DNA of 64,000 bases from Micromonospora inositola. Its GTDB lineage: Bacteria; Actinomycetota; Actinomycetes; Mycobacteriales; Micromonosporaceae. Location: assembly GCF_900090285.1 (NCBI RefSeq), contig NZ_LT607754.1:1488001-1552000 (forward strand). Direction: 5' to 3'. A program made the translations under genes and the position numbers. Of this stretch, positions 1 through 64,000 are shown in pieces; positions within the stretch are counted from its first letter, which is position 1; each line of letters starts with the position of its first letter. The notes below the pieces were generated by a model, which did not search any database, was not told where the DNA came from, and worked only from the letters and a program-made list of their open reading frames with translations.

Positions 1-855
1 GGCCTCCGCCTCGGCCGCCTCGATCAGCGCGGAGGCGGCGTCGAAGGCCGCGCCCACCCCGGTCAGCCGGCGCGGCACCGCGAGCACGGCGTCGCGGCGC
101 TGCCGGGCCTCCGGGTCGCGGGCCAGCCGCCGGGCCCGGCCCACGTGCCCCTGCGCGGCCGCCGCCGCCCATTCCGCCACGTCGGGCGCGATCCCGTCCC
201 GGCGTACCAGCACCTCGGCCACCGCCGCCGCCGGCGGCTGCCGCAGCGGTACGACCCGGCAGCGCGAGCGGATGGTCACCGAGATGTCGTCCGGGTGGGT
301 GGACGGGGCGCAGAGCAGGAACACCGTCCGCGGGGGCGGCTCCTCGATGGCCTTGAGCAGGGCATTCCCGGCCGCCTCGGTGAGCCGGTCGGCGTCCTCG
401 ATAATGACGACCTGCCACCGCCCGCCGGACGGCGTGCTGGCCGCCCGGAGCACCAGGGCGCGCATCTCGTTGACTCCGATGGAGAGCCCCTCCGGCACCA
501 CCAGCCGGACGTCGGCGTGCGTGCCGGTCATCGTGGTGTGACAGCCGGGGCACCGGCCGCAGCCGGTGCCGTGCACGCACTGCAACGCGGCGGCGAACGC
601 CCGCGCGGCCACCGACCGGCCCGAGCCGGGCGGCCCGGTGAAGATCCAGGCGTGGGTCATCCCCGCCCCCGGCTCCCGGCCGGTCCCGGCCGGTTCCTCG
701 GCGGCCTCGGCGAGCGCGTCCAGCTCGTCGGGCTCGGCCACCCTGGCGGCGCCGACCGCGGCGGCCCGCAGCAGGGCGGCGGCCGAGGCGGCGGCGCGGC
801 GCAGCGTGTCGACGGCCTCGTCCTGCCCGACCAGGTCGGCGAAGACGTCCGGCAT
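1..855 (-). CDS. holB: DNA polymerase III subunit delta' (3' end cut by window edge)
   Basis: Translation from the ATG at 855 runs open to the window edge, so the C-terminus is missing. Clamp-loader delta' is a P-loop AAA+ fold protein that helps load the beta sliding clamp. Visible are an N-terminal MPDVFADLVGQD, a P-loop-like FTGPPGSGRS (the usual GK replaced by GR, as is normal for delta'), four zinc-type cysteines in CVHGTGCGRCPGC, the IIEDADRLTEAAGNALLK Walker-B region and the SRCR sensor region. The start codon overlaps the stop of the upstream tmk gene by one base (TGATG), indicating translational coupling. A tmk-holB pair is common in bacteria. Identification is secure. Confidence 0.93.
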   Translation of the reverse strand, partial: MPDVFADLVGQDEAVDTLRRAAASAAALLRAAAVGAARVAEPDELDALAEAAEEPAGTGREPGAGMTHAWIFTGPPGSGRSVAARAFAAALQCVHGTGCGRCPGCHTTMTGTHADVRLVVPEGLSIGVNEMRALVLRAASTPSGGRWQVVIIEDADRLTEAAGNALLKAIEEPPPRTVFLLCAPSTHPDDISVTIRSRCRVVPLRQPPAAAVAEVLVRRDGIAPDVAEWAAAAAQGHVGRARRLARDPEARQRRDAVLAVPRRLTGVGAAFDAASALIEAAEAEA

Positions 856-3077
856 CAGCTGGGGGGCTCCATGGTCACCAGCTCCGCGTCGGATAACTCC
901 GGCTGGACCGTGGTGTCCGGACCGTGCGCCGGGCGCGGGTGCACGATGGCGGCCGGGTCGGCCAGGAACTCCTCCACCCGCCGGGCCACCGCGTCGGCGA
1001 TCTCCTCGACCGGGCGGGACGCGTCGAGCACCAGGTAGCGCTTCGGGTCGGCGGCGGCCAGGTCGAGGAAGGCGTACCGGACCCGCTCGTGGAAGGCGAT
1101 CGACTCGGCCTCCAGCCGGTCGGCGCCCGAGCTGCGGGACTCGACCCGGGACAGTCCGGTGTGCGGGTCCACGTCGAGGAGCACCACCAGGTCGGGCTTG
1201 AGCCCGCCGGTGGCCCACGAGGAGAGCCAGGAGACCTCCTGCACCGGCAGCGTACGACCGGCGCCCTGGTACGCCAGGGACGAGTCGACGTACCGGTCGC
1301 TGATCACCACCGCGCCCCGGACCAGCGCCGGCCGGACCACGGAGGCGACGTGGTGCGCCCGGTCCGCGGCGTAGAGCAGCGCCTCGGCGCGCGGCGACGG
1401 CGCCTCCGCGCCGGCGTTGTCCAGCACCAGCGAGCGGATCCGCTCGCCGACACCGGTGGCGCCCGGCTCCCGGGTCACCACCACGTCCCGGCCCTGCTCG
1501 CGCAGCCGCTCGGCGAGCGCGAGGAGCTGGGTGGACTTGCCGGCGCCCTCGCCGCCCTCGAAGACCACGAAGAGGCCGCTGGAGACGAACGGCTCGGCTG
1601 GCAGCAGCGGACGGCCCCGGATCGAACCCCAGAGGTCGGCCAGGACCGGAACGCCCTTCTTGTCGTCCATCTGACCGAAGGCGCTGATCCCGGCGAAGAT
1701 GCCGGCGGCGCCGGCGGCGAGCAGCAGCAGCCGGGTCGAGGAGACGGAGATGCCCAGGTCGGCGATGGTCAGCTTGCGCGAGCCGCCGACGCCCACCAGG
1801 AGGCTGCTCAGCGCGATGGCCAGGATCAGCACCAGCCGGGTGCCGATCTGCACCACCGCGAAGACCCGGCCGCGCACCTCGTCGGCGACCTCGCCGCCGA
1901 GCAGCGTGGTGCCGGCCAGGAAGGCCATGCCGGCGCCCGCGCCGACCAGGATCGCGCCGAGGATCGCCATCGACAGGTGGATGGCGAAGGCGAGCACCAG
2001 CACGGAGGCGCTGGCCAGCACGATGCTCATGCCGAACCAGCGGCGCCGGGACATGTCCCGGACGATCATCGGTCCGAGCCCGATGCCGATCGCCAGACCG
2101 ATGAAGATGGCGCCGAAGAGCAGGAAGAAGGCGGCGTCGCCGGCGCCGAGCGAGGCGGCGAAGAACTTGGCCGTGCCGACCACGATGCCGCCGCCGGCGA
2201 ACGCGCCGAAGATGCCGAGCACCAGGCCGCGCACCAGCGGGGTCTGGCCGATGTACCGCCAGCCCTCGGTGAACTGGCGGAATATGCTCTGCTCGGCGCG
2301 TTCCCGCTCGTCGGCCTGGCTCCGGCTGATCTCCTTGATGCCGAGGGCCACCACCAGCGCGGTGGCCAGCCGGGAGAACGCATTGAACCAGAGGGCGAGC
2401 TGGGCCGGCTCCGCCCAGTTCGGCATCTCGCCCCCGGCCAGCCCGCGCACGCTGCGGTCGAGCACCGCCAGGCCGACCGCGGCGGCCACCGGGGTCAGGC
2501 CGTACGTGGTGATCAGGGTGAGCTGGTTGGCGGTCTCCAGCCGGGCCCGCGGGATCAGGTTCGGGACCGCGGCCTCCTTGGCCGGGATCCAGAGCAGGGT
2601 GATCGTCTCGATCAGGAAGGTGGCGATCGCCGCCCAGGTGACCACCAGCCCGCCACTGGCCCCGGTGAGGGCGTAGAGCGGGATCGAGGCGAAGAGCACG
2701 AACCGCAGCACGTCGCAGATGACCATCGTCCAGCGCCGGTCGAACCGGTCGGCGAAGACGCCGGCCACCGGCCCGAGCACCAGCGCCGGCAGCAGCCGGA
2801 CCGCGATGACGCCACCGAACGCGGCGCCCTGGGCGGTGCTGCCGGACACCTGCGCGGCGGCGAACACGGAGGTGGCGAGCAGGCCGAGCCAGTCGCCGAA
2901 CGAGGCGACACCGAGCACGATCCAGAGCCGGCGGAACGGCCGGATGCGCAGCACCGAGCGGATCGCCGCGGCGGCGGACCGGTCGGCCTGGTCACCGGGC
3001 GACGACACGCCGGGCGACTCGCCGTTCTTCTGGCTTTCGATGGCCGTACCTCCACGTGCCGGCCCAGAGCTGGGCAT
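855..3077 (-). CDS. tmk: MFS transporter-thymidylate kinase fusion protein
   Basis: A 740-residue protein made of two parts. Residues about 40-480 are a 12-helix major facilitator-like membrane domain. From about residue 505 follows a complete dTMP kinase with P-loop FEGGEGAGKST, the DR(Y/H) motif in ISDRYVDSSLAYQG and the TREPG motif. dTMP kinase phosphorylates dTMP to dTDP for DNA synthesis; the transporter part has no assigned substrate. Such fusions are known in actinobacteria, so this is probably not an assembly artefact. The ATG at 3077 has no good ribosome site. A GGAGG at 3049-3053 instead lies 7 bases before an in-frame ATC at 3041, so the true start is uncertain. Coupled to holB by a TGATG overlap. 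Confidence 0.9.
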   Translation of the reverse strand: MPSSGPARGGTAIESQKNGESPGVSSPGDQADRSAAAAIRSVLRIRPFRRLWIVLGVASFGDWLGLLATSVFAAAQVSGSTAQGAAFGGVIAVRLLPALVLGPVAGVFADRFDRRWTMVICDVLRFVLFASIPLYALTGASGGLVVTWAAIATFLIETITLLWIPAKEAAVPNLIPRARLETANQLTLITTYGLTPVAAAVGLAVLDRSVRGLAGGEMPNWAEPAQLALWFNAFSRLATALVVALGIKEISRSQADERERAEQSIFRQFTEGWRYIGQTPLVRGLVLGIFGAFAGGGIVVGTAKFFAASLGAGDAAFFLLFGAIFIGLAIGIGLGPMIVRDMSRRRWFGMSIVLASASVLVLAFAIHLSMAILGAILVGAGAGMAFLAGTTLLGGEVADEVRGRVFAVVQIGTRLVLILAIALSSLLVGVGGSRKLTIADLGISVSSTRLLLLAAGAAGIFAGISAFGQMDDKKGVPVLADLWGSIRGRPLLPAEPFVSSGLFVVFEGGEGAGKSTQLLALAERLREQGRDVVVTREPGATGVGERIRSLVLDNAGAEAPSPRAEALLYAADRAHHVASVVRPALVRGAVVISDRYVDSSLAYQGAGRTLPVQEVSWLSSWATGGLKPDLVVLLDVDPHTGLSRVESRSSGADRLEAESIAFHERVRYAFLDLAAADPKRYLVLDASRPVEEIADAVARRVEEFLADPAAIVHPRPAHGPDTTVQPELSDAELVTMEPPS

Positions 3078-3225
3078 CCCCGGTGGAACACTCTAGTCCC
3101 GGTGGGGAGCGACCCCGCCCGCGACATTCGCCTGCTCGCCGAGCCTAGGCCGCCGGAGCCACCGAAGGCAGCCGGACAGACGCGAGGGTATTTCGCATTG
3201 ACGCCCAGACAGTTAGCGTGCAGAC

Positions 3226-4434
3226 GTGGCCACCGAAAGTGACAGACTTCGCGCTCGCCTGGATCGGGCGACCGCCCACCTCGACCCGCCGTACGCCGTG
3301 GTCGACCTCGCCGCCTTCGACGCCAACGCGGCCGCGCTGGCCGACCGGGCCGGGGGCAAGCCGGTCCGGGTCGCCAGCAAGTCGGTCCGCTCCCGGGATC
3401 TGCTGACCCGGGCGCTGGACCGGCCCGGCTGGCGGGGGGTGATGGCATTCACCCTGCCCGAGGCGATCTGGCTGGCCCGGGCCGGCGTCTCGACCGACGT
3501 GCTGGTGGCCTATCCCACCGCGGACCGGGGTGCCCTCGCCGAACTGGCGGCCGACCCGGCGCTCGCCGACGCGGTGACGCTGATGGTGGACGGCACCGAA
3601 CAGCTCGACCTGGTCGACGAGGTGTGCCCACCCGGTCGCCGGCCGGCGCTGCGGGTCTGCCTCGACCTGGACGCCTCCTGGCGCCCACTGGGCGGGCGGG
3701 TGCACGTCGGTGTCCGCCGTTCCCCGGTACACAGCGCCCGGGCCGCCGCCGCCCTGGCCGCCGCCGTCGCCGGCCGGCCGGGCTTCCGGCTGGTCGGGCT
3801 GATGTCGTACGAGGCGCAGATCGCCGGCCTCGGCGACGCGCCCCCCGGACAGGCCCTGCTGGGTACGGCGATCCGGGTCGCCCAGCGCGGGTCGTACCGC
3901 GAGCTGCTGGCCCGGCGCGCGGCGGCGGTCGCCGCGGTACGCGACCACGCCGACCTGGAATTCGTCAACGGCGGCGGCACCGGCAGCGTGGCCGCGACCA
4001 GCGCCGATCCCGCGGTCACCGAGGTCACCGCGGGATCCGGCCTGTACGGGCCGACGCTCTTCGACGCGTACCGTGCCTGGCGGCCCGCCCCGGCCGCCTT
4101 TTTCGCCTGCGCGGTGGTCCGCCGGCCGGCGCCCGGCCTGGCGACGGTGCTCGGCGGCGGCTGGATCGCCTCCGGCCCCGCCGCCGACAGCCGGCTGCCC
4201 CGGCCGTGGCTGCCGGCCGGGTTGAAGCTGCTCGGCCCCGAGGGGGCCGGCGAGGTGCAGACCCCGCTGGCCGGCGCGGCGGCGGCCCTTCTGCGGGTCG
4301 GCGACCGGGTGTGGTTCCGACACGCCAAGGCCGGCGAACTCTGCGAGCACGTCAACGAGCTGCACCTGGTCGAGGGGGACGCCGTGGTGGCGACCGTACC
4401 CACCTACCGAGGTGAGGGCCGGGCGTTCCTCTGA
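3226..4434 (+). CDS. PLP-dependent fold-type III enzyme, D-serine dehydratase/aldolase-like
   Basis: A 402-residue protein starting at GTG. The N-terminal half resembles the alanine-racemase-type TIM barrel: PYAVVDLAAFDANAAAL followed by RVASKSVR, where the lysine is the likely PLP-binding residue. The C-terminal part (FRHAKAGELCEHVNELHLV) has the His/Cys metal-binding arrangement of the D-serine dehydratase-like domain. Members of this family act on D-amino acids or beta-hydroxy amino acids (D-serine ammonia-lyase, D-threonine aldolase). The substrate cannot be read from the sequence. It is a monocistronic gene, divergent from the MFS-tmk operon with about 150 bases between. Confidence 0.8.
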   Translation: MATESDRLRARLDRATAHLDPPYAVVDLAAFDANAAALADRAGGKPVRVASKSVRSRDLLTRALDRPGWRGVMAFTLPEAIWLARAGVSTDVLVAYPTADRGALAELAADPALADAVTLMVDGTEQLDLVDEVCPPGRRPALRVCLDLDASWRPLGGRVHVGVRRSPVHSARAAAALAAAVAGRPGFRLVGLMSYEAQIAGLGDAPPGQALLGTAIRVAQRGSYRELLARRAAAVAAVRDHADLEFVNGGGTGSVAATSADPAVTEVTAGSGLYGPTLFDAYRAWRPAPAAFFACAVVRRPAPGLATVLGGGWIASGPAADSRLPRPWLPAGLKLLGPEGAGEVQTPLAGAAAALLRVGDRVWFRHAKAGELCEHVNELHLVEGDAVVATVPTYRGEGRAFL

Positions 4435-4578
4435 ATCACCGCCCGGCCCTCGGCCCGCCGCTGGAATCCCACCGCCCGGTCGCACCCCGGGCCCCGTTCC
4501 TGATGACGCCACCCGGTCGCACCCGGGCTCTGTGCTTCCCGCCGCCGGCCGACGCACCACGGATCCGCGGCGCCGTGC

Positions 4579-5229
4579 TCAGCCGGGCTGCGTTGCCTCG
4601 GTCCGGTCGTCGACCTGGCGGTGCAGGTACTCCCGGATCAGCGCCTTCGCCTCGGCCAGCACCCGCTCGTCGCCCTCCGGCAGGCGCCGGAACGCCAGCT
4701 TGATCAGGGCGTCGGCCGCCTCCACCGCGACCTCCAGGTGGAACCGGAGATCGGGCGCGTCGAGGCCGAAGCGCTCGGTCAGCGCCCGGGCCAACTGGTC
4801 GGCGATCACGCCGTTGTTGTCCCGCTGCTCATCGAGCAGGTGCAGGTCGACCACGTCGCCGAAGTGCAGGGTACGGAACCCGGGGACCGTGCGGTGCATC
4901 GTGATGTACTCGTCGATCCCCGCGTCGACGCCGTCCCACCAGTGGGTCAGGTCGTCGGAGGCGAACCGCTCGTCGAGCCGCTGGAGGTAGGACTCCATCG
5001 TGCGCAGGGTCAACGCCTGCACGATCGCCCGCTTGTCCGGAAAGAACTGGTAGACCGACCCGATCGCCACCTCGGCGCGCTCGGCGAGCAGGGTCGTGGT
5101 CAGTCCCTCGTACCCCACCTCGTCGACGAGCTCGGCACAGGCGTCCAGCATTCGCTGGACCCGCGCGACACTTCGACCCTGCACCGGTACGCGGCGCAGC
5201 GGCCCGGTCGTGGCGGCTGGTGTGGACAC
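4579..5229 (-). CDS. TetR-family transcriptional regulator
   Basis: A 216-residue protein from the GTG at 5229, chosen because a G-rich ribosome site lies just upstream; an ATG at 5265 would add 12 residues without a better site. Residues about 20-65 form the TetR helix-turn-helix (AELVDEVGYEGLTTTLLAER, then VAIGSVYQFFPDKRAIV). The C-terminal part is the variable ligand/dimer domain. It is divergent from the lactone-oxidase gene, with an inverted repeat between them, so it probably controls that gene and itself; the ligand is unknown. Confidence 0.9.
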   Translation of the reverse strand: MSTPAATTGPLRRVPVQGRSVARVQRMLDACAELVDEVGYEGLTTTLLAERAEVAIGSVYQFFPDKRAIVQALTLRTMESYLQRLDERFASDDLTHWWDGVDAGIDEYITMHRTVPGFRTLHFGDVVDLHLLDEQRDNNGVIADQLARALTERFGLDAPDLRFHLEVAVEAADALIKLAFRRLPEGDERVLAEAKALIREYLHRQVDDRTEATQPG

Positions 5230-5336
5230 TCGCCACCCCCCTTCGACGGATGAACATATCTGCACGTCACGAGACCGTGACTACCGGTACAACGAACGGG
5301 CCCCACTTGCGGTATTTACCAGCTACAACGTTCCTG

Positions 5337-5355
5337 ATATGAAGTCAGTTCATAT
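5337..5355. promoter_or_regulatory. Perfect inverted repeat, candidate TetR operator
   Basis: ATATGAA and TTCATAT are perfect 7-base arms with a 5-base spacer (GTCAG), in an AT-rich stretch unlike its surroundings. The site lies 18 bases before the ATG of the lactone oxidase (ribosome site GAGGAG at 5363-5368) and in the divergent intergenic region of the tetR gene. This is the usual place for a TetR-family operator; the assignment is inferred. Confidence 0.5.
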
Positions 5356-5373
5356 TCATGTCGAGGAGCGTCC

Positions 5374-6702
5374 ATGCCCGGTACGCCACCCGCCTGGTCC
5401 AACTGGGCCGGCAACCAGCACAGCACTGCCAGCGCCATCCTGCGCCCTCGGACCGTGGAGGACATCACCGAGGCCGTCCGGGCCGCGGCCGCGGCGGGCC
5501 GGCGGATCCGGGCGGTGGGCAGCGGGCACTCGTTCACCGGCGCCGCCCTCACCGACGGGGACCGCCTCGAACTGGCCGAACTGGACACCGGCGTCACCGT
5601 CGACACCGCCCGGCGGCTGGTCACCGTGCCGGCCGGGATGACCCTGCACGCCCTCAACGACCTGCTCGCCCGGCACGGCCTGGCGCTGCCCAACCTCGGC
5701 GACATCGACGCCCAGACCATCGCCGGCGCGCTCTCCACCGGCACCCACGGCACTGGCGCCCGCCTCGGCTGCCTCTCCACCTTCGTCACGGCGTTGACCC
5801 TGGTCACCGGCGCCGGCGAGGTGCTGCGCTGCTCCGCCGACGAACACCGGGACGTCTTCGCCGCCGCCCGGGTCGGCCTCGGCGCGGTCGGGGTGCTGGT
5901 CGAGGTCACCCTGCGCTGCGTCGACGCCTTCGTGCTCCGCGCGCACGAACGACCGGCGCCGCTGGACGCGGTGCTCGCCGAGCTGCCGTCCCTGATCGAG
6001 GGGCACGACCACGTCGAGTTCTACTGGTTCCCGTACACCTCCCGGGTGCAGGTCAAGACCAACGACCGAGTGCCGGCCGACGACCGGCCGCTGCCGCGGT
6101 GGCGCGGCTGGCTGGACGACGAGTTCCTGGCCAACACCGTCTTCGCCGGGGCCTGCCGGCTCGGCCGCGTCGTGCCGGCGCTGGCCCCGGGCATCAGCGC
6201 GGTCTCCGCCCGGGCGCTCACCGGACGCACCTACACCGGCCGCTCCGACCGGGTCTTCTGCACCCCGCGCCGGGTCCGGTTCGTGGAGATGGAGTACGCC
6301 CTGCCCCGCGCCGTCCTGCCCACCGCGCTCGACGCGCTCCGGCGGATCGTCGACGGGCTCCCGTTCAAGGTGCTCTTCCCCGTCGAGGTGCGGTTCACCG
6401 CCGCCGACGACATCTGGCTGTCGCACGGGTACGGCCGCGACTCGGCGTACCTCGCCATCCACCAGTACGTCGGCGCGCCCTACGAGCCGTACTTCCGGGC
6501 GTTCGAGGAGGTGGCCACGGAACTGGGCGGTCGCCCGCACTGGGGCAAACTGCACTGGCGCGACGCGGCCTCACTGGCTCCCGCCTACCCGAAGTTCCGG
6601 GACTTCCTCGCGGTCCGCGACCGCCTCGACCCACAGCGGGTGTTCGCCAACGACTACCTCGACCGGGTGCTCGGTGGGGCGCCCTCCGGCGCCACCGCCT
6701 GA
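5374..6702 (+). CDS. FAD-linked D-arabinono/L-gulono-1,4-lactone oxidase family protein
   Basis: A 442-residue protein. The N-terminal FAD-binding domain (VAO/PCMH type) shows RAVGSGHSFTGAALTDG, with the histidine in the position that often carries flavin covalently, and ALSTGTHGTGARLG. The C-terminal ALO-type domain ends HWGKLHWRDAASL...RVFANDYLDRVLG, typical of aldono-lactone oxidases. The family oxidises sugar lactones or alditols with O2 or an acceptor. Start ATG with GAGGAG six bases upstream. The last 49 bases overlap the convergent capA-like gene, so the two mRNAs would be complementary at their 3' ends. Probably regulated by the adjacent TetR protein. Confidence 0.88.
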   Translation: MPGTPPAWSNWAGNQHSTASAILRPRTVEDITEAVRAAAAAGRRIRAVGSGHSFTGAALTDGDRLELAELDTGVTVDTARRLVTVPAGMTLHALNDLLARHGLALPNLGDIDAQTIAGALSTGTHGTGARLGCLSTFVTALTLVTGAGEVLRCSADEHRDVFAAARVGLGAVGVLVEVTLRCVDAFVLRAHERPAPLDAVLAELPSLIEGHDHVEFYWFPYTSRVQVKTNDRVPADDRPLPRWRGWLDDEFLANTVFAGACRLGRVVPALAPGISAVSARALTGRTYTGRSDRVFCTPRRVRFVEMEYALPRAVLPTALDALRRIVDGLPFKVLFPVEVRFTAADDIWLSHGYGRDSAYLAIHQYVGAPYEPYFRAFEEVATELGGRPHWGKLHWRDAASLAPAYPKFRDFLAVRDRLDPQRVFANDYLDRVLGGAPSGATA

Positions 6703-7907
6703 CCGGCACCCAGGGCCCGGACGTAGCCGAGCACCCGCTCGTACGCCGCCCGGTAGTCGCCCCGCACGCCCGCCGGGGTGGCGTGGTCGGCCAGCGCAGC
6801 GGTCAGATCGACCAGCCGGAGGTCCGGCGCCAGGTCGGTCCAGGTGGGCAGCGCCTCCATCCGGGTCACCGTCCAGCGCCCGGGGGCGGTCTCGGTGAAG
6901 GTCGCCCGCGCCATCACACCCTCGCGGTTGTCGTCGACCGGCTCGGCGTGCCGGGCCAGCTCGTTCCCCATCCCGAAGACCACCCACTTGTCGCCGAAGC
7001 GCTGGAACGGCTGCACCGCGTGGGCGTGGTGGCCCAGGATGAGGTCGACGTCGGGTGAAGAGATCAACTGCCGCGCCCAGGCCTGCTGGTCGGCGTCCGG
7101 CAGGTGCTGGTACTCCGTACCCCAGTGCAGGCTGAGCACGACGATGTCGGCGCCGGCGGCCCGCGCGCGGTGGGCGGCGGCGAGGATCTCGGGCGGGTCG
7201 ATGAGGTTGGCCAACCACTCCTGGCCGGGCGGGCGGCTCAGCCCGTTGAAGTTCAAGCTGTACGCCAGGTGGGCGACGCGGACGTCGCCGACCCGGTAGA
7301 TCCGGGCGGTGGCCGCTTCGGCGGCGCTCCGGGCGCTGCCGGTGTGGCCCAGCCCGGCGGCGTCGAGCGCGCGGACCGTCCGGGACACCCCGTCGGCGCC
7401 CTGGTCGAGGGTGTGGTTGGAGGCGGTCGAGCAGCCGTCGAAGCCGGCGGAGCGCACCCCGTCGAGCACCTGCGGGGGCGCGTTGAACGACGGATAGCCG
7501 GAGAACGGGCCGGCGGGATCGGCCAGCGGCGTCTCGAGGTGGCACAGCGCGAGGTCGGCGCCGCCGACGGCCGGGGCGACGCCGGTGAACATCGGGGCGA
7601 AGTCCAGGCCTCCCGGCTTGCCGGACCGGGTGGCGTCACGGCGCGCCTGGGCGGTCACCTCCGGGTGGACCAGGACGTCACCCGCGGCGAGGAGCCGGAC
7701 GGTACGCCGGCCGGCGGGATTCCGGGCCGGCCCGGTGAACGACCCGGGGGCGACGGTCCGCGGGTGGGCCGGTGACGCGGTGGTGCCGGCCGGCACGGGT
7801 CCCTCGTCGTCCATCGCCCGGGAGCCGACCACGGCCACGGCGAGCAGCAGCGCTCCCGTCGCCGCGCCGAGGAGCACCCGGCGGCGCGTGACGGCGGCTG
7901 CGACCAT
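6654..7907 (-). CDS. CapA-family metallophosphoesterase-like protein, membrane-anchored
   Basis: A 417-residue protein. Residues 8-27 form a signal anchor after a basic VTRRR. The CapA (poly-gamma-glutamate synthesis) domain follows: LLAAGDVLVHPEV, ADLALCHLETPLA, ASNHTLDQG, VVLSLHWGTEYQ and ILGHHAHAVQP carry the conserved Asp, Glu, Asn-His and His metal ligands. In Bacillus CapA takes part in poly-gamma-glutamate capsule production, but most actinobacterial homologues stand alone and are uncharacterised. No capB/C-like genes are nearby. The 3' end overlaps the convergent oxidase gene by 49 bases. Confidence 0.87.
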   Translation of the reverse strand: MVAAAVTRRRVLLGAATGALLLAVAVVGSRAMDDEGPVPAGTTASPAHPRTVAPGSFTGPARNPAGRRTVRLLAAGDVLVHPEVTAQARRDATRSGKPGGLDFAPMFTGVAPAVGGADLALCHLETPLADPAGPFSGYPSFNAPPQVLDGVRSAGFDGCSTASNHTLDQGADGVSRTVRALDAAGLGHTGSARSAAEAATARIYRVGDVRVAHLAYSLNFNGLSRPPGQEWLANLIDPPEILAAAHRARAAGADIVVLSLHWGTEYQHLPDADQQAWARQLISSPDVDLILGHHAHAVQPFQRFGDKWVVFGMGNELARHAEPVDDNREGVMARATFTETAPGRWTVTRMEALPTWTDLAPDLRLVDLTAALADHATPAGVRGDYRAAYERVLGYVRALGAGQAVAPEGAPPSTRSR

Positions 7908-7988
7908 TCCCTCACATTAGGGAGCGGTCACCACCACCCCAAGGCCAGATCGGGCATTTCAGCCGTTAGGGGCGGCGGTCGGCGGCCG

Positions 7989-10835
7989 TCACTCCTCGGG
8001 AGGGCTGGCGGCGGCGGCCTTCTTCGGGGCCGCCTTCTTCGCCGGGGCCTTCTTGGCGGTGGTCGCCTTGGCGGTGGTCGCCTTGGCGGTGGTCGTCTTC
8101 TTGGCCGCCGTCGACCTGGTGGCGGCGGCGGTCTTCTTCGCCGCCGTCTTCTTGGCCGGGGCGGCCTTCTTCGCCGCCTTCTTCGGCGCCGGCCCCTTGG
8201 CCCGCTTCTCGGCGAGCATCTCGGAGGCCTCTTCCAGGGTCAGCGCCTCCGGGGTCTGGGCGCGCCGCAGCGACGCGTTGGTCTCCCCGTCGGTGACGTA
8301 CGGCCCGAACCGGCCGTCCTTGATGACCAGCGGCTTCTCGGTGAGCGGGTCGTTGCCCATCTCCCGCAGCGGCGGCGCGGCGGCCCGACGCTGGCGGGTC
8401 TTCGGCGCGGCCAGCAGGGCCAGGGCCTCGTCCAGCGTGACGGTGAACATCTTGTCCTCGGAGTCCAGCGAGCGGAACTCGTCACCGCGCTTGACGTACG
8501 GGCCGTAGCGGCCGTTGTTGGCGAAGACCTCGACGCCGTCCGGGGCGACGCCGACCAGCCGGGGCAGGCTGAGCAGCTTCAGCGCCTCGTCGAAGGTGAG
8601 CGAGTCCGGCGTCTGCGAGCGCAGCAGCGACGACTTCCGCTCGCCGCTGGCCACGTACGGGCCGAACCGGCCGGACTTGAGCACGATCGGCTCGCCGGTC
8701 GCCGGGTCGTCGCCGAGCTTGCGCTCGCCCCCGCCACCGAGGAAGAGCTCGTGCACCTTCTCCGGGGTCAGCTCGTCCGGAGCCAGCCCTTCGGGGATCG
8801 GGGCCCGATCGCCCTGGCCGCCGCCCTCCTCGCCCTCCGCCGGGGCCGCCGGCTGCTCGCCCGGCACCGCCCGCTGGAGGTACGGCCCGTACCGGCCGAC
8901 CCGGACGACGACCTCGCGCCCCTCCTCGTCGGTGAAGAGCGGGATCGAGTTGACGCTGCGGGCGTCGATCTCGCTGAGGTTCTCGGTGACCAGCTTCTTC
9001 AGCCCGCCGGAGCGGGCGATGGTCTGGTCGCCGGCGCCGTTGGTACTGCCGAAGTAGAAGGAGGTGAGGAAGTCGACGGAGGCGTGCTCACCGCCGGCGA
9101 TCTCGTCCAGCTCGTTCTCCATGCTGGCGGTGAAGTCGTAGTCGATCAGGCGGGGGTAGTGCCGCTCCATCAGCCCGATCACCGCGAACGCCAGGAAGGT
9201 GGGGATCATCGCCTGGCCGCGCTTGGTCACGTAGCCGCGGTCCTGGATGGTCTGCATGATCGACGCGTACGTCGACGGGCGGCCGATGCCCAGCTCCTCC
9301 AGGGCCTTGACCAGGGACGCCTCGGTGTAGCGCGACGGCGGCTGGGTGTGGTGCCCCTGCGCGGCCAGCTCGTCGGCGGTCAGCGGCTGGTCCTTGACCA
9401 GGGTGGGCAGCCGGCGCTCGGCGTCCTCGGCCTCGGCGTTCTCGTCGTCGCTGGACTCGACGTACGCGCGGAGGAAGCCCGGGTCGGTGATGGTCTTGCC
9501 GGTCGCGCCGAAGTCGGCCTCCTCGCTCGACGAGGAGACCGCGCGGATGCGCACCGAGACGCTGGACCCGACCGCGTCGGTCATCTGCGAGGCGATGGTC
9601 CGCCGCCAGATCAGCTCGTAGAGCTTGAACTCCTCGGCCGACAGCTCCTTGGCCACGTCCCCCGGGGTGCGGAAGTTGTCCCCCGCCGGGCGGATCGCCT
9701 CGTGCGCCTCCTGCGCGTTCTTCACCTTGCCGGTGTAGCGGCGCGGCTCCGGCGGCACGCTGCGCTCGCCGTACAGCTCGACGATCTGCCGGCGGGCCGC
9801 CGTGATGGCGGTCTCTGACAGGTTCACCGAGTCGGTACGCATGTAGGTGATGTAGCCGTTCTCGTACAGGCGCTGCGCGGTGCGCATCGTCTGCTGCGAC
9901 GAGAACCGCAGCTTGCGGGCAGCCTCCTGCTGGAGGGTGGAGGTGATGAACGGCGCGTACGGGCGGCGGCGGTAGGGCTTCTCCTCGACCCGGGTGACCG
10001 CGAACGGCCGCCCCTCCAGCCGGGCGGCGAGACCCCTGGCCCCGCCCTCGTCGAGGTGAACGACGCCGGCCCCGGCCCGCACCCGACCCGTGGTCGGCTC
10101 GAAGTCCTTGCCGGTGGCGATCCGGTCGCCGTTCAGCGCGATCAGCGTGGCGTTGAAGGTGCGCGGTCCCTCGCCGGCGTTCGCGACAGCGAGGGTGGCC
10201 AGGATGTCCCAGTACTCGGCGGTGCGGAAGGCCATCCGCTGGCGCTCCCGCTCGACCACGATCCGGGTCGCCACGGACTGCACCCGGCCCGCCGAGAGCT
10301 TCGGCATGACCTTCTTCCACAGCACCGGGGAGACCTCGTAGCCGTACAGCCGGTCGAGGATGCGGCGGGCCTCCTGCGCGTCGACCAGGTCCCGGTCGAT
10401 CTCGCGCGGGTTGGCCACCGCGGCCTGGATCGCCGGCTTGGTGATCTCGTGGAAGACCATCCGCTTGACCGGCACCTTGGGCTTGAGGGTCTCCACCAGG
10501 TGCCAGGCGATCGCCTCGCCCTCGCGGTCCTCGTCCGTCGCCAGGAAGATCTCGTCGACCTCCTTGGCCAGCTTCACCAGCTTGCTGATCTGCTGCTTGC
10601 GGTCGGCGGAGACCACGTAGAGGGCGTGGAAGCCGTTGTCGACGTCCACCCCGAGCCGGGCCCAGGGCTCGCCCTTGTACTTGGCGGGCACGTCGGCGGC
10701 GTTGCGCGGGAGGTCCCGGACGTGGCCGAAGCTGGCCTCCACGACGTATCCCGGGCCGAGGTAGCCCGAGATCGTCTTGGCCTTCGCCGGTGACTCGACG
10801 ATGACCAGACGGGTGGTTCCAGCGTTGCTCGGCAC
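7989..10835 (-). CDS. topA: DNA topoisomerase I (type IA)
   Basis: A 948-residue protein relaxing negative supercoils. The GTG at 10835 is chosen because GGAGAGAG lies just upstream and the protein then begins MPSNAGTTRLVIVESPAKAK, the standard Toprim start. Acidic metal-binding residues are in ATDEDREGE (about 100-107) and the active-site tyrosine is Tyr331 in ITYMRTDS. Four C-terminal repeats of the form GRFGPYV/GRYGPYV replace the zinc fingers of E. coli TopA, as in mycobacteria. The last ~70 residues are an Ala/Lys-rich basic tail, known in actinobacterial TopA to aid processive relaxation. Essential housekeeping gene; next to hppA/bldG as in streptomycetes. Confidence 0.97.
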   Translation of the reverse strand: MPSNAGTTRLVIVESPAKAKTISGYLGPGYVVEASFGHVRDLPRNAADVPAKYKGEPWARLGVDVDNGFHALYVVSADRKQQISKLVKLAKEVDEIFLATDEDREGEAIAWHLVETLKPKVPVKRMVFHEITKPAIQAAVANPREIDRDLVDAQEARRILDRLYGYEVSPVLWKKVMPKLSAGRVQSVATRIVVERERQRMAFRTAEYWDILATLAVANAGEGPRTFNATLIALNGDRIATGKDFEPTTGRVRAGAGVVHLDEGGARGLAARLEGRPFAVTRVEEKPYRRRPYAPFITSTLQQEAARKLRFSSQQTMRTAQRLYENGYITYMRTDSVNLSETAITAARRQIVELYGERSVPPEPRRYTGKVKNAQEAHEAIRPAGDNFRTPGDVAKELSAEEFKLYELIWRRTIASQMTDAVGSSVSVRIRAVSSSSEEADFGATGKTITDPGFLRAYVESSDDENAEAEDAERRLPTLVKDQPLTADELAAQGHHTQPPSRYTEASLVKALEELGIGRPSTYASIMQTIQDRGYVTKRGQAMIPTFLAFAVIGLMERHYPRLIDYDFTASMENELDEIAGGEHASVDFLTSFYFGSTNGAGDQTIARSGGLKKLVTENLSEIDARSVNSIPLFTDEEGREVVVRVGRYGPYLQRAVPGEQPAAPAEGEEGGGQGDRAPIPEGLAPDELTPEKVHELFLGGGGERKLGDDPATGEPIVLKSGRFGPYVASGERKSSLLRSQTPDSLTFDEALKLLSLPRLVGVAPDGVEVFANNGRYGPYVKRGDEFRSLDSEDKMFTVTLDEALALLAAPKTRQRRAAAPPLREMGNDPLTEKPLVIKDGRFGPYVTDGETNASLRRAQTPEALTLEEASEMLAEKRAKGPAPKKAAKKAAPAKKTAAKKTAAATRSTAAKKTTTAKATTAKATTAKKAPAKKAAPKKAAAASPPEE
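8055..8099. repeat. 15-bp tandem repeat inside topA tail
   Basis: Three copies of GGCGGTGGTCGCCTT (the third has one change) encode AKATT-type repeats in the basic C-terminal tail of TopA. Such coding microsatellites allow the tail length to vary between strains. Confidence 0.8.
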
Positions 10836-11228
10836 GTCTCTCTCCGACCTCACTCCTGCTCCATGCCCCGTTTCGGGCCGCGTTGCACCGGCCGGACCAC
10901 TGGCGGTCCGGATGTCCAACGTAACGCGCCGGCCGCGTTTCGGGTTTCGCGGGCAGCAAACCGGTCGGTACGTGGCGGCCACCGGCCCGGCCGCGCAGGA
11001 CTCCCACCGGACGGCGCCACCGTACACCGCGGGTAGGGCGCCGAGCGGGCCACTGTGGCGATCACGGACCCTCGGCCGAGGAGTCACCGGTCCGTTTTCC
11101 TGGACAAACCGCCAACCGGGGCGGTGTCCGGGATCGGACAGCCGACGGGGGTTGCGGGCCGGGGGACCGGCCGGCGGGACCCCTCGGGGCGCGATGGCGG
11201 GCGCGGGGCGGCCCACCCGCGCCCGTGC
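10836..11228. other. Intergenic region upstream of topA
   Basis: This 393-base stretch holds no convincing gene. It should contain the topA promoter and leader. A small inverted repeat, CCGGACC/GGTCCGG, lies at 10892-10911, about 57 bases before the topA start. No clear -35/-10 pair was recognised. Confidence 0.5.
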
Positions 11229-11840
11229 TCAGGCGGAGACGCCGGGCCAGTCGGCCGCCGGCGCGGCGGGTGGGCGGTCACCCACCAGCTCGGCCAGCCG
11301 GGCCAGCCGCCGTCGCCCGGTGATCCGGTACGCCGGCCCGCCCGCCCCCGGGTCGAGGAGCGCCCCGGGCAGGCCGACCGCGGCCAGCGCCGACCGTACC
11401 TGCGGCCAGCAGGACTCGTCCCCGGCGCCGAGCCGGAGCAGGAAGCCGGGTGGCTCGGCGGCCCCGGCGGCGGCGAGCCAGAGCCGCAGGCGGCGCCCGT
11501 TGAGGTGGAACCCGGCCGGCGGTCGCTTCCCGGCGCCGCGCAACCAGGCCACCGCCAGCGGGGCCAGGGTGCTCGCGTACGCGGTGCGGACCAGGTGCCG
11601 GCCGTCCTCGGTCGGCTCCCAGCTCGCCGACACCCCGCGCGCGGCCAACTCGGCGACCAGCACGTGCACCCGCCAGGCGGCGTCGACCACGACCGACAGC
11701 CGGGCCGTGCCGCCCATCCGGACCATCTCCCCCGGCCCGGCGAGCAGGCCGGCCAGGTCCGCCAGGGACGGGTCGGCCGCCTCGGTGGAAAACAGCGAGA
11801 GCTGCCGGACCGGGTCGGGGAAAGGTGGCGTCAGCGACAC
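11229..11840 (-). CDS. Conserved actinobacterial protein of unknown function
   Basis: A 203-residue protein with no motif I can assign. It is rich in Leu, Ala and Arg, has no signal peptide or membrane segment, and shows a mixed alpha/beta pattern (TARLSVVVDAAWRVHVLVAEL, HLNGRRLRLWLAAAG). The alternating blocks faintly recall the LAGLIDADG-like fold seen in WhiA, but no catalytic signature is present and I do not claim it. Its start overlaps the stop of the upstream lipoprotein gene by 10 bases, so the two are co-translated. A gene of this kind between topA and hppA is part of the conserved backbone. Confidence 0.75.
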   Translation of the reverse strand: MSLTPPFPDPVRQLSLFSTEAADPSLADLAGLLAGPGEMVRMGGTARLSVVVDAAWRVHVLVAELAARGVSASWEPTEDGRHLVRTAYASTLAPLAVAWLRGAGKRPPAGFHLNGRRLRLWLAAAGAAEPPGFLLRLGAGDESCWPQVRSALAAVGLPGALLDPGAGGPAYRITGRRRLARLAELVGDRPPAAPAADWPGVSA

Positions 11841-12370
11841 TCCGGGACCTCGTCGAAGGCCTGTTTGAGTTCTTTGGAGTTGAGCTTGCCGGTGTCCAGC
11901 GCGCTCGCGTCGTACTCCTTGTTGAGGGTCTCCACCGCGGCCCGGACCCCGTCGTAGAAGGCCGTGGCCTGCCCGGTGTCCAGTCCGTCGATGGTGTCCC
12001 GGGCCCGACCGTAGGCGTCCCGCATCTTGCTCAGCGAGGCCCGGAAGCCGGCGGAGACCTCCTCGCCGTGGTCGGTCGCCGGCACCCCGGCCTGCTCGAC
12101 CTTCCGGCGGGCGGTCTCGCTGGCCTGCTCGGCGCCGGCGAAGAGCCGGACCAGGTTCTCCTTGGCCTGGGCCGGGGTCGTCTGCGCGGTCATCTGCTGC
12201 TGGGTGCTGCTGGTCAGCTTGTTGATCTCGGCGCGCCAGGGGGTGAGCGCCTCGCAGACCGAGGCGGCCCAGGCCCGCGGGCTGGGACCGCCGCAGCCGG
12301 TGACGACGAGGGCCAGCGTGGCCAGGACCACCGTGAGCTTTCCGGCGGTTGCCGCCCGGCGCGTACGCAT
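11831..12370 (-). CDS. Putative lipoprotein
   Basis: About 179 residues from the ATG at 12370, which gives a proper lipoprotein signal: MRTRRAATAGK, a hydrophobic stretch and the lipobox VTGC. An upstream in-frame start at 12406 would bury the signal. The mature part is a helical, charged domain (AEINKLTSSTQQQ, AGAEQASETARRKVEQAG, RDAYGRARDTIDGLD) suggesting coiled-coil helices facing the outside. Function unknown. It is the first gene of a two-gene unit with the unknown protein downstream (10-base overlap). Confidence 0.8.
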   Translation of the reverse strand: MRTRRAATAGKLTVVLATLALVVTGCGGPSPRAWAASVCEALTPWRAEINKLTSSTQQQMTAQTTPAQAKENLVRLFAGAEQASETARRKVEQAGVPATDHGEEVSAGFRASLSKMRDAYGRARDTIDGLDTGQATAFYDGVRAAVETLNKEYDASALDTGKLNSKELKQAFDEVPECR

Positions 12371-12489
12371 GCGAAGCAGCGTACGGCCTTCGGGTGGAAC
12401 TGCCACCGGTCAGATTTCACCGGCGGGACCGCGGGAGCACGGTTCCCGGCCGGCGTGCGCCGACCGGGAACCGCTGCCAGTCAGGACCC

Positions 12490-14850
12490 TCAGGCGTTGA
12501 CCGGCTCCGGACGCTCCTCCGGGCTGCCCGCACCGGCGTCGGTACCGGTGTCGGAGTCCGCCATCGCGATGCCCTTGCGCTTGCTGAACACCACGGCCGC
12601 CACGATGATCAGCGCGGCGACCAGGGCGATCGTCACCCGCAGCGGGGTGTTCCGGTCGGCGCCCACGCTCCAGGCCACCACGGCCGGCGCGATCAGCAGC
12701 GAGACCAGGTTCATCACCTTGATCAGCGGGTTGATCGCCGGGCCGGCGGTGTCCTTGAACGGGTCGCCGACGGTGTCGCCGATGACGGTCGCGGCGTGCG
12801 AGTCGGAGCCCTTGCCGCCGTACGCGCCGTCCTCGACCAGCTTCTTCGCGTTGTCCCAGGCGCCGCCGGAGTTGGCCAGGAAGACCGCCATCAGCGTGCC
12901 CGCCCCGATCGCGCCGGCCAGGTACGACGCCAGCGCGCCCGGGCCGAGGCCGAAGCCGACCGCGATCGGCGCCAGGATGGCGAGCAGGCCGGGGGTCATC
13001 AGCTCGCGCTGCGCGTCCCGGGTGCAGATGTCGACGACCTTGCCGTACTCGGGGCGCTGGGTGCGGTCCATGATCCCGGGCAGCTCGCGGAACTGCCGGC
13101 GGACCTCCATCACCACGGCGCCGGCCGAACGCGAAACCGCGTTGATGGCCAGGCCGGAGAAGAGGAAGACCACCGCCGCGCCGATGATCAGGCCGACCAG
13201 GTTGCGCGGGTTGGCCACGTTCAGCGCGTTGAGGATCTCGGCACCCACGTCGCCCACGCCGGCGTCGGCGTACGACGACCGCAGGGTGTCGGTGTACGAG
13301 CCGAACAGCGCGGTCGCGGCGAGGACCGCGGTGGCGATCGCGATGCCCTTGGTGATCGCCTTGGTGGTGTTGCCGACCGCGTCCAGCTCGGTCAGCGTCC
13401 GGGCGCCGTGCTCGTCGATGTCGCCGGACATCTCCGCCACGCCCTGGGCGTTGTCGGAGATCGGGCCGAAGGTGTCCATCGCGACGATCACGCCGACGGT
13501 GGTGAGCAGGCCGGTGCCGGCCAGCGCGACCGCGAACAGCGAGAGCGTGATGGAGCTGCCGCCGAGCAGGAACGCGCCGAAGACGCCGGCACCGATCAGC
13601 AGCGCCGAGTAGACGGCCGACTCCAGGCCGATGCTGATGCCGGCGAGGATGACGGTGGCCGCCCCGGTCTGCGAGCTCTTGCCGATGTCCTGCACCGGGC
13701 GCCGGTTGGTCTCGGTGAAGTAGCCGGTCAGCGCCTGGATCGCGGCGGCCAGCACGATGCCGATGATCACCGCGCCGATGGCCACCAGCCGCGGGTTGCG
13801 GTTGACGTCGGTGAGGCCGCCCTCCAACTCACTGAAGCTGGCCGGCAGGTAGGCGAAGGCCGCGATCGCCACCAGCACCGCGGAGATCACCGCGGAGAGG
13901 TAGAAGGCCCGGTTGATCGCGGTCAGACCGTTGCGGTCGGAGGCGCGCAGGCGGGTGATGAAGACGCCGACGATCGCGACGAGCACCCCGATGGTGGAGA
14001 TGATCAGCGGGAAGACCAGACCGGTCTCGCCGAACGCGGCCCGGCCCAGGATCAGCGCGGCGACCAGGGTGACCGCGTACGACTCGAAGAGGTCGGCGGC
14101 CATGCCGGCGCAGTCGCCGACGTTGTCGCCCACGTTGTCCGCGATGGTGGCGGCGTTGCGCGGGTCGTCCTCCGGGATGCCCTGCTCGACCTTGCCCACC
14201 AGGTCGGCGCCGACGTCGGCGGCCTTGGTGAAGATGCCGCCGCCGACCCGCATGAACATGGCGAGCAGCGCGGCGCCGAAGCCGAAGCCCTCCAGCACGG
14301 TCGGGGCGTCGCCCTCGAAGAGCAGGACGACCAGCGCCGCGCCGAAGAGGCCGAGGCCGACGGTGAGGAAGCCGACCACGCCACCGGTCCGGAAGGCGAT
14401 CTTCATGGCGGCCTCGCGCCCGCCTTCGCGCTCCCGGGCCGCCGCGGCGACCCGCAGGTTGGCGCGGGTGGCCAGCCACATGCCGGCGCCACCGATGGAG
14501 GCGCTGAACAGGGCGCCCACCACGAAGAAGGCCGACCGGCCGATCTTCACCAGGGTCTGGTTGCCGTCGGTGTCGTGCACCGGCAGCAGGAAGAGCAGCA
14601 CGACGGCGATCACCACGAAGATCGCCAGGGTCCGGAACTGCCGCAGCAGGTACGCCGACGCGCCCTCCTGCACCGCCCCGGAGATCTCCTGCATGTTGGT
14701 GGTGCCCTTACCGGCTGCCAGCACGGCCTTGGTCAAGGCGGCGGCGAAGACGAGCGCCACCAGCGCGATGACCGCGGCGATGACGACGTACGTCGTGTTG
14801 GCTCCGGTAAGGGACAGTGCGCCGCCGTCGGCGGCCAAGGTCCCGGACAT
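12490..14850 (-). CDS. hppA: Membrane-bound proton-translocating inorganic pyrophosphatase, K+-independent type
   Basis: A 786-residue, many-helix membrane protein that couples PPi hydrolysis to ion pumping. The PPi-binding signature DVGADLVGKVE is present, followed by the acidic NVGDNVGDCAGMAADLFESY segment and a C-terminal DNAKKLVEDG...DSHAATVIGDTVGDPFKDT segment. At the site that separates classes the sequence reads GNTTKAITKG; lysine there (instead of alanine) marks the K+-independent, H+-pumping class. Start ATG with AGGAGGA five bases upstream. The position next to bldG matches Streptomyces. Confidence 0.97.
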   Translation of the reverse strand: MSGTLAADGGALSLTGANTTYVVIAAVIALVALVFAAALTKAVLAAGKGTTNMQEISGAVQEGASAYLLRQFRTLAIFVVIAVVLLFLLPVHDTDGNQTLVKIGRSAFFVVGALFSASIGGAGMWLATRANLRVAAAAREREGGREAAMKIAFRTGGVVGFLTVGLGLFGAALVVLLFEGDAPTVLEGFGFGAALLAMFMRVGGGIFTKAADVGADLVGKVEQGIPEDDPRNAATIADNVGDNVGDCAGMAADLFESYAVTLVAALILGRAAFGETGLVFPLIISTIGVLVAIVGVFITRLRASDRNGLTAINRAFYLSAVISAVLVAIAAFAYLPASFSELEGGLTDVNRNPRLVAIGAVIIGIVLAAAIQALTGYFTETNRRPVQDIGKSSQTGAATVILAGISIGLESAVYSALLIGAGVFGAFLLGGSSITLSLFAVALAGTGLLTTVGVIVAMDTFGPISDNAQGVAEMSGDIDEHGARTLTELDAVGNTTKAITKGIAIATAVLAATALFGSYTDTLRSSYADAGVGDVGAEILNALNVANPRNLVGLIIGAAVVFLFSGLAINAVSRSAGAVVMEVRRQFRELPGIMDRTQRPEYGKVVDICTRDAQRELMTPGLLAILAPIAVGFGLGPGALASYLAGAIGAGTLMAVFLANSGGAWDNAKKLVEDGAYGGKGSDSHAATVIGDTVGDPFKDTAGPAINPLIKVMNLVSLLIAPAVVAWSVGADRNTPLRVTIALVAALIIVAAVVFSKRKGIAMADSDTGTDAGAGSPEERPEPVNA

Positions 14851-15118
14851 CTATGTCCTCCTGTACCGAACACTCGCGCCGGCCGTGGAGACGCACGGGC
14901 CGACGCCTGGATGCGAACTCGCCAGCGCGCCAACCCACCACCGCGGACCAGCGATGAACCCCCGTTCCCGCTGGCTGCGGGACGGGTTACTTGCTGACAA
15001 CCCGGGTACTGTAGCCCTCCGCAGTGTTGGAGGTCACACCGAGGGGGCACCCTCTCTCGATGATCTTCGCAACTGTGTTATGAGGAGAAATCTGATATAT
15101 GGGGCGGCCAGCACGACG
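14851..15118. other. Intergenic region, hppA promoter side
   Basis: No gene seen. On the minus strand a TACAGT hexamer near 15013-15018 could serve as a -10 element for hppA, but no good -35 was found. An AT-rich stretch (15088-15100) stands out in the GC-rich surroundings. Confidence 0.35.
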
Positions 15119-15148
15119 AGGCCGCGCTCCCGAGCGGGAACGCGGCCT
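15119..15148 (-). terminator. Strong hairpin after the bldG-kinase operon
   Basis: AGGCCGCG and CGCGGCCT form an 8-bp outer stem and TCCCG/CGGGA continues it, leaving a 2-base loop. It lies 20 bases beyond the anti-sigma stop codon, so it probably ends the bldG operon transcript. No U-tract, as usual in high-GC actinomycetes. Confidence 0.7.
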
Positions 15149-15167
15149 GCGGGGACGAACTGTCAGG

Positions 15168-15605
15168 TCAGCGGCCGACCGGCCACACCATCCGGACCTC
15201 GGTGCCGATGCCCTCGTCGACCGGGCGGACCTGGAGGTCCTCGACGAAGCCGGCGAGCAGGGCGAAGCCGACGCCGGTGGTCAGCGCGTCCTCGCTGAGC
15301 GACTCCTTGGCCAACTCGTCCGGGGGCAGCGCGGCCAGCCCGATGCCGGCCTCGATCGGGGCGCGGTCCACCACCCGCACCGAGTACGCGCCGGAGTCGG
15401 ACATCTCCACCAGCACCGGGTCGTGCAGGCCGTACTGCCGGTGCAGGGCCACCGCCCGGGTGCACGCCTCACCGATGGCCAGGCGCACCTCGTCGAGCAG
15501 GTCCTCGCGTACCCCGGCCCGACGGGCCACCGCGACGCCGACCAGGCGGGCGGTGCGCACGTGCACCGGGGCGGGTGAGAAGGAGAGCTTGACGGTCGCC
15601 ATCAC
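15168..15605 (-). CDS. Anti-sigma factor, HATPase serine kinase (RsbW/SpoIIAB type)
   Basis: A 145-residue GHKL-fold protein. [14 protein letters not shown] carries the N-box (Asn/Glu region), with a G-box-like [13 protein letters not shown] near the end. Such proteins sequester a sigma factor and phosphorylate their antagonist. It starts at GTG 15605 or ATG 15602, overlapping the bldG stop, so the two are co-translated. In S. coelicolor the gene after bldG (SCO3548) encodes the matching anti-sigma factor. This protein is the likely kinase for BldG Ser57. Confidence 0.9.
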
Positions 15606-15958
15606 GCGCCGGCGCCGGTCGGGTCGGCGCTGATCGCCGCGTCGACCGTGGGGTGCAGCGGGAAGACCTGGTCCAGCGCGGTGATCCGGAAGATCTTGAG
15701 CAGCGGCTCCTTGTCGCAGACCAGGGCGAACGAACCACCGGCCGAGCGGAGCCGCTTGAGGGCGCCGACCAGCACGCCGAGGCCGGTCGAGTCGAGGAAG
15801 TCCACCCGGCCCAGGTCCACCACGACCCGGCGGGCCCCGCCGTCGATCAACTCCAGGAGCCGTTCCCGCAGCCGCGGCGCGGTGTAGACGTCCACCTCAC
15901 CGCCGACCTCGAGCACCGTGTGCTCCCCCACGGTGCGGGTCGCCAGCGACAGCTCCAT
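15602..15958 (-). CDS. bldG: BldG-like anti-sigma factor antagonist (STAS domain)
   Basis: A 118-residue STAS protein. The phosphoacceptor serine is Ser57 in the motif [12 protein letters not shown]. The protein is closely similar, from memory, to Streptomyces BldG, which controls aerial growth and antibiotic production through partner switching. Start ATG with GAGGAGGA upstream. The context confirms it: kinase gene coupled downstream, hppA and topA beyond, and a divergent helicase gene as in SCO3543-SCO3550. Target sigma factors are not encoded next to it. Confidence 0.95.
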
Positions 15959-16018
15959 CGGTCCTCCTCGTAGACTCTCCTGGGCATCTAACCATCCCGC
16001 CCCCGGGCCCCTGCCGGG

Positions 16019-16028
16019 TCACCGGTGA
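16019..16028. promoter_or_regulatory. Palindrome TCACCGGTGA in the bldG/helicase divergent region
   Basis: A perfect 10-base palindrome sits between the divergent bldG and helicase starts, about 60 bases from each. It does not fit the BldD consensus spacing. It may be an operator or a chance palindrome. Confidence 0.25.
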
Positions 16029-16080
16029 GCTCCCCCATACCCACGGGCTCGGGTTCCCAATTCCGAACACCAGTGCGAGA

Positions 16081-18513
16081 GTGCAGGACGTGACTTACGC
16101 CACCGTATCTGCAGGCACCGGCCCCGGGCGACCGCCAGCCGAGCTGCTGCGTCGGCTGCGCGCCCGGCACACCGCCGACCCGGTCACCCACGTCGAGCGG
16201 GTGCCGGCCCGCGCCGGCGAGCCGGCACCGTGGCCGGCGTGGGCCCCGGAGGAGCTGCGGGCGGCGTTCGCCCGCCGCGGCGTGGTCGCACCCTGGCGGC
16301 ACCAGGCCGAGGCCGCCGAGCTGGCGTACGCCGGACAGCACGCCGTGGTGGCCACCGGCACCGCGTCCGGCAAGTCGCTGGCGTACCAGCTCCCCGCGTT
16401 GAGCACGCTGCTCGCCGACCCGCGCGCCACCGTGCTCTACCTGGCGCCGACCAAGGCACTCGCCGCCGACCAGCTGCGCGCCGTCGCCGGCCTGGAGCTC
16501 GACGGGGTACGCCCCGCCTGCTATGACGGGGACACCCCGCGCGCCGAGCGGGAGTGGATCCGCCGGCACTCCCGGTTCGTGCTGACCAACCCGGACATGC
16601 TGCACCACGGCATCCTGCCCGGGCACGCGCACTGGTCCGGCTTCCTGCGCCGGCTCGCGTACGTGGTGATCGACGAGTGCCACACCTACCGGGGCGTGTT
16701 CGGCTCGCACGTGGCGCACGTGCTGCGCCGGCTGCGCAGACAGTGCGCCCGCTTCGGTCGTACCCCCGTCTTCGTGCTGGCCTCCGCGACGTCGGGCGAC
16801 CCGGCGACGGCGGCCGGGCGGCTCACCGGCCTGCCGGTGGCCGCCGTCACCGCGGACACCTCGCCGCGCGGCGGGGTGACCTTCGCGCTCTGGGAGCCGC
16901 CGCTGCTGCCGTCCTCCCTGGACGCCGTCACGGACGATCTCACGCAGGTCCGCCGGTCGGCGCTGCGCGAGACGGCCGACCTGCTCGCCGACAGCGTCGC
17001 CGAAGGAGTACGCACGCTGGCCTTCGTCCGCTCCCGCAAGGGCGCCGAGGTGGTCGCGGCGAACGCCCGACGGTCCCTCGACGAGGCGGTCCCCGGGCTC
17101 GGTGACCGGGTGGCCGCCTACCGGGCCGGCTACCTGCGCGAGGAACGGCGCGAGCTGGAACGCGCGCTGCTCCACGGCGACCTGCTCGGGCTCGCCTCCA
17201 CCAACGCCCTCGAACTCGGCGTCGACCTGGTCGGGCTGGACGCCGTGCTGATCTGCGGCTGGCCGGGCACCCGGGCGTCGCTCTGGCAGCAGGCCGGCCG
17301 GGCCGGCCGCTCCGGCGACGAGGCCCTGGCCGTGCTGGTGGCCCGGGACGACCCGCTCGACACCTACCTGGTGCACCACCCGGAGGCGCTGTTCGGGCGG
17401 CCGGTCGAGGCGACCGTGCTCGACCCGGCCAACCCGTACGTGCTCGCCCCGCAGCTCGCCTGCGCCGCCGCCGAGGCCCCGCTCACCCCCGCCGACCTGG
17501 AGCTGTTCGGCGACGGCGCGAAGGAGGCGGTCGACTCGCTCGTCGAGGCCGGCGCGCTGCGGCAGCGGCCCACCGGCTGGTACTGGCGGCACCGGGAACG
17601 CCCCGAGGTCGACCTGCGCGGCGAGGGCGGCGCGCCGGTCTGCGTGGTGGAGGCGCCCACCGGGCGGCTGCTCGGCACCGTCGACGGCGGCTCGTCGCAC
17701 TTCCTGATCCACCCCGGCGCGGTCTACCTGCACCAGGGCGTCTCGTACGTGGTCGACTCGCTCGACCTGGCCGACGGCTGCGCGCTGGTGCACGCCGAGG
17801 AGCCGGACTGGTCCACCCACGCCCGGGACGTCACCTCGCTGTCGGTGGTGTCGGTCCGGTCGTACGTGGACGCCGGGCCGGTCGGGCTCTTCCTCGGCGA
17901 GGTGGACGTGACCAGCCAGGTCGTGTCGTACCAGCGGCGCCGGATCGCCTCCGGCGAGGTGATCGACACCCGGCCGCTGGACCTGCCGGCCCGGGAGCTG
18001 CGCACCGTCGCGGTCTGGTTCACCGTCTCGCCGGAGTCGCTGGCGTCGGCCGGGGTCGAGGCGGCGGACATCCCGGGGGCGCTGCACGCCGCCGAGCACG
18101 CCGCGATCGGGCTGCTGCCGCTGATGGCCACTTGTGACCGCTGGGACATCGGCGGGCTGTCCACCGCCGTGCACCCGGACACCGAGGCGCCCACCGTCTT
18201 CGTCTACGACGGGCACCCGGGCGGGGCCGGTTTCGCCGAGCGGGCGTACGGGACGGCGGCGGCCTGGCTCCGGGCCACCCGCGACGCGATCGCCGAGTGC
18301 GGCTGCGAGTCGGGGTGCCCGTCCTGCGTGCAGTCCCCGAAGTGCGGTAACGGCAACAACCCGCTGGGCAAGTCGGACGCGGTGAAGGTCCTCGACGTGG
18401 TCCTCACCAACCTGCCGCCCGACGGCGACGCCCCGGCCGGCCCGGCCCCAGCCCTCCCGCGCCAGGACGAGCGGGTCCCGGACCGCGCCAGCGCGACGAC
18501 CGACACGCCCTGA
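16081..18513 (+). CDS. DEAD/DEAH-box helicase with C-terminal DUF1998 zinc module
   Basis: An 810-residue superfamily 2 helicase. Motif I is ATGTASGKSLAY, motif II VIDECHTY (DECH), and motif VI lies in WQQAGRAGRSGDEA. Near the end CGCESGCPSCVQSPKCG gives the four-cysteine cluster of DUF1998/MrfA-type helicases. B. subtilis MrfA repairs mitomycin-induced lesions; the M. tuberculosis and Streptomyces relatives in this position (Rv3649, SCO3550) are poorly studied. GTG start at 16081; a second GTG at 16090 is possible. Probably DNA repair. Confidence 0.92.
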   Translation: MQDVTYATVSAGTGPGRPPAELLRRLRARHTADPVTHVERVPARAGEPAPWPAWAPEELRAAFARRGVVAPWRHQAEAAELAYAGQHAVVATGTASGKSLAYQLPALSTLLADPRATVLYLAPTKALAADQLRAVAGLELDGVRPACYDGDTPRAEREWIRRHSRFVLTNPDMLHHGILPGHAHWSGFLRRLAYVVIDECHTYRGVFGSHVAHVLRRLRRQCARFGRTPVFVLASATSGDPATAAGRLTGLPVAAVTADTSPRGGVTFALWEPPLLPSSLDAVTDDLTQVRRSALRETADLLADSVAEGVRTLAFVRSRKGAEVVAANARRSLDEAVPGLGDRVAAYRAGYLREERRELERALLHGDLLGLASTNALELGVDLVGLDAVLICGWPGTRASLWQQAGRAGRSGDEALAVLVARDDPLDTYLVHHPEALFGRPVEATVLDPANPYVLAPQLACAAAEAPLTPADLELFGDGAKEAVDSLVEAGALRQRPTGWYWRHRERPEVDLRGEGGAPVCVVEAPTGRLLGTVDGGSSHFLIHPGAVYLHQGVSYVVDSLDLADGCALVHAEEPDWSTHARDVTSLSVVSVRSYVDAGPVGLFLGEVDVTSQVVSYQRRRIASGEVIDTRPLDLPARELRTVAVWFTVSPESLASAGVEAADIPGALHAAEHAAIGLLPLMATCDRWDIGGLSTAVHPDTEAPTVFVYDGHPGGAGFAERAYGTAAAWLRATRDAIAECGCESGCPSCVQSPKCGNGNNPLGKSDAVKVLDVVLTNLPPDGDAPAGPAPALPRQDERVPDRASATTDTP

Positions 18514-18534
18514 CCCGCCGCGCTGGCCAGCCTG

Positions 18535-18636
18535 GTGCAGGCGGAACGCCTGGAGCAGATCAACGAACGACTGCGCGGCATCCACCAGGTGCTCAGCGGC
18601 TGGGCGATGAAGGCGACAAGCGAGGGCGGACGCTGA
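18535..18636 (+). CDS. Possible small ORF in frame after the helicase stop
   Basis: Directly after the helicase TGA (18511-18513) the same frame stays open for 40 codons and reads as an amphipathic helix (LASLVQAERLEQINERLRGI, then HQVLSGW). The first start codon is the GTG at 18535, giving 33 residues; no clear ribosome site. It could be a tiny gene, a former C-terminal tail cut off by a stop mutation, or a chance frame. The helical, charged composition argues against pure chance. Confidence 0.35.
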   Translation: MQAERLEQINERLRGIHQVLSGWAMKATSEGGR

Positions 18637-18683
18637 GGGCCCGGCTGTGCGAGACTCCGGCGTTACCCCTCGAAGGAGATCGC

Positions 18684-19262
18684 ATGCAGCTCGACGCCTT
18701 GCAGACCCAGCACCAGTTCTTCATCCGCCAGCGGATCCGGATGATGGTCAACCAGTACGAGGTCCGCGCGGTGGCACCGGACGGCACGGAGGGCGAGCTG
18801 CTCGCGTTCGCGCAGCAGAAGCGGCTCGCCTTCAAGGAGCAGGTGACCATCTACACGGACGACTCCAAGCAGTACCCGCTGCTCGGCTTCAAGGCCCGCC
18901 AGCGGCTCGACCTCGGCGCCACGTACGACGTGACCGACCACGCCGGCAACCCGATCGGGCTGTTCCGCAAGGACTTCGCCCAGTCGCTGCTGCGCTCGAC
19001 GTGGCACGTCGAGCAGGCCGGCCTGCCGCAGATCACGGGCCAGGAGCGGAGCCTGCCGGTGGCGCTGCTGCGCCGCTTCGTCGACTCGCTGTCGTGGCTG
19101 CCGTACCACTTCGACTTTGTCGCCGGCGGCCAGCCGGTGTTCTCGGTCGTCAAGAAGTGGGGTCTGCGCGACCGGTACGTGGTGGAGATCCAGAACCCGC
19201 AGATCGACCGGCGACTCGTCATCGCCATGGCGGTCGGCCTGGACGCCCTCCAGTCCCGCTGA
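18684..19262 (+). CDS. LURP-one-related (Tubby-like fold) protein
   Basis: A 192-residue protein. FFIRQRIRMMVNQYEVRA, the central LGFKARQRLDLGATYDV and FSVVKKWGLRDRYVVEIQNP match the LURP-one/scramblase-like beta-barrel family. Bacterial members are uncharacterised and probably bind lipids or act at the membrane. Start ATG with GAAGGAGA upstream. A strong terminator follows at 19271. Confidence 0.85.
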   Translation: MQLDALQTQHQFFIRQRIRMMVNQYEVRAVAPDGTEGELLAFAQQKRLAFKEQVTIYTDDSKQYPLLGFKARQRLDLGATYDVTDHAGNPIGLFRKDFAQSLLRSTWHVEQAGLPQITGQERSLPVALLRRFVDSLSWLPYHFDFVAGGQPVFSVVKKWGLRDRYVVEIQNPQIDRRLVIAMAVGLDALQSR

Positions 19263-19270
19263 GCCGTCAT

Positions 19271-19305
19271 CGGTCGGGGCGCGGCAGCTCACCGCGCCCC
19301 GACCG
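19271..19305. terminator. 14-bp perfect hairpin, probably bidirectional
   Basis: CGGTCGGGGCGCGG and CCGCGCCCCGACCG pair perfectly around a 7-base loop. It lies 8 bases after the LURP-one stop and also downstream of the convergent tad operon, so it can end both transcripts. Confidence 0.8.
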
Positions 19306-19319
19306 ACCCGGTTGGCAAG

Positions 19320-19385
19320 TGGCCCGGCCGGTGATGCGACCTGGCCGGCAGGCGGCCCCGCCGGTGATGCGACCCGACCGGTAGG
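19320..19385. repeat. 33-bp imperfect tandem repeat
   Basis: Two units share CCGGTGATGCGACC at 19328-19341 and 19361-19374, exactly 33 bases apart, with degenerate copies at each side. The repeat lies between the terminator and the end of the tad operon and is non-coding. Confidence 0.6.
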
Positions 19386-19412
19386 TCGCCTGGATGACCG
19401 GGCCTGGGCCGG

Positions 19413-19799
19413 TCAGCCTCGGATCGGGCCGGCCCGGGAGGTCGCGGTGGTGGTGCGGGTCAGCCAGGGCAGCGGCGTGACCGTGACCTCCGCCGTGACC
19501 AGCACGTCCAGGCCATTGAGGCGGCAGGCGGAGAGCCGTGCGGCGTTGGCGCCGACCAGTTCCCCGGCCGCCCCGCAGGCCGCCACCTCGCCGTCGAGCG
19601 CCCGACCGGCGCCGGCGAGCGCCCCGAAGTCCGCCGCGACCCGGGCCTGCTGCCGGGCCGTCCGGGCGGCGCCGAGTGCCGCGCCGAACAGGCCTACCAG
19701 CACGAAGACCAGCCCCACAGCGAGCAGGCAGACCGTGGCGCCGCCCCGGTCCGTTGCCGCGCTGGCCCGGTTCACCCGGAGCCCGCTTCCCGGCCTCAC
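19413..19799 (-). CDS. Rv3654c-like TadE-type pilus/secretion protein
   Basis: A 128-residue protein with GTG start overlapping the tadE stop (GTGA). After a short basic N-terminus there is a single membrane helix (GGATVCLLAVGLVFVLVGLF) and a small external domain (ARQQARVAADFGALAGAGRAL), as in TadE-like pseudopilins and the Rv3654c family. It is last in the tad operon. Likely a minor component of the Flp pilus or pseudopilus. Confidence 0.85.
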   Translation of the reverse strand: MRPGSGLRVNRASAATDRGGATVCLLAVGLVFVLVGLFGAALGAARTARQQARVAADFGALAGAGRALDGEVAACGAAGELVGANAARLSACRLNGLDVLVTAEVTVTPLPWLTRTTTATSRAGPIRG

Positions 19800-20377
19800 G
19801 GTCGTGGTGCCGGGGCGCCGGGTTCGACGGCGGCGACCGCGGTGGCGGAGACCGTGAGCCGGGGCAGCCGCGCCCCCAGGGTGCGGACCGGCACGCGGAC
19901 CGTGGCGGTGACACGGTCACCGGTGACGGTGACCGCGACGTCGGCGCCGGGCGGCGCGTACCGCGTACCGGTGGCCGTTCCGTTCTCGCCCCGGGAGGCG
20001 GCGAGCGCCGCCTCCCGGGCCGCGCCCAGGCAACCGCCCCTCGTGGTCACCGCATTGACCGCGGTGAGGCCGGTGAGGAGCAGCAGGACCAGCGCCGGCA
20101 GGCCGGCCGCCAACTCGGCGGTGAACGAGCCACGGTCCGACCCGACCGTCAGCTCGCCGGCCGACGAACGGTGGTCGGACCCCGCCACCGGACGCGCGGC
20201 GCGAGAGCCAGACCCACGGCCGGACGTCGCCCGCGAACCGGGGCGACGGTCGGACGCGGTCGCCAGCGAGTAAGGCTCACCGTCCAGCGCCGCTCGCGAG
20301 CCACGGTCAACGGCTCCGCTCGGCGCCAGGAGGCTGCCCGAGCCACGGTGGTGGCCGGCCGGCCGGCGCCCGGTCAC
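19796..20377 (-). CDS. TadE-family minor pilin with extended N-terminus
   Basis: A 193-residue protein. The core begins at DRGSFTAELAAGLPALVLLLL, the processing and membrane segment typical of TadE pseudopilins, with an external domain after it. The GTG start overlaps the preceding DUF4244 stop (GTGA). That leaves an odd Ser/Arg-rich leader of about 80 residues before the pilin segment. A later in-frame GTG at 20188 would shorten it to about 17 residues and may be the real start. Confidence 0.83.
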   Translation of the reverse strand: MTGRRPAGHHRGSGSLLAPSGAVDRGSRAALDGEPYSLATASDRRPGSRATSGRGSGSRAARPVAGSDHRSSAGELTVGSDRGSFTAELAAGLPALVLLLLTGLTAVNAVTTRGGCLGAAREAALAASRGENGTATGTRYAPPGADVAVTVTGDRVTATVRVPVRTLGARLPRLTVSATAVAAVEPGAPAPRP

Positions 20378-20541
20378 TTCAGTGCCCGGTCGATGACGGC
20401 GGTGAGCGCGGACTGCACGTTGCCGGACGTGAGCACCTTGAGCAGGATGCCGGCGAAGGCCACCGCGGCGAGGGTGCCCACGGCGTACTCGGCGGTGTTC
20501 ATCCCGGCGTCGCCGCGCAGGCGGGCGAGGAGTTTCCGCAT
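20374..20541 (-). CDS. DUF4244 Flp-pilin-like protein
   Basis: A 55-residue protein. It reads MRKLLARLRGDAGMNTAEYA and then a hydrophobic helix (VGTLAAVAFAGILLKVLTSG). The pattern of basic leader, Gly, Met-Asn-Thr-Ala-Glu-Tyr and hydrophobic stretch fits a Flp-type major pilin precursor, with the Glu at position +5 relative to the probable cleavage after Gly13. Ribosome site GAGGAAGGG lies just upstream. Its stop overlaps the tadE start. In M. tuberculosis the same slot is Rv3656c. Confidence 0.88.
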   Translation of the reverse strand: MRKLLARLRGDAGMNTAEYAVGTLAAVAFAGILLKVLTSGNVQSALTAVIDRALK

Positions 20542-20563
20542 GTCGTTTCCCTTCCTCTTAGGG

Positions 20564-21307
20564 TCAGAGCACGTCGCCGAGGACGGCGACGATCACCGGC
20601 ACCAGACCGGCGAGAATGAAGGCGGGCAGGAAGCAGAGCCCCAGCGGCAGCACGATGAGCACGCCCGCCCGGCGGGCCGCCGCCTCGGCCGCGGTGGAAC
20701 GGTCGGCCCGCAGGTCATCGGCGAGACGGGTGAGCGCGCCGGCCAGTGCCGCGCCGCTGTTCGACGAGCGGAGCGCGGCGGCCACCAGGCGCTCCGCGCC
20801 GGGGACGGGCAGCAGCTGCGACCAGGCCTCCGCGGGCTCGCCACCGAGCAGCAGCGTCCGGCCGACCCGCCCGAGCCGGTCGGCCATCGGCCCGCCCAGC
20901 GCCTCGGCGACCGCCAGCACCGAGCGGTCGACCGGCGCTCCGGCGCGGAGGGCCGCCGCGAGCAGGTCGGCGGCGAGCGGCAGGTCGGCGATCTCGCGTA
21001 GTCGGCGGTCCCGGGCGGCTCGCGGCTCGATCCGGCGGAGCAGGCGATCCGCCGCGACCGCGACCAGCACCCCGACGAGCAGGCCCGCCCAGCCGCCGAC
21101 GACGATCGCGGCCGCGACTCCGGCCAGCCCGGCGCCGAGCCGGACGCGGTCCGGCCACCAGAACGGCCGCGTCCGTTCGGCCCCGCCCTCCGACGATCGG
21201 CCCAGCCAGCGGAGACGCCGGCCTGGTCGGACGGCCGGCGAGCCGGCCACGATCACGAGCAGCGCCGCCCCGACCAGGCAGGCCGCCGCGAACGCCTGCC
21301 GGGGCAT
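20564..21307 (-). CDS. TadC-like type II secretion F-domain membrane protein
   Basis: A 247-residue protein from the ATG at 21307, which overlaps the tadB stop by one base (TGATG). It has an N-terminal helix, two more near positions 55-90, the T2SSF cytoplasmic helix bundle (AADLLAAALRAGAPVDRSVLAVAEAL) and two C-terminal helices. With TadB it forms the inner-membrane platform that the ATPase TadA drives. Confidence 0.87.
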   Translation of the reverse strand: MPRQAFAAACLVGAALLVIVAGSPAVRPGRRLRWLGRSSEGGAERTRPFWWPDRVRLGAGLAGVAAAIVVGGWAGLLVGVLVAVAADRLLRRIEPRAARDRRLREIADLPLAADLLAAALRAGAPVDRSVLAVAEALGGPMADRLGRVGRTLLLGGEPAEAWSQLLPVPGAERLVAAALRSSNSGAALAGALTRLADDLRADRSTAAEAAARRAGVLIVLPLGLCFLPAFILAGLVPVIVAVLGDVL

Positions 21308-22635
21308 CAGCCGGCCCGCCCCGGGGCCGCGCCGAGCCGTTCCGCCCACAGCAGGCCGCCGATCTGCAGCGCGACGGCCGCGACCGCGCTGGCGCCACCG
21401 ACCGGCGTGCGCAGCAGCACCGCGACGGGGTCCACCCCGATGGCGTAGCCGAGCCCGATGCCGCCGAGCGGCAGCGCGGCGAGCAGCCAGGCGGTGGCCC
21501 GCGCGCCGGCGGCCTGGGCGGCAGCCGCAGCGAGCCCACGGTCGGCCGCGCGGGCATCGGCCTCGATCCGTTCCAGCAGTTCGGCGAGGGGAGCGCCGGT
21601 GCGGTCGGCCAGCCGCACGGCGGCCCGGGCGAGCTCGGCGACCCGCTCCGGCCGGTCGAGGACCGTGCCTCCCGGCGACCGGGTGCGCCCACCGCCGTCG
21701 GCTGCGGAGCGATGACCGGCGCTGCCGGTCTCGCCATCGGCAGGGGCGGACGCCGGGCCCTCCACCGGAGGCGGCGGGCCCACAACCAGGTCCCCGTCCG
21801 CGAGTAGCCGCCCGGACGCCGCAAGCACCGATCCATCGAGCGTCGACGGCGCGGGCACCGGACCGCCGAGCGCCGGCTGCCCGGGCAACGTCTCGCCGAG
21901 CGTCGACCGCCCGGGCACCAGACCGCCGAACGTCAAGGCTGCCGTCGCCGAACCGCCGAACGTCACGGGCCCCGACGCCGCACCGCCGAGCGCGGCCGTT
22001 ACCGGCAACCCGGCCCGTAGGTCGGCGGCGAGGCCGCCGAGCTGGTCCAGACTCTGCCGCCGGGCCCGCTGCGCGTGCCGTCCGGCATGACGCCGCAGGA
22101 CCGCACGCATCCCCAGCGCGCCGTAGGCGGCGAGAACCACCGCGGCCACCGGGCCGGCCACCCCGGCACCGATCCCGCCGCCCACCACGGCGGCCAGCAG
22201 CACCGTTCGTCCCGGCGCGGATGCCCCGACCCCGCCGAGAGGGAGCCCGTCCCGAGCTGTGGCCGATCGGACCGCCGCCCGCCGGACGGGCGTCGCGGCG
22301 TGGCGGAGGTCGTCGGGAAGCGCGGCACCGGCCGGACGGCGCGGGTCTCTGCGACCCGGCGGCCTGGTCGGGAACGACCGCCCGACGACCGGCGCCCGGG
22401 CACCGCGACGAACCACCGCGGTGCCCGTCGGCAGCCGCCCCCGGTTCGACCGGAACCCCGCGAGGAGGGAGGCCGGAGCGTGCGTCGCACCCATTGTCGG
22501 CGAGCCACCGGGAGCCGACCGGGACGGCGAGCCGAAGACGGCGCGGCGCCGAGCCCGACCGCTGCGCAGCGGCCACACCACCACCGCCGCGGCCGTTACC
22601 AGGAACGCGGTCACCAGCCAGGCCGGGCCGGTCAC
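21307..22635 (-). CDS. TadB-like T2SSF protein with two low-complexity insertions
   Basis: A 442-residue protein; the GTG start at 22635 overlaps the tadA stop (GTGA). The family core is recognisable: membrane helices at about 5-23 and 144-175, the T2SSF start LDQLGGLAADLRAGLPVTAAL (196-216), its continuation VAELARAAVRLADRTGAPLAELLERI (332-357), and terminal helices from 378. Two extra parts are unusual: a basic Pro/Arg/Gly-rich stretch (about 27-140) and a Gly/Pro/Thr-rich insert (217-330) that splits the T2SSF domain. The second contains DNA repeats based on CCGCCGAACGTC. Confidence 0.85.
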   Translation of the reverse strand: MTGPAWLVTAFLVTAAAVVVWPLRSGRARRRAVFGSPSRSAPGGSPTMGATHAPASLLAGFRSNRGRLPTGTAVVRRGARAPVVGRSFPTRPPGRRDPRRPAGAALPDDLRHAATPVRRAAVRSATARDGLPLGGVGASAPGRTVLLAAVVGGGIGAGVAGPVAAVVLAAYGALGMRAVLRRHAGRHAQRARRQSLDQLGGLAADLRAGLPVTAALGGAASGPVTFGGSATAALTFGGLVPGRSTLGETLPGQPALGGPVPAPSTLDGSVLAASGRLLADGDLVVGPPPPVEGPASAPADGETGSAGHRSAADGGGRTRSPGGTVLDRPERVAELARAAVRLADRTGAPLAELLERIEADARAADRGLAAAAAQAAGARATAWLLAALPLGGIGLGYAIGVDPVAVLLRTPVGGASAVAAVALQIGGLLWAERLGAAPGRAG

Positions 22636-23843
22636 GAGGGGCCCGCCGAGCCCGGCCAGACCGCACAGAGGATCGGCGGTACGTCGACCCCACGCTCCCG
22701 CAGCAGCGCCCCGAGCGCCCGAGCGGCGAGACCGAGGCCGCGACCGCGTACCCAGGCCGGCACCACGGTGACGAGCCGGTCCGGCCCCTCGGGCACCAGC
22801 AGGCTGATCGACTCCAGCAGGCGGCCGTCGCTGCCGCGACGGACCTGGAGCAGCACCTGCAGCGCCGCCGCGACCTGGGCGTGCAGCGCGGCCCGGGGCA
22901 GGCCGCCCAGCAGCCCGAGCGCCTCCAGCCGGGCCGGTACGTCCGTGGGGGCGTTGGCGTGCAGCGTCCCCGCCCCGCCGTCGTGGCCGGTGTTCAGGGC
23001 GGCGAGCAGGTCGACCACCTCGCCGCCCCGGCACTCGCCCACCACCAGCCGGTCCGGGCGCATCCGCAACGCCTGCCGGACCAGGTCGCTCAGCCCGACC
23101 GCGCCCGTGCCCTCCACGTTCGAGGTGCGGGCCTGGAGGCCGATCACGTGCGGGTGCACCGGGCGCAGCTCGGCGGCGTCCTCGACGAGCACGATCCGCT
23201 CCGTCGCCGGCACCAGCCCGAGCAGCGTGTTGAGCAGCGTGGTCTTGCCCGAACCGGTGCCACCGGTCACCAGGTACGCCAGCCGGGCCGCCACGACGGC
23301 GGCGAGCAACGGCGCCACCGGTCGGGGCACGGTGCCCTGCCGGACCAGTTCCTCGAGGGTGAACGGCCGTTGCCGGAAGGTCCGCAGGGAGAGGTACGGC
23401 CCGTCGGTCGCCACCGGCGGCAGCACGGCGTGCAGCCGGGTGCCGTCGGGCAGTCGGGCGTCCGCGTACGGGGAGGCGTCGTCGAGCCGGCGGCCGGCCG
23501 CCGCGGTGAGGCGCTGCGCGAGCCGGCGTACGTCCTCGACGGAGCCGATCGGCACCGCCACCTGGCGCAGCCCCAGCCCCCGGTCGACCCAGACCCGGGT
23601 GCCGTTCACCAGCACGTCGGTCACCTGCGGGTCGACCAGCAACGGGGCGAGCGGGCCGGCGCCGACCAGGTCGTCGTGCACCCGATCGGCGATGCGCAGC
23701 AGGGCGGTGTCGCCGAGCACGGCGGCGCTCGGCTCGGCACGTACGGCGGAGACGATGGCGGCGGGGGTGACCGGGGTGGCCGCGGCGGCGAACCTGCGCC
23801 GGACGCGGGCCGCCAGCTCTCCGGAGTCGACGGGGCCGGTCAT
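22632..23843 (-). CDS. TadA/CpaF-like pilus assembly ATPase
   Basis: A 403-residue secretion ATPase. Walker A is GGTGSGKT (194-201), the Asp box VLVEDAAEL follows, the Walker B region is RLVVGECRGGEVVDLL and the His box lies in GAGTLHANAP. It powers assembly of Flp-type pili. ATG start overlapping the ssd-like stop (ATGA). Equivalent to Rv3659c by position. Confidence 0.95.
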   Translation of the reverse strand: MTGPVDSGELAARVRRRFAAAATPVTPAAIVSAVRAEPSAAVLGDTALLRIADRVHDDLVGAGPLAPLLVDPQVTDVLVNGTRVWVDRGLGLRQVAVPIGSVEDVRRLAQRLTAAAGRRLDDASPYADARLPDGTRLHAVLPPVATDGPYLSLRTFRQRPFTLEELVRQGTVPRPVAPLLAAVVAARLAYLVTGGTGSGKTTLLNTLLGLVPATERIVLVEDAAELRPVHPHVIGLQARTSNVEGTGAVGLSDLVRQALRMRPDRLVVGECRGGEVVDLLAALNTGHDGGAGTLHANAPTDVPARLEALGLLGGLPRAALHAQVAAALQVLLQVRRGSDGRLLESISLLVPEGPDRLVTVVPAWVRGRGLGLAARALGALLRERGVDVPPILCAVWPGSAGPS

Positions 23844-24943
23844 GCCGCACCGGTGACCGGCACGCCGGTCAGCTCGCCGACGATCCGCTGGCAGAGCGCG
23901 GCGAGCGGCCCCTTCCCGCCCGCCGCGGGTGCCTCACCCCGCTCCAGCCCCCGGCAGAGCCCGGGCTCGGGGCGGAGGGTGCCGGCGAGCGGCAGGCCGA
24001 GCGCCCGGGCCACCTCGGTGGCCTTGAGCCGGCCCGGGGCTGGGCCGCGCACGATCAGCGCCAGGTCGGCGCAGTGCGGGGCGGCCGTGGCGACCACCCG
24101 GGCCGCGGCGGCGGTGGCCCGCAGCTCGGCCGGTACGACCACCAGGGCCCGATCTGCCGCCTGCAACGCCACAACCGACGCGTCGTCCAGCTGCCGGGGC
24201 AGGTCGACGACCACGACATCCCGGCCCCGGCGGGCGGCGTCGACCGTGGCGGCCATCGCCTCGGCGGGCAGGTGCAGCGGGTCGCCGCGATCCCAGGAGA
24301 GCACGACCAGGTCGCCCCGGCTGGGCAGGGCCCGGACGAGCGAGGGTGGGTCGACCCGTCCGTCGGTGCCGGTGAGCCCGGGCCAGCGCAGGCCCTCCAG
24401 CTGTTCCCAGCCGAGCACCAGGTCGAGCCCGCCGCCCAGCGGGTCGGCGTCCACCAGGAGGGTGCGCAGCCGAGCCCGGGCGGCGGTGACGGCGAGGCCG
24501 CCGGCGAGCACGCTGGCACCCGCGCCGCCCCGCCCGCCGAGCACCGCGAGGATCCGTGCCGCGCCGCCGGTGGCCGGGCCCAGCGCGCACTCGGCGAACC
24601 GGTCGACCAGCCACGGCTCGGCGGCGGGCAGCGTGGCCACATGCTCGGCCCCGATCAGCTCGGCGATCTCCGCGCCCGGGTCGAGGTGACCGGAGCGACC
24701 CACCAGCACCGTCCGGGACCGGCGTGGCAGCCGGGCCCGCAGGCAGGCCTGAGCCTGGTCACTGCCGACCAGCACGAGCGGGGCCGGCAGCCAGCGGGCG
24801 CGGGCGGCGGCGGGGTCGGCGGCGAGTTCGACCTCGGTGCCACCCGCCGCGGCGAGCCGGAGCAGCTCGTCGAGCAGGTCGCCGTCGGCGGTGACCAGCA
24901 GGGGAAGGCGGCGGTGCGGTGGGAGCGGGGTACGGGGCGGCAT
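23840..24943 (-). CDS. CpaE/Ssd-like MinD-family localisation protein
   Basis: A 367-residue protein from the ATG at 24943, chosen for GGAGG five bases upstream. The N-terminal receiver-like domain is degenerate. The C-terminal MinD/ParA-type ATPase domain shows a deviant Walker A (LGGRGGAGASVLAGGLA, lacking the lysine) and VDADPLGGGLDLVLGWE. In M. tuberculosis the homologue (Rv3660c, Ssd) affects septum placement; CpaE localises pili in Caulobacter. It is first in the seven-gene tad operon, each gene of which is coupled or nearly so. Confidence 0.9.
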   Translation of the reverse strand: MPPRTPLPPHRRLPLLVTADGDLLDELLRLAAAGGTEVELAADPAAARARWLPAPLVLVGSDQAQACLRARLPRRSRTVLVGRSGHLDPGAEIAELIGAEHVATLPAAEPWLVDRFAECALGPATGGAARILAVLGGRGGAGASVLAGGLAVTAARARLRTLLVDADPLGGGLDLVLGWEQLEGLRWPGLTGTDGRVDPPSLVRALPSRGDLVVLSWDRGDPLHLPAEAMAATVDAARRGRDVVVVDLPRQLDDASVVALQAADRALVVVPAELRATAAAARVVATAAPHCADLALIVRGPAPGRLKATEVARALGLPLAGTLRPEPGLCRGLERGEAPAAGGKGPLAALCQRIVGELTGVPVTGAA

Positions 24944-25109
24944 GGCGGCCTCCAGCGGTCGGGCTCGAACGTGCTGCCGTCGAGCCTGCCGCCGACCGGA
25001 CCGGTCCGGAGCCCCAGGCCGGTCGCCTGTGGACAACTTCGACCGCTGTGGACAACGCCCGCGACAGATCTGGATCTGCTATGGCGCGTCGAGTCACTAC
25101 CCTTCAGGG

Positions 25110-25754
25110 ATGAGCGATCAAGGTTGGTTGGCTGACACCCGGACCTCCTATGACACGGTCGCGGTCAGCTATGCCGACCAGGTGCGCGACGCTCTCGCGG
25201 TCGAGCCCTACCTAAGAGGGAGTCTGGCGTTGTTCGCCGACCTGGTTCACGCCGCCGGCGGCGGGTCGGTGGCGGACGTGGGCTACGGACCAGGACACGT
25301 CACCGCCCACCTGCGCAAGTTGGGCGTCGACGCCTTTGGCATCGACCTTTCACCCGCGATGGTCGACGTGGCCCGGCGTGACCACCCCGGCCTGCGGTTC
25401 GAGGTGGGCTCGATGACGGACCTGGACCTCGCCGACGCCTCGGTTGCCGGCCTGCTCGCCTTCTGGTCGCTGATCCACGTCCCCGACGACGCGGTCTCCA
25501 GGGTTTTCGGCCACTTCCGGCGAGCGTTGCGTCCCGGCGGACCGCTGCTGCTCGGCGTTCACGTCGGCGACGGATCGCGGCTGAAAACACAGGGCTACGG
25601 TGGCCACCCGATGAGGGTCTACGTCCACCGCCGTCAGCCTGGCCAAGTGGCAGCCTGGCTGCGCGACGCCGGATTCACCGTCGAGGCTCAGATGCTGCTC
25701 GATCTGGACGAGAGCGTTCCAGGGGCCGTCCTCTTCGCGCGCCGCCAGCCCTAG
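25110..25754 (+). CDS. SAM-dependent methyltransferase (class I)
   Basis: A 214-residue protein. Motif I is ADVGYGPGHVTAHL, with Tyr where Cys is usual; FGIDLSPAMVDVARRDHPGL carries the acidic ribose-binding residue; RALRPGGPLLLGVH is the post-motif. No substrate can be deduced. It includes rare codons such as CTA-AGA, more than backbone genes, consistent with its place at the edge of an accessory island. The ATG lies close to GGG without a strong ribosome site. Confidence 0.87.
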   Translation: MSDQGWLADTRTSYDTVAVSYADQVRDALAVEPYLRGSLALFADLVHAAGGGSVADVGYGPGHVTAHLRKLGVDAFGIDLSPAMVDVARRDHPGLRFEVGSMTDLDLADASVAGLLAFWSLIHVPDDAVSRVFGHFRRALRPGGPLLLGVHVGDGSRLKTQGYGGHPMRVYVHRRQPGQVAAWLRDAGFTVEAQMLLDLDESVPGAVLFARRQP

Positions 25755-26151
25755 CTGCAGGGCGGGATGGACTATCGCAACCACCGACGGACCGCGGGCC
25801 GCCGGCGCAGCCCCGGCCATCCTGGAGCCGGGGCGCCCCCGCCGGAGGCGCAGTAACCGCAACCCGGCGACCCCCACCAGGCCGCCGGCGCAGTCGGCGT
25901 GCGCGCCCCCACGCCGCACGGGTCCTGGCGGCGCGGCCCGGCCGGCTGCCGGTCTACCGCCTCACCAATCAACAGTCTGTCGTGCTGCGGCGGCCCTCCG
26001 GGCTTTCCGCTTTCCGCGCCAGCCGCCGGGCGTTCTGCGTGGCTGGAGCGGAGCGGCAGCGGAGTGCAGGCCGCGCGCCCAGGCGACGGCGCGTGCGGCC
26101 GCTCAGGGCCTCCTTGAAGACGCTCAGAAACTTTGAACGCTGGCAGCCGGC
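25755..26151. other. Gene-free segment left of the IS-like repeat
   Basis: About 400 bases with no convincing coding frame; short open frames here have poor codon bias. Several short inverted repeats occur, for instance CCCCGGC/GCCGGGG near 25815-25833. If the 52-bp repeat at 26152 is an IS end, this stretch would be what remains of the element interior; I recognise no transposase in it. Confidence 0.4.
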
Positions 26152-26203
26152 TGTCCGGTCTCAGGACCTGCGTGACATATCGGCATCAGGACCTGGGTGA
26201 CAC
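26152..26203 (-). repeat. 52-bp inverted repeat, left copy (IS-end-like)
   Basis: Read on the minus strand it begins GTGTCACCCAGGTCCTGA and matches the copy at 27609-27660 at 44 of 52 positions without gaps, in opposite orientation. Internally it holds two 20-base units of the form TGTCAC.CAGGTCCTGA, as expected for transposase binding sites at the ends of IS481-like elements. The family name is from memory of such ends. Confidence 0.7.
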
Positions 26204-26314
26204 TCCGCCCTCCGTAGCACTGGCCGACGCTTGGCCAAGGTCGACGAGCTAATCCGAACCCGCGGCGACGGATGGAAGGAACTCATCGGCCTCGACCGTC
26301 GCCCGTCCGTGTAA
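26204..26314 (+). pseudogene. 3' fragment of a disrupted gene
   Basis: Immediately next to the left repeat an open frame with coding character runs to a TAA at 26312: its end reads LAKVDELIRTRGDGWKELIG and LDRRPSV. It has no start, ribosome site or domain, and an in-frame TGA lies inside the repeat at 26198. I read it as the end of a gene cut by insertion of the element. The original gene is not recognised. Confidence 0.5.
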
Positions 26315-26420
26315 CGCGGGCCGCTCGATCCAGTCCACGGCAGCACGTCCGCGGTCACCGCCGCTGCCGTATGCCAGAATGCCCCCAACCTGGAGCAGAG
26401 CTGGCAGAACGGGCAAGCCG

Positions 26421-27602
26421 ATGACGACGAGCAGAGCAGCCAAGCTGCTGCGGAAAGCCGAGGACCCGCAGCGGGAGACGTTCCTGGAACTCTTCTCCGA
26501 CCTGGTGCTTGTCGTCGCGCTCGCTCAGCTCTCGCGCGGCCTGGCCGAGGATCTCGGGTGGAGCGGTGCCTTCCGGACGCTGGTGCTGTTGGGGGCCATG
26601 TGGTGGGTCTGGTCCAGCACCGCGTGGCTAACCGACCGGACGGACCCGCAACAACCGGCAATCCAGGCACTGGTCATCGCGACCATGGTCGGCACCCTGG
26701 TGATGGCGGCCGCGGTGCCCGAGGCATTCGGCGACACGGGCCTGATCTTCGCGGGCGCCTACGTCGCCATCCAGCTCGGCCGCGGGCTCGTCCTCGTGGC
26801 CTTTCTGCGTGGCCACGAGCTGCAGCGCATCGGCGTGCGCGGGCTGTTCTGGTACGGCCTGTCGGCGCTGCCGTGGATCGCGGGGGCGCTCGTGCACGGT
26901 ACGGCGCGTGGCGCGTTGTGGGCACTCGCGGTGGTCCTTGACCACACGGCAGGCAGAATCGGCTTCCCCACCCCGGGGGCGGGCCGTACGCCCGGCCAAG
27001 ACCTTGTGATCTCGGGCGAGCACATTGCCGAGCGCCACCGGCAGCTCTTCATCATCGCGCTCGGCGAGCTGATCCTGGTTACCGGACTGGCGCTGAGCAG
27101 CAGCGGCTTCGCGCCTGATGAAACCGCAGCGTTCGCAGTGTCGATCGCGACCACCGTGCTGCTGTGGCGGATCTACATCTACCGCTCTGGGCAAGTCCTG
27201 GCGGAAGCGATTGCCGTGTCCGCCGACCCGATCCGCCTCGCCCGATCGACGTCATACGCCCACCTGACCATGGTGGCCGGCGTGGTCGCTGCAGCCGTCG
27301 GCGCCGAACTTGTCATCGCCCATCCACTCGGGCACACCCCACCGGCCTGGATCGCCGTCATCCTCGGCGGACCCGCGCTGTACCTGGCCGGGCGCGCCCG
27401 CTTCGAGCACGCGGTATTCGGCCGCGTGTCCCGGTCCCGACTGATCGGCGTCCTTGCCCTGGCCGCCCTGACACCGGCGATGCTCCCCCTGCCGCCAGTC
27501 GTGGTCGCCGCCGCTGCTGCCCTCGTCCTGACCGGGATCGCCATATCCGACGCAGCCCGCGCCCGCAGACGCCCGCCCGAGCCGCCGTCACCACCTCGCT
27601 AG
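26421..27602 (+). CDS. ltrA: Low-temperature-requirement A (LtrA) family membrane protein
   Basis: About 393 residues with roughly ten membrane helices. The LtrA hallmark ETFLELFSDLVLVVALAQLS lies at the N-terminus, and ISGEHIAERHRQLFIIALGE in the middle carries the conserved EH..ER..LF..I.LGE motif. LtrA was named from a Listeria mutant unable to grow at low temperature; its molecular role is unknown. The ATG at 26421 fits the family start; an ATG 14 codons upstream is possible. The gene lies between two 52-bp inverted repeats, the right one beginning 7 bases after its stop codon, so it may have moved as a cassette. Confidence 0.85.
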   Translation: MTTSRAAKLLRKAEDPQRETFLELFSDLVLVVALAQLSRGLAEDLGWSGAFRTLVLLGAMWWVWSSTAWLTDRTDPQQPAIQALVIATMVGTLVMAAAVPEAFGDTGLIFAGAYVAIQLGRGLVLVAFLRGHELQRIGVRGLFWYGLSALPWIAGALVHGTARGALWALAVVLDHTAGRIGFPTPGAGRTPGQDLVISGEHIAERHRQLFIIALGELILVTGLALSSSGFAPDETAAFAVSIATTVLLWRIYIYRSGQVLAEAIAVSADPIRLARSTSYAHLTMVAGVVAAAVGAELVIAHPLGHTPPAWIAVILGGPALYLAGRARFEHAVFGRVSRSRLIGVLALAALTPAMLPLPPVVVAAAAALVLTGIAISDAARARRRPPEPPSPPR

Positions 27603-27608
27603 CCGGAC

Positions 27609-27660
27609 GTGTCACCCATGTCTTGAGACTGTTCTGTCACGCAGGTCCTGAGACCCGACA
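27609..27660 (+). repeat. 52-bp inverted repeat, right copy (IS-end-like)
   Basis: It begins GTGTCACCCATGTCTTGAGA and mirrors 26152-26203 (44/52). It contains two imperfect 20-base direct repeats, TGTCACCCATGTCTTGAGAC (27610-27629) and TGTCACGCAGGTCCTGAGAC (27635-27654), 25 bases apart. The arms point away from ltrA, as if the body of each element lay outside the ltrA segment. Confidence 0.7.
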
Positions 27661-27675
27661 ACGCCGGCAGCCGGC

Positions 27676-27704
27676 TTGTCCTGTCACGGGACATGCTTGA
27701 CGCT
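27676..27704 (-). repeat. Further IS-end-like motif facing the right repeat
   Basis: On the minus strand it reads GTCAAGCATGTCCCGTGACA followed by GGACAAG, another copy of the TGTCA..CATGTC..GA(C/G)ACA pattern. With 27609-27660 it makes a pair of facing ends only ~95 bases apart, like an element whose interior has been deleted. Unclear beyond that. Confidence 0.45.
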
Positions 27705-27935
27705 CGCGGCCCACCTGATGCCCGTCATGATCCTCAAGAGGAGCCGCGGAGGCCCTCACGGACCGCGACAGGGGCGCGCATCGCGGCAGAAGCGTGCACC
27801 CGCCCATAAGCGCGGGCTCAAAAGACGGCCGGAAAGTTTGGAACGAGTGGTCTGCGATGCGGTTCGGCTGAAGCAGCGTTTACCGGGCGTTCGAGGGGCG
27901 CGACGCGGCGTCGTCAAGGTGGAGAGCCAGAGCCG

Positions 27936-28892
27936 TCACTCATATCCCATGGCCGGGATGACCTTGCCGAGTGCTTCTTCGATGAACTCGCGGGTTTCGT
28001 CGTCGAATTGGTCGTTGCGGTTCGTCAGCTTGTGCGACTGAAACGTTGAAGGGGTGGCGAAATCGTCGACGTCGAGCCGTTCGAACAGGGCTCGGCGCTG
28101 CCCGGGCCAGTCGGCTGCGAGATCTTCTGCTTTCACCTCGATGTATCGCCTGCCCGTCAGGTCAACCGTGTTCTTCCAGGTGAGCCATCGGTGGTAGACC
28201 GGCTTGAGGTAGGCGAGCGCGCCGTCGACGGTGGGCGGTGCCCATGGCTGGGCCAGGTGGGATGCGAGCACTGAGACCGGGTGACGCTTGATGTGCACGA
28301 TGGTCGCTTCGGGGACCAGTTCCCAGAGGAACTCCATGCACAGCAGGTTGAACGGTGTCTTCTCGCACCAGGTCGGCTTGCCCGCGTCGGCGGCTGCTCC
28401 GCCGAACATGGTGTCGATCAGGCCCCGCAAGATTCCGAGCAGTTCGCCCCGGTCGCTGAAATACCTGGGAAGTACCCGCCGGCGGCTCAGCGGCTCGAAC
28501 GGCCCGGCAGGCCGGTCGGCGTTCCCGAAGCCTTCCGCGGGCGCAGGTTCGTCGTATGTGTACGCGATCAACTGCGGCCAGAGCTGTTGCACCGCGTCCC
28601 GGTAGCGCCGCTCGCCGACCAGCTCGGGAACGGTTTTGCCGCGATCGTCGCGCCGGCCGGGCACTCGTACGGTGAGGAAGTCGCTCAGCCGGTGCAGGGC
28701 GTCCTCACCGACGGTGGGGTCGTATCGATCGGTGAGCGCGTCGGCCAGGTCCCGCAGGCCACCCGGGTCGATGAGAAACCGGGTCTCCATGGGAATCCGA
28801 TGGATCAGCGGATGTTCGCCGATGATGTCGGCGATCCGTGACGTTCCCGAACGACCCGTACCCGCAACGAAGATCGGTGAGGGGAAAGCCAT
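27936..28892 (-). CDS. PAPS-dependent sulfotransferase family protein
   Basis: A 318-residue protein. The 5'-phosphosulfate loop is FVAGTGRSGTSRIADIIGEHP at the N-terminus, and the 3'-phosphate-binding region IVHIKRHPVSVLASHLAQPW lies around residues 205-225. The family transfers sulfate from PAPS to hydroxyl or amino groups of small molecules or glycans. It stands alone in the island, so the acceptor is unknown. Its DNA is less GC-biased at third positions than the backbone genes, suggesting transfer. The start follows the P-loop position of homologues. Confidence 0.85.
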   Translation of the reverse strand: MAFPSPIFVAGTGRSGTSRIADIIGEHPLIHRIPMETRFLIDPGGLRDLADALTDRYDPTVGEDALHRLSDFLTVRVPGRRDDRGKTVPELVGERRYRDAVQQLWPQLIAYTYDEPAPAEGFGNADRPAGPFEPLSRRRVLPRYFSDRGELLGILRGLIDTMFGGAAADAGKPTWCEKTPFNLLCMEFLWELVPEATIVHIKRHPVSVLASHLAQPWAPPTVDGALAYLKPVYHRWLTWKNTVDLTGRRYIEVKAEDLAADWPGQRRALFERLDVDDFATPSTFQSHKLTNRNDQFDDETREFIEEALGKVIPAMGYE

Positions 28893-29381
28893 GGCGAGCA
28901 GTCAAACTCTCAGCCAGGCGCCTGTGCAAGCCATTTATCCCCTTCACCCGCTGCTACGGGCCGGACCCGCACCCGCCACGCCGAGTGCGTGCCGGACGGC
29001 CGCCTCCAACAAGCGAGCAACGAATTATCGAAGCTTCCCAACGCGCCGCATCCCTCACACACTGATGCACTGATCTCGGCATGTCCGGACACTCCGAGGG
29101 CTGCTGCCGGGTGGTCACGCTCCGCAGCGCGCGGATCGCGGCAGAAGAGCACACCTGATCTTGGACTAGGCAACGTTGCAGGGGTCGCTTTCTGACGCCG
29201 GATCTACGTAGCCATTGATCTAGGCGGCCGGTCACCTCGGCACGGGCCCAATGGCCATGCGGCGGCGTGGATGGCATGTCGCCGATCGGACAAGGATCAT
29301 CCCTCTATGGATCATCGAGTTCGTCGATTCTGGCAAGGGAGGAACGCGCTACGAAGCCGAATCTGTTCTGGAGGAGCTGTC
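28893..29381. other. Gene-free segment between sulfotransferase and methyltransferase
   Basis: About 490 bases of lower-GC DNA with no convincing gene. At 29133-29157 a stretch containing ATCGCGGCAGAAG resembles 27776-27800 on the other side of the sulfotransferase gene, possibly the relic of a repeat. The promoters of both divergent genes must lie here. Confidence 0.45.
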
Positions 29382-30221
29382 ATGAGCGACGTAATCGATG
29401 CGGCCGAGGCCGACCGCGCCCTCAAAGCCAAACACCGTGCTATGTGGGCCCTCGGCGACTACCCCGCCGTGGCCACGGAAATGATTGCGACGTTAGGTCC
29501 GATCCTCGTGGACAGCTGCGACGTACTTCCCGGCGACCGCGTCCTGGACGTGGCCGCGGGAACGGGTAACGCCGCCATCCCCGCGGCGCTCGCCGGCGCC
29601 GACGTGGTGGCCTGCGACCTCACACCCGAGCTGCTCGACACCGGCCGGCGCCAGGCCGAGCGGGCAGGCGCCAAACTCGAGTGGCGTCAGGCCGACGCCG
29701 AGGCGCTGCCGTTCCCCGACGGCGAGTTCGACAGGGTGCTGTCCTGCGTCGGGGTCATGTTCGCACCTCATCACCAGGCGAGCGCGGACGAGCTGGTCCG
29801 CGTCTGCCGTCCGGGGGGAACCATCGGCCTGCTGAGCTGGACGCCGGAGGGCTTCATCGGCCAGATGTTCGCGACGATGAAGCCGTACGCCGCTCCACCC
29901 CCGCCCGGCGCCCAGCCCCCGCCGCTTTGGGGCAGCCCGGACCACGTTCGCTCACTGCTCGGCGATCGGGTAACCGATGTCGCTGCGCGCCGACAGACAG
30001 TGAGGATCGACCGCTTCCCGACACCGGAGGCGTTCCGCGACTACTTCAAGTCCAAGTACGGCCCAACCATCGCGGTGTACAAGGGCATCGCCGAGGATCC
30101 CGAAATGGTTGCCGCGCTGGACCGCGATCTCGCCGATCTCGCGCAGCGCCACGATCAAGGCACCAAAACCACCGTCATGGACTGGGAGTACCTGCTGCTC
30201 ACCGCCCGCAAACGGATCTAG
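29382..30221 (+). CDS. SAM-dependent methyltransferase, UbiE/arsM-like (class I), with TTA codon
   Basis: A 279-residue protein. Start ATG with GGAGGAG six bases before. Motif I VLDVAAGTGNAAIPAAL, acidic loop VVACDLTPELLD, motif ADAEALPFPDGEFDRVLSCVGVMF and CRPGGTIGLLSWTPEGF identify a methyltransferase_11/25 protein. The substrate is unknown. Codon 38 is TTA (29493-29495), the rarest leucine codon in such genomes, read in streptomycetes by the developmentally regulated bldA tRNA. Expression may thus be tied to development, as for many accessory genes. Confidence 0.88.
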   Translation: MSDVIDAAEADRALKAKHRAMWALGDYPAVATEMIATLGPILVDSCDVLPGDRVLDVAAGTGNAAIPAALAGADVVACDLTPELLDTGRRQAERAGAKLEWRQADAEALPFPDGEFDRVLSCVGVMFAPHHQASADELVRVCRPGGTIGLLSWTPEGFIGQMFATMKPYAAPPPPGAQPPPLWGSPDHVRSLLGDRVTDVAARRQTVRIDRFPTPEAFRDYFKSKYGPTIAVYKGIAEDPEMVAALDRDLADLAQRHDQGTKTTVMDWEYLLLTARKRI

Positions 30222-30480
30222 CGACGCCGACCGGACGCATCAGCCGAGGAGGAAATTGCGTTTCGGCTGTCGCGTCTCGCCGGTCTACCCCTCGCCAAGT
30301 CCGACGGGTCGGCCGAATTTGCGGCGTGGCGGACCCAGTCTTGTCCAGCTAGCAACCGGCCGGGCCGCGCCCATGAGGCATCCGGAGCGCGCCATCGCAC
30401 TCACATCGGCTATGTATGCAGCTGGGTCAGCCGGCTGCAACGCGCAGTCGTCCGAGCCGGTGCTCCCAGCCGGCGCGGTG

Positions 30481-31023
30481 GATGCCGATGAGAGTGGATG
30501 GCAGGCCGCGGTGCGTGAGTACGACCGTCGTGTCGTCGCCGTCAGGGGTCTCGTCTTTCGTGACCGGGTCGGGCGCCCGCTGCGCCGGTCGAACTTCCGC
30601 CGCCGGGTCTGGCTGCCTTCGCTGGTCCGCGCTGGCCTGCTCGGCCAGGTCGCCAATACCGGCCCGCACCGGTACCGCGCTGGCTGGCCCGACCGGGAGG
30701 GCGTCGAGTGGTCAGCCGAGTTCACCACCGAGCGGGAAGCGGTCGCATTCGTGGCGGCCAAGGCCGTAGGCGGGATGCGCTTCCACGACCTGCGGCACGC
30801 GTATGCCACATGGCTGGTCACCGACGGCGTTCCGATCAACCTGGTGCAGCGGGTGATGGGCCACGAGCAGGCGTCCACGACGCTCAACCGTTATACGCAC
30901 ACCCCGGACGACTATGCGGCCCGCGTCCTGGCGGCCTTCGACAGCTCCGCTGCCTCTTTGCTGCCTCCCGCCCGGGAAACGCCCCCGGAAAGCACCCTCG
31001 ACGGGGACGGACAGGACCTGTGA
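30481..31023 (+). pseudogene. Truncated tyrosine-recombinase integrase (C-terminal catalytic half)
   Basis: The frame carries VFRDRVGRPLRRSNFRRRVW, then RFHDLRHAYATWLV (the HxxR box) and VMGHEQASTTLNRYTH (His and catalytic Tyr), the C-terminal half of integrases found in actinomycete integrative elements. The N-terminal core-binding domain and the first catalytic Arg are absent. Upstream sequence in the same frame (from about 30240) has no integrase similarity. It is therefore a remnant. No excisionase, rep or tRNA att site was seen next to it. Confidence 0.75.
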
Positions 31024-31052
31024 CCTGCGGCGGAGTGCTCAGCCGGAGAAGG

Positions 31053-31118
31053 GACGACCCCCGTCGGGGGGAGACGGGGGTCGTCGGAGGTTCGGCTCCG
31101 GGGGGGTTGAGCCGAACC
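31053..31118. terminator. Two strong hairpins in tandem
   Basis: First hairpin 31053-31085: 13-bp perfect stem GACGACCCCCGTC/GACGGGGGTCGTC with a 7-base loop. Second hairpin 31089-31118: 10-bp perfect stem GGTTCGGCTC/GAGCCGAACC. Together they insulate the island end from the HAD gene and would stop transcription in both directions. Confidence 0.75.
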
Positions 31119-31349
31119 CACTCAGCGGTCACGGGGGGTGCAACCGCCGAGGGCTTCCAGGGGACGAGACGTGAACTCTCGTCGCGAGCACAAGCATGCC
31201 GCAATGGACCGGTATACGTCGAGTGGCGTGCGCTCCACCCACCGCCGATTTGTGTTCGGAGAGTGTGACTGTCGTCACTCTCGGCAGAGGTGCGAGCGCC
31301 CGTGCCGACGGGGAGGCCCCGGGCACCCGTCGGCGGCGGACCGTCGGGC

Positions 31350-31355
31350 TACACT
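31350..31355 (+). promoter_or_regulatory. Candidate -10 element of a leaderless HAD-IB transcript
   Basis: TACACT lies 8 bases before the GTG start at 31364, with no ribosome site between. This spacing would place the transcript start at or next to the start codon, the common leaderless arrangement in actinobacteria. No clear -35 is seen. A hairpin GAGAGTG/CACTCTC is at 31259-31282. Confidence 0.45.
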
Positions 31356-31363
31356 TTCGCGCC

Positions 31364-32167
31364 GTGGGCCGAAGCGCCGCTTTCTTCGATCTGGACAAGA
31401 CCGTCATCGCCAAGTCGAGCGCCCTGGCGTTCGGTCGGCCGTTCTACCGGGACGGCCTGATCACCCGGCGAGACGTGGTCAAGTCGGCGTACGCGCAGCT
31501 GATGTTCCGGCTGGGCGGCACCGACGAGCAGACCATGGCCCGGACCCGGGACTACCTGGCCACGCTCTGCAAGGGCTGGCAGGTGGAACAGGTCCGCCAG
31601 ATCGTCGCGGAGACGCTCCACGACCTGATCAACCCCTACGTGTACGCCGAGGCGGCCGCCCTCATCGAGGAGCACCAGGCCGCCGGGCGGGACGTCGTGC
31701 TGGTCTCCGCCTCCGGCGAGGAGATGGTCCGCCCGATCGGTGCGCTGCTCGGGGTGACCGATGTGATCGCCACCCGGATGGCGGTCGAGGACGGCCGGTA
31801 CAGCGGCGAGGTCGAGTTCTACGCGGCCGGCCCGAGCAAGGTCGACGCGGTCGGCGAGCTGGCCACGGAGCGCGGCTACGACCTGGCCGACTCGTACGCC
31901 TACTCCGACTCGTACAGTGACCGGCCGCTGTTGGAGTGCGTCGGGCATCCCAGCGTCGTCAACCCGGACCGGGCGCTGCGCAAGCTGGCGGTGGAGAACT
32001 CCTGGCCGGTCCTGGAGTTCCGGCACCCGGTCCCGCTGGGTCGGCGGCTGCGCGAGCGGCCCGCCGTGCCGGTCGCCGCGGCGGCGCTCGGCGTCGGCGT
32101 CGGGGTGGCCATCGGCATCGCCTGGTACGGCCGGCACCGCCGCGGCAAGGTCACCCCGGTCGCCTGA
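31364..32167 (+). CDS. HAD-IB family phosphatase with C-terminal membrane segment
   Basis: A 267-residue protein from the GTG at 31364. HAD motif I is FFDLDKTVI (nucleophile Asp, then DKT), motif II is in VLVSASGEEMV and the acidic motif IV is YSDSYSDRPLL. The C-terminus has one membrane helix (VPVAAAALGVGVGVAIGIAW) with a basic tail, so it probably sits on the membrane. Relatives (SerB-like, Rv3661) hydrolyse phosphomonoesters; substrate unknown. In M. tuberculosis this gene directly follows ssd, here separated by the island. Confidence 0.9.
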   Translation: MGRSAAFFDLDKTVIAKSSALAFGRPFYRDGLITRRDVVKSAYAQLMFRLGGTDEQTMARTRDYLATLCKGWQVEQVRQIVAETLHDLINPYVYAEAAALIEEHQAAGRDVVLVSASGEEMVRPIGALLGVTDVIATRMAVEDGRYSGEVEFYAAGPSKVDAVGELATERGYDLADSYAYSDSYSDRPLLECVGHPSVVNPDRALRKLAVENSWPVLEFRHPVPLGRRLRERPAVPVAAAALGVGVGVAIGIAWYGRHRRGKVTPVA

Positions 32168-32218
32168 CCGGAGGCACCCACCGCCGGGAAAGTCGCGGAA
32201 ACGGCGGCGGCGGGCGGA

Positions 32219-32965
32219 TCAGGACGCGGCGAGCACCTCGTCGCCGATGAGCTCGATCTGGGCGGCGCCGACCTCCACTGCCGTCAGGTAGTGGCGGAGC
32301 CAGGAGCGGAGCCCGTCCGGGGTGCCGGTGGCGAAGGCGCCGGCCGCTCCGACGTACTCCGGTTCCCGCTCCTGGTGGCCGACGTCGACGGCGACCAGCC
32401 CGCGCGGGTCGAAGCCGGTGGAGAGCAGCACCAGCCGGGCGGCGGCCCGGGCCACCACCCCGGACGGCCCGGCGAAGGGGCGCAGGTTCAGCAGCTCGCC
32501 GTGCACGACGGCGGCGAGCACCAGCGGGGAGACCTTCGTGCCACCGGCGACCAGGCCGGCCAGCCCGTCGAGGCGTGCCGCGACCACCGGGTCGGCGACC
32601 GGCCGGCCCAGCTCGGGCTCCGCCACGACGTCGCGGGCGGCGAGGACGTGCAGCTTGGCGAGGGCCTGGCGCGGCGCCTTCGGCCAGAGTTCGCTCAGCC
32701 CCGGCAGCGCCCCGGCGACCCGCAGCGCGCCCTGGAGCACGGGGTCGGTGACCGTGCCGGCCCGGACCGCCTCGCGCTCGTGCGTACGCCCCTCGAGTGC
32801 GGCGCTGGCCACCGCGGACCGGAGGCTGACCTCGGCCGCGACCTGGCCGCCGTGCCGGCGCAGCGCGCGGTGGCGGTGCGCCTGGTCGACCCGGTCGCGG
32901 GCGCGCTCGACGGCGGGCGCGATGTCGGCGAGCGCGAGCAGCGGGGCGAGCGGATCGGTGGTCAC
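32219..32965 (-). CDS. Fic-fold protein with degenerate active site (Rv3662c-like)
   Basis: A 248-residue protein, GTG start. Its middle reads ELLNLRPFAGPSGVVARAAARLVL (157-180), aligning with the Fic motif HPFx(D/E)GN(G/K)R but with Arg for the catalytic His and PSG for the nucleotide-binding GNG. An upstream SAALEG (54-59) fits the (S/T)xxxE(G/N) inhibitory-helix motif. Fic enzymes normally AMPylate proteins; this one should lack that activity. Databases may call it an oxidoreductase or hypothetical protein. Convergent with the HAD gene, conserved backbone. Confidence 0.7.
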   Translation of the reverse strand: MTTDPLAPLLALADIAPAVERARDRVDQAHRHRALRRHGGQVAAEVSLRSAVASAALEGRTHEREAVRAGTVTDPVLQGALRVAGALPGLSELWPKAPRQALAKLHVLAARDVVAEPELGRPVADPVVAARLDGLAGLVAGGTKVSPLVLAAVVHGELLNLRPFAGPSGVVARAAARLVLLSTGFDPRGLVAVDVGHQEREPEYVGAAGAFATGTPDGLRSWLRHYLTAVEVGAAQIELIGDEVLAAS

Positions 32966-33261
32966 CCCGCCACGCTAGCGACCCGGACGCCGGGCCCCAC
33001 CGCCAGCCGCGGAGAACGCGACGCGAACCACCCCTCAGATCGCCATGCTGCGCGCCCTGCCACCCGCGGGCGGCGGCGCTGCCGGCGGTGGGAGGGGACT
33101 GCTTCTCCTCGGAGGCGTCAACACGGGGCACGGCCCTGCATCTCGGCGCGTGCCGGAAGCCGCTGGGCGCGCCACGGCTGCCCGGGCTGTCGCGGGCGCG
33201 CGGCGCCGCGACTAACCTCAGCCGGTAGGAGACGCAGGTCACGCGACGAAGGAGTCACCGC

Positions 33262-33345
33262 ATGAGCGAGCGAAGCGAGCGAATCATCAGGCTCAGAGCG
33301 GAGAAGCCTCATGGCGTCGGCGAGCGAAGCGAGGCGACGGCATGA
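33262..33345 (+). CDS. 27-residue leader ORF coupled to acs
   Basis: ATG at 33262 with a perfect ribosome site GAAGGAG seven bases ahead. It encodes [20 protein letters not shown] then ERSEATA, and its TGA overlaps the acs ATG (ATGA, 33342-33345). The DNA is built from GAGCGAAGCGAG repeats, a palindrome-rich repeat I recall as common in Micromonospora. It is either a true leader peptide that feeds ribosomes into acs or an extragenic repeat that happened to bring a start codon. Confidence 0.5.
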
Positions 33346-35306
33346 GCGAGGCATTGGCCAACTTGTTGAACGAGACGCGCCAGTTCCCGCCGCCGGCCGA
33401 GCTCGCCGCGAACGCCAACGTCACCGCCGAGGCGTACGCCGAGGCGGCGGAGGACCGGCTCGGCTTCTGGGCCCGCCAGGCCGGACGGCTGGCCTGGGCG
33501 AAGCAGTGGGACCAGGTGCTCGACTGGTCGAACCCGCCGTTCTCGAAGTGGTTCGTCGGCGGGCAGCTGAACGTGGCGTACAACTGCCTGGACCGGCACG
33601 TGGAGGCCGGTCGGGGCGACAAGGTGGCGATCCACTGGGAGGGCGAGCCGGGTGACACCCGCACCCTCACCTACGCCGACCTGCACCGGCTGACCTGCCA
33701 GGCGGCGAACGCGCTGACCGAGCTGGGCGTGGTGGCCGGCGACCGGGTGGCGATCTACCTGCCGATGATCCCGGAGGCGGCGGTCGCGATGCTGGCCTGC
33801 GCCCGGATCGGCGCCACGCACAGCGTGGTCTTCGGCGGCTTCTCCGCCGACGCGCTGACCAACCGGATCCAGGACGCCACCGCCAAGGTGGTGATCACCG
33901 CCGATGGCGGCTACCGGCGGGGCAAGCCGTCGGCGCTGAAGCCGACGGTGGACGAGGCGGTGGCGAAGTGCCCGTCGGTGGAGCACGTGCTGGTGGTCCG
34001 CCGCACCGGCGAGGAGGTCGCCTGGTCGGCGAAGGACCACTGGTGGCACGAGACGGTGGAGACCGCCTCCCCGGAGCACACCGCGCAGCCGCTCGACGCC
34101 GAGCACCCGCTCTTCATCCTCTATACCAGCGGCACCACGGCCCGGCCGAAGGGCATCCTGCACACCACCGGCGGCTACCTCACCCAGACGTCGTACACCA
34201 CGCACGCGGTCTTCGACCTCAAGCCGGAGACCGACGTCTACTGGTGCACCGCCGACATCGGCTGGGTGACCGGGCACTCCTACATCGTTTACGGCCCGCT
34301 TTCCAACGGCGCCACCCAGGTCATGTACGAGGGCACCCCGGACACCCCGCACAAAGGCCGGTTCTGGGAGATCGTCGACAAGTACCAGGTGACGATCCTC
34401 TACACCGCGCCGACGCTGATCCGCACCATGATGAAGTGGGGCGAGGACATCCCCGCCGGCTACGACCTGTCGTCGCTGCGCCTGCTCGGCAGCGTCGGTG
34501 AGCCGATCAACCCGGAGGCGTGGATCTGGTACCGGCAGCACGTCGGCCGGGGCGAGCTGCCGATCGTGGACACCTGGTGGCAGACCGAGACCGGCGCGAT
34601 CATGATCTCCCCGCTGCCCGGCGTCACCGCGGCCAAGCCGGGCTCGGCGATGACCCCGCTGCCTGGGATCGTTTCCGACGTGGTGGACGACCAGGGCCAG
34701 TCGGTGCCGAACGGCGGCGGTGGCTACCTGGTGCTGCGCGAGCCGTGGCCGTCGATGCTGCGCACCATCTGGGGCGACGACAACCGGTTCATCGAGACCT
34801 ACTGGAGCCGGTTCGCGGGCATGTACTTCGCCGGCGACGGGGCGAAGAAGGACGACGACGGGCACATCTGGCTGCTCGGCCGGGTCGACGACGTGATGCT
34901 GGTGTCCGGCCACAACATCTCCACCACCGAGGTGGAGTCGGCGCTGGTCAGCCACCCGTCGGTGGCGGAGGCGGCGGTGGTCGGCGCGACCGACCCGACC
35001 ACCGGCCAGGCCATCGTCGCGTTCGCCATCCCGCGCGGCACCGCCGACACCGCTGGCGAGGCCGGCGAGCAGCTGATCGCCGAGCTGCGCAACCACGTGG
35101 CGAAGACGCTCGGCCCGATCGCGAAGCCCCGGCAGATCATGCTGGTGCCGGAGCTGCCGAAGACCCGCTCCGGCAAGATCATGCGCCGGCTGCTGCGGGA
35201 CGTGGCGGAGCACCGGTCGCTCGGCGACGTGACCACCCTCCAGGACTCCTCGGTGATGGAGCTGATCTCCTCCGGGATGGGTGGCGGCAAGTCCGACGAG
35301 GACTGA
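33342..35306 (+). CDS. acs: Acetyl-CoA synthetase (acetate-CoA ligase)
   Basis: A 654-residue ANL-superfamily enzyme that makes acetyl-CoA from acetate, ATP and CoA through acetyl-AMP. The A3 loop is [11 protein letters not shown], the A5-A8 region has [10 protein letters not shown] and [20 protein letters not shown], and the A10 lysine lies in [14 protein letters not shown], the site acetylated by protein acetyltransferases. Normal length for Acs. Its ATG overlaps the stop of a small ORF that carries the strong ribosome site. Backbone gene (Rv3667 and SCO3563 positions). A strong terminator follows. Confidence 0.97.
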
Positions 35307-35329
35307 GGCCCGACTCTCGGATCATCTCG

Positions 35330-35364
35330 TGGGCGGGGGCGGCACAGCGTGCCGTCCCCGCCCA
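35330..35364 (+). terminator. acs terminator hairpin
   Basis: A 16-bp stem with one G-T type mismatch, TGGGCGGGGGCGGCAC and GTGCCGTCCCCGCCCA, around AGC, 24 bases after the acs stop. Confidence 0.8.
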
Positions 35365-35789
35365 CTTCTGTGTCGTACGGAAGGTCTCCGACGGGCCGGC
35401 GTCGCGCCCGCGTGCCGTGGAGTCGCTGGCGAGCCGCCATCGTCCACGGGCACGACGGACCGTCGCACAGACAGATCAGGGGTCAGGCGCCGGGCACCGC
35501 AGGACAACCCCTGTTTTCGCCGGGCCGCACCGTCTTCAGCGCCGCTTCTCCCACCTCCGCTGTTCCACACCGCCGCGCATCGATCGCATCGGGGTGACAC
35601 ATGTGATCGGCTCACGACGACGACCGATCGGTCGACTTCGACCCGCCCGGACGGATGGACCGTCGTCTCATTACTTGCTGATCGGCAATCTTTCTGTCTA
35701 TGTTCGCCCGGATCGGGCCGGCTGTGGCGCTCGCCACTACATCGGACTTTTCCGATCATCCCTCTCACGCCCCCAGGATTTGGAGCGGC
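35365..35789. promoter_or_regulatory. Upstream region of the first M6 protease
   Basis: 425 bases with no convincing gene. The segment 35660-35710 is AT-rich for this genome (ATTACTTGCTGATCGGCAAT and following) and is the best place for the promoter. GGAG at 35782-35785 is the ribosome site. Confidence 0.4.
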
Positions 35790-38582
35790 ATGAATACCAC
35801 ACCGCATCGGCGGCGACGCCTACTCGTCGCGCTGCCCGCCATCGCCCTCGCCGCCGCGTCACTGACCGTGACGGGTAGCGCGGCCGCCCAGACGTCCGGC
35901 CCGGCCCGAGCCACGGTCGGGGCGGACGACTTCTACATCAACTACGCCGAGCCGGAGGTGCAACCGGACACAGCCGGCAAGGAGCTCAAGGGGAAGGACG
36001 GCATCTTCACGTCGGCGGCGGACGAGGCCCGCACCTACGACCGCAAGTTCGCCGGGGGCAACCCGGTGGCCGCGCGGGAGCTGGCCAAGCTGGAGGCCAA
36101 GGCGATCAAGACCGGGCAGAGCCCGCGTCAGATCAAGCAGGCCAAGGGCACCCAGACCGCCAAGCTGCTGACCCTGCTGGTGGAGTTCAACGACCACGCC
36201 AACGACGACTTCACCGACGTCATGGTCCCCAAGACGGTCTTCGAGGACCGGAGCTGTGTCCCCGGCACCGTCCAGAACGGGCCGCGGCACAACACCATCG
36301 CGAACCCGGCCACCCTGCCGCACGAGGACAACAACTCGATGTGGGTGCCGGACTTCTCGCCCGCGCACTACGACAAGATGCTCTACACCAAGGAGGGCAT
36401 CACCGACCGGGTCCGCACCGACCTGACCGGACCGGACGGCAAGCCGGGCGTCAGCCTGGCCGGTCGCACGATGCACAACATGTACCTGGAGATGTCCAAG
36501 GGCGCGTACACGGTCGACGGGCAGGCCAGCCCGTGGATCACCGTGCCGCACTCGGAGGGCTGGTACGCCGCCTCCCGCTGCTTCCAGGACGAGAACGGCA
36601 ACTGGGTCGCCGGTCGCGAGCAGTCGATGAACGGCCACCCGGACAACCCGCAGGGCGCCGGGCGGCTCGCCACGGACGCGGTCGACGCGCTGGCGAAGAT
36701 GGACCCGAACTTCCCGTGGGCCGACTACGACATCGAGGACCAGGGCGACGCCGACGGTGATGGCAACGTCAACGAGCCGGACGGCGTGATCGACCACCTG
36801 GTGCTGGTGCACGCCAACCAGGGCAAGTCCCGCGGCGGCGGCGACGTGGGCGTCTACTCGGTCTGGGCGCACTCCTCGACGGTGGCCGGCGGCTACACCA
36901 TCCCCGGCACCAACAAGAAGGTCTCGAACTACATCGTCCAGCCGGAGGACGCCGGCGTCGGCGTCTTCGCCCACGAGTTCGGCCACGACCTCGGCCTGCC
37001 GGACCTCTACGACACCTCGGGCAACGCCGACTCGGACATCGACTTCTGGGACCTGATGGCCTCGGGCTCGCACTCCGGGGAGATCTTCCAGGCGCTGCCG
37101 ACCCACATGGGTCTCTGGGACAAGTGGGTGCTCGGCTGGGCCGACCCGCTGACCGTCAACCCCGGTGACGACGCTCGTTCGGTGCAGCTCGGCCAGACCT
37201 CGAACACCCCGGTCGGCACCAAGGACGGCATCAAGATCAACCTGCCGGACAAGGTGATCACCCTGGCCCAGCCGCACAGCGGGGCCAACATGTGGTACTC
37301 CGGGTCCGACCAGAACTGGGCGGACGTCAAGCTCAGCCGCCAGGTGGCCGTCCCGAACGCCGCGGACGCGAAGTTCTGGATGTGGAACAACTACGTCGTC
37401 GAGGCGGACTGGGACTACGGCTTCGTCGAGGTCTCCACCGACGGCGGCGCCACCTGGGCCGAGCAGAAGGTCTACGACGCCACCGGCAAGCTGGTCTCGA
37501 CCAACGACGGCTACGCCGACCCGAACGGCCGGATGGTCGACTACGGCAACAAGAAGTACGGCCTCACGGGCACCACCGGCGGCTGGCGGCACGACTACGT
37601 CGACCTGTCGGCGTACGCCGGGAAGACCGTGCAGGTCCGGCTCCGCTACGCCACGGACGAGGCGTTCGTGGAGCGCGGCTGGTTCGCCGACGACCTCTCG
37701 GTCACCGGCGGCGGCGCCACCACCTGGAGCGACGACGTCGAGAGCGGCACCAACGGCTGGACCATGACCGGCGGCTCGTTCACCGACACCACCGGGGCCG
37801 GCTGGCACACCGACAGCGGCACCCAGGTCAAGTCGCACTACTACCTGGCCGAGTGGCGCAACTTCGACGGCTTCGACAAGGGCCTGAAGTACGCGTACGA
37901 CACGGTCTACTCGCACGAGGCGTGGAAGGTCGATCGGATCTCCTACAACGCCCCGGGCATGCTGGTCTGGTACCGGGACACCGCGCTGGGCAACGTCAAC
38001 CACACGACCGCGCAGCTGACCTCGCTGCCGAGCTACGGCGCCAAGGGCGGCCTGCTGATCGTCGACTCGCACAACCAGCCGCTGCGCCGGCAGGGTGAGG
38101 CGGCAGTCAAGGACCCGTCGACGCTGGACAACCAGCCCAGCCGCCCGCAGTCCTCGAACGCGGCCTTCTCGCTGAACTCGACGTACCCCTTCAAGGAGTG
38201 CCTGGAGGCGGCGGCCGAGCCGTACAGCGAGTACTGCACCAGCTACGGCGCCCAGGCGCCGGTGGCGGGCTTCACGGACGCCAAGGGCTGGTACCCGGGC
38301 CTCGAGGTGCGGACGATCGACGGCCAGCAACGGCTCTTCGCCCGGGACAGCGACGCCTCGGTGGTCATCCCGTCGAAGGGCAACGCGCCCTACACCACCC
38401 GGATCACCAACCCGGACGGCACCCCGGCCACCGGCCTGTACGGCACCGACCTCGGGTTCACCGTGCTCGGCTCGGGCAACCCGGGCGACCAGAACGCCGC
38501 GTACGGCGTATCGATCGTCATCAACCGGACGGCGAAGGACAACTCGTACGCCACGGTGTACGTCACCTCGGCCAACCCGTGA
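35790..38582 (+). CDS. Secreted M6 metalloprotease (immune inhibitor A family), copy 1
   Basis: A 930-residue protein from the ATG at 35790. A Sec signal is clear: MNTTPHRRRR, a hydrophobic core and cleavage near GSAAAQ. The zinc site is HEFGH at residues 395-399 within FAHEFGHDLGLPDLYD. DADGDGNVNEPDGVIDH has calcium-loop character. After the catalytic domain come jelly-roll-like parts (FVEVSTDGGATWAEQKVYD, SAYAGKTVQVRLRYATD). InhA of Bacillus degrades host antibacterial proteins; in soil actinomycetes a general exoprotease role is likelier. First of three tandem paralogues, about 160 residues longer than copy 2. Confidence 0.92.
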   Translation: MNTTPHRRRRLLVALPAIALAAASLTVTGSAAAQTSGPARATVGADDFYINYAEPEVQPDTAGKELKGKDGIFTSAADEARTYDRKFAGGNPVAARELAKLEAKAIKTGQSPRQIKQAKGTQTAKLLTLLVEFNDHANDDFTDVMVPKTVFEDRSCVPGTVQNGPRHNTIANPATLPHEDNNSMWVPDFSPAHYDKMLYTKEGITDRVRTDLTGPDGKPGVSLAGRTMHNMYLEMSKGAYTVDGQASPWITVPHSEGWYAASRCFQDENGNWVAGREQSMNGHPDNPQGAGRLATDAVDALAKMDPNFPWADYDIEDQGDADGDGNVNEPDGVIDHLVLVHANQGKSRGGGDVGVYSVWAHSSTVAGGYTIPGTNKKVSNYIVQPEDAGVGVFAHEFGHDLGLPDLYDTSGNADSDIDFWDLMASGSHSGEIFQALPTHMGLWDKWVLGWADPLTVNPGDDARSVQLGQTSNTPVGTKDGIKINLPDKVITLAQPHSGANMWYSGSDQNWADVKLSRQVAVPNAADAKFWMWNNYVVEADWDYGFVEVSTDGGATWAEQKVYDATGKLVSTNDGYADPNGRMVDYGNKKYGLTGTTGGWRHDYVDLSAYAGKTVQVRLRYATDEAFVERGWFADDLSVTGGGATTWSDDVESGTNGWTMTGGSFTDTTGAGWHTDSGTQVKSHYYLAEWRNFDGFDKGLKYAYDTVYSHEAWKVDRISYNAPGMLVWYRDTALGNVNHTTAQLTSLPSYGAKGGLLIVDSHNQPLRRQGEAAVKDPSTLDNQPSRPQSSNAAFSLNSTYPFKECLEAAAEPYSEYCTSYGAQAPVAGFTDAKGWYPGLEVRTIDGQQRLFARDSDASVVIPSKGNAPYTTRITNPDGTPATGLYGTDLGFTVLGSGNPGDQNAAYGVSIVINRTAKDNSYATVYVTSANP

Positions 38583-38612
38583 TCTGAGGCCCGTCGACCG
38601 ACGGGACACACG

Positions 38613-38653
38613 GCGGGGCCCGGCCGGAGCACACTGCTCCGGACGGGCCCCGC
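38613..38653 (+). terminator. Terminator of M6 protease copy 1
   Basis: GCGGGGCCCG and CGGGCCCCGC form a 10-bp outer stem, and GCCGGAGCA/TGCTCCGGA continue it around CAC. It is followed by a pyrimidine-rich TTCCTCTTA and lies 31 bases after the stop. Confidence 0.8.
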
Positions 38654-38870
38654 TTCCTCTTACGCCGCCCGACATCCGGTCGACTTTCCGTGTGACATTT
38701 TCCAGGCACGCAGCGCTCCCCCACGGGGCCTCCATAATCGCGATCACGCAGAGTGACTGTGGCCGAAACGTGATGCGAATGGGCGTCAACCCAGCGGGCC
38801 CTTTGGTCCGGATTTGCCCGTGAAAGATGGCCACCCGTCCGGTAATTGCCTGGTGACAACGATGCAAACC

Positions 38871-38950
38871 TCTGTCATTGTGAGTGACGCATGACATGAC
38901 AGTGATGGCCTTGGCTGCCTCTGTCATGTAACAGTTCCACAAAGGAGGAG
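38871..38950 (+). promoter_or_regulatory. Repeated TGTCAT sites before M6 protease copy 2
   Basis: ACATGACAG (38893-38901) and CTGTCATGT (38920-38928) form a perfect 9-base inverted repeat with an 18-base spacer; a further CTGTCATTG is at 38872-38880. The site ends 27 bases before the TTG start, whose ribosome site is AAAGGAGGAG (38941-38950). It looks like a regulator-binding or RNA-hairpin site. Confidence 0.45.
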
Positions 38951-38955
38951 GACCT

Positions 38956-41262
38956 TTGAGGAGACGAGTCACGGCGGGCCTGGCTTCGGCCGCGGCCGCG
39001 CTGCTGGCAGCCGGCGTCGTCACGGCCCCGGCTTCCGCCGCCCCGGCGGCGGAGCCCACCCCCGGTGCCGACAAGGCGAAGCACGGCAAGGACAACCTCC
39101 CCGATCCGAAGGCGGATCAGCAGCGGGAGGTCAAGAAGCAGGCGATCGCCGACCTGCTGCAGGGCAAGGCCAAGCTTCAGACGCGCAACGGCTCGAAGGT
39201 CATCCAGGTCAAGGACGACCTGTTCGTCGAGTACCAGCAGGCGCCGAAGACCGACCCGATCTTCACCATGCTGGTCAACTTCGGCGACAAGACCGACCCC
39301 CGCACCGGCGGAGCTGCCGGTCCGGTGGTCAACCAGATCCCCGAGCCGGACCGCAACTGGGACGGCAGTTCCACCGACGACAACAGCACCGCGTGGCGCT
39401 CCGACTTCCACCGCGAGCACTACATGGACATGTTCTACGGTGAGGGCGAGTCGTTCCGGGACTTCTACCTCAAGCAGTCGGGTGGCCGGTACACCGTTGG
39501 CGGCGACGTCAGCGACTGGATCACCGTCCCGTTCAACGAGGCGCGGTACGGCAGCAACAAGATCTCCGAGGCCGACGGCTACTGGAACTTCGTCAAGGAC
39601 AGTGCCACGTCCTGGTACGACGCCCAGACCAAGGCCGGCAAGACGCCGCAGCAGATCAAGGACTACCTGAAGCAGTTCGACATCTGGGACCGGTACGACT
39701 TCGACGGCGACGGGAACTTCAACGAGCCCGACGGCTACATCGACCACTTCCAGGCGGTGCACGCCGGCGAGGGCGAGGATGCCGGCGGCGGCGCCCAGGG
39801 CGAGGACGCCATCTGGTCGCACCGCTGGGCGGCGTTCCCCAACCTCGAGGGCAAGGCCGGACCGGCGGGCAACCTGGCCGGTGGTGTGCCGATCGGTGAC
39901 ACCGGGCTGTGGATCCGTGACTACACCACGGAGGCGGAGAACGGTGGTCTCGGCGTCTTCGCTCACGAGTACGGTCACGACCTCGGTCTGCCGGACCTGT
40001 ACGACACCGCGGGCGGCGACAACGGCGTCGGTTTCTGGAGCCTGATGTCCTCGGGATCGTGGCTGAACCACGGCACCGACGACATCGGTTCGACCCCGGG
40101 CTACATGGACCCGTGGTCGAAGCTGTTCCTCGGCTGGCTCAACCACACCACGGTCGACTACGGCAAGGGCAGCACCCAGGTGACCCTCGGCCCGGCCGGT
40201 GACAGCGACGGGCCGAAGGCCCAGGCTGTCGTGGTCAATCTGCCCGACCAGACGCGGACCACGCAGTACAACACGCCGTTCGGCGGGTCGTACGAGTGGT
40301 GGGGCGGCAGCGCGGACGGCCTGAACAGCACGCTGACCCGCACCCTGGACCTGACCGGCGCGACCTCCGCGTCGATCACCTCCAAGCTGCAGTACGACAC
40401 CGAAGAGGACTACGACTACCTCTACGCCGAGGCGTCCACCGACGGCGGCGCCACCTGGGCCGACGTCAAGAACAACTTGGTCGACGCGGGTGACAGCGGC
40501 ATCGACGGTTCCAGCAGCGGGGCGTGGGTCGACTCCACCTACGACCTGTCGGCCTACGCCGGCAAGACGGTGCTGTTCCGTTACCGCTACGCGACGGACG
40601 GCGGCAAGCACTTCGCCGGCCCGTTCCTGGACAACATCTCGCTGACCAAGAACGGCACCGTCGCCTGGACCGACGACGCGGAGACCATCGCCGCGGAGTG
40701 GACCGCGAAGGGCTTCACGCGGATCACCGGCTCGGTGACCGACACCTACCCCCGCTTCTACATCGCCGAGAACCGGACCTACTTCGGTTACGACGACACG
40801 CTGCGGACCGGTGGGTACAACTTCGGGTTCCTCAACACCCGGCCGAACTTCGTGGAGCGGTACTCGAGCCAGCCCGGTCTGCTGGTCTGGTACGTGAATT
40901 ACGCGTACGGCGACAACAACACGTCGGAGCACCCGGGCTACGGCCTGAACCTGCCGGTGGACGTCCGCCCGGGCCAGATCAAGGCCGGCAACCAGGGCAC
41001 CATCAGCAACCGCCGCAACGGGTACGACGCGACGTTCAGCCTGTACGGCAAGCCGGCCCAGACCTTCCACAAGAACGGCGTGGCGGTCACGGTCCCGGCG
41101 CTCGACCCGAACCCGCTCTTCACCGACAGTGGGACGAACAAGTACTGGAACAGCAGCAACCCGTGGAACTCGGTCAAGGTGGCCGGCACCGGCACCAAGA
41201 TCGAGATCCTGCAGCAGGGCACCAACCCGACCGACGACATGGTCGTGAAGGTCAGCAACTGA
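38956..41262 (+). CDS. Secreted M6 metalloprotease (immune inhibitor A family), copy 2
   Basis: A 768-residue protein starting at TTG, supported by AAAGGAGGAG five bases upstream and a signal peptide directly after (MRRRVTAGLASAAAALLAAG, cleavage near ASAAPA). Zinc site HEYGH at 337-341 in FAHEYGHDLGLPDLYD. DFDGDGNFNEPDGYID is the calcium-like loop. A propeptide-like region rich in Lys/Gln (about 40-90) precedes the catalytic domain. The C-terminal beta-sandwich parts match copy 1 and copy 3. Secreted exoprotease. Confidence 0.93.
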   Translation: MRRRVTAGLASAAAALLAAGVVTAPASAAPAAEPTPGADKAKHGKDNLPDPKADQQREVKKQAIADLLQGKAKLQTRNGSKVIQVKDDLFVEYQQAPKTDPIFTMLVNFGDKTDPRTGGAAGPVVNQIPEPDRNWDGSSTDDNSTAWRSDFHREHYMDMFYGEGESFRDFYLKQSGGRYTVGGDVSDWITVPFNEARYGSNKISEADGYWNFVKDSATSWYDAQTKAGKTPQQIKDYLKQFDIWDRYDFDGDGNFNEPDGYIDHFQAVHAGEGEDAGGGAQGEDAIWSHRWAAFPNLEGKAGPAGNLAGGVPIGDTGLWIRDYTTEAENGGLGVFAHEYGHDLGLPDLYDTAGGDNGVGFWSLMSSGSWLNHGTDDIGSTPGYMDPWSKLFLGWLNHTTVDYGKGSTQVTLGPAGDSDGPKAQAVVVNLPDQTRTTQYNTPFGGSYEWWGGSADGLNSTLTRTLDLTGATSASITSKLQYDTEEDYDYLYAEASTDGGATWADVKNNLVDAGDSGIDGSSSGAWVDSTYDLSAYAGKTVLFRYRYATDGGKHFAGPFLDNISLTKNGTVAWTDDAETIAAEWTAKGFTRITGSVTDTYPRFYIAENRTYFGYDDTLRTGGYNFGFLNTRPNFVERYSSQPGLLVWYVNYAYGDNNTSEHPGYGLNLPVDVRPGQIKAGNQGTISNRRNGYDATFSLYGKPAQTFHKNGVAVTVPALDPNPLFTDSGTNKYWNSSNPWNSVKVAGTGTKIEILQQGTNPTDDMVVKVSN

Positions 41263-41276
41263 TCAGGTAGCAGTCC

Positions 41277-41312
41277 GAAGGGGCCGGTGGTGGAGACGCC
41301 ACCGGCCCCTTC
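41277..41312 (+). terminator. Terminator of M6 protease copy 2
   Basis: GAAGGGGCCGGTGG and CCACCGGCCCCTTC form a 14-bp perfect stem, 14 bases after the stop. Confidence 0.85.
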
Positions 41313-41357
41313 CGCGTATCCGGTGTGACTGTGTGACGGTGAAAAGCATTCCCAACA

Positions 41358-41385
41358 AAAAGTTGCTACAAATCGACGAACTTTT
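41358..41385 (+). promoter_or_regulatory. AT-rich inverted repeat before M6 protease copy 3
   Basis: AAAAGTT and AACTTTT are perfect 7-base arms with a 14-base spacer, in the most AT-rich spot of this part of the window, about 110 bases before the GTG start. Candidate operator or promoter region. Confidence 0.4.
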
Positions 41386-41494
41386 CTTCCCACCCGTCAC
41401 GGGAATGTCTATCTTCACCATTGGTCCCACTCGTGGGACGTCTTCACCGGCCCGTACCCCCGTTGGGCCGGTTCCCTCACACCGGAGGTACCAC

Positions 41495-43951
41495 GTGCGC
41501 AAAGTCGCAGTGGGTCTGCTCGGGCTATCGCTGACGGCGACGGGACTGGTGGCGGGCACGTCCGCCAGCGCTGCGCCGCAGCCGAAGTTGCCGGCGACCG
41601 CCCCGTCGGTTGCCGAGCAGCAGGCCCCAGCCGATCACGATCTGCCGGACAAACTCGAGGACAAGCGCCGCGCCCTGCGGCAGGAGGGCCTGAGTGAGGT
41701 CCTCTCCGGCCGGGCGAAGCCGCAGAACATCAACGGAAGCACCGTCGTCAAGGTCGGCGAGACCGCCGGCGGCGCGGCGGCGGCGGCCGGCGCCCGGACC
41801 GCAGCACCGGGCCGAAACGGCAAGAAGGACCAGTACGTCGAGCTGGCCCGGGAGCGGACCGACAAGATCTTCGTGATCCTCGCCGAGTTCGGCGACGAGC
41901 GGGACCCCGCCTACCCGGACAAGGACGAGAACCCCGACATCCCGGGCCCGACCCGGTTCGACGGGCCGCGGCACAACGAGATCCCGGCGCCCGACCGGGC
42001 GGTCGACAACTCCACCGTCTGGCAGGCCAACTTCAGCCCGGAGCACTTCCGGCAGCTGTACTTCGGCACGAAGCCGGGCGACGAGTCGCTCAAGCAGTAC
42101 TACGAGGCCCAGTCGTCCGGCCGGTACACCGTGGACGGCGAGGTCACCGACTGGGTGAAGGTCAAGTACAACGCCGCGCGGTACGGCCGCTCGGACGACC
42201 CGATCGCGGACGACTCGGACGACCCGGCCAACGACCCGGCGGTCTGCGAGAGCAACGTCTGCCAGAACACCTGGGACCTGGTCCGCGACGCGGCCAACCA
42301 GTGGGTCGCCGACCAGAAGGCCAAGGGCCGCACCGCCGCCCAGATCAAGGCTGACATGCAGTCGTTCGACCAGTGGGACCGGTTCGACTACGACCAGGAC
42401 GGCAACTTCAACGAGCCGGACGGTTACATCGACCACTTCCAGATCGTCCACTCCGGCGGCGACCAGGCCGACGGTGACCCGCACCAGGGCGAGGACGCCA
42501 TCTGGAGCCACCGCTGGTCGGCGTACAACACCTCCCAGACCGGTCCGGCGAACTTCCCGATCGGCGGCACCGAGATCGGCGACACCGGCGTGTGGATCCG
42601 CGACTACACGATCCAGCCGGAGAACGGTGGCCGCAGCGTCTTCTACCACGAGTACGGCCACGACCTCGGCCTGCCGGACGACTACAACGTCCTGAGCGGT
42701 GGCGACAACAACAACGAGCACTGGACCCTGATGGCCCAGAGCCGACTCAGCGCCAAGAACGACGGCGGCATCGGCGAGCGCGGTGGCGACCTGGGCGCGT
42801 GGAACAAGCTCCAGCTGGGCTGGCTCGACTACGAGGTGGTCAAGGCCGGGCAGAAGCGCACCCTGAACCTCGGCCCGCAGGAGTACAACTCCAAGAAGGC
42901 TCAGGCCGCCGTGGTGGTGCTCCCGCAGCGGGAGTACACGTTCAGCAACGGCAAGCCGTTCGAGGGCACCAAGCAGTACTTCTCCGGCAACGCCGACGAC
43001 CTGAACAACACCATGACCAGGGCGCTCGACCTCACCGGGAAGTCGACGGCCGCGCTGTCGATGAAGGGCCGTTACTCCATCGAGGCCGGCTTCGACTACC
43101 TCTTCTTCGAGGCGTCGCTGGATGGCGGGAGCACCTGGACGGCGCTGCCGGGCACGGTCAACGGCAAGCCGCTCCCGCCGGTCTCGAAGACCGACCCGCG
43201 GCCGGCCCTCTCCGGCAGCAGCGCCGGCAACTGGGTCGACATCAACATCCCGCTGGACATGGCGGCCGGCAAGGCGGCCCAGTTCCGGTTCCACTACCTC
43301 ACCGACGGCGGACTCTCCGCGGGCGGTTTCTTCGGTGACGCAATCACCGTGACCGCCGACGGGCAGACCCTGCTCAGCGACGGCGCCGAGGCCGGCGCCG
43401 GGGACTGGGCGCTGAAGGGCTTCAGCATCGTCGAGGAGTCCTACCAGCGGAAGTTCGACAACTACTACATCGCCGGCAACCGGTCGTACGTCTCGTACGA
43501 CCAGTACCTGAAGACCGGCCCGTACTTCTTCGGCTACGCGAACACCCGACCGGACTGGGTCGACCACTACGCGTACCAGACGGGTCTGCTGATCTCCTAC
43601 TGGAACCTGCGGTGGGCGGACAACGACACCTTCGCGCACCCGGGTGAGGGTCGGAACATGATCATCGACGCGCACCCGCGGCCGATCTACAACCTGACCG
43701 GCAGCCCCTGGCGGGCCCGGGTCCAGGTCTACGACGCGCCGTTCAGCCTGAAGAAGGCCGACTCGTTCACGCTGCACATCAACAGCCAGGCGCAGTACAT
43801 CCGTGGCCAGGCCGCGCAGCCGCTGTTCGACGACACCCAGCAGTACTGGTACCCGGAGCTGCCGAACCACGGCGTCAAGCTTCCGGCCACCGGCACCAAG
43901 ATCAAGGTTCTGGAGCAGAACGGCACCTCGCTGAAGGTCCGCTTCTCCTGA
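41495..43951 (+). CDS. Secreted M6 metalloprotease (immune inhibitor A family), copy 3
   Basis: An 818-residue protein from the GTG at 41495 (GGAGG at 41484-41488). Signal peptide MRKVAVGLLGLSLTATGLVA with cleavage near SASAAP. Zinc site HEYGH at 385-389 in FYHEYGHDLGLPDDYN. DYDQDGNFNEPDGYID is shared with copy 2. A cysteine pair (VCESNVCQNTWDLV) is present here only and may form a disulfide. It resembles copy 2 more than copy 1. Secreted exoprotease. Confidence 0.92.
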   Translation: MRKVAVGLLGLSLTATGLVAGTSASAAPQPKLPATAPSVAEQQAPADHDLPDKLEDKRRALRQEGLSEVLSGRAKPQNINGSTVVKVGETAGGAAAAAGARTAAPGRNGKKDQYVELARERTDKIFVILAEFGDERDPAYPDKDENPDIPGPTRFDGPRHNEIPAPDRAVDNSTVWQANFSPEHFRQLYFGTKPGDESLKQYYEAQSSGRYTVDGEVTDWVKVKYNAARYGRSDDPIADDSDDPANDPAVCESNVCQNTWDLVRDAANQWVADQKAKGRTAAQIKADMQSFDQWDRFDYDQDGNFNEPDGYIDHFQIVHSGGDQADGDPHQGEDAIWSHRWSAYNTSQTGPANFPIGGTEIGDTGVWIRDYTIQPENGGRSVFYHEYGHDLGLPDDYNVLSGGDNNNEHWTLMAQSRLSAKNDGGIGERGGDLGAWNKLQLGWLDYEVVKAGQKRTLNLGPQEYNSKKAQAAVVVLPQREYTFSNGKPFEGTKQYFSGNADDLNNTMTRALDLTGKSTAALSMKGRYSIEAGFDYLFFEASLDGGSTWTALPGTVNGKPLPPVSKTDPRPALSGSSAGNWVDINIPLDMAAGKAAQFRFHYLTDGGLSAGGFFGDAITVTADGQTLLSDGAEAGAGDWALKGFSIVEESYQRKFDNYYIAGNRSYVSYDQYLKTGPYFFGYANTRPDWVDHYAYQTGLLISYWNLRWADNDTFAHPGEGRNMIIDAHPRPIYNLTGSPWRARVQVYDAPFSLKKADSFTLHINSQAQYIRGQAAQPLFDDTQQYWYPELPNHGVKLPATGTKIKVLEQNGTSLKVRFS

Positions 43952-43978
43952 TCCGCTGATCAGCGCAACACCGCACGA

Positions 43979-44011
43979 CGATGCCCGGGCAGGTCACCTG
44001 CCCGGGCATCG
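43979..44011. terminator. 16-bp perfect hairpin after M6 protease copy 3
   Basis: CGATGCCCGGGCAGGT and ACCTGCCCGGGCATCG pair perfectly around a single base, then CCCTTTCC follows. It ends the protease transcript. Confidence 0.85.
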
Positions 44012-44121
44012 CCCTTTCCGGCCCCGGCACCACGGCCCGCGGTCCGGTGGTCCCCGGAGAAACCCCTGATCCTCGCCACCTGCGAGGCCGTCGGCCGACT
44101 GCCCGCCCTAGGCTGTGCCCC

Positions 44122-45054
44122 ATGACCGAGCAGCGCGGCGGGCCCGTCGACGAGTCCTGCGTCCTGCCCGAGGGGCCGTGGACGCACCGGTTCGTCGGCG
44201 CCAACGGCAGCCGCTTCCACGTCGTCGAGGCCGGCACCGGCCCGATGGTCCTCTTCCTGCACGGCTTTCCCGAGTACTGGCTGGCCTGGAAGGAGATGCT
44301 GCCGGCGGTCGCCGACGCCGGCTTCCGGGCGGTCGCGGTCGACCTGCGCGGTTACGGCGCGAGCGACAAGCCACCCCGGGGGTACGACGGCTACACCCTC
44401 GCCGCCGACGTGGCTGGGCTGATCCGGGCCCTCGGCGAGCGGTCGGCGACCGTGGTGGGCACCGGGGCCGGCGGCCTGATCGGCTGGACCGCCGCCTCGT
44501 TCCACCCCACGCTGGTCCGGCGGCTGGTGGTGCTCGCCGCCCCGCACCCGCTCCGGCTGCGCGCCGCGATCTTCGCCGACCCGCGCGGCCAGTTCGCCGC
44601 CTCCACCCCGACGCTGAAGTTCCAGCGCCCCCGCTACGAACACGTGCTCACCAGGGACGACGCCGCCGAGGTCGAGACGATGCTGCGCCGCTGGGGCGGG
44701 CCGGCGTGGGTGGCCGGCCCGGACTTCGCGGCGTACGCCCGGTGCTGCCGGGAGGCGATGCAGATCCCGCAGGCCGCCTTCTGCGCTCTGGAGGGCTACC
44801 GCTGGGCGTTCCGGTCGGTGCTCCGGCTGCACGGCTACCGGTTCGTCCGGCTGATGCAGCGGCCGCTGGTCACACCGACCCTGCAACTGCACGGCGCACT
44901 GGACACCGCCTCCCTGCCGCGCACCGCCCAGGGCTCCGGCCGGTACGTCACCGCCCCATACGAGTGGCGGCTGCTCGACGGGGTCGGCCACTTTCCGCAC
45001 GTGGAGGCCCGCGACGTGGTGCTCGGCGAGATCCTGCGCTGGACGAAGTCCTGA
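44122..45054 (+). CDS. Alpha/beta-hydrolase fold protein lacking the nucleophile
   Basis: A 310-residue protein like epoxide hydrolases. FLHGFPEYW (oxyanion region, HGFP at 47-50), AVDLRGYGASDKP, an acid residue in LQLHGALDTAS and the base His in GVGHFPHVE are all as expected. The nucleophile elbow, normally G-H-D-W-G-G or G-x-S-x-G-G, reads G-T-G-A-G-G (113-118), with Gly115 where Asp or Ser belongs. It is probably not a classical hydrolase; a pseudo-enzyme or different chemistry is possible. Confidence 0.82.
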   Translation: MTEQRGGPVDESCVLPEGPWTHRFVGANGSRFHVVEAGTGPMVLFLHGFPEYWLAWKEMLPAVADAGFRAVAVDLRGYGASDKPPRGYDGYTLAADVAGLIRALGERSATVVGTGAGGLIGWTAASFHPTLVRRLVVLAAPHPLRLRAAIFADPRGQFAASTPTLKFQRPRYEHVLTRDDAAEVETMLRRWGGPAWVAGPDFAAYARCCREAMQIPQAAFCALEGYRWAFRSVLRLHGYRFVRLMQRPLVTPTLQLHGALDTASLPRTAQGSGRYVTAPYEWRLLDGVGHFPHVEARDVVLGEILRWTKS

Positions 45055-45055
45055 C

Positions 45056-45421
45056 TCAGACCCGCTGCTCGCGCAGGTCGGCCACCTCGTTCGCCGGCGC
45101 CCAGCCCTGGTAGACCCCGAAGTCGAAGGCCTCCAGGCCCATTGCCCGGGCGACCGGCCAGCGTCCGCCGGTGTACTCCACCCGCAGCCAGCCGTCGTGC
45201 TCGGCCAGCACGATGAACGGCTGTCCCTGCCAGGTGCACGTGGTCCGGACGTACGCCAGGTCGTCGACCTCGGCGGCCGGGACCACCCGGACGTACCGGC
45301 CGGGGCGTACCTCCTCGAAGCCCTCGCCCGACTCCGGCTGGTAGAGCCGGACGTCGTCGCCGTCCGGGCTGGCCTGGTACTCCCGGCCCTGCCAGCGGGC
45401 CACGTAGCCGTCGCGGGTCAC
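45056..45421 (-). CDS. Small protein coupled to the SseB-domain gene; function unknown
   Basis: A 121-residue soluble protein, GTG start overlapping the stop of the large upstream gene (GTGA), so the two are made together. It is rich in Trp, Tyr and acidic residues (YVARWQGREYQASPDGDDV, CTWQGQPFIVLAEHDGWLRV) and looks like an all-beta fold with two similar halves (WQGREY / WQGQPF). No domain recognised. By arrangement it could be a partner or immunity protein of the large protein; this is speculation. Confidence 0.75.
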   Translation of the reverse strand: MTRDGYVARWQGREYQASPDGDDVRLYQPESGEGFEEVRPGRYVRVVPAAEVDDLAYVRTTCTWQGQPFIVLAEHDGWLRVEYTGGRWPVARAMGLEAFDFGVYQGWAPANEVADLREQRV

Positions 45422-48400
45422 GGCTCACCGACCCGTCGCCACAGCAACGCGTCGCCGTCCAGGATGGCGACCACCCGCTCGGTGCCGTCCGCGCCGATCC
45501 GCCAGAGCTGCGCGCCGTGCGGCAGGCGCGCGCTGTCCACCTTGAACTCGGCGACCACGTCAGTGCTCTCCCCTGGGGCGAACCCGTTGCCCCGGAACGG
45601 CGGGCGCTCGATCACCCAGCCCTCCATCGCCCGCATCGCGGCCTCGTTCTGCCCCCCGTAGGGGATGCGGTAGAGGCTCGGTCGGTGCGCCGGCCAGCGG
45701 AGCAGGTAGATCTCCTCGGCATCGCGGGAGAAGGGCGAGTCCGGATGGCCGAGGCCGAGCGCGTCGTACAGCTGCGCCGGGGTGGTCAGGTGGGCCAGCT
45801 CGTTGGCCCGGTGCACGAAGCCGGAGACCCGGTCGTAGCCCCGCTCCAGGTAGTAGGCGAGCTGACTCGCGGCGATCGCCTTCTGCATGGTCACCGGGCG
45901 GGTGGGGTCGTGCGGCGGCGGGGCGTGCCGGGTCGGGGTCACCGGCGCCGGCTCGGCGACGGACTGCTCCGGCTCGCTCTCCAGCTCGTCGCCGAGCCCC
46001 ACCTCGGCGGCCCAGTTGGCCAGCCCGAGGACCTGCTCGCCGGGGTACTTCGCCCCGACGGGGGTGCCGGGGTTGACCGCGAACGACCAGCTCTCCTCCG
46101 GCCAGCGGCGGATGAGCTGGACGAACTTGACCCGTACCGTCTCGACCGGCCCGTCGGCCCGGTCCGCGAGCCGCTCCGGCGAGGTGTAGACCACGACGTA
46201 CGTTTCGCCGTCCAGCTCCTCGGTCCGCCAGACGAAGCCCGGGTCCCCCGGACGGCTGCCCGGCGCCGAGTCCGGTGCGGAGGGCAGCAGCACCCGGGCC
46301 AGCAGCAGGGTGGAGAGGAAGGTGTCCGTGCTGCCGCTGCCCGCCGCGGCGAGCAGGTCCTCCTCGACGTCGTTCGCCGGCACGAAGTCGACCGGCGCCG
46401 GCTCCTCGCGCCGGGGCGTGCCGGACCCGCCGGGATGGTCGACGAGCGGTCCGGGGCCTGCCCCGGGTCCGGTCGCCGCCGACGCCGGCTCGACCTGCGG
46501 GGAGCTCGGACCGACCGGCTCGACCGACCGCGCGCTCGACTCCCCCTGCGGGGCGGCCGCCTCGACGGTCTCGACCGACCGGACGGTCGGCTCGAACAGC
46601 GGGGTGGCCGGCTGCGCCGACGGCACGGCCGTCCCGGCCCGCGACGTGCCGAACCCGGGCAGCGGCGCGGTCGGCTCGGCCGCGGACGTGGTCGGCTCGG
46701 CCGCGGACGTGGTCGGCTCGGCCGCGGACGTGGTCGGCGCGAACAGCGACACCGTCGGCTCGGCCGGCGGCGAGGTCGCCGCGAACAGCGGCACCGTCGG
46801 CTCGGCCGGCGGCGCGGTCGCCGCGAACAGCGGCACCGTCGGCTCGGCCGGTGGTACGGCCGTCCCGCTCCGCGGCGTGGTGGGCTCGGACAACGGTGCG
46901 GTCGGTTCGGTCTCGGGCGTGGTCGGTTCGGTTCGCGGCTCCACGGCGAACGACACGGTGGGCTCGGCGGGCCCGGCCCACAGCGGGGCCGACCGGTCCG
47001 CGTCGGCGGAGGCCGCCGCGGAGTTGGCGGCGGCGACGCTCGGCGTCTCGCGCGGTTCCGGTCGTGCGGTCTCCGCCGGCTCCGTCCCGGCCGGGCGGCC
47101 GTCGGCCCACCCTGCCGGGTCACCGCCCGCCGGCTCGGTGAGGTCGCGGGACTCGATGACGGTCCCCTCGATGACGATCGGCGAGAAGGTCCGCCGGGGC
47201 GCGGGCGGGCCCGACACCGGCTCGGCAACCGACGCGGGCAGCTCCTCCGCCTCCGTCGGGGCGACGAACTGCGGGGCGGCCGGTCCGGCGAGGCTGGGGG
47301 GCGCGAGGATCTGCTGCGTCTGCTCGTCCGCCTCGGAACCCCCGGCGGAGGTCGGACGACGACGGGGCAGGGCCTGGGTGAGGTCCCCGCCCGCGGCCGG
47401 GTCGGCCGGGCGGAACACCTTGGTCGGCTCCGCCGCGGGCGGCTCGGGATGTGGGCGCGGAAACCCCGGCGCCGGCGCGGCGGGGGTGTCGGCCCGGAAC
47501 GCCCGGGTCGCCTCCTCCGGCACCGGTTCGCCGAGGGGCCGCCGACGCGGGAACGGCTGGCCGCCCTGGCCGAGGCGGGACGGCGGCAGGGCCCGGTCAC
47601 CGGTGCGGTGCGGCTGGTCCAGCGGCGACGGCCGCCGGGACAGCCGCCCGGACGCGGGTTCGAAGAAGGACCGGGTGGGGATGGGCTCCGCGTCGTCCCG
47701 CCCGCCGTTCGCGGCCGCCGCCCCGGGCCGGCCGGAGGTCGGGCCGGAGCCGAACGGGTCCTGGTCGTCAGGGCGGCGACGGAGGTCGTTGAGCCAGCCG
47801 GAGAGGCCTTCGGCGCCGTCCTCCGTCCGCACTGCGGCCCGGGGTCGAGGCCGGCCGGGGCCGTCGCCCGGTCCGGTCGGCTCGGCGCCGCTCCAGCCGG
47901 TGGGTTCGCCGGCGCCGGGCCGGTCGCCGGAGCGCTGGTCACCGGGGTCGGCCGAGGACCGGGCCGGCGCGCCGCCGGTCTGCCCGGGCCGGGCGGGCGA
48001 GGTCACGTGGGCGGAGGCCGGTCGGACGTCCGGTGCCTCCGGCTGGCGGGCCACCGGGGGAACGCCGGGCGCGGTGGCCGCCGGCGGAACCGGCGGCCGG
48101 ACCGGCGCGGTCGGGACCGGCACGGTCGACGGCTCCGGCGCGGCGGCCGGCACAGCCGCAGCGGACCCCCCGAAGGCCGGGGAGACCGGCGTGCCGGGGG
48201 CCGGGGAGACCGGGGCGTCCCGGCCCGGCACGGTGGCGCTGGCCCGGGCGCGGGCGGCGGTCTCGGCCCGTTCGAGGCGGGCCCTGGCGCCCATGGTCCG
48301 GCCCGGCAGCCGGACGTCCCCTCGGGAGAGCTGCGCGACGAACCAGGCGGGCAGGTAGCCCTCGATCGGCAGGCCCGGGTTGACCGCCAGCCACCACTCG

Positions 48401-48693
48401 TGGTTCGGCCAGTCCGCCGCGAGATCGGCGTACGGGACCCGCCGGCTGGTGCCCGGGTTCTCGCCCAGGCAGGCCCGCAACGCGTTGGCCGACGTGAATG
48501 CCAGCACGTGTGTCCGCCCGCCGGTGGTCCAGGTCCCCCACCCCGTCGGCGCCTGCCCGGCGGGCGCCTCCGCGGAGACCGGCAGCAGCAGGTCGACGCG
48601 GGTCAGGATGCGGAAGTAGAGCTCCTGGTCCTGGGCACGCAACGCGTCCCGCATCGCCACCTCGGCCTCGGTAGCCGGTTCCCATCCGGTCAC
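45418..48693 (-). CDS. Large SseB-domain protein with long repeat linker, T7SS-associated
   Basis: About 1091 residues; the GTG at 48693 is preferred because GGGAGGAGAG lies 5 bases before it (another GTG at 48699 is too close). Residues ~1-132 and ~745-885 are two SseB-like domains (each ends near a W-W/S-W-x-(L/F)AVNPG(L/T)P motif). Between them are some 600 residues of low-complexity Pro/Thr/Ala/Ser/Glu sequence. The last ~165 residues form a separate domain (LAYYLERGYDRVSGFVHRAN, LYRIPYGGQNEAAMRAMEGW) that I cannot name. No signal peptide. Located beside mycosin, WXG100 and EccE genes, so it may be a substrate or regulator of that secretion system. Confidence 0.75.
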   Translation of the reverse strand: MTGWEPATEAEVAMRDALRAQDQELYFRILTRVDLLLPVSAEAPAGQAPTGWGTWTTGGRTHVLAFTSANALRACLGENPGTSRRVPYADLAADWPNHEWWLAVNPGLPIEGYLPAWFVAQLSRGDVRLPGRTMGARARLERAETAARARASATVPGRDAPVSPAPGTPVSPAFGGSAAAVPAAAPEPSTVPVPTAPVRPPVPPAATAPGVPPVARQPEAPDVRPASAHVTSPARPGQTGGAPARSSADPGDQRSGDRPGAGEPTGWSGAEPTGPGDGPGRPRPRAAVRTEDGAEGLSGWLNDLRRRPDDQDPFGSGPTSGRPGAAAANGGRDDAEPIPTRSFFEPASGRLSRRPSPLDQPHRTGDRALPPSRLGQGGQPFPRRRPLGEPVPEEATRAFRADTPAAPAPGFPRPHPEPPAAEPTKVFRPADPAAGGDLTQALPRRRPTSAGGSEADEQTQQILAPPSLAGPAAPQFVAPTEAEELPASVAEPVSGPPAPRRTFSPIVIEGTVIESRDLTEPAGGDPAGWADGRPAGTEPAETARPEPRETPSVAAANSAAASADADRSAPLWAGPAEPTVSFAVEPRTEPTTPETEPTAPLSEPTTPRSGTAVPPAEPTVPLFAATAPPAEPTVPLFAATSPPAEPTVSLFAPTTSAAEPTTSAAEPTTSAAEPTAPLPGFGTSRAGTAVPSAQPATPLFEPTVRSVETVEAAAPQGESSARSVEPVGPSSPQVEPASAATGPGAGPGPLVDHPGGSGTPRREEPAPVDFVPANDVEEDLLAAAGSGSTDTFLSTLLLARVLLPSAPDSAPGSRPGDPGFVWRTEELDGETYVVVYTSPERLADRADGPVETVRVKFVQLIRRWPEESWSFAVNPGTPVGAKYPGEQVLGLANWAAEVGLGDELESEPEQSVAEPAPVTPTRHAPPPHDPTRPVTMQKAIAASQLAYYLERGYDRVSGFVHRANELAHLTTPAQLYDALGLGHPDSPFSRDAEEIYLLRWPAHRPSLYRIPYGGQNEAAMRAMEGWVIERPPFRGNGFAPGESTDVVAEFKVDSARLPHGAQLWRIGADGTERVVAILDGDALLWRRVGEP
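46670..46866. repeat. Tandem coding repeats in the SseB-protein linker
   Basis: Three exact copies of a 21-bp unit, GTCGGCTCGGCCGCGGACGTG (first 46670-46690; the unit encodes TSAAEPT), are followed by nearly three copies of a 42-bp unit starting at 46741, 46783 and 46825 (encoding PPAEPTVPLFAA). Both lie in the linker and predict length variation between strains. Confidence 0.8.
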
Positions 48694-48845
48694 GGCCACC
48701 TCTCCTCCCGCGAACAGGCCATAGGTATCGCCTACAACCTACAAGGTGGTAACAAGATCACAATTGCTGGCCGTCGCCGGTCCACCGGCCCGCCGCGGAG
48801 GCGCTAACATCGCGTTCCGGAGTCGCCACGATACGGAGGCGGTCG

Positions 48846-50051
48846 ATGTCCCGGCCCACCGCGCGCCCGGCCCTGACCGCACTGGCGGCGGTCGTCGCCG
48901 CCGTCCTGCCGGCCGCGCCGGCCGCCGCCCGGGCCGCACCGGCCTGCTCCGCTCCGCCCGCGCCGGTCCGCCCGGTGGCCGACCAGCCGTGGCCCCAGCA
49001 GCGGTACGCCCCGGACCGGCTCACCCCGCTGGCCACCGGCGCCGGGGTGGTCGTCGCGGTGGTCGACTCGGGGGTGGACCGGCGGCACCCGCAGCTGGCC
49101 GGTCGGGTGCTCGACGGCACCGACTTCCTCGACCCGGGTGGCGACGGCACCCGGGACTGCGCCGGCCACGGCACCGGGGTGGCGAGCATCGTTGCGGCGG
49201 CGCCCCGCCCGGGCGTGGCGTTCCGCGGGCTGGCGCCGGGCGCCCGCATCCTGCCGGTGCGGGTGAGCGAACAGCAGGTGGTCGACGGGCGGGAGTCGGG
49301 GCGTACGGTCGGCGCGGGCGACTTCGCCCGGGCCATCCGCTGGGCGGTCGACCACGACGCCGACGTGCTCAACCTCTCCGTCGTGCTCTACGCGGACGAC
49401 CCGGCGGTCCGCTCCGCGATCGCGTACGCGGTCCGCCGGAACGTGGTCGTGGTGGCCGCCGCGGGCAACCTCCACGACAGCGGGGACCCCCGTCCCTACC
49501 CGGCCGCGTATGACGGGGTGGTCGGGGTGGGCGCGATCGGGACGGACGGGGTGCGGTCACCCTTCTCCCAGACCGGCCCGTACGTCGACCTGGTCGCGCC
49601 CGGTGGCGACGTCCTGATGGCCGCCCCCGGGCACGGACACCACCGGGCGGAGGGGACGAGCTACGCGGCGCCGTTCGTGGCGGCCACCGCGGCGCTGCTC
49701 CGGCAGTACCGCCCGGAACTGACCGCGACGGAGGTGGCTCGGCGGATCGTCGACAGCACCGACCCGGCCCCGGGGCGCGGCGACGGTTACGGCGCCGGGG
49801 TGCTGAATCCGTACCGTGCGGTCACCGAGTCACCCGGGCCGGTGGTGGACCGGCCCATCCAGGCGGCGGTGCTCCCGGTGGACGGCACGGATCCGGCCGC
49901 GGCGGCACACCGCGCCCGGCGGGCGACGGCACGGCACCGGGCCCTGCTGGTGGCCGGCGTGGCCGGGGGAACGGCGACGGTGGTGGTGCTGCTGGCGGCG
50001 GTGCTGCCCCGGGGCGCCCGCCGCCGCTGGCGCCCGGCCGGCCCGGCCTGA
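48846..50051 (+). CDS. mycP: Mycosin (type VII secretion subtilisin-like protease)
   Basis: A 401-residue S8 protease. Signal peptide at residues ~8-30, catalytic Asp74 (VVDSGVD), His108 (CAGHGTGVAS), oxyanion Asn208 (AAAGN) and Ser272 (EGTSYAAPFVAA), then a C-terminal membrane helix (ALLVAGVAGGTATVVVLLAA) and basic tail. This topology is that of MycP, which stabilises and processes the type VII secretion complex. A Cys pair near the N-terminus (CSAPPAP; DCAGHG) may form the known mycosin disulfide. GGAGG lies before the ATG. Divergent from the SseB-domain gene. Confidence 0.93.
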   Translation: MSRPTARPALTALAAVVAAVLPAAPAAARAAPACSAPPAPVRPVADQPWPQQRYAPDRLTPLATGAGVVVAVVDSGVDRRHPQLAGRVLDGTDFLDPGGDGTRDCAGHGTGVASIVAAAPRPGVAFRGLAPGARILPVRVSEQQVVDGRESGRTVGAGDFARAIRWAVDHDADVLNLSVVLYADDPAVRSAIAYAVRRNVVVVAAAGNLHDSGDPRPYPAAYDGVVGVGAIGTDGVRSPFSQTGPYVDLVAPGGDVLMAAPGHGHHRAEGTSYAAPFVAATAALLRQYRPELTATEVARRIVDSTDPAPGRGDGYGAGVLNPYRAVTESPGPVVDRPIQAAVLPVDGTDPAAAAHRARRATARHRALLVAGVAGGTATVVVLLAAVLPRGARRRWRPAGPA

Positions 50052-50135
50052 CCCGCAATGGCAGGGCGGAGCCGGTCGGTGACCCGGACGGCGGCGGCGT
50101 CGGGCGGGCCGCCCGACGCCGCCGCCGAGCGACCG

Positions 50136-50429
50136 TCACTGGAACAGGTTGACGTTCCGCTTTTCGGTGTCGAGGTAGTCGGCGGCGGAGTCGTCCACCG
50201 CCAGCTTGATGTCGCGCAGCATCGCCTGCAGGTCCTGCGAGGCCGACCGCCAACGCGCCTGCCGCTGCTCGTACGCCTCCCGGGCCTCACCGGTCCAGCT
50301 CGCCACCAGCGGCGCGGCGTCCCGTTCGAGCTGCCCGAGCTGGCTGTCGAGCGTGTTCAGCGCCTTCTGGATGTCCGCGCCGGCCTGCTGCAGCGCGGCG
50401 AAGTTGACGACCAGCACACCGTGGTCCAT
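50136..50429 (-). CDS. WXG100-family protein (EsxA-like)
   Basis: A 97-residue helical hairpin protein. The turn motif is SWTGEAREAY (W-T-G, a usual variant of W-x-G) and the tail YLDTEKRN fits the YxxxD/E export signal. Secreted as a heterodimer with its neighbour through a type VII system. Coding follows the other WXG100 gene by 19 bases in the same direction. Confidence 0.92.
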   Translation of the reverse strand: MDHGVLVVNFAALQQAGADIQKALNTLDSQLGQLERDAAPLVASWTGEAREAYEQRQARWRSASQDLQAMLRDIKLAVDDSAADYLDTEKRNVNLFQ

Positions 50430-50448
50430 CGGATCTCCTCCCGGTGGG

Positions 50449-50766
50449 TCAGAGCGGCAACTGGATGCCGCGGTTGGTGCCGGCGACCCGGCTGGCGGCC
50501 TCGGTGTCCGAGACGTCGTACTGCTGGCCGGCGGTGCGGATCGCGGCGGCGGTCTCCCGCAGGGCCCGCTGCAGCGCCGCCTGGTCCTGCGACCACTGCT
50601 GCTTGACCTGCTCGAACGAGCGCCCGCCGGCGCCCCGCCAGGCCTGCTGCAACACCTCCAGCTCGGCCATCAGGCCGCTCAGCATGGTCTGCAACGACTG
50701 GTCCACCTGCTCGAATTTCGCGGCGGTCTGCTGCATCACCGCGGCTTCTGCCTGGGTCTGGGGCAC
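50449..50766 (-). CDS. WXG100-family protein (EsxB-like)
   Basis: A 105-residue helical protein with W-R-G in LQQAWRGAGGRSFEQV and a C-terminal YDVSDTE (YxxxD) secretion signal, extended by about 20 residues. Its pair is the downstream WXG100 gene; together they form an Esx heterodimer. The 243-base region to the divergent eccE gene should hold both promoters. Confidence 0.92.
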   Translation of the reverse strand: MPQTQAEAAVMQQTAAKFEQVDQSLQTMLSGLMAELEVLQQAWRGAGGRSFEQVKQQWSQDQAALQRALRETAAAIRTAGQQYDVSDTEAASRVAGTNRGIQLPL

Positions 50767-51009
50767 CCGGACGTCACCTCGTCTCCTCGGTCGTGGCTGG
50801 TCGCGGGAACGACCACGTGGACGTACCGCGGCGCGGGGCCGGCATGGTGGGGCGGGACGGCTGCGCGCTCGACGGAACTCGTCGCTGACGGTAGCCGTCC
50901 GACTGCGGTTGTGCTACCCCCTCAGCATCCCCTGTGGACAACGGCTCGATCCCCGAACCCTTACGATGAGCCACGCCATCGTCACCCGAGGATCGGCGGA
51001 GGAGGCGCG

Positions 51010-52830
51010 GTGACGGCGACCAGGACCGGACCCCCGGCGCAGGCGACGGCCCGCCAGCCTCTGACACCACAGTGGATACCGTGGACGGCCAGGGGCCTGC
51101 GGGCCGGTCAGGTCGTGGCGGCGCAGGTGGCCATGGCGGTGCTCGTCGCCGCCGTGGGCCGGGGGGTGACCGTCACCGCCGCCGCCCTGCTGCTCGCCAC
51201 CCTGCTGCTGCCCGCCGCCTGGGTCCGGGTGCGTGGCCGCTGGCTCTTCGAGTGGCTGGCCGTCGGCCTGGCGTTCCTCACCCGACGGCGCGCCCTCCCA
51301 CCGGCCGCCGGCCCGACCGCCCTGGTGGACCTGCTGGCCCCCGGCGCCGAGGTGCGCTCCGCGGAGTTGGCCGGCGGTCCGGCCGCCGTGGTCGACGACG
51401 CCGCCGGGCTGACCGCGCTGCTGGAGATCGGCGACCCGGGCGACCTGCTCGGTGACGGCCCGCGCACCCTGCCGCCGCCGCTGTCCCTGCTGCCGGCCCC
51501 GAGCGCGGAGAGCCCACCGGTGCGGATCCAGCTCGTGCTCTCCGCGTCGCCCGCCCCGGCCCCGGCCACCGGTGCCGGCACCGCCGGCACGTCGTACCGG
51601 CAGCTCACCGACGGGCGGCTGGCCGGGCGGGACCGGACCGTGCTCGCCGTCCGGGTGCTCCGCGTGGACGGCTGGTCGGACGAGGAACTGCGCCGCGCGC
51701 TGTCCGGCACCGTCCGGCGGATCGTCCGCCGGCTCGGGCCGCTGACCGGGCGGCCGCTGGGCGAGCCGGCCGCGCTGCGGGTGCTCGCCGAACTGGCCCA
51801 CCACGATGCCGGCGCGCCCACCCGGGAGGCCTGGCAGACCGTGGGGGCCGGCGGGCTGCTGCAGACCACGTTCCGGCTGCGGCGCTGGCCGGATCCGGGT
51901 ACCGACGCCGCGCGGCGGCTGGTGTCCCGGCTGCTCGCGCTGCCGGCCACCGCCACGACCGTCTCGCTCTGCGTCGGCCCGCGCACCGGCGCCGACGCCG
52001 CGCCGGTGCCGGCCGAGCTGACCGTACGACTGGCCGCCTGGACGGCCGGGGAACTTGCGGTCGCCGACCGGGCCCTGCGTCGGCTCGCCGGCGACCTCGG
52101 CGCCGAGGTCCGCCGGCTCGACGGCGAGCAGCTGGGTGGGCTGGCCGGCAGCCTGCCGCTGGCGTCGGCGCGAGCCGACGCCACGGTGGGCGGGGCGGCC
52201 CTGGACGCGCTGGAGCTGGGCCTCGGCGAGGCCGGGCTGATGGTGGGCGCGAACCGGCACGGCGGGGCGGTCACCGTACGGCTGTTCCGTCCCGAGCCGA
52301 CCCGGCTGCTGCTCGTCGGCGGGGTACGGGCCGCGCAGCTGGTCGTGCTGCGGGCGCTGGCCCTGGGCGCCCGGGTGGTCGTGCAGACCGCCCGACCGGG
52401 GGCCTGGGAGCCGTTCGTCCGGGGCATCGGCACGCCCGGTGGGGCGGTGCCGGTGATCCCGCCCGGGCGGCCGGTGGGCGGGGCGCCCGGATCGCCGTTG
52501 CAGCCGCTGCTGCTCGTGCTCGACGCCGGCGGGGCGCCGGACGGGGCCGGGCCCGGGACGGCCTGGCAGTCCACCCTGGTCGTCCGGGGCGGGCTCACCC
52601 CGGCGGACGTGGACGCGCTGGCCCGGGCGGACCTGGCGATCCTGCAACCGCTGGACCCGGGTGAGGCGACCCTGGCCGGCGCGGCCCTGGGGCTGGGCGG
52701 CTCGGCCGAGTGGCTGACCCGGATCCGGGACGACATGGTCGCGGTGGTCAACCGGCGGGCGCTGCGCTGGGCGCTGCTCTCCCCGACGCCGATCGAGTCG
52801 CAACTGGTCGGCCGCCCCACCCGCCGCTGA
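51010..52830 (+). CDS. eccE: Type VII secretion protein EccE
   Basis: A 606-residue protein from the GTG at 51010 with GGAGGAGG four bases upstream. Two N-terminal membrane helices (about 33-47 and 50-65) are followed by a basic stretch and a large cytosolic domain, the EccE layout. EccE is a membrane core or accessory component of ESX complexes. The usual partners eccB, eccC and eccD are not in this window, so the machine must be completed elsewhere or in a different locus. Confidence 0.85.
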   Translation: MTATRTGPPAQATARQPLTPQWIPWTARGLRAGQVVAAQVAMAVLVAAVGRGVTVTAAALLLATLLLPAAWVRVRGRWLFEWLAVGLAFLTRRRALPPAAGPTALVDLLAPGAEVRSAELAGGPAAVVDDAAGLTALLEIGDPGDLLGDGPRTLPPPLSLLPAPSAESPPVRIQLVLSASPAPAPATGAGTAGTSYRQLTDGRLAGRDRTVLAVRVLRVDGWSDEELRRALSGTVRRIVRRLGPLTGRPLGEPAALRVLAELAHHDAGAPTREAWQTVGAGGLLQTTFRLRRWPDPGTDAARRLVSRLLALPATATTVSLCVGPRTGADAAPVPAELTVRLAAWTAGELAVADRALRRLAGDLGAEVRRLDGEQLGGLAGSLPLASARADATVGGAALDALELGLGEAGLMVGANRHGGAVTVRLFRPEPTRLLLVGGVRAAQLVVLRALALGARVVVQTARPGAWEPFVRGIGTPGGAVPVIPPGRPVGGAPGSPLQPLLLVLDAGGAPDGAGPGTAWQSTLVVRGGLTPADVDALARADLAILQPLDPGEATLAGAALGLGGSAEWLTRIRDDMVAVVNRRALRWALLSPTPIESQLVGRPTRR

Positions 52831-52922
52831 GCCGCGGTTCGACGCGCGCGGCGGCACCGGGCGAGGAATCCGTCGATCTTCGCGGGTTCCGCCGGTGGAC
52901 GGTCCGTGGCACGATCCCGGCC

Positions 52923-53309
52923 ATGGACTTTTTGAAGGGTCTTCTGATCCGGCTGGCCTCGACGGCGGTGGCCTTCTGGCTGGCCACCCTGCTCATCCCG
53001 GGCATCTCGCTGGACTCGGAGTCGGTCACCGAAACGGTGACCACGCTGGTGCTGGTCGCGGCGATCTTCGGAGTGGTCAACGCGGTGCTCCAGCCGATCA
53101 TCAAGACCGTCGGCTGCGGCTTCTACCTTTTCACCCTCGGCCTGATCGCCCTGGTGGTCAACGGACTGCTCTTCCTGCTCACGAGCTGGATCGCCGACCA
53201 GGCCGGGCTGCCGTTCCACGTGGACGGCTTCTGGCCGGCCGCGGTGCTCGGCGCGCTCTTCGTCGGCATCGTCACCTGGATCCTCGGCGCCGTCCTCGAC
53301 CGCGACTGA
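52923..53309 (+). CDS. Phage-holin-like (Phage_holin_4_2) membrane protein
   Basis: A 128-residue protein with four membrane helices (LASTAVAFWLATLLIPGI; TLVLVAAIFGVVNAVLQPII; FYLFTLGLIALVVNGLLFLL; FWPAAVLGALFVGIVTWILG) and the conserved NxxLxPI(I/L)K segment of the family (also called DUF360/YvlD-like). Despite the name most are chromosomal membrane proteins of unknown role. Single gene. Confidence 0.88.
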   Translation: MDFLKGLLIRLASTAVAFWLATLLIPGISLDSESVTETVTTLVLVAAIFGVVNAVLQPIIKTVGCGFYLFTLGLIALVVNGLLFLLTSWIADQAGLPFHVDGFWPAAVLGALFVGIVTWILGAVLDRD

Positions 53310-53403
53310 TCACCCGACGCACCCCGATTCCCGCCCGCCGGCCAGTCCAGCGGGCGGGAATTGGCTGGTGAGGGCCGGCTCGGCCGGCACTAGCGTCACC
53401 GGG

Positions 53404-53892
53404 GTGTTCACTCTGACCCGCCCTGACGGCTACCAGCTCAGCACCGACCCGGACCGGATCGACCTCGACCTCGTGCACCGGTGGCTCTCCACCGACGCGT
53501 ACTGGGCGATCGGGCGGGACCGGGGGACCGTCGCGCGCGCCTTCGCCGCCTCGATCGGCTTCGGCGTCTACCGGCCGGGCGACGGGCGCCAGGTGGCGGT
53601 CGCCCGGGTGGTCACCGACCGGGCGACCTTCGCCTGGCTCTGCGACGTCTACGTCGACCCTGCGGAACGCGGTCGCGGGCTGGGCACCTGGCTGGCCGGC
53701 GCGGTCCGCGACCACCTGGCCGGGCTGGGCGTACGCCGGATCGTGCTGGCCACCGCCGACGCCCACGGGGTGTACGCCAAGGTCGGCTTCACCCCGGTCG
53801 ACCCGGACCGGTGGATGCAGCTCGACCAGGGGGTGAACCAGGTCACCGGAAAGGATCAGCAGGCCCCTTCGCCACTTACGGTGGAGGCGTGA
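53404..53892 (+). CDS. GNAT-family N-acetyltransferase
   Basis: About 162 residues from the GTG at 53404. The acetyl-CoA site is VYVDPAERGRGLGTWL (Q/RxxGxG/A type), with the beta-5 segment RIVLATADAHGVYAKVGF after it. The substrate is unknown. Its stop overlaps the GTG of rarD (GTGA), so the pair is co-translated. Confidence 0.88.
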   Translation: MFTLTRPDGYQLSTDPDRIDLDLVHRWLSTDAYWAIGRDRGTVARAFAASIGFGVYRPGDGRQVAVARVVTDRATFAWLCDVYVDPAERGRGLGTWLAGAVRDHLAGLGVRRIVLATADAHGVYAKVGFTPVDPDRWMQLDQGVNQVTGKDQQAPSPLTVEA

Positions 53893-54812
53893 ACCCGATC
53901 CGCCTCGGCTACCTGTACGGGCTCGGCGCGTACCTGCTCTGGGGCTTCTTCCCGATCTACCTGAAGCTGCTGCGCCCGGCCGGGCCCATGGAGATCCTCG
54001 CCCACCGGATCGTCTGGTCGGTGGGCTTCGTGGCGCTGCTGCTCGCCGCGATGCGCAACATCGGCTTCCTGCGGGCGCTGCTGCGCCGGCCCCGGGCCCT
54101 CGCGGGCATCACCGCCGCCGCCGCGCTGATCGCGGTCAACTGGGGCACCTACATCCACGGGGTGAACTCGGACCGGGTGGTGGAGACCGCCCTCGGCTAC
54201 TTCATCAACCCGCTCGTCTCGGTGCTGCTCGGGGTCCTCGTGCTGCGGGAGCGGCTGCGGCCGGCGCAGTGGGCCGCGCTGGGCGTCGGCGCGCTGGCGG
54301 TGGCCGTGCTGACCGTCGACTACGGCCGGCTGCCCTACCTGGCGCTCACCCTGGCCTTCAGCTTCGCCGGCTACGGGTTCGTGAAGAAGCGGCTGGGACT
54401 GCCGGCGGCGGAGGGCCTCTTCGTCGAGTCGGCGGTGCTGGCGCTGCCCGCGCTGGCGTACCTGGGATGGCTGGTCCGGCGGGGCGACTCCACCTTCGGC
54501 CACGTCTCGGCCGGACACACCGTGCTGCTGGTGCTGGCCGGGGCGGCGACCGCCATCCCGCTGCTGCTCTTCGCCGGCGCGGCGAACCGGCTGCCGCTGT
54601 CCGCGCTGGGCATGCTGCAGTACCTCGCCCCGATCCTCCAGCTCGGCTGCGGGGTGCTGATCTTCCACGAGCCCATGCCGCCGGCCCGCCTCGCGGGCTT
54701 CGCCCTGGTCTGGCTCGCCCTGATCGTCTTCACCGCCGACGCCCTCCGCCACGCCCGCCGTACCCGCGCCGAGGCGCGGACGCCGACCCCGGTCGCCGCC
54801 GGCGCCCGCTGA
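53889..54812 (+). CDS. rarD: RarD/EamA-family permease
   Basis: A 307-residue protein with ten membrane helices. GLGAYLLWGFFPIYLKLL and EILAHRIVWSVGF are the RarD signature, and NWGTYIHGVNSDRVVETALGYFINPL lies in the middle. RarD proteins were linked to chloramphenicol sensitivity and small-molecule transport. Start GTG overlaps the GNAT stop, with GGTGGAGG ahead. Confidence 0.9.
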   Translation: MNPIRLGYLYGLGAYLLWGFFPIYLKLLRPAGPMEILAHRIVWSVGFVALLLAAMRNIGFLRALLRRPRALAGITAAAALIAVNWGTYIHGVNSDRVVETALGYFINPLVSVLLGVLVLRERLRPAQWAALGVGALAVAVLTVDYGRLPYLALTLAFSFAGYGFVKKRLGLPAAEGLFVESAVLALPALAYLGWLVRRGDSTFGHVSAGHTVLLVLAGAATAIPLLLFAGAANRLPLSALGMLQYLAPILQLGCGVLIFHEPMPPARLAGFALVWLALIVFTADALRHARRTRAEARTPTPVAAGAR

Positions 54813-54819
54813 TCGGGGA

Positions 54820-55506
54820 TCAGCGGGCGTCGTAGGCCAGCACGGGGGTGTTGTCCCCACGGAGCAGTTCCAGCCGGACCAGCTCGCCGCCGGTGAAGCG
54901 GGTGGCGCCGGTGAGGCGGACGTCCTCGCCGGGGGCGGCCAGCCAGGAGCCGATCTGCTCCGTCGCGCCGTCCGGGCCGTGCGCCACCAGCCGGAAGGTC
55001 CATGCCTGGCGGTGCCCGCCCCACTGGTCGTAGCCGCAGTGCATGGTGACCTGGGTCCCCCAGTCGGTGCGGGTCAACCCGATCTCGGCGTGCACGGGCA
55101 CCGTGCCTGCGACCGGCCGCATGGCCACCATCGGCACCTCCGCAGGGGTGGCCGCGTCCGGACGGGCCAGGGTTACCCCGACCCCGACCAGCACGGCGAG
55201 CACGGCGGCGGCGAGCGCGGTCATCGCGTACCGCCGGCGGGTCCGGGACCGCTCGCGGCGGTGGCGCTCCCGCGCGGCGTCGAGCAGCGCGGGCACCCGG
55301 GAGGTCTCCGACGCGGACGGCAGGAACTGCTCCAGCCCGGCCGGGTCGAGCCGGCCGAGCAGCCCGGGCAGCACGGCGATCTCGGCCACCGCCTCCCGGC
55401 AGGTCGCGCAGCCGGCCAGGTGCCGCTCGTAGGCGGCCCGGTCGGCGGGGGCGAGGGCGCCCAGCACGTACGCGCCGTCGTCGTGCGCGAACTCGCAGCG
55501 GGTCAT
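54820..55506 (-). CDS. Zinc-finger anti-sigma factor (ZAS), membrane-anchored
   Basis: A 228-residue protein from the ATG at 55506, overlapping the sigma gene stop (ATGA). The zinc-binding motif is in YERHLAGCATCREAVAE (HxxxCxxC). One membrane helix (AMTALAAAVLAVLVGVGVTLA) is followed by an outer domain with an Ig-like anti-sigma-K look (PVHAEIGLTRTDWGTQVTM). It should hold the sigma factor at the membrane until a signal arrives. Confidence 0.9.
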   Translation of the reverse strand: MTRCEFAHDDGAYVLGALAPADRAAYERHLAGCATCREAVAEIAVLPGLLGRLDPAGLEQFLPSASETSRVPALLDAARERHRRERSRTRRRYAMTALAAAVLAVLVGVGVTLARPDAATPAEVPMVAMRPVAGTVPVHAEIGLTRTDWGTQVTMHCGYDQWGGHRQAWTFRLVAHGPDGATEQIGSWLAAPGEDVRLTGATRFTGGELVRLELLRGDNTPVLAYDAR

Positions 55507-56018
55507 CCGGTCACCCCCATCTCGGCCAGCACCAGCCGTAGTGAGCGCAGCGCGTAGTGGGTGCGCGACTTCACCGTGCCCGGCGGCACGCCGAGCCGGG
55601 CAGCGGCCTCGGCCACCGACCGTCCCTGGTAGAAGCACTCGACCAGCACCTCACGGTGGGTCGAGCTGAGCCGGTTCAGCGCCTCGGCCACGGTCCACGC
55701 CTCCACCGCGCGCTCCGTTTCGTCGACCGTGTCGGCGGGCTCGGGCAGCTCGTCGGTGTAGACCTCGCCGACCCGGGTCGACCGGCGCCGCCAGGCGTCG
55801 ATAGCCAGGTTCCGGGCCGTGGTGAAGAGCCAGGCCCGGATCGAGCCGCGCGTGGGGTCCAGCGCCTCCGGGTGCCGCCACGCCCGCAGCAGCGTCTCCT
55901 GCACCAGGTCCTCGGCGCGCGTCCGGTCGCCGTTGACCAGTCGGAGGGCGTGCGCAAAGAGCGCGTCGGCGTGCTCGTCGTGCAACGCGCGCAGCAGTTG
56001 GGCGTCGTGGTCGCTGAT
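55503..56018 (-). CDS. ECF RNA polymerase sigma factor
   Basis: About 170 residues. Region 2 shows LVQETLLRAWRHPE and AWLFTTARNLAIDAWRRR, and region 4 LSSTHREVLVECFYQGRSVAEAAARLGVPPGTVKSRTHYALRSL. No ATG, GTG or TTG exists between the preceding in-frame stop and residue 12; the only later choice is a TTG at 55985 without ribosome site. An ATC at 56018 sits six bases after GGGAGGAG and gives the family start ISDHDAQLLRALHDEHAD. I take ATC as the probable start. Coupled to its anti-sigma gene and divergent from phoX. Confidence 0.85.
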   Translation of the reverse strand: MSDHDAQLLRALHDEHADALFAHALRLVNGDRTRAEDLVQETLLRAWRHPEALDPTRGSIRAWLFTTARNLAIDAWRRRSTRVGEVYTDELPEPADTVDETERAVEAWTVAEALNRLSSTHREVLVECFYQGRSVAEAAARLGVPPGTVKSRTHYALRSLRLVLAEMGVTG

Positions 56019-56116
56019 GGCGCTCTCCTCCCTTTCGACGGCGAGTCCGGCAGGCGGGTTCGTCCGTGCATACGTGCGGTGCGCCCGATCGGTTCAGCGC
56101 AGCTCGGGGCGCAGGT

Positions 56117-56138
56117 GTTCACACCCGGTTCACATCCG
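56117..56138 (+). promoter_or_regulatory. PHO-box-like direct repeat upstream of phoX
   Basis: GTTCACACCCG and GTTCACATCCG stand directly next to each other (56117-56127, 56128-56138), two 11-base units differing at one base. This fits the PhoP-binding direct-repeat unit described for Streptomyces (G(G/T)TCAYYYR(G/C)G-like, 11-base period). It lies 97 bases before the phoX start. PhoP control in phosphate limitation is inferred. Confidence 0.65.
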
Positions 56139-56234
56139 GGCCGACCCACGCTCACCGGGTCCTGGCAGCGTCCGTCCGGTACGCGCGCGGGTGATCCCAG
56201 CGTGCCACGACGTCTTCTCAGGAGGCCTCTCCCC

Positions 56235-58355
56235 ATGAGCGACCGTCCCCGGCTGCTCCCGCTGCTGGGCGCCAACCGCCACGGCAGCCGCGACGCGATG
56301 ACCTGCCTGTACCGCTGCGGCAACGCCTGCGACCACCCGGTACCGAACTCCTCCGACAACCCGTACTTCGGGGACCTGGTCGACGCCGAGGTGTCCCGGC
56401 GTGGCGTGGTCCGGGCCGGCGCCGTCGGCGCCCTGGTGCTCGGCTTCGGGGGCGCGGCCGCGGGGGCGCTGGTCGGCGCCGCTCCGGCCACCGCCGCCCC
56501 GGCCGCGCCCGCCGGGCCCGACGCGACCGAGCTGGCCGCCGCGCCGGGCGGCGTGGGCAGCGGCGCGCTGACCTTCAGGCCGATCCCGCCGAACAGGCTC
56601 GACACCCTGGTGGTGCCGAACGGGTACGACCACGCCGTCGTGATCAAGTGGGGCGACCCGGTGGTGCCCGGCGCGCCCGCGTTCGGCGTGCACGCGCAGA
56701 CCGCCGCCGCCCAGGCGCAGCAGTTCGGCTACAACAACGACTTCGTCGGCGTGCTGCCGATCGACCGGAAGCGGGCGCTGCTCGTGGTGAACCACGAGTA
56801 CACCAACGAGGACCTGATGTTCCCCGGCTTCACCGGGATCGACGCCCTCACGGTCGAGCAGCTGCGGGTCGCGATGGCGGCACACGGCATGTCCGTGGTG
56901 GAGCTGGAGCGGGCCGACGGCAGCGGGCGATGGCGGCCGGTCAACCACGGCCGGCGGCCGTACAACCGGCGGGTCACGGCGCTGGCCACGAAGTTCGAGC
57001 TGACCGGCCCGGCCGCCGGCGCGGCCTGGCTGCGCACCGCCGCCGATCCGAAGGGTCGTACGGTGATCGGCACGCTGAACAACTGCTCCGGCGGGGTCAC
57101 CCCGTGGGGCACCGTCCTGTCCGGCGAGGAGAACTTCAACCAGTACTTCGTCGGCGGCGACGGCGCGCCGGAGGAGCTGAAGCCGAAGTTGGCCCGCTAC
57201 GGCATCCCCACCGACGTGCGCTACCCCAGCGGCAGCCGCAAGTGGGACCGTGCCGACGAGCGCTTCGACCTGGCGAAGCACCCGAACGAGGCGCACCGGT
57301 TCGGCTGGGTCGTCGAGATCGACCCGTTCGACCCGGACAGCCGGCCGCGCAAGCACACCGCGCTGGGCCGGTTCAAGCACGAGGGCGCCAACGTCATCGT
57401 GGCGAAGGACGGGCACGTGGTTGCGTACATGGGCGACGACGAGCGGTTCGACTACCTGTACAAGTTCGTCTCGGACAAGAAGTTCATGCCGGGCAACTCG
57501 TCGGTGGCCCGCAGGCACAACCTGACCCTGCTGGAGTCGGGCACGCTCTACGTCGCCCGGCTGGCCGGGAACAGCGCCGCCGAGATCGACGGTTCCGGGA
57601 AGCTCCCCGCGGACGGGGCGTTCGACGGCCGCGGTGGGTGGATCAAGCTGGTCAGCGGCAACCGGTCGTACGTGGACGGGATGACCGCCGCGGACGTGCT
57701 CACCTTCACCCGGCTCGCCGCCGACAAGGTCGGCGCGACCAAGATGGACCGGCCGGAGGACGTCGAGCCGAGCCTGCTGACCGGCAAGGTGTACGTGGCG
57801 CTGACCAACAACACCGACCGGGGCAAGGCCGGCAAGGCGTCCGCCGACGAGGTGAACCCGCGGAACCTCAACAAGCACGGCCAGATCCTGGAGCTGGTCG
57901 AGGACCGGGGCGACAACACCGCCGAGACCTTCGCCTGGTCGCTGCCGATCGTCTGCGGCGACCCGACCGACCCGTCCACCCACTTCGCCGGGTACGACAA
58001 GTCGAAGGTCTCGCCGATCTCATGCCCGGACAACGTCGCCTTCGACGCCACCGGCAACCTGTGGATCTCCACCGACGGCAACGCGCTGGGCAGCAACGAC
58101 GGCCTCTTCGCCACCGCCGTGGAGGGCCCCGAGCGCGGGCACCTGAAGCAGTTTCTCACCGTGCCCTACGGCGCGGAGACCTGCGGCCCGTTCATCACGA
58201 AGGACAACCGTTCGGTCTTCGTGGCCGTGCAGCACCCTGGTGAGATCACCGGCGCGTCGGTGGAGAACCCGGCGTCCACCTGGCCGGACGGCGACTTCGC
58301 CAAGCCCGGCGTGGTGGTCACCTGGCGCCTCGACGGCGGCCCGATCGGCAGCTGA
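56235..58355 (+). CDS. phoX: PhoX-type alkaline phosphatase (DUF839), Tat-exported
   Basis: A 706-residue protein. A twin-arginine signal lies unusually far in: VSRRGVVRAGAVGALVLGFG at about residues 54-73, ending near ATAAP. The catalytic part has the PhoX features VVNHEYTNEDLMFPG, LNNCSGGVTPWGTVLSGEEN, ESFG-like motif replaced by NFNQYFVGG, and SCPDNVAFDATGNLWISTDG. PhoX hydrolyses phosphate esters outside the cell using Ca/Fe cofactors. Start ATG, AGGAGG upstream. The PHO-like box and the divergent ECF sigma gene suggest phosphate or envelope control. Confidence 0.92.
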   Translation: MSDRPRLLPLLGANRHGSRDAMTCLYRCGNACDHPVPNSSDNPYFGDLVDAEVSRRGVVRAGAVGALVLGFGGAAAGALVGAAPATAAPAAPAGPDATELAAAPGGVGSGALTFRPIPPNRLDTLVVPNGYDHAVVIKWGDPVVPGAPAFGVHAQTAAAQAQQFGYNNDFVGVLPIDRKRALLVVNHEYTNEDLMFPGFTGIDALTVEQLRVAMAAHGMSVVELERADGSGRWRPVNHGRRPYNRRVTALATKFELTGPAAGAAWLRTAADPKGRTVIGTLNNCSGGVTPWGTVLSGEENFNQYFVGGDGAPEELKPKLARYGIPTDVRYPSGSRKWDRADERFDLAKHPNEAHRFGWVVEIDPFDPDSRPRKHTALGRFKHEGANVIVAKDGHVVAYMGDDERFDYLYKFVSDKKFMPGNSSVARRHNLTLLESGTLYVARLAGNSAAEIDGSGKLPADGAFDGRGGWIKLVSGNRSYVDGMTAADVLTFTRLAADKVGATKMDRPEDVEPSLLTGKVYVALTNNTDRGKAGKASADEVNPRNLNKHGQILELVEDRGDNTAETFAWSLPIVCGDPTDPSTHFAGYDKSKVSPISCPDNVAFDATGNLWISTDGNALGSNDGLFATAVEGPERGHLKQFLTVPYGAETCGPFITKDNRSVFVAVQHPGEITGASVENPASTWPDGDFAKPGVVVTWRLDGGPIGS

Positions 58356-58365
58356 CGTTCCCCGT

Positions 58366-58421
58366 GGCGGTCCGGCGCTGGACCGCCCCGACGGGCCCCC
58401 TTCCGGACCGGGGGGCCCGTC
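58366..58421. terminator. Two consecutive hairpins after phoX
   Basis: GGCGGTCC/GGACCGCC (58366-58387) and GACGGGCCCCC/GGGGGCCCGTC (58390-58421). They lie between convergent phoX and iclR genes and can serve both. Confidence 0.8.
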
Positions 58422-58439
58422 GCCGTACGGGGGCCGGGA

Positions 58440-59222
58440 TCAGGCCTCGGCGGCGATACCGTCGGCGACGGCGCGGGCGACGGTGAGCAGCTTGGCCCGG
58501 ACCACCCGGGCGGAGGTCATCATCTCGCTGGCCGGCAGCGCGCAGGCCAGCACCACCCGGCGCTCGATGTCCTTGTCCGGGGTGACCAGCACGGCGGCGC
58601 AGGCCACGCCCTGCCGGAACTGCCCCAGCTCCAGCTGCATGCCGCGCCGGTCACCGGCGGCCAGGTCGGCCTCGAACGCCTCGGTGGTGGTCAGGGTGGC
58701 GCTGGTGAACGGGCGCATGCCGTACTCGCGCAGGTAGCGGAAGCGCTGCTCGGCGGTGAGGGTGGCGAGCAGGCTCTTGCCGAGCGCGGTGGCGTGGGCA
58801 CCCTCGTCGAAGCCCGGCACCAGGTCCTCCAGGTACGGCGTACGCGGCCCCTCGGCAGTCGCCGTGATGGCCACCTGCCCGCCCACGAAGCGCCCGAGGA
58901 AGTGGCTGTACCCGGTGTCGACGGCCGCCCGGCGGAGCGACTCACCGACGGCCTGCGGTCCGCGGAACGCGGTCACCAGCTCGCGGTAGCGGTCGGCCAC
59001 CTCCAGCCCCACGATGTACGTCCCGTCCTCGCGGCGGATCACGTAGCCCTCGTACGCCAGGGTGCGCACCAGGTGGTAGGTGGTGGCCACGGTCAGCTCG
59101 CAGCGGCGGGCGATCTGCTTGACGGTCAGGCCCTTCGGCGCACGGCCGACCGACTCGAGCACTCGAAGCGCGCGGGACACGCTTCGGATCAGGTCCGAAG
59201 GTTCCGCCAAGGGGTCGCGCAC
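58440..59222 (-). CDS. IclR-family transcriptional regulator
   Basis: About 260 residues from the GTG at 59222 (GGAGG five bases ahead; GTG 59228 would be too close). The N-terminal winged helix reads SRALRVLESVGRAPKGLTVKQIARRCELTVATTYHLVRTL, and the effector domain has the typical EGAHATALGKSLLATL. Divergent from an MFS permease gene, the likely target. Ligand unknown. Confidence 0.9.
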   Translation of the reverse strand: MRDPLAEPSDLIRSVSRALRVLESVGRAPKGLTVKQIARRCELTVATTYHLVRTLAYEGYVIRREDGTYIVGLEVADRYRELVTAFRGPQAVGESLRRAAVDTGYSHFLGRFVGGQVAITATAEGPRTPYLEDLVPGFDEGAHATALGKSLLATLTAEQRFRYLREYGMRPFTSATLTTTEAFEADLAAGDRRGMQLELGQFRQGVACAAVLVTPDKDIERRVVLACALPASEMMTSARVVRAKLLTVARAVADGIAAEA

Positions 59223-59259
59223 AACCACCTCCGCCGCCGGGGACTTACACCATATGAAA

Positions 59260-59285
59260 AACAGGCCGAGTGCGAAATGCCTGTT
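59260..59285. promoter_or_regulatory. Inverted repeat between iclR and MFS genes
   Basis: AACAGGC and GCCTGTT are perfect 7-base arms around a 12-base spacer, just after an AT-rich CATATGAAAA. About 38 bases from the iclR start and 90 from the permease start; candidate IclR operator. Confidence 0.4.
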
Positions 59286-59375
59286 CGGATCGAGGATGCC
59301 AGATCACCGGGCACAGCCCGTGCACCGACAGACACGATCCGCTGCCAAAACGTGACAGCGTAGGTTTGCCTGACC

Positions 59376-60554
59376 ATGACCGACACCATGCTCGACCCCG
59401 CACCTCCCGCGCCCCGGCGGACCGTCCGGGCCAGCGCGGGCGCCATCGCCACCACGATCGCCTGCGTGCTGCCCGTCTTCCTGGTCGGCGGCCTCGCCGT
59501 GCAGCTGGGTCACGACCTCCACTTCTCCCCCGCCGGGCTGGGCCTCGCCGTCTCGGTCTACTTCGGGATCAGCGCGCTCGCCTCGGTTCCCTCCGGGGCG
59601 CTGGTCGAGCGGTACGGCCCGGCCGTGGTGGCCCGCGCCGGCATCCTGCTCTCCGCCGGCTCGCTGCTGGCCGTGGCGGCGCTGGCGCGGTCGTACCCGG
59701 TGCTGGTCGCACTGCTCGGGCTCAGCGCCGCCGCGAACGCCCTCGGCCAACTCGCCAGCAACGCCGCGCTGGCCCGGCACGTTCCGGCGCACCGGCAGGG
59801 GCTGTCGTTCGGGGTGAAGCAGGCCGCGATCCCGGTCTCCACGCTGCTGGCCGGCGCGGCGGTGCCGACCATCGCGCTGACCGCCGGCTGGCGCTGGGCG
59901 TTCGTGGCGGCGGCCGGGGCGGCGCTTGCCGCGCTGCCGGCCGTACCCCCGCAGGAGGGCGACCGGACCGCGCCCTCCGCCGCCACCCGCGCCGGCCGGG
60001 CGACGTGGGCACTGGTGGTGGTCGGCCTGGCGGCGACCCTCGCGGCGGCGGCGGCCAACGCCCTGGGCACCTTCGTGGTGGACTCCTCGGTCGGCCGCGG
60101 GCTGTCGCCCGGCCTGGCCGGTCTCACCCTGACCCTGGGCAGCGCCGTGTGCGTGGCGGCCCGGGTGGGCGCGGGCTGGCTGGCCGACCGCCGGGCCAGC
60201 GGGCACGTCGCCCTGATCGCCGGGATGCTGGTGGTCGGCGCCGGCGGGCTGGGCCTGCTCGCGCTGGCCGGCCCGGCGCCGCTGGTCGCCGGCGTGGTGC
60301 TCGGCTTCGGCCTCGGCTGGGCCTGGCCCGGGCTGATGAACTTCGCGGTGGTCAAGCTGCACCCGCGGGCCCCGGCCGCCGCCACCTCGATCACCCAGAC
60401 CGGGGTGTACGCCGGCGGTTGCCTCGGCCCGCTCGCCCTCGGCACCGTCGCCGCCCACCTGGGCTACCCGGCGATGTGGGGGTCCGCGGCCGTCGCGATG
60501 CTCCTGGCCGCGACCCTCATGCTCACCGGCAGCCGCCTGCTCACCCACCCCTGA
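59376..60554 (+). CDS. MFS permease (CynX/NimT-like)
   Basis: A 392-residue protein with twelve predicted helices and the MFS loop motif GALVERYGPAVVARAG between helices 2 and 3, repeated in the second half as GWLADRRASGHVAL. LSFGVKQAAIPVSTLLAGAAVP resembles the CynX-type family of small organic-anion exporters or importers. Substrate unknown. Probably controlled by the divergent IclR regulator. Confidence 0.87.
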   Translation: MTDTMLDPAPPAPRRTVRASAGAIATTIACVLPVFLVGGLAVQLGHDLHFSPAGLGLAVSVYFGISALASVPSGALVERYGPAVVARAGILLSAGSLLAVAALARSYPVLVALLGLSAAANALGQLASNAALARHVPAHRQGLSFGVKQAAIPVSTLLAGAAVPTIALTAGWRWAFVAAAGAALAALPAVPPQEGDRTAPSAATRAGRATWALVVVGLAATLAAAAANALGTFVVDSSVGRGLSPGLAGLTLTLGSAVCVAARVGAGWLADRRASGHVALIAGMLVVGAGGLGLLALAGPAPLVAGVVLGFGLGWAWPGLMNFAVVKLHPRAPAAATSITQTGVYAGGCLGPLALGTVAAHLGYPAMWGSAAVAMLLAATLMLTGSRLLTHP

Positions 60555-60597
60555 CGCCCCCGCCCGGCCCGGCAGGGGCGGCGCGGGGAGGGGCGGG

Positions 60598-61683
60598 TCA
60601 GCTGGTGCGGTCGGCGATGTAGTCGCAGAGGGATTCGAGGGCGCGGCGGGCCGGGCCCTCGGGGAGGGGGGCGAGCCGGTTCCGGGCGTCCTCGGCGTAG
60701 CTGCGGACGGTCTCTCTCGCGCGCTTGAGCGCCGGGGACTCGCGGAGCAGGCCGAGGGCCTCGGCGTGCAGCGCGTCGTCGACCAGCGGGCCGGTGGCCA
60801 GGATCTCCCGGAGCCGGACCGAGGCGGCGTCCGAGTCGTCCGAGGCGAGCGCGTAGAGCACCGGCAGGGTCGGTACGCCCTCGCGCAGGTCGGTGCCGGG
60901 CGTCTTGCCGGACTGGGTCGACTCGGAGGCGATGTCGAGCAGGTCGTCGGAGAGCTGGAAGGCCACCCCGATCGTCTCGCCGTACCCGGCCAGGGCCTCG
61001 ATGTGCTCGCGGGACGCCCCGCCGAACATGCCGCCGAAGCGGGCCGAGGTGGCGATCAGCGAACCGGTCTTCCCGGCGATGACGTTCAGGTAGTGGGCGA
61101 CCGGGTCCTCGCCGTCCCGGGGGCCGACCGTCTCGGCGATCTGCCCGTGGACCAGCCGGGCGAAGGTGCGCGCCTGCAACCGCACCGCCTCGGGGCCCAG
61201 GTCGGCCGCCAGGTCGGCGGCCCGCGCGAAGAGGAAGTCGCCGACCAGGATCGCCACCGAGTTGGCCCAGCGCGAGTTGGCGCTCGGGGCGCCCCGGCGG
61301 ACGACCGCCTCGTCCATCACGTCGTCGTGGTACAGCGTCGCCAGGTGGGTGAGCTCCATCACCACGGCGGCCGGTACGACGTGGGGCCGCGTCGGGTCGC
61401 CGAACTGCGCGCTCAGCGCCACCAGCAGCGGGCGGAACCGCTTCCCGCCGGCCTCCATCAGATGCCGGGCGGCCTCGGTGACGAGCGGGTCCGCGCTGGC
61501 CACGCTGGCCCGCAGCGCACCCTCGACGTCCTCCAGCAGGCCCAGCACGGAAGCCTCGACGCGGGGATCGGCGAGGTGCAGGCCGAGCGCGCCGAACTGA
61601 CCCGTGCCCTCCGGACCCCGACGACCGCCGGAGCCGGTGGCACTCGAACGCTCGCCAGCCGGAATCACCACGTCTTCAACCAT
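60598..61683 (-). CDS. Polyprenyl (heptaprenyl-type) diphosphate synthase
   Basis: A 361-residue trans-prenyltransferase. The first Asp-rich motif is LYHDDVMDEAVVRRG and the second FQLSDDLLDIASES; GGKRFRPLLV and EGVPTLPVLYAL are also family features. Bulky-free residues before the first motif (LATLY) suggest a long-chain product. It adds isopentenyl units to make the side chain of menaquinone. Location next to nuoN/nuoM, the quinone-using complex I, supports that job. Confidence 0.92.
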   Translation of the reverse strand: MVEDVVIPAGERSSATGSGGRRGPEGTGQFGALGLHLADPRVEASVLGLLEDVEGALRASVASADPLVTEAARHLMEAGGKRFRPLLVALSAQFGDPTRPHVVPAAVVMELTHLATLYHDDVMDEAVVRRGAPSANSRWANSVAILVGDFLFARAADLAADLGPEAVRLQARTFARLVHGQIAETVGPRDGEDPVAHYLNVIAGKTGSLIATSARFGGMFGGASREHIEALAGYGETIGVAFQLSDDLLDIASESTQSGKTPGTDLREGVPTLPVLYALASDDSDAASVRLREILATGPLVDDALHAEALGLLRESPALKRARETVRSYAEDARNRLAPLPEGPARRALESLCDYIADRTS

Positions 61684-61722
61684 GCCACACCCGTTCGACC
61701 TTCCCCGGACAGGGGGACACGG

Positions 61723-61760
61723 ACCGGGGGCCGGTACGCAACGGCGTACCGGCCCCCGGT
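61723..61760 (-). terminator. nuo operon terminator
   Basis: ACCGGGGGCCGGTACGC and GCGTACCGGCCCCCGGT make a 17-bp perfect stem around AACG, 14 bases after the nuoN stop (read on the minus strand). Confidence 0.85.
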
Positions 61761-61773
61761 GGGACGACCTCGG

Positions 61774-63327
61774 TCATCGCACGAATTCGGCGGCACCGTT
61801 GGCCAGGTCGAGCAGCTGCGCCGGCGCGACGCCCAGGACCAGGGTGGCCAGCACGCCGATCATCAGGGCCGCCGAGGTGAGCGCGCCCGGCACGGTCACC
61901 GTGGGGGTGGCCTCGCCCGGCTCGGAGAGCCACATCATCACCACGACCCGCAGGTACGGGAAGGCCAGCACCATGCTGGTCACCACGCCTGCCACGACAA
62001 GCCACGCGTTCCCGCTTGCCCACGCCGCGCCGAAGACGGCGACCTTGCTCATGAAGCCGCTGGTCAGCGGGATACCGGCGAAGGCGAGCAGGAGGAAGGT
62101 GAAGATCGCCGCGAAGAACGGCGACCGTCGGCCCAGCCCGGCCCACCGGGACAGGTGGGTCGCCTCGCCGTCCGCGTCCCGGACCAGGGTCACCACGGCG
62201 AACGCGGCGAGCACCGAGAAGCCGTACGCGACCAGGTAGAACATCGTGCCGGAGAGCCCGTCCTTGCTGGGTGCCAGCACGCCGACCAGCAGGTAACCGG
62301 CGTTCGCGATCGACGAGTAGGCCAGCAGCCGCTTGATGTCGGTCTGGGTGACCGCCAGCACCGCACCGACCAGCATGGTCAGCACCGCCACCGCGCCGAG
62401 GACGGGGGTGAAGTCCCAGGCCGCCCCGGAGAACGCGACGTGGAAGACCCGCAGCAGGGCGCCGAACGCGGCGACCTTCGTGCAGGCGGCCATGAACCCG
62501 GTCACCGGCGTCGGGGCGCCCTGGTAGACGTCCGGCGTCCAGACGTGGAACGGCGCGGCTGCCGCCTTGAAGAGCAGGCCGATGGCGAGCAGCGCCATGC
62601 CGGCGAAGAGCAGCACCGGGCTGGCCGGGGAGTCGCTGACCGCGGCATGCACGGTGGCGAAGTCGACCCCGGCCGTCCGGCCCGGGATGCCGGAGGTGAA
62701 GCCGTAGATCAGCGCCACGCCGAAGAGGAAGAACGCCGAGGCGTACGCGCCGAGCATGAAGTACTTCATCGCCGCCTCCTGGCTGAGCAGCCGCCGGCGG
62801 CGGGCCAGCGCGCAGAGCAGGTAGAGCGGCAGCGAGAAGACCTCGAGCGCGATGAACATGGTCAGCAGGTCGTTCGCCGCCACGAAGATCAGCATGCCGC
62901 CGATCGCGAAGGTGGCCAGCGGGTACACCTCGGTGGTCCCGCCGACGCCCTCGGCCTGCCGCCGGTCGTCGGACGACTCGGCGGTGACCGCGGCGTGGGC
63001 GACGAACGCCCCGCCCCGCTCGACCGAGCGCTCGCCGATGAGCAGCAGCGCCATCGCGGCGAGGATCAGGATCGCGCCCTGGAGGAAGAGCGTCGGCCCG
63101 TCCACCGCGATCGCCTGACCGGCGGTGAGCAGCCGATCGTCGGAGTTGAGGATGACCATGGTGAGCGCGCCGAGCACCGCCACCAGGGCGAGCGCGAGCT
63201 GCACCCCGTTGCGCAGGCGCCGGGGCACGAACGCCTCGACCAGGACGCCGACCAGGGCGACGCCCAGCATGATCAGGATCGGAGCGAGCGCCGCGTAGTC
63301 GATCGACGGCAACTTCAGCTCGGTCAT
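61774..63327 (-). CDS. nuoN: NADH-quinone oxidoreductase subunit N
   Basis: A 517-residue antiporter-like membrane subunit of complex I with about fourteen helices. Conserved proton-path residues occur in FIALEVFSLPLYLLCAL (Glu), AAAPFHVWTPDVYQGAPTPVTGF (Lys just before, His) and TDIKRLLAYSSIANAGYLL (Lys). The C-terminal region continues with the ordinary helices. Last gene of the nuo operon; ATG overlaps the nuoM stop (ATGA). Confidence 0.96.
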   Translation of the reverse strand: MTELKLPSIDYAALAPILIMLGVALVGVLVEAFVPRRLRNGVQLALALVAVLGALTMVILNSDDRLLTAGQAIAVDGPTLFLQGAILILAAMALLLIGERSVERGGAFVAHAAVTAESSDDRRQAEGVGGTTEVYPLATFAIGGMLIFVAANDLLTMFIALEVFSLPLYLLCALARRRRLLSQEAAMKYFMLGAYASAFFLFGVALIYGFTSGIPGRTAGVDFATVHAAVSDSPASPVLLFAGMALLAIGLLFKAAAAPFHVWTPDVYQGAPTPVTGFMAACTKVAAFGALLRVFHVAFSGAAWDFTPVLGAVAVLTMLVGAVLAVTQTDIKRLLAYSSIANAGYLLVGVLAPSKDGLSGTMFYLVAYGFSVLAAFAVVTLVRDADGEATHLSRWAGLGRRSPFFAAIFTFLLLAFAGIPLTSGFMSKVAVFGAAWASGNAWLVVAGVVTSMVLAFPYLRVVVMMWLSEPGEATPTVTVPGALTSAALMIGVLATLVLGVAPAQLLDLANGAAEFVR

Positions 63328-64000
63328 TTTGCGGCCTCCTGGACGCTGCCGACCGTCGGGGCGGGATCGGTCCGACCGACGTCCTGCATGGTCGCGCGGA
63401 CGGCGGGGTTGATGACATCGGTGACCGGCTTGGGGTAGAAGCCGAGCAGCACGATCAGCGCGATCAGCGGGGCGACCACGACCTTCTCGCGCAGGGTGAG
63501 GTCCCGGCGCATGCCCTCGACCTCGGTCAGGGCCGGGTTGAGGGTGCCCTGGGTGGTGCGCTGCACCATCCACAGCACGTACGCGGCGGCCAGGATGATG
63601 CCGAGCGTGGCGATCACCGCGACCGGCTTGTTGGTGGTGAAGGTGCCGATCAGCACCAGGAACTCGGAGACGAACGGCGCGGTGCCGGGCAGCGCCAGCG
63701 AGGCGAGGCCGGCGAAGAAGAGCACCCCGGCGAGCAGCGGGACGAGCTTGCCCGCGCCGCCGAAGTCGCTGATCAGGGCCGAGCCGCGGCGCGCGATCAG
63801 CATGCCCACCACCAGGAAGAGCAGGCCGGTGGCGAGGCCGTGGTTGAGCATGTAGAGCACCGCGCCGGTGCCGGCCTGGGTGGTGAAGGCGAAGATGCCG
63901 ACGCCGATGAAGCCGAAGTGCGCGATCGAGGTGTACGACACCAGCCGCTTCAGGTCGTTCTGGCCGACCGCCAGCAGCGCGGCGTAGATGATGCCGATCA
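63324..64000 (-). CDS. nuoM: NADH-quinone oxidoreductase subunit M (5' end outside window)
   Basis: The last ~225 codons of nuoM. The frame is open to the window edge and begins IGIIYAALLAVGQNDLKRLVSYTSIAHFGF, the conserved Lys-bearing segment. Further helices (TGAVLYMLNHGLATGLLFLV with its histidine, PLLAGVLFFAGLASLALPG) fit NuoM. Proton-pumping arm of complex I. Overlaps nuoN by four bases. Confidence 0.96.
   Translation of the reverse strand, partial: IGIIYAALLAVGQNDLKRLVSYTSIAHFGFIGVGIFAFTTQAGTGAVLYMLNHGLATGLLFLVVGMLIARRGSALISDFGGAGKLVPLLAGVLFFAGLASLALPGTAPFVSEFLVLIGTFTTNKPVAVIATLGIILAAAYVLWMVQRTTQGTLNPALTEVEGMRRDLTLREKVVVAPLIALIVLLGFYPKPVTDVINPAVRATMQDVGRTDPAPTVGSVQEAAK

Follow-up and report, generated by a model that had tools for sequence, protein, structure and literature searches.

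Positions 26152 to 27660 (plus strand) of the window, that is, of the whole 64,000-nucleotide stretch of the Micromonospora inositola genome analyzed here, hold a 1,509-bp element of the IS481 type that encodes no transposase, carries ltrA as a passenger gene, and is delimited by TGT...ACA tips, inverted arms, and a target duplication. As judged from sequence comparisons, this is very probably a nonautonomous cassette that was moved in trans, landed at a set distance from a tail sequence, belongs to a class of elements that form tail-first arrays, and originated by deletion of a transposase gene. In such a scheme, an IS481 transposase supplied by a related element would cut at the TGT/ACA tips and join the cassette to DNA at a fixed spacing, in most cases 27 nt, from the tail that ends a noncoding module of a pSAM2-type element. 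Every new copy would arrive at the same place and copy the same 15 bp, producing arrays with the newest element beside the tail; in the window, a B-type element would already have been present when the ltrA cassette entered between it and the tail. The cassettes themselves would come, at least in part, from elements that consisted of a transposase and one passenger and then lost the transposase.

The left end (26152 to 26203, minus strand) and the right end (27609 to 27660, plus strand) were delimited by inverted-repeat comparison, and the latter is also found in other genomes of the genus. The sequence-only reading of this region had described a pair of repeats resembling IS ends, and recomputation returned the same figures: 44 of 52 positions identical in an ungapped alignment and 1405 bp between the arms. 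Each arm contains two 25-bp units of the form TGTCAC.CA.GTC.TGA, spaced 25 bp. The 52-bp arms are the longest inverted repeat between positions 24000 and 30000 of the window (runner-up, 34 nt with 79% identity). A 22-base consensus of the unit, searched throughout the 64 kb with up to 6 mismatches, matched the four arm sites (0, 1, 3, and 4 mismatches) and, with 6 mismatches each, three places elsewhere. The right arm begins, as had been noted, seven bases past the ltrA stop codon (27600 to 27602). The inner edge of this end, CTAGCCGGAC (27599 to 27608, plus strand), contains the TAG and adjoins several right arms with different cargo.

Flank comparison revealed, immediately outside the arm pair, a target duplication that the earlier reading had not reported. 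It consists of ACGCTGGCAGCCGGC at 26137 to 26151 and ACGCCGGCAGCCGGC at 27661 to 27675 (both on the plus strand), a 15-bp direct repeat with 14 of 15 bases identical. According to the accessible part of PMC10045372, duplications in the IS481 family range from 2 to 15 bp, and the one in the window falls within this range. The TGT...ACA termini and the inverted repeats are likewise those of IS481 elements. Together with a passenger in place of a transposase (the absence of the latter from 26152 to 27660 was confirmed), the IS-type inverted ends and the target duplication are the hallmarks of a mobile insertion cassette.

Two options had been left side by side in the earlier reading, a passenger cassette without transposase and two IS remnants around a preserved fragment. 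Chance enclosure of ltrA by two separate truncated, outward-facing IS elements would agree with the units, which read outward from the spacer, and with the B-type end found just to the right of the right arm. However, the duplication lies outside the arm pair, the TGT/ACA tips are the outermost ones, and in the complete element at locus L080, a transposase gene is enclosed by this left end and this right end, placed in the same order; chance enclosure is accordingly very improbable. The passenger option draws on the duplication around the arm pair, on an autonomous, transposase-bearing counterpart bounded by the same ends in a genome of the same genus, on the occurrence of these ends with other genes, and on the existence of element-free sites. 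The presence of the same ends on many unrelated single genes, mostly without a transposase, thus identifies an IS481-type mobile insertion cassette and not two IS remnants. Paired units 25 bp apart could also bind a dimeric regulator, but these ends also occur around a transposase gene and around genes with no relation to ltrA, and they come with target duplications, so the notion that the arms are paired operator sites for an ltrA regulator can practically be dismissed. The arms are not peculiar to this genome, as the right one is present in 66 of the 121 genomes of the genus (at an E value of 0.001), and ltrA was not observed at this site in any relative.

The cargo gene ltrA (26379 to 27602, plus strand) encodes a 407-aa protein of the low temperature requirement A family (PF06772, E value of 3e-89). 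In view of this match, identification with the LtrA protein of group II introns, a different protein, was rejected. A broken gene end had been claimed between the arms; an open stretch with a gene-end-like peptide is indeed present at 26204 to 26314 (plus strand), ends with ...LAKVDELIRTRGDGWKELIGLDRRPSV, and is common to several other ltrA cassettes; no intact donor gene for this peptide was found among the fetched loci. A second copy of ltrA and the right end, without the left end, is found in the same genome at 6463095 to 6464509 (98% identity over 1,415 bp). Cassette searches of this 6,707,994-bp single-contig genome detected DNA similarity in 20 places of 790 bp or more, counting the window, and the one-unit pattern (up to 2 mismatches) was found in 21 places, compared to 1 for the reversed control. 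Other arm pairs in this genome enclose a 156-aa protein that matches no Pfam family (L032) and a distant ltrA flanked by a perfect duplication of 15 bp, TGAGGCTCATCATCA (L033); L035 has a left end, a GNAT gene, and a partial right end. In a tree of 51 LtrA proteins (52 found, with one duplicate row dropped), the arm-bearing genes are scattered, and well-supported branches force the two-arm label to change at least 10 times; since the rows without arms include loci cut short, gains and losses are indistinguishable in this tree.

Near-identical TnpB-like genes (Cas12f1-like TNB and OrfB_IS605 domains) are found directly behind two different ltrA genes, at L036 (3065 to 4519) and L040 (3741 to 5195). 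In L036, this gene is located inside the cassette, between ltrA and the right end.

The autonomous counterpart, 2,504 bp long and bounded by the same ends, comes from genome G026, of the same genus; its two genes encode a transposase of 615 aa and a WapI-like protein of 153 aa. It is present there in five copies, four identical ones of 2,504 bp and one of 2,503 bp beside a contig end; a perfect 15-bp duplication flanks four of the five, and the copy at L079 has none. The transposase encoded at L080 (2038 to 3885) is assigned to IS481 by the NCBIfam model NF033577 (298.2 bits, with a cutoff of 224) and retains the DDE-type residues. The transposase of the autonomous element starts at position 46 of that element, inside its left end. 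At the corresponding position, the window cassette carries the relic GTG ACA CTC CGC (M T L R), followed by a stop (26197 to 26217, plus strand), and only an N-terminal piece of the transposase, adjoining a passenger, is left at L112 and L129. The relic and these pieces point to an origin of the cassettes, at least partly, by transposase deletion from elements with a transposase and one passenger. No close relative of the G026 transposase was found in the genome of the window, where the best matches are 29 and 31% identical; this makes present-day movement there unlikely, and the cassette is probably dormant in its current host.

Residues 360 to 600 of the L080 transposase form a long C-terminal extension with what appear to be three repeats of ~60 residues, one of which shows a weak match to the C-terminal part of the Mu transposase. 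This extension is a candidate for the part responsible for site choice.

An arm model (score limit of 8, with a top control score of 1.4) gave 270 matches, from which 57 elements were extracted. Transposase similarity is absent in 47 of them, and LtrA is the cargo in 17, an overrepresentation, because the elements were gathered by likeness to the right arm of the window and the sample is no census. The other cargo is diverse, with nearly all remaining genes being singletons by blastp. Its Pfam names include GNAT, NUDIX, MOSC, MFS, CMD, Sel1, UPF0167, Imm33-like, SUKH-4, WapI-like, DUF4259, DUF4265, DUF6928, and a weak GyrI-like match, and many cargo genes have no Pfam match. Part of this diverse cargo sits in sister end types, here termed B and C, and each of the three end types is accompanied by an IS481-type transposase gene (L080, L089, and L103). 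When named genomes were scanned for the exact pattern, 14 stretches emerged, belonging to Micromonospora species, an unclassified Micromonosporaceae bacterium, Salinispora mooreana, and Actinoplanes aureus. One 3.1-kb member, at L138 in G142, also carries an IS110 transposase gene; at this locus, several elements that differ in end type form an array, in which ltrA occurs twice.

Directly to the left of the cassette and its duplication lies the landing module, module A (25761 to 26136, plus strand; delimited by repeat comparison), which is cut at its left side in the window and measures ~540 bp when whole, as in L074 (1718 to 2256). No coding sequence is apparent in it, and it is strongly folded (minimum free energy z score of about −7 against 40 shuffles). 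Near its left end, the module contains an inverted stretch of ~150 bp. An Rfam search of positions 25500 to 28200 gave no match to an RNA or attC family up to an E value of 1, and comparison of module A with phages gave no match. The module may be a single-strand origin or some other cis-acting site. Its tail has the common form CTTGAAGACGTACAGAAA; the window carries the variant CTTGAAGACGCTCAGAAA, with two changes (26113 to 26130, plus strand), and the tip of the cassette is 21 nt further on, which is a counterpoint to the 27-nt distance that prevails elsewhere.

When up to 2 mismatches are allowed, the motif GACGTACAGAAA occurs within 90 nt outside 36 of the 194 unique arms, compared to 15 of 3,880 random stretches. 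This mismatch limit was chosen because at 3 mismatches (44 arms) several matches are neighboring arms. Within the same limits, the motif is missing from 158 arms, many of which abut another element. The distance from motif to tip in the 36 arms is exactly 27 nt in 23 cases, 27 to 28 nt in 28, and 21 to 30 nt in 34. Both orientations are found at 27 to 28 nt (14 left-type and 6 right-type ends). The five G026 copies stand 27, 27, 27 (in the opposite orientation), 27, and 25 nt from the tail, three loci of Actinoplanes aureus show 27 nt, and the duplicated 15 bases vary from locus to locus. A tail scan of the window's genome gave four exact copies and the window variant (a tally that omits five further matches with 1 or 2 mismatches), and four of these five tails have an element while one is bare. 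The tail is followed by ordinary DNA in L074, L059, L061, L062, L064, L067, L068, L092, and other loci, and in L088, L089, and L090 a B-type end comes directly after it, with no A-type element. On the Streptomyces NBC_01343 plasmid, 27 nt separate the tail from an element whose transposase is 58% identical and which has a 14-bp flanking repeat; the plasmids of Streptomyces NBC_01006 and S. goshikiensis carry this tail bare. A relative in Mycobacterium gordonae (L191), with 37 of 50 positions matching in its inverted ends, shows no tail motif and, on inspection of its flanks by eye, no clear duplication; it is a case that speaks against universality.

Module A and a first element are found together in many loci, which could mean that one ancestral module-plus-element unit spread by recombination along with its tail and that there is no set-distance landing at all. 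L079 and L080 share a left flank, and the lack of a duplication at L079 fits recombination; L214 and L215 also resemble near-copies of one site. Such a spread as the general explanation is unlikely, as three end types in both orientations and with different 15-mers stand at the set distance, the same element occurs at three different tails with three different duplications (L080, L091, and L215), and the distance recurs in Streptomyces. With the tips left unmoved, at least 13 of 15 flanking bases are identical in 24 of 56 arm pairs, including 16 of the 33 with two strong arms, compared to 5.4% of shuffled pairs, a rate due to the many targets that share GCCGGC. In these 16 elements, positions 1 to 15 are conserved in 14 to 16 of 16 and position 16 is conserved in 9 of 16. 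When small tip shifts are allowed, 38 of 57 elements pass (25 of them perfectly, and two of the 38 resembling arm repeats) and 19 do not. The duplication is a perfect 15-mer at L080, L091, L215, and L033.

The left-end remnant of a second element, of sister end type B (27677 to 27790, plus strand), is next in the array, so that the order in the window is tail, ltrA cassette, 16-nt spacer, and B-type remnant. Tip-to-tip gaps of up to 70 nt number 37 in the collection, of which 12 are exactly 15 nt and 25 are 14 to 17 nt. At L103 and at L105, three successive elements are separated by identical 15-mers. Should every insertion be measured from the tail, a new element would have to enter beside it and repeat the same 15 bp. 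Among the 57 elements (a set in which the boundaries of L079 are misadjusted), 7 of the 8 that bear a transposase are located beside the tail motif, versus 21 of the 49 others. A hand-made tip pattern for the next element, intended to reach beyond the arm model, was a poor one and matched at 2 of 118 arms.

Near-identical short repeats are also what a tyrosine recombinase of the integron or XerCD-like kind would use as spacers, and integrase genes are found a few kilobases from module A in several loci; the IS481 gene would then be just one more cargo. But the spacer sequence varies between arrays while its length stays near 15, each of the three end types has its own IS481-type transposase gene, and the long inverted ends, with their paired units, are of the kind found on IS481 elements. 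Array building by such a recombinase therefore seems improbable, and insertion by an IS481 transposase beside the tail is preferred.

The surroundings of module A were compared in the window and in 18 hand-picked loci of up to 20 kb (L203, which has no tail, was omitted). A RepSA gene is present on the same stretch in all eight bare-tail loci, with matches to PF20199 at an E value of 1e-142 or better in the three tested; in four of these loci, it is less than 1 kb away and followed by an integrase gene, and in the other four, it is at ~6.9 to 8.7 kb. The presence of RepSA on the stretches of all bare tails suggests that the tail belongs to integrative conjugative elements of the pSAM2 type. 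None of the 10 filled-tail loci has RepSA on its stretch (within about 10 kb), and several retain an integrase gene or a fragment of one. Filled tails thus appear to sit in elements whose RepSA was lost or never present nearby, and the link to living conjugative elements comes from the bare sites. The integrases near module A match PF00589, and a fragment of such a tyrosine integrase, its C-terminal part only, is found at the right side of the accessory region of the window (30109 to 31023, plus strand; E value of 8.8e-13), with relatives near module A in L201 and L211.

Two elements of the actinomycete integrative conjugative element (AICE) type, near the record ends of G000 (C1:12737, L200, and 6703039, L199), have 100% identical RepSA proteins, 79% identical integrases, and bare tails. 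In L200, a 1006-aa NACHT-domain protein, possibly the product of a defense gene, is encoded next to module A (6644 to 9664).

The features of this system have partial parallels in known ones. Tn7 inserts at attTn7, at a set distance beside the sequence that is recognized and not in it. The cassettes likewise land beside and not within the tail, but with a single IS481 transposase and in both orientations. Integron gene cassettes are tandem one-gene units that enter beside a fixed site, each with an attC site, by means of an integron integrase. The arrays described here resemble them in the tandem one-gene units beside a fixed site and in the kinds of cargo, and differ in having transposon ends and a duplicated spacer on each unit. 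IS231, which gives its name to one mobile insertion cassette, belongs to the IS4 family. That cassette, MIC231 of Bacillus cereus, and the qnrD mic element share with the one in the window two IS ends, a passenger gene, no transposase, a target duplication, and presumed movement in trans; in the accessible part of PMC3913671, their ends are of the IS231 type or short (24 bp), with 2-bp duplications, in contrast to the IS481-type two-unit ends, 15-bp duplications, set landing site, tandem stacking, and wide cargo pool seen here. TnRErm46 (PMC6794481) and ISArsp12 (PMC6305408) are actinobacterial and combine an IS481-family transposase with passenger genes; unlike the window element, they have their own transposase and 6-bp duplications at CTAG, as far as the accessible text of these papers goes. 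ISArsp8, an IS481-family element of the Arthrobacter plasmid pA58H2, has TGT ends of ~50 bp with two ~25-bp units and a 15-bp repeat, and probably belongs to the same subgroup as the window element, although no passenger is reported for it in the accessible part of PMC6305408.

IS481 passengers, 15-bp duplications with two-unit ends, and mobile insertion cassettes are therefore each known singly, and their combination is unreported in the accessible portions of the literature searched. No paper on IS481 in Micromonospora and no report of IS481-type cassettes without transposase, of their set-distance landing on AICE-type elements, or of arrays made in this way was found in the open-license PMC literature, to which the search was limited, so that absence from print is weakly shown. 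Tentatively, and with doubt slightly outweighing confidence, the Micromonosporaceae, and probably Streptomyces, might be credited with an IS481-type analogue of the integron, in which one-gene cassettes with transposon ends enter a fixed distance away from an attI-like AICE tail, each time with a copy of the same 15 bp, and newest-first arrays ride between strains on the AICE. If true, this would explain the spread and multiplication of single genes such as ltrA in a genus known for natural products and would represent a second route to gene-cassette arrays, one that needs no integron integrase. It also raises the question of how an IS481-type transposase of 615 aa, with its long C-terminal extension, chooses a site 27 nt from a motif while being indifferent to the sequence that it cuts.

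On a larger scale, the conserved blocks at 22600 to 25085 and 31049 to 31500 are separated by ~6 kb in the window and by 191, 398, and 914 bp in G015, G004, and G025, respectively. By this comparison, the region between them is an accessory insertion and probably what is left of an integrated element. A tRNA search of positions 20000 to 36000 found none, and the accessory region is therefore not located at a tRNA gene there. The region contains a 670-bp methyltransferase unit (25087 to 25756), whose right edge cuts module A and which has relatives with 91 to 96% identity at other places in G010 and G014. A sulfotransferase unit (27904 to 28972) has relatives with 92 to 95% identity at other places in other genomes, and a direct repeat (27766 to 27800 and 29121 to 29155; 27 nt, 85% identity) lies on either side of it.
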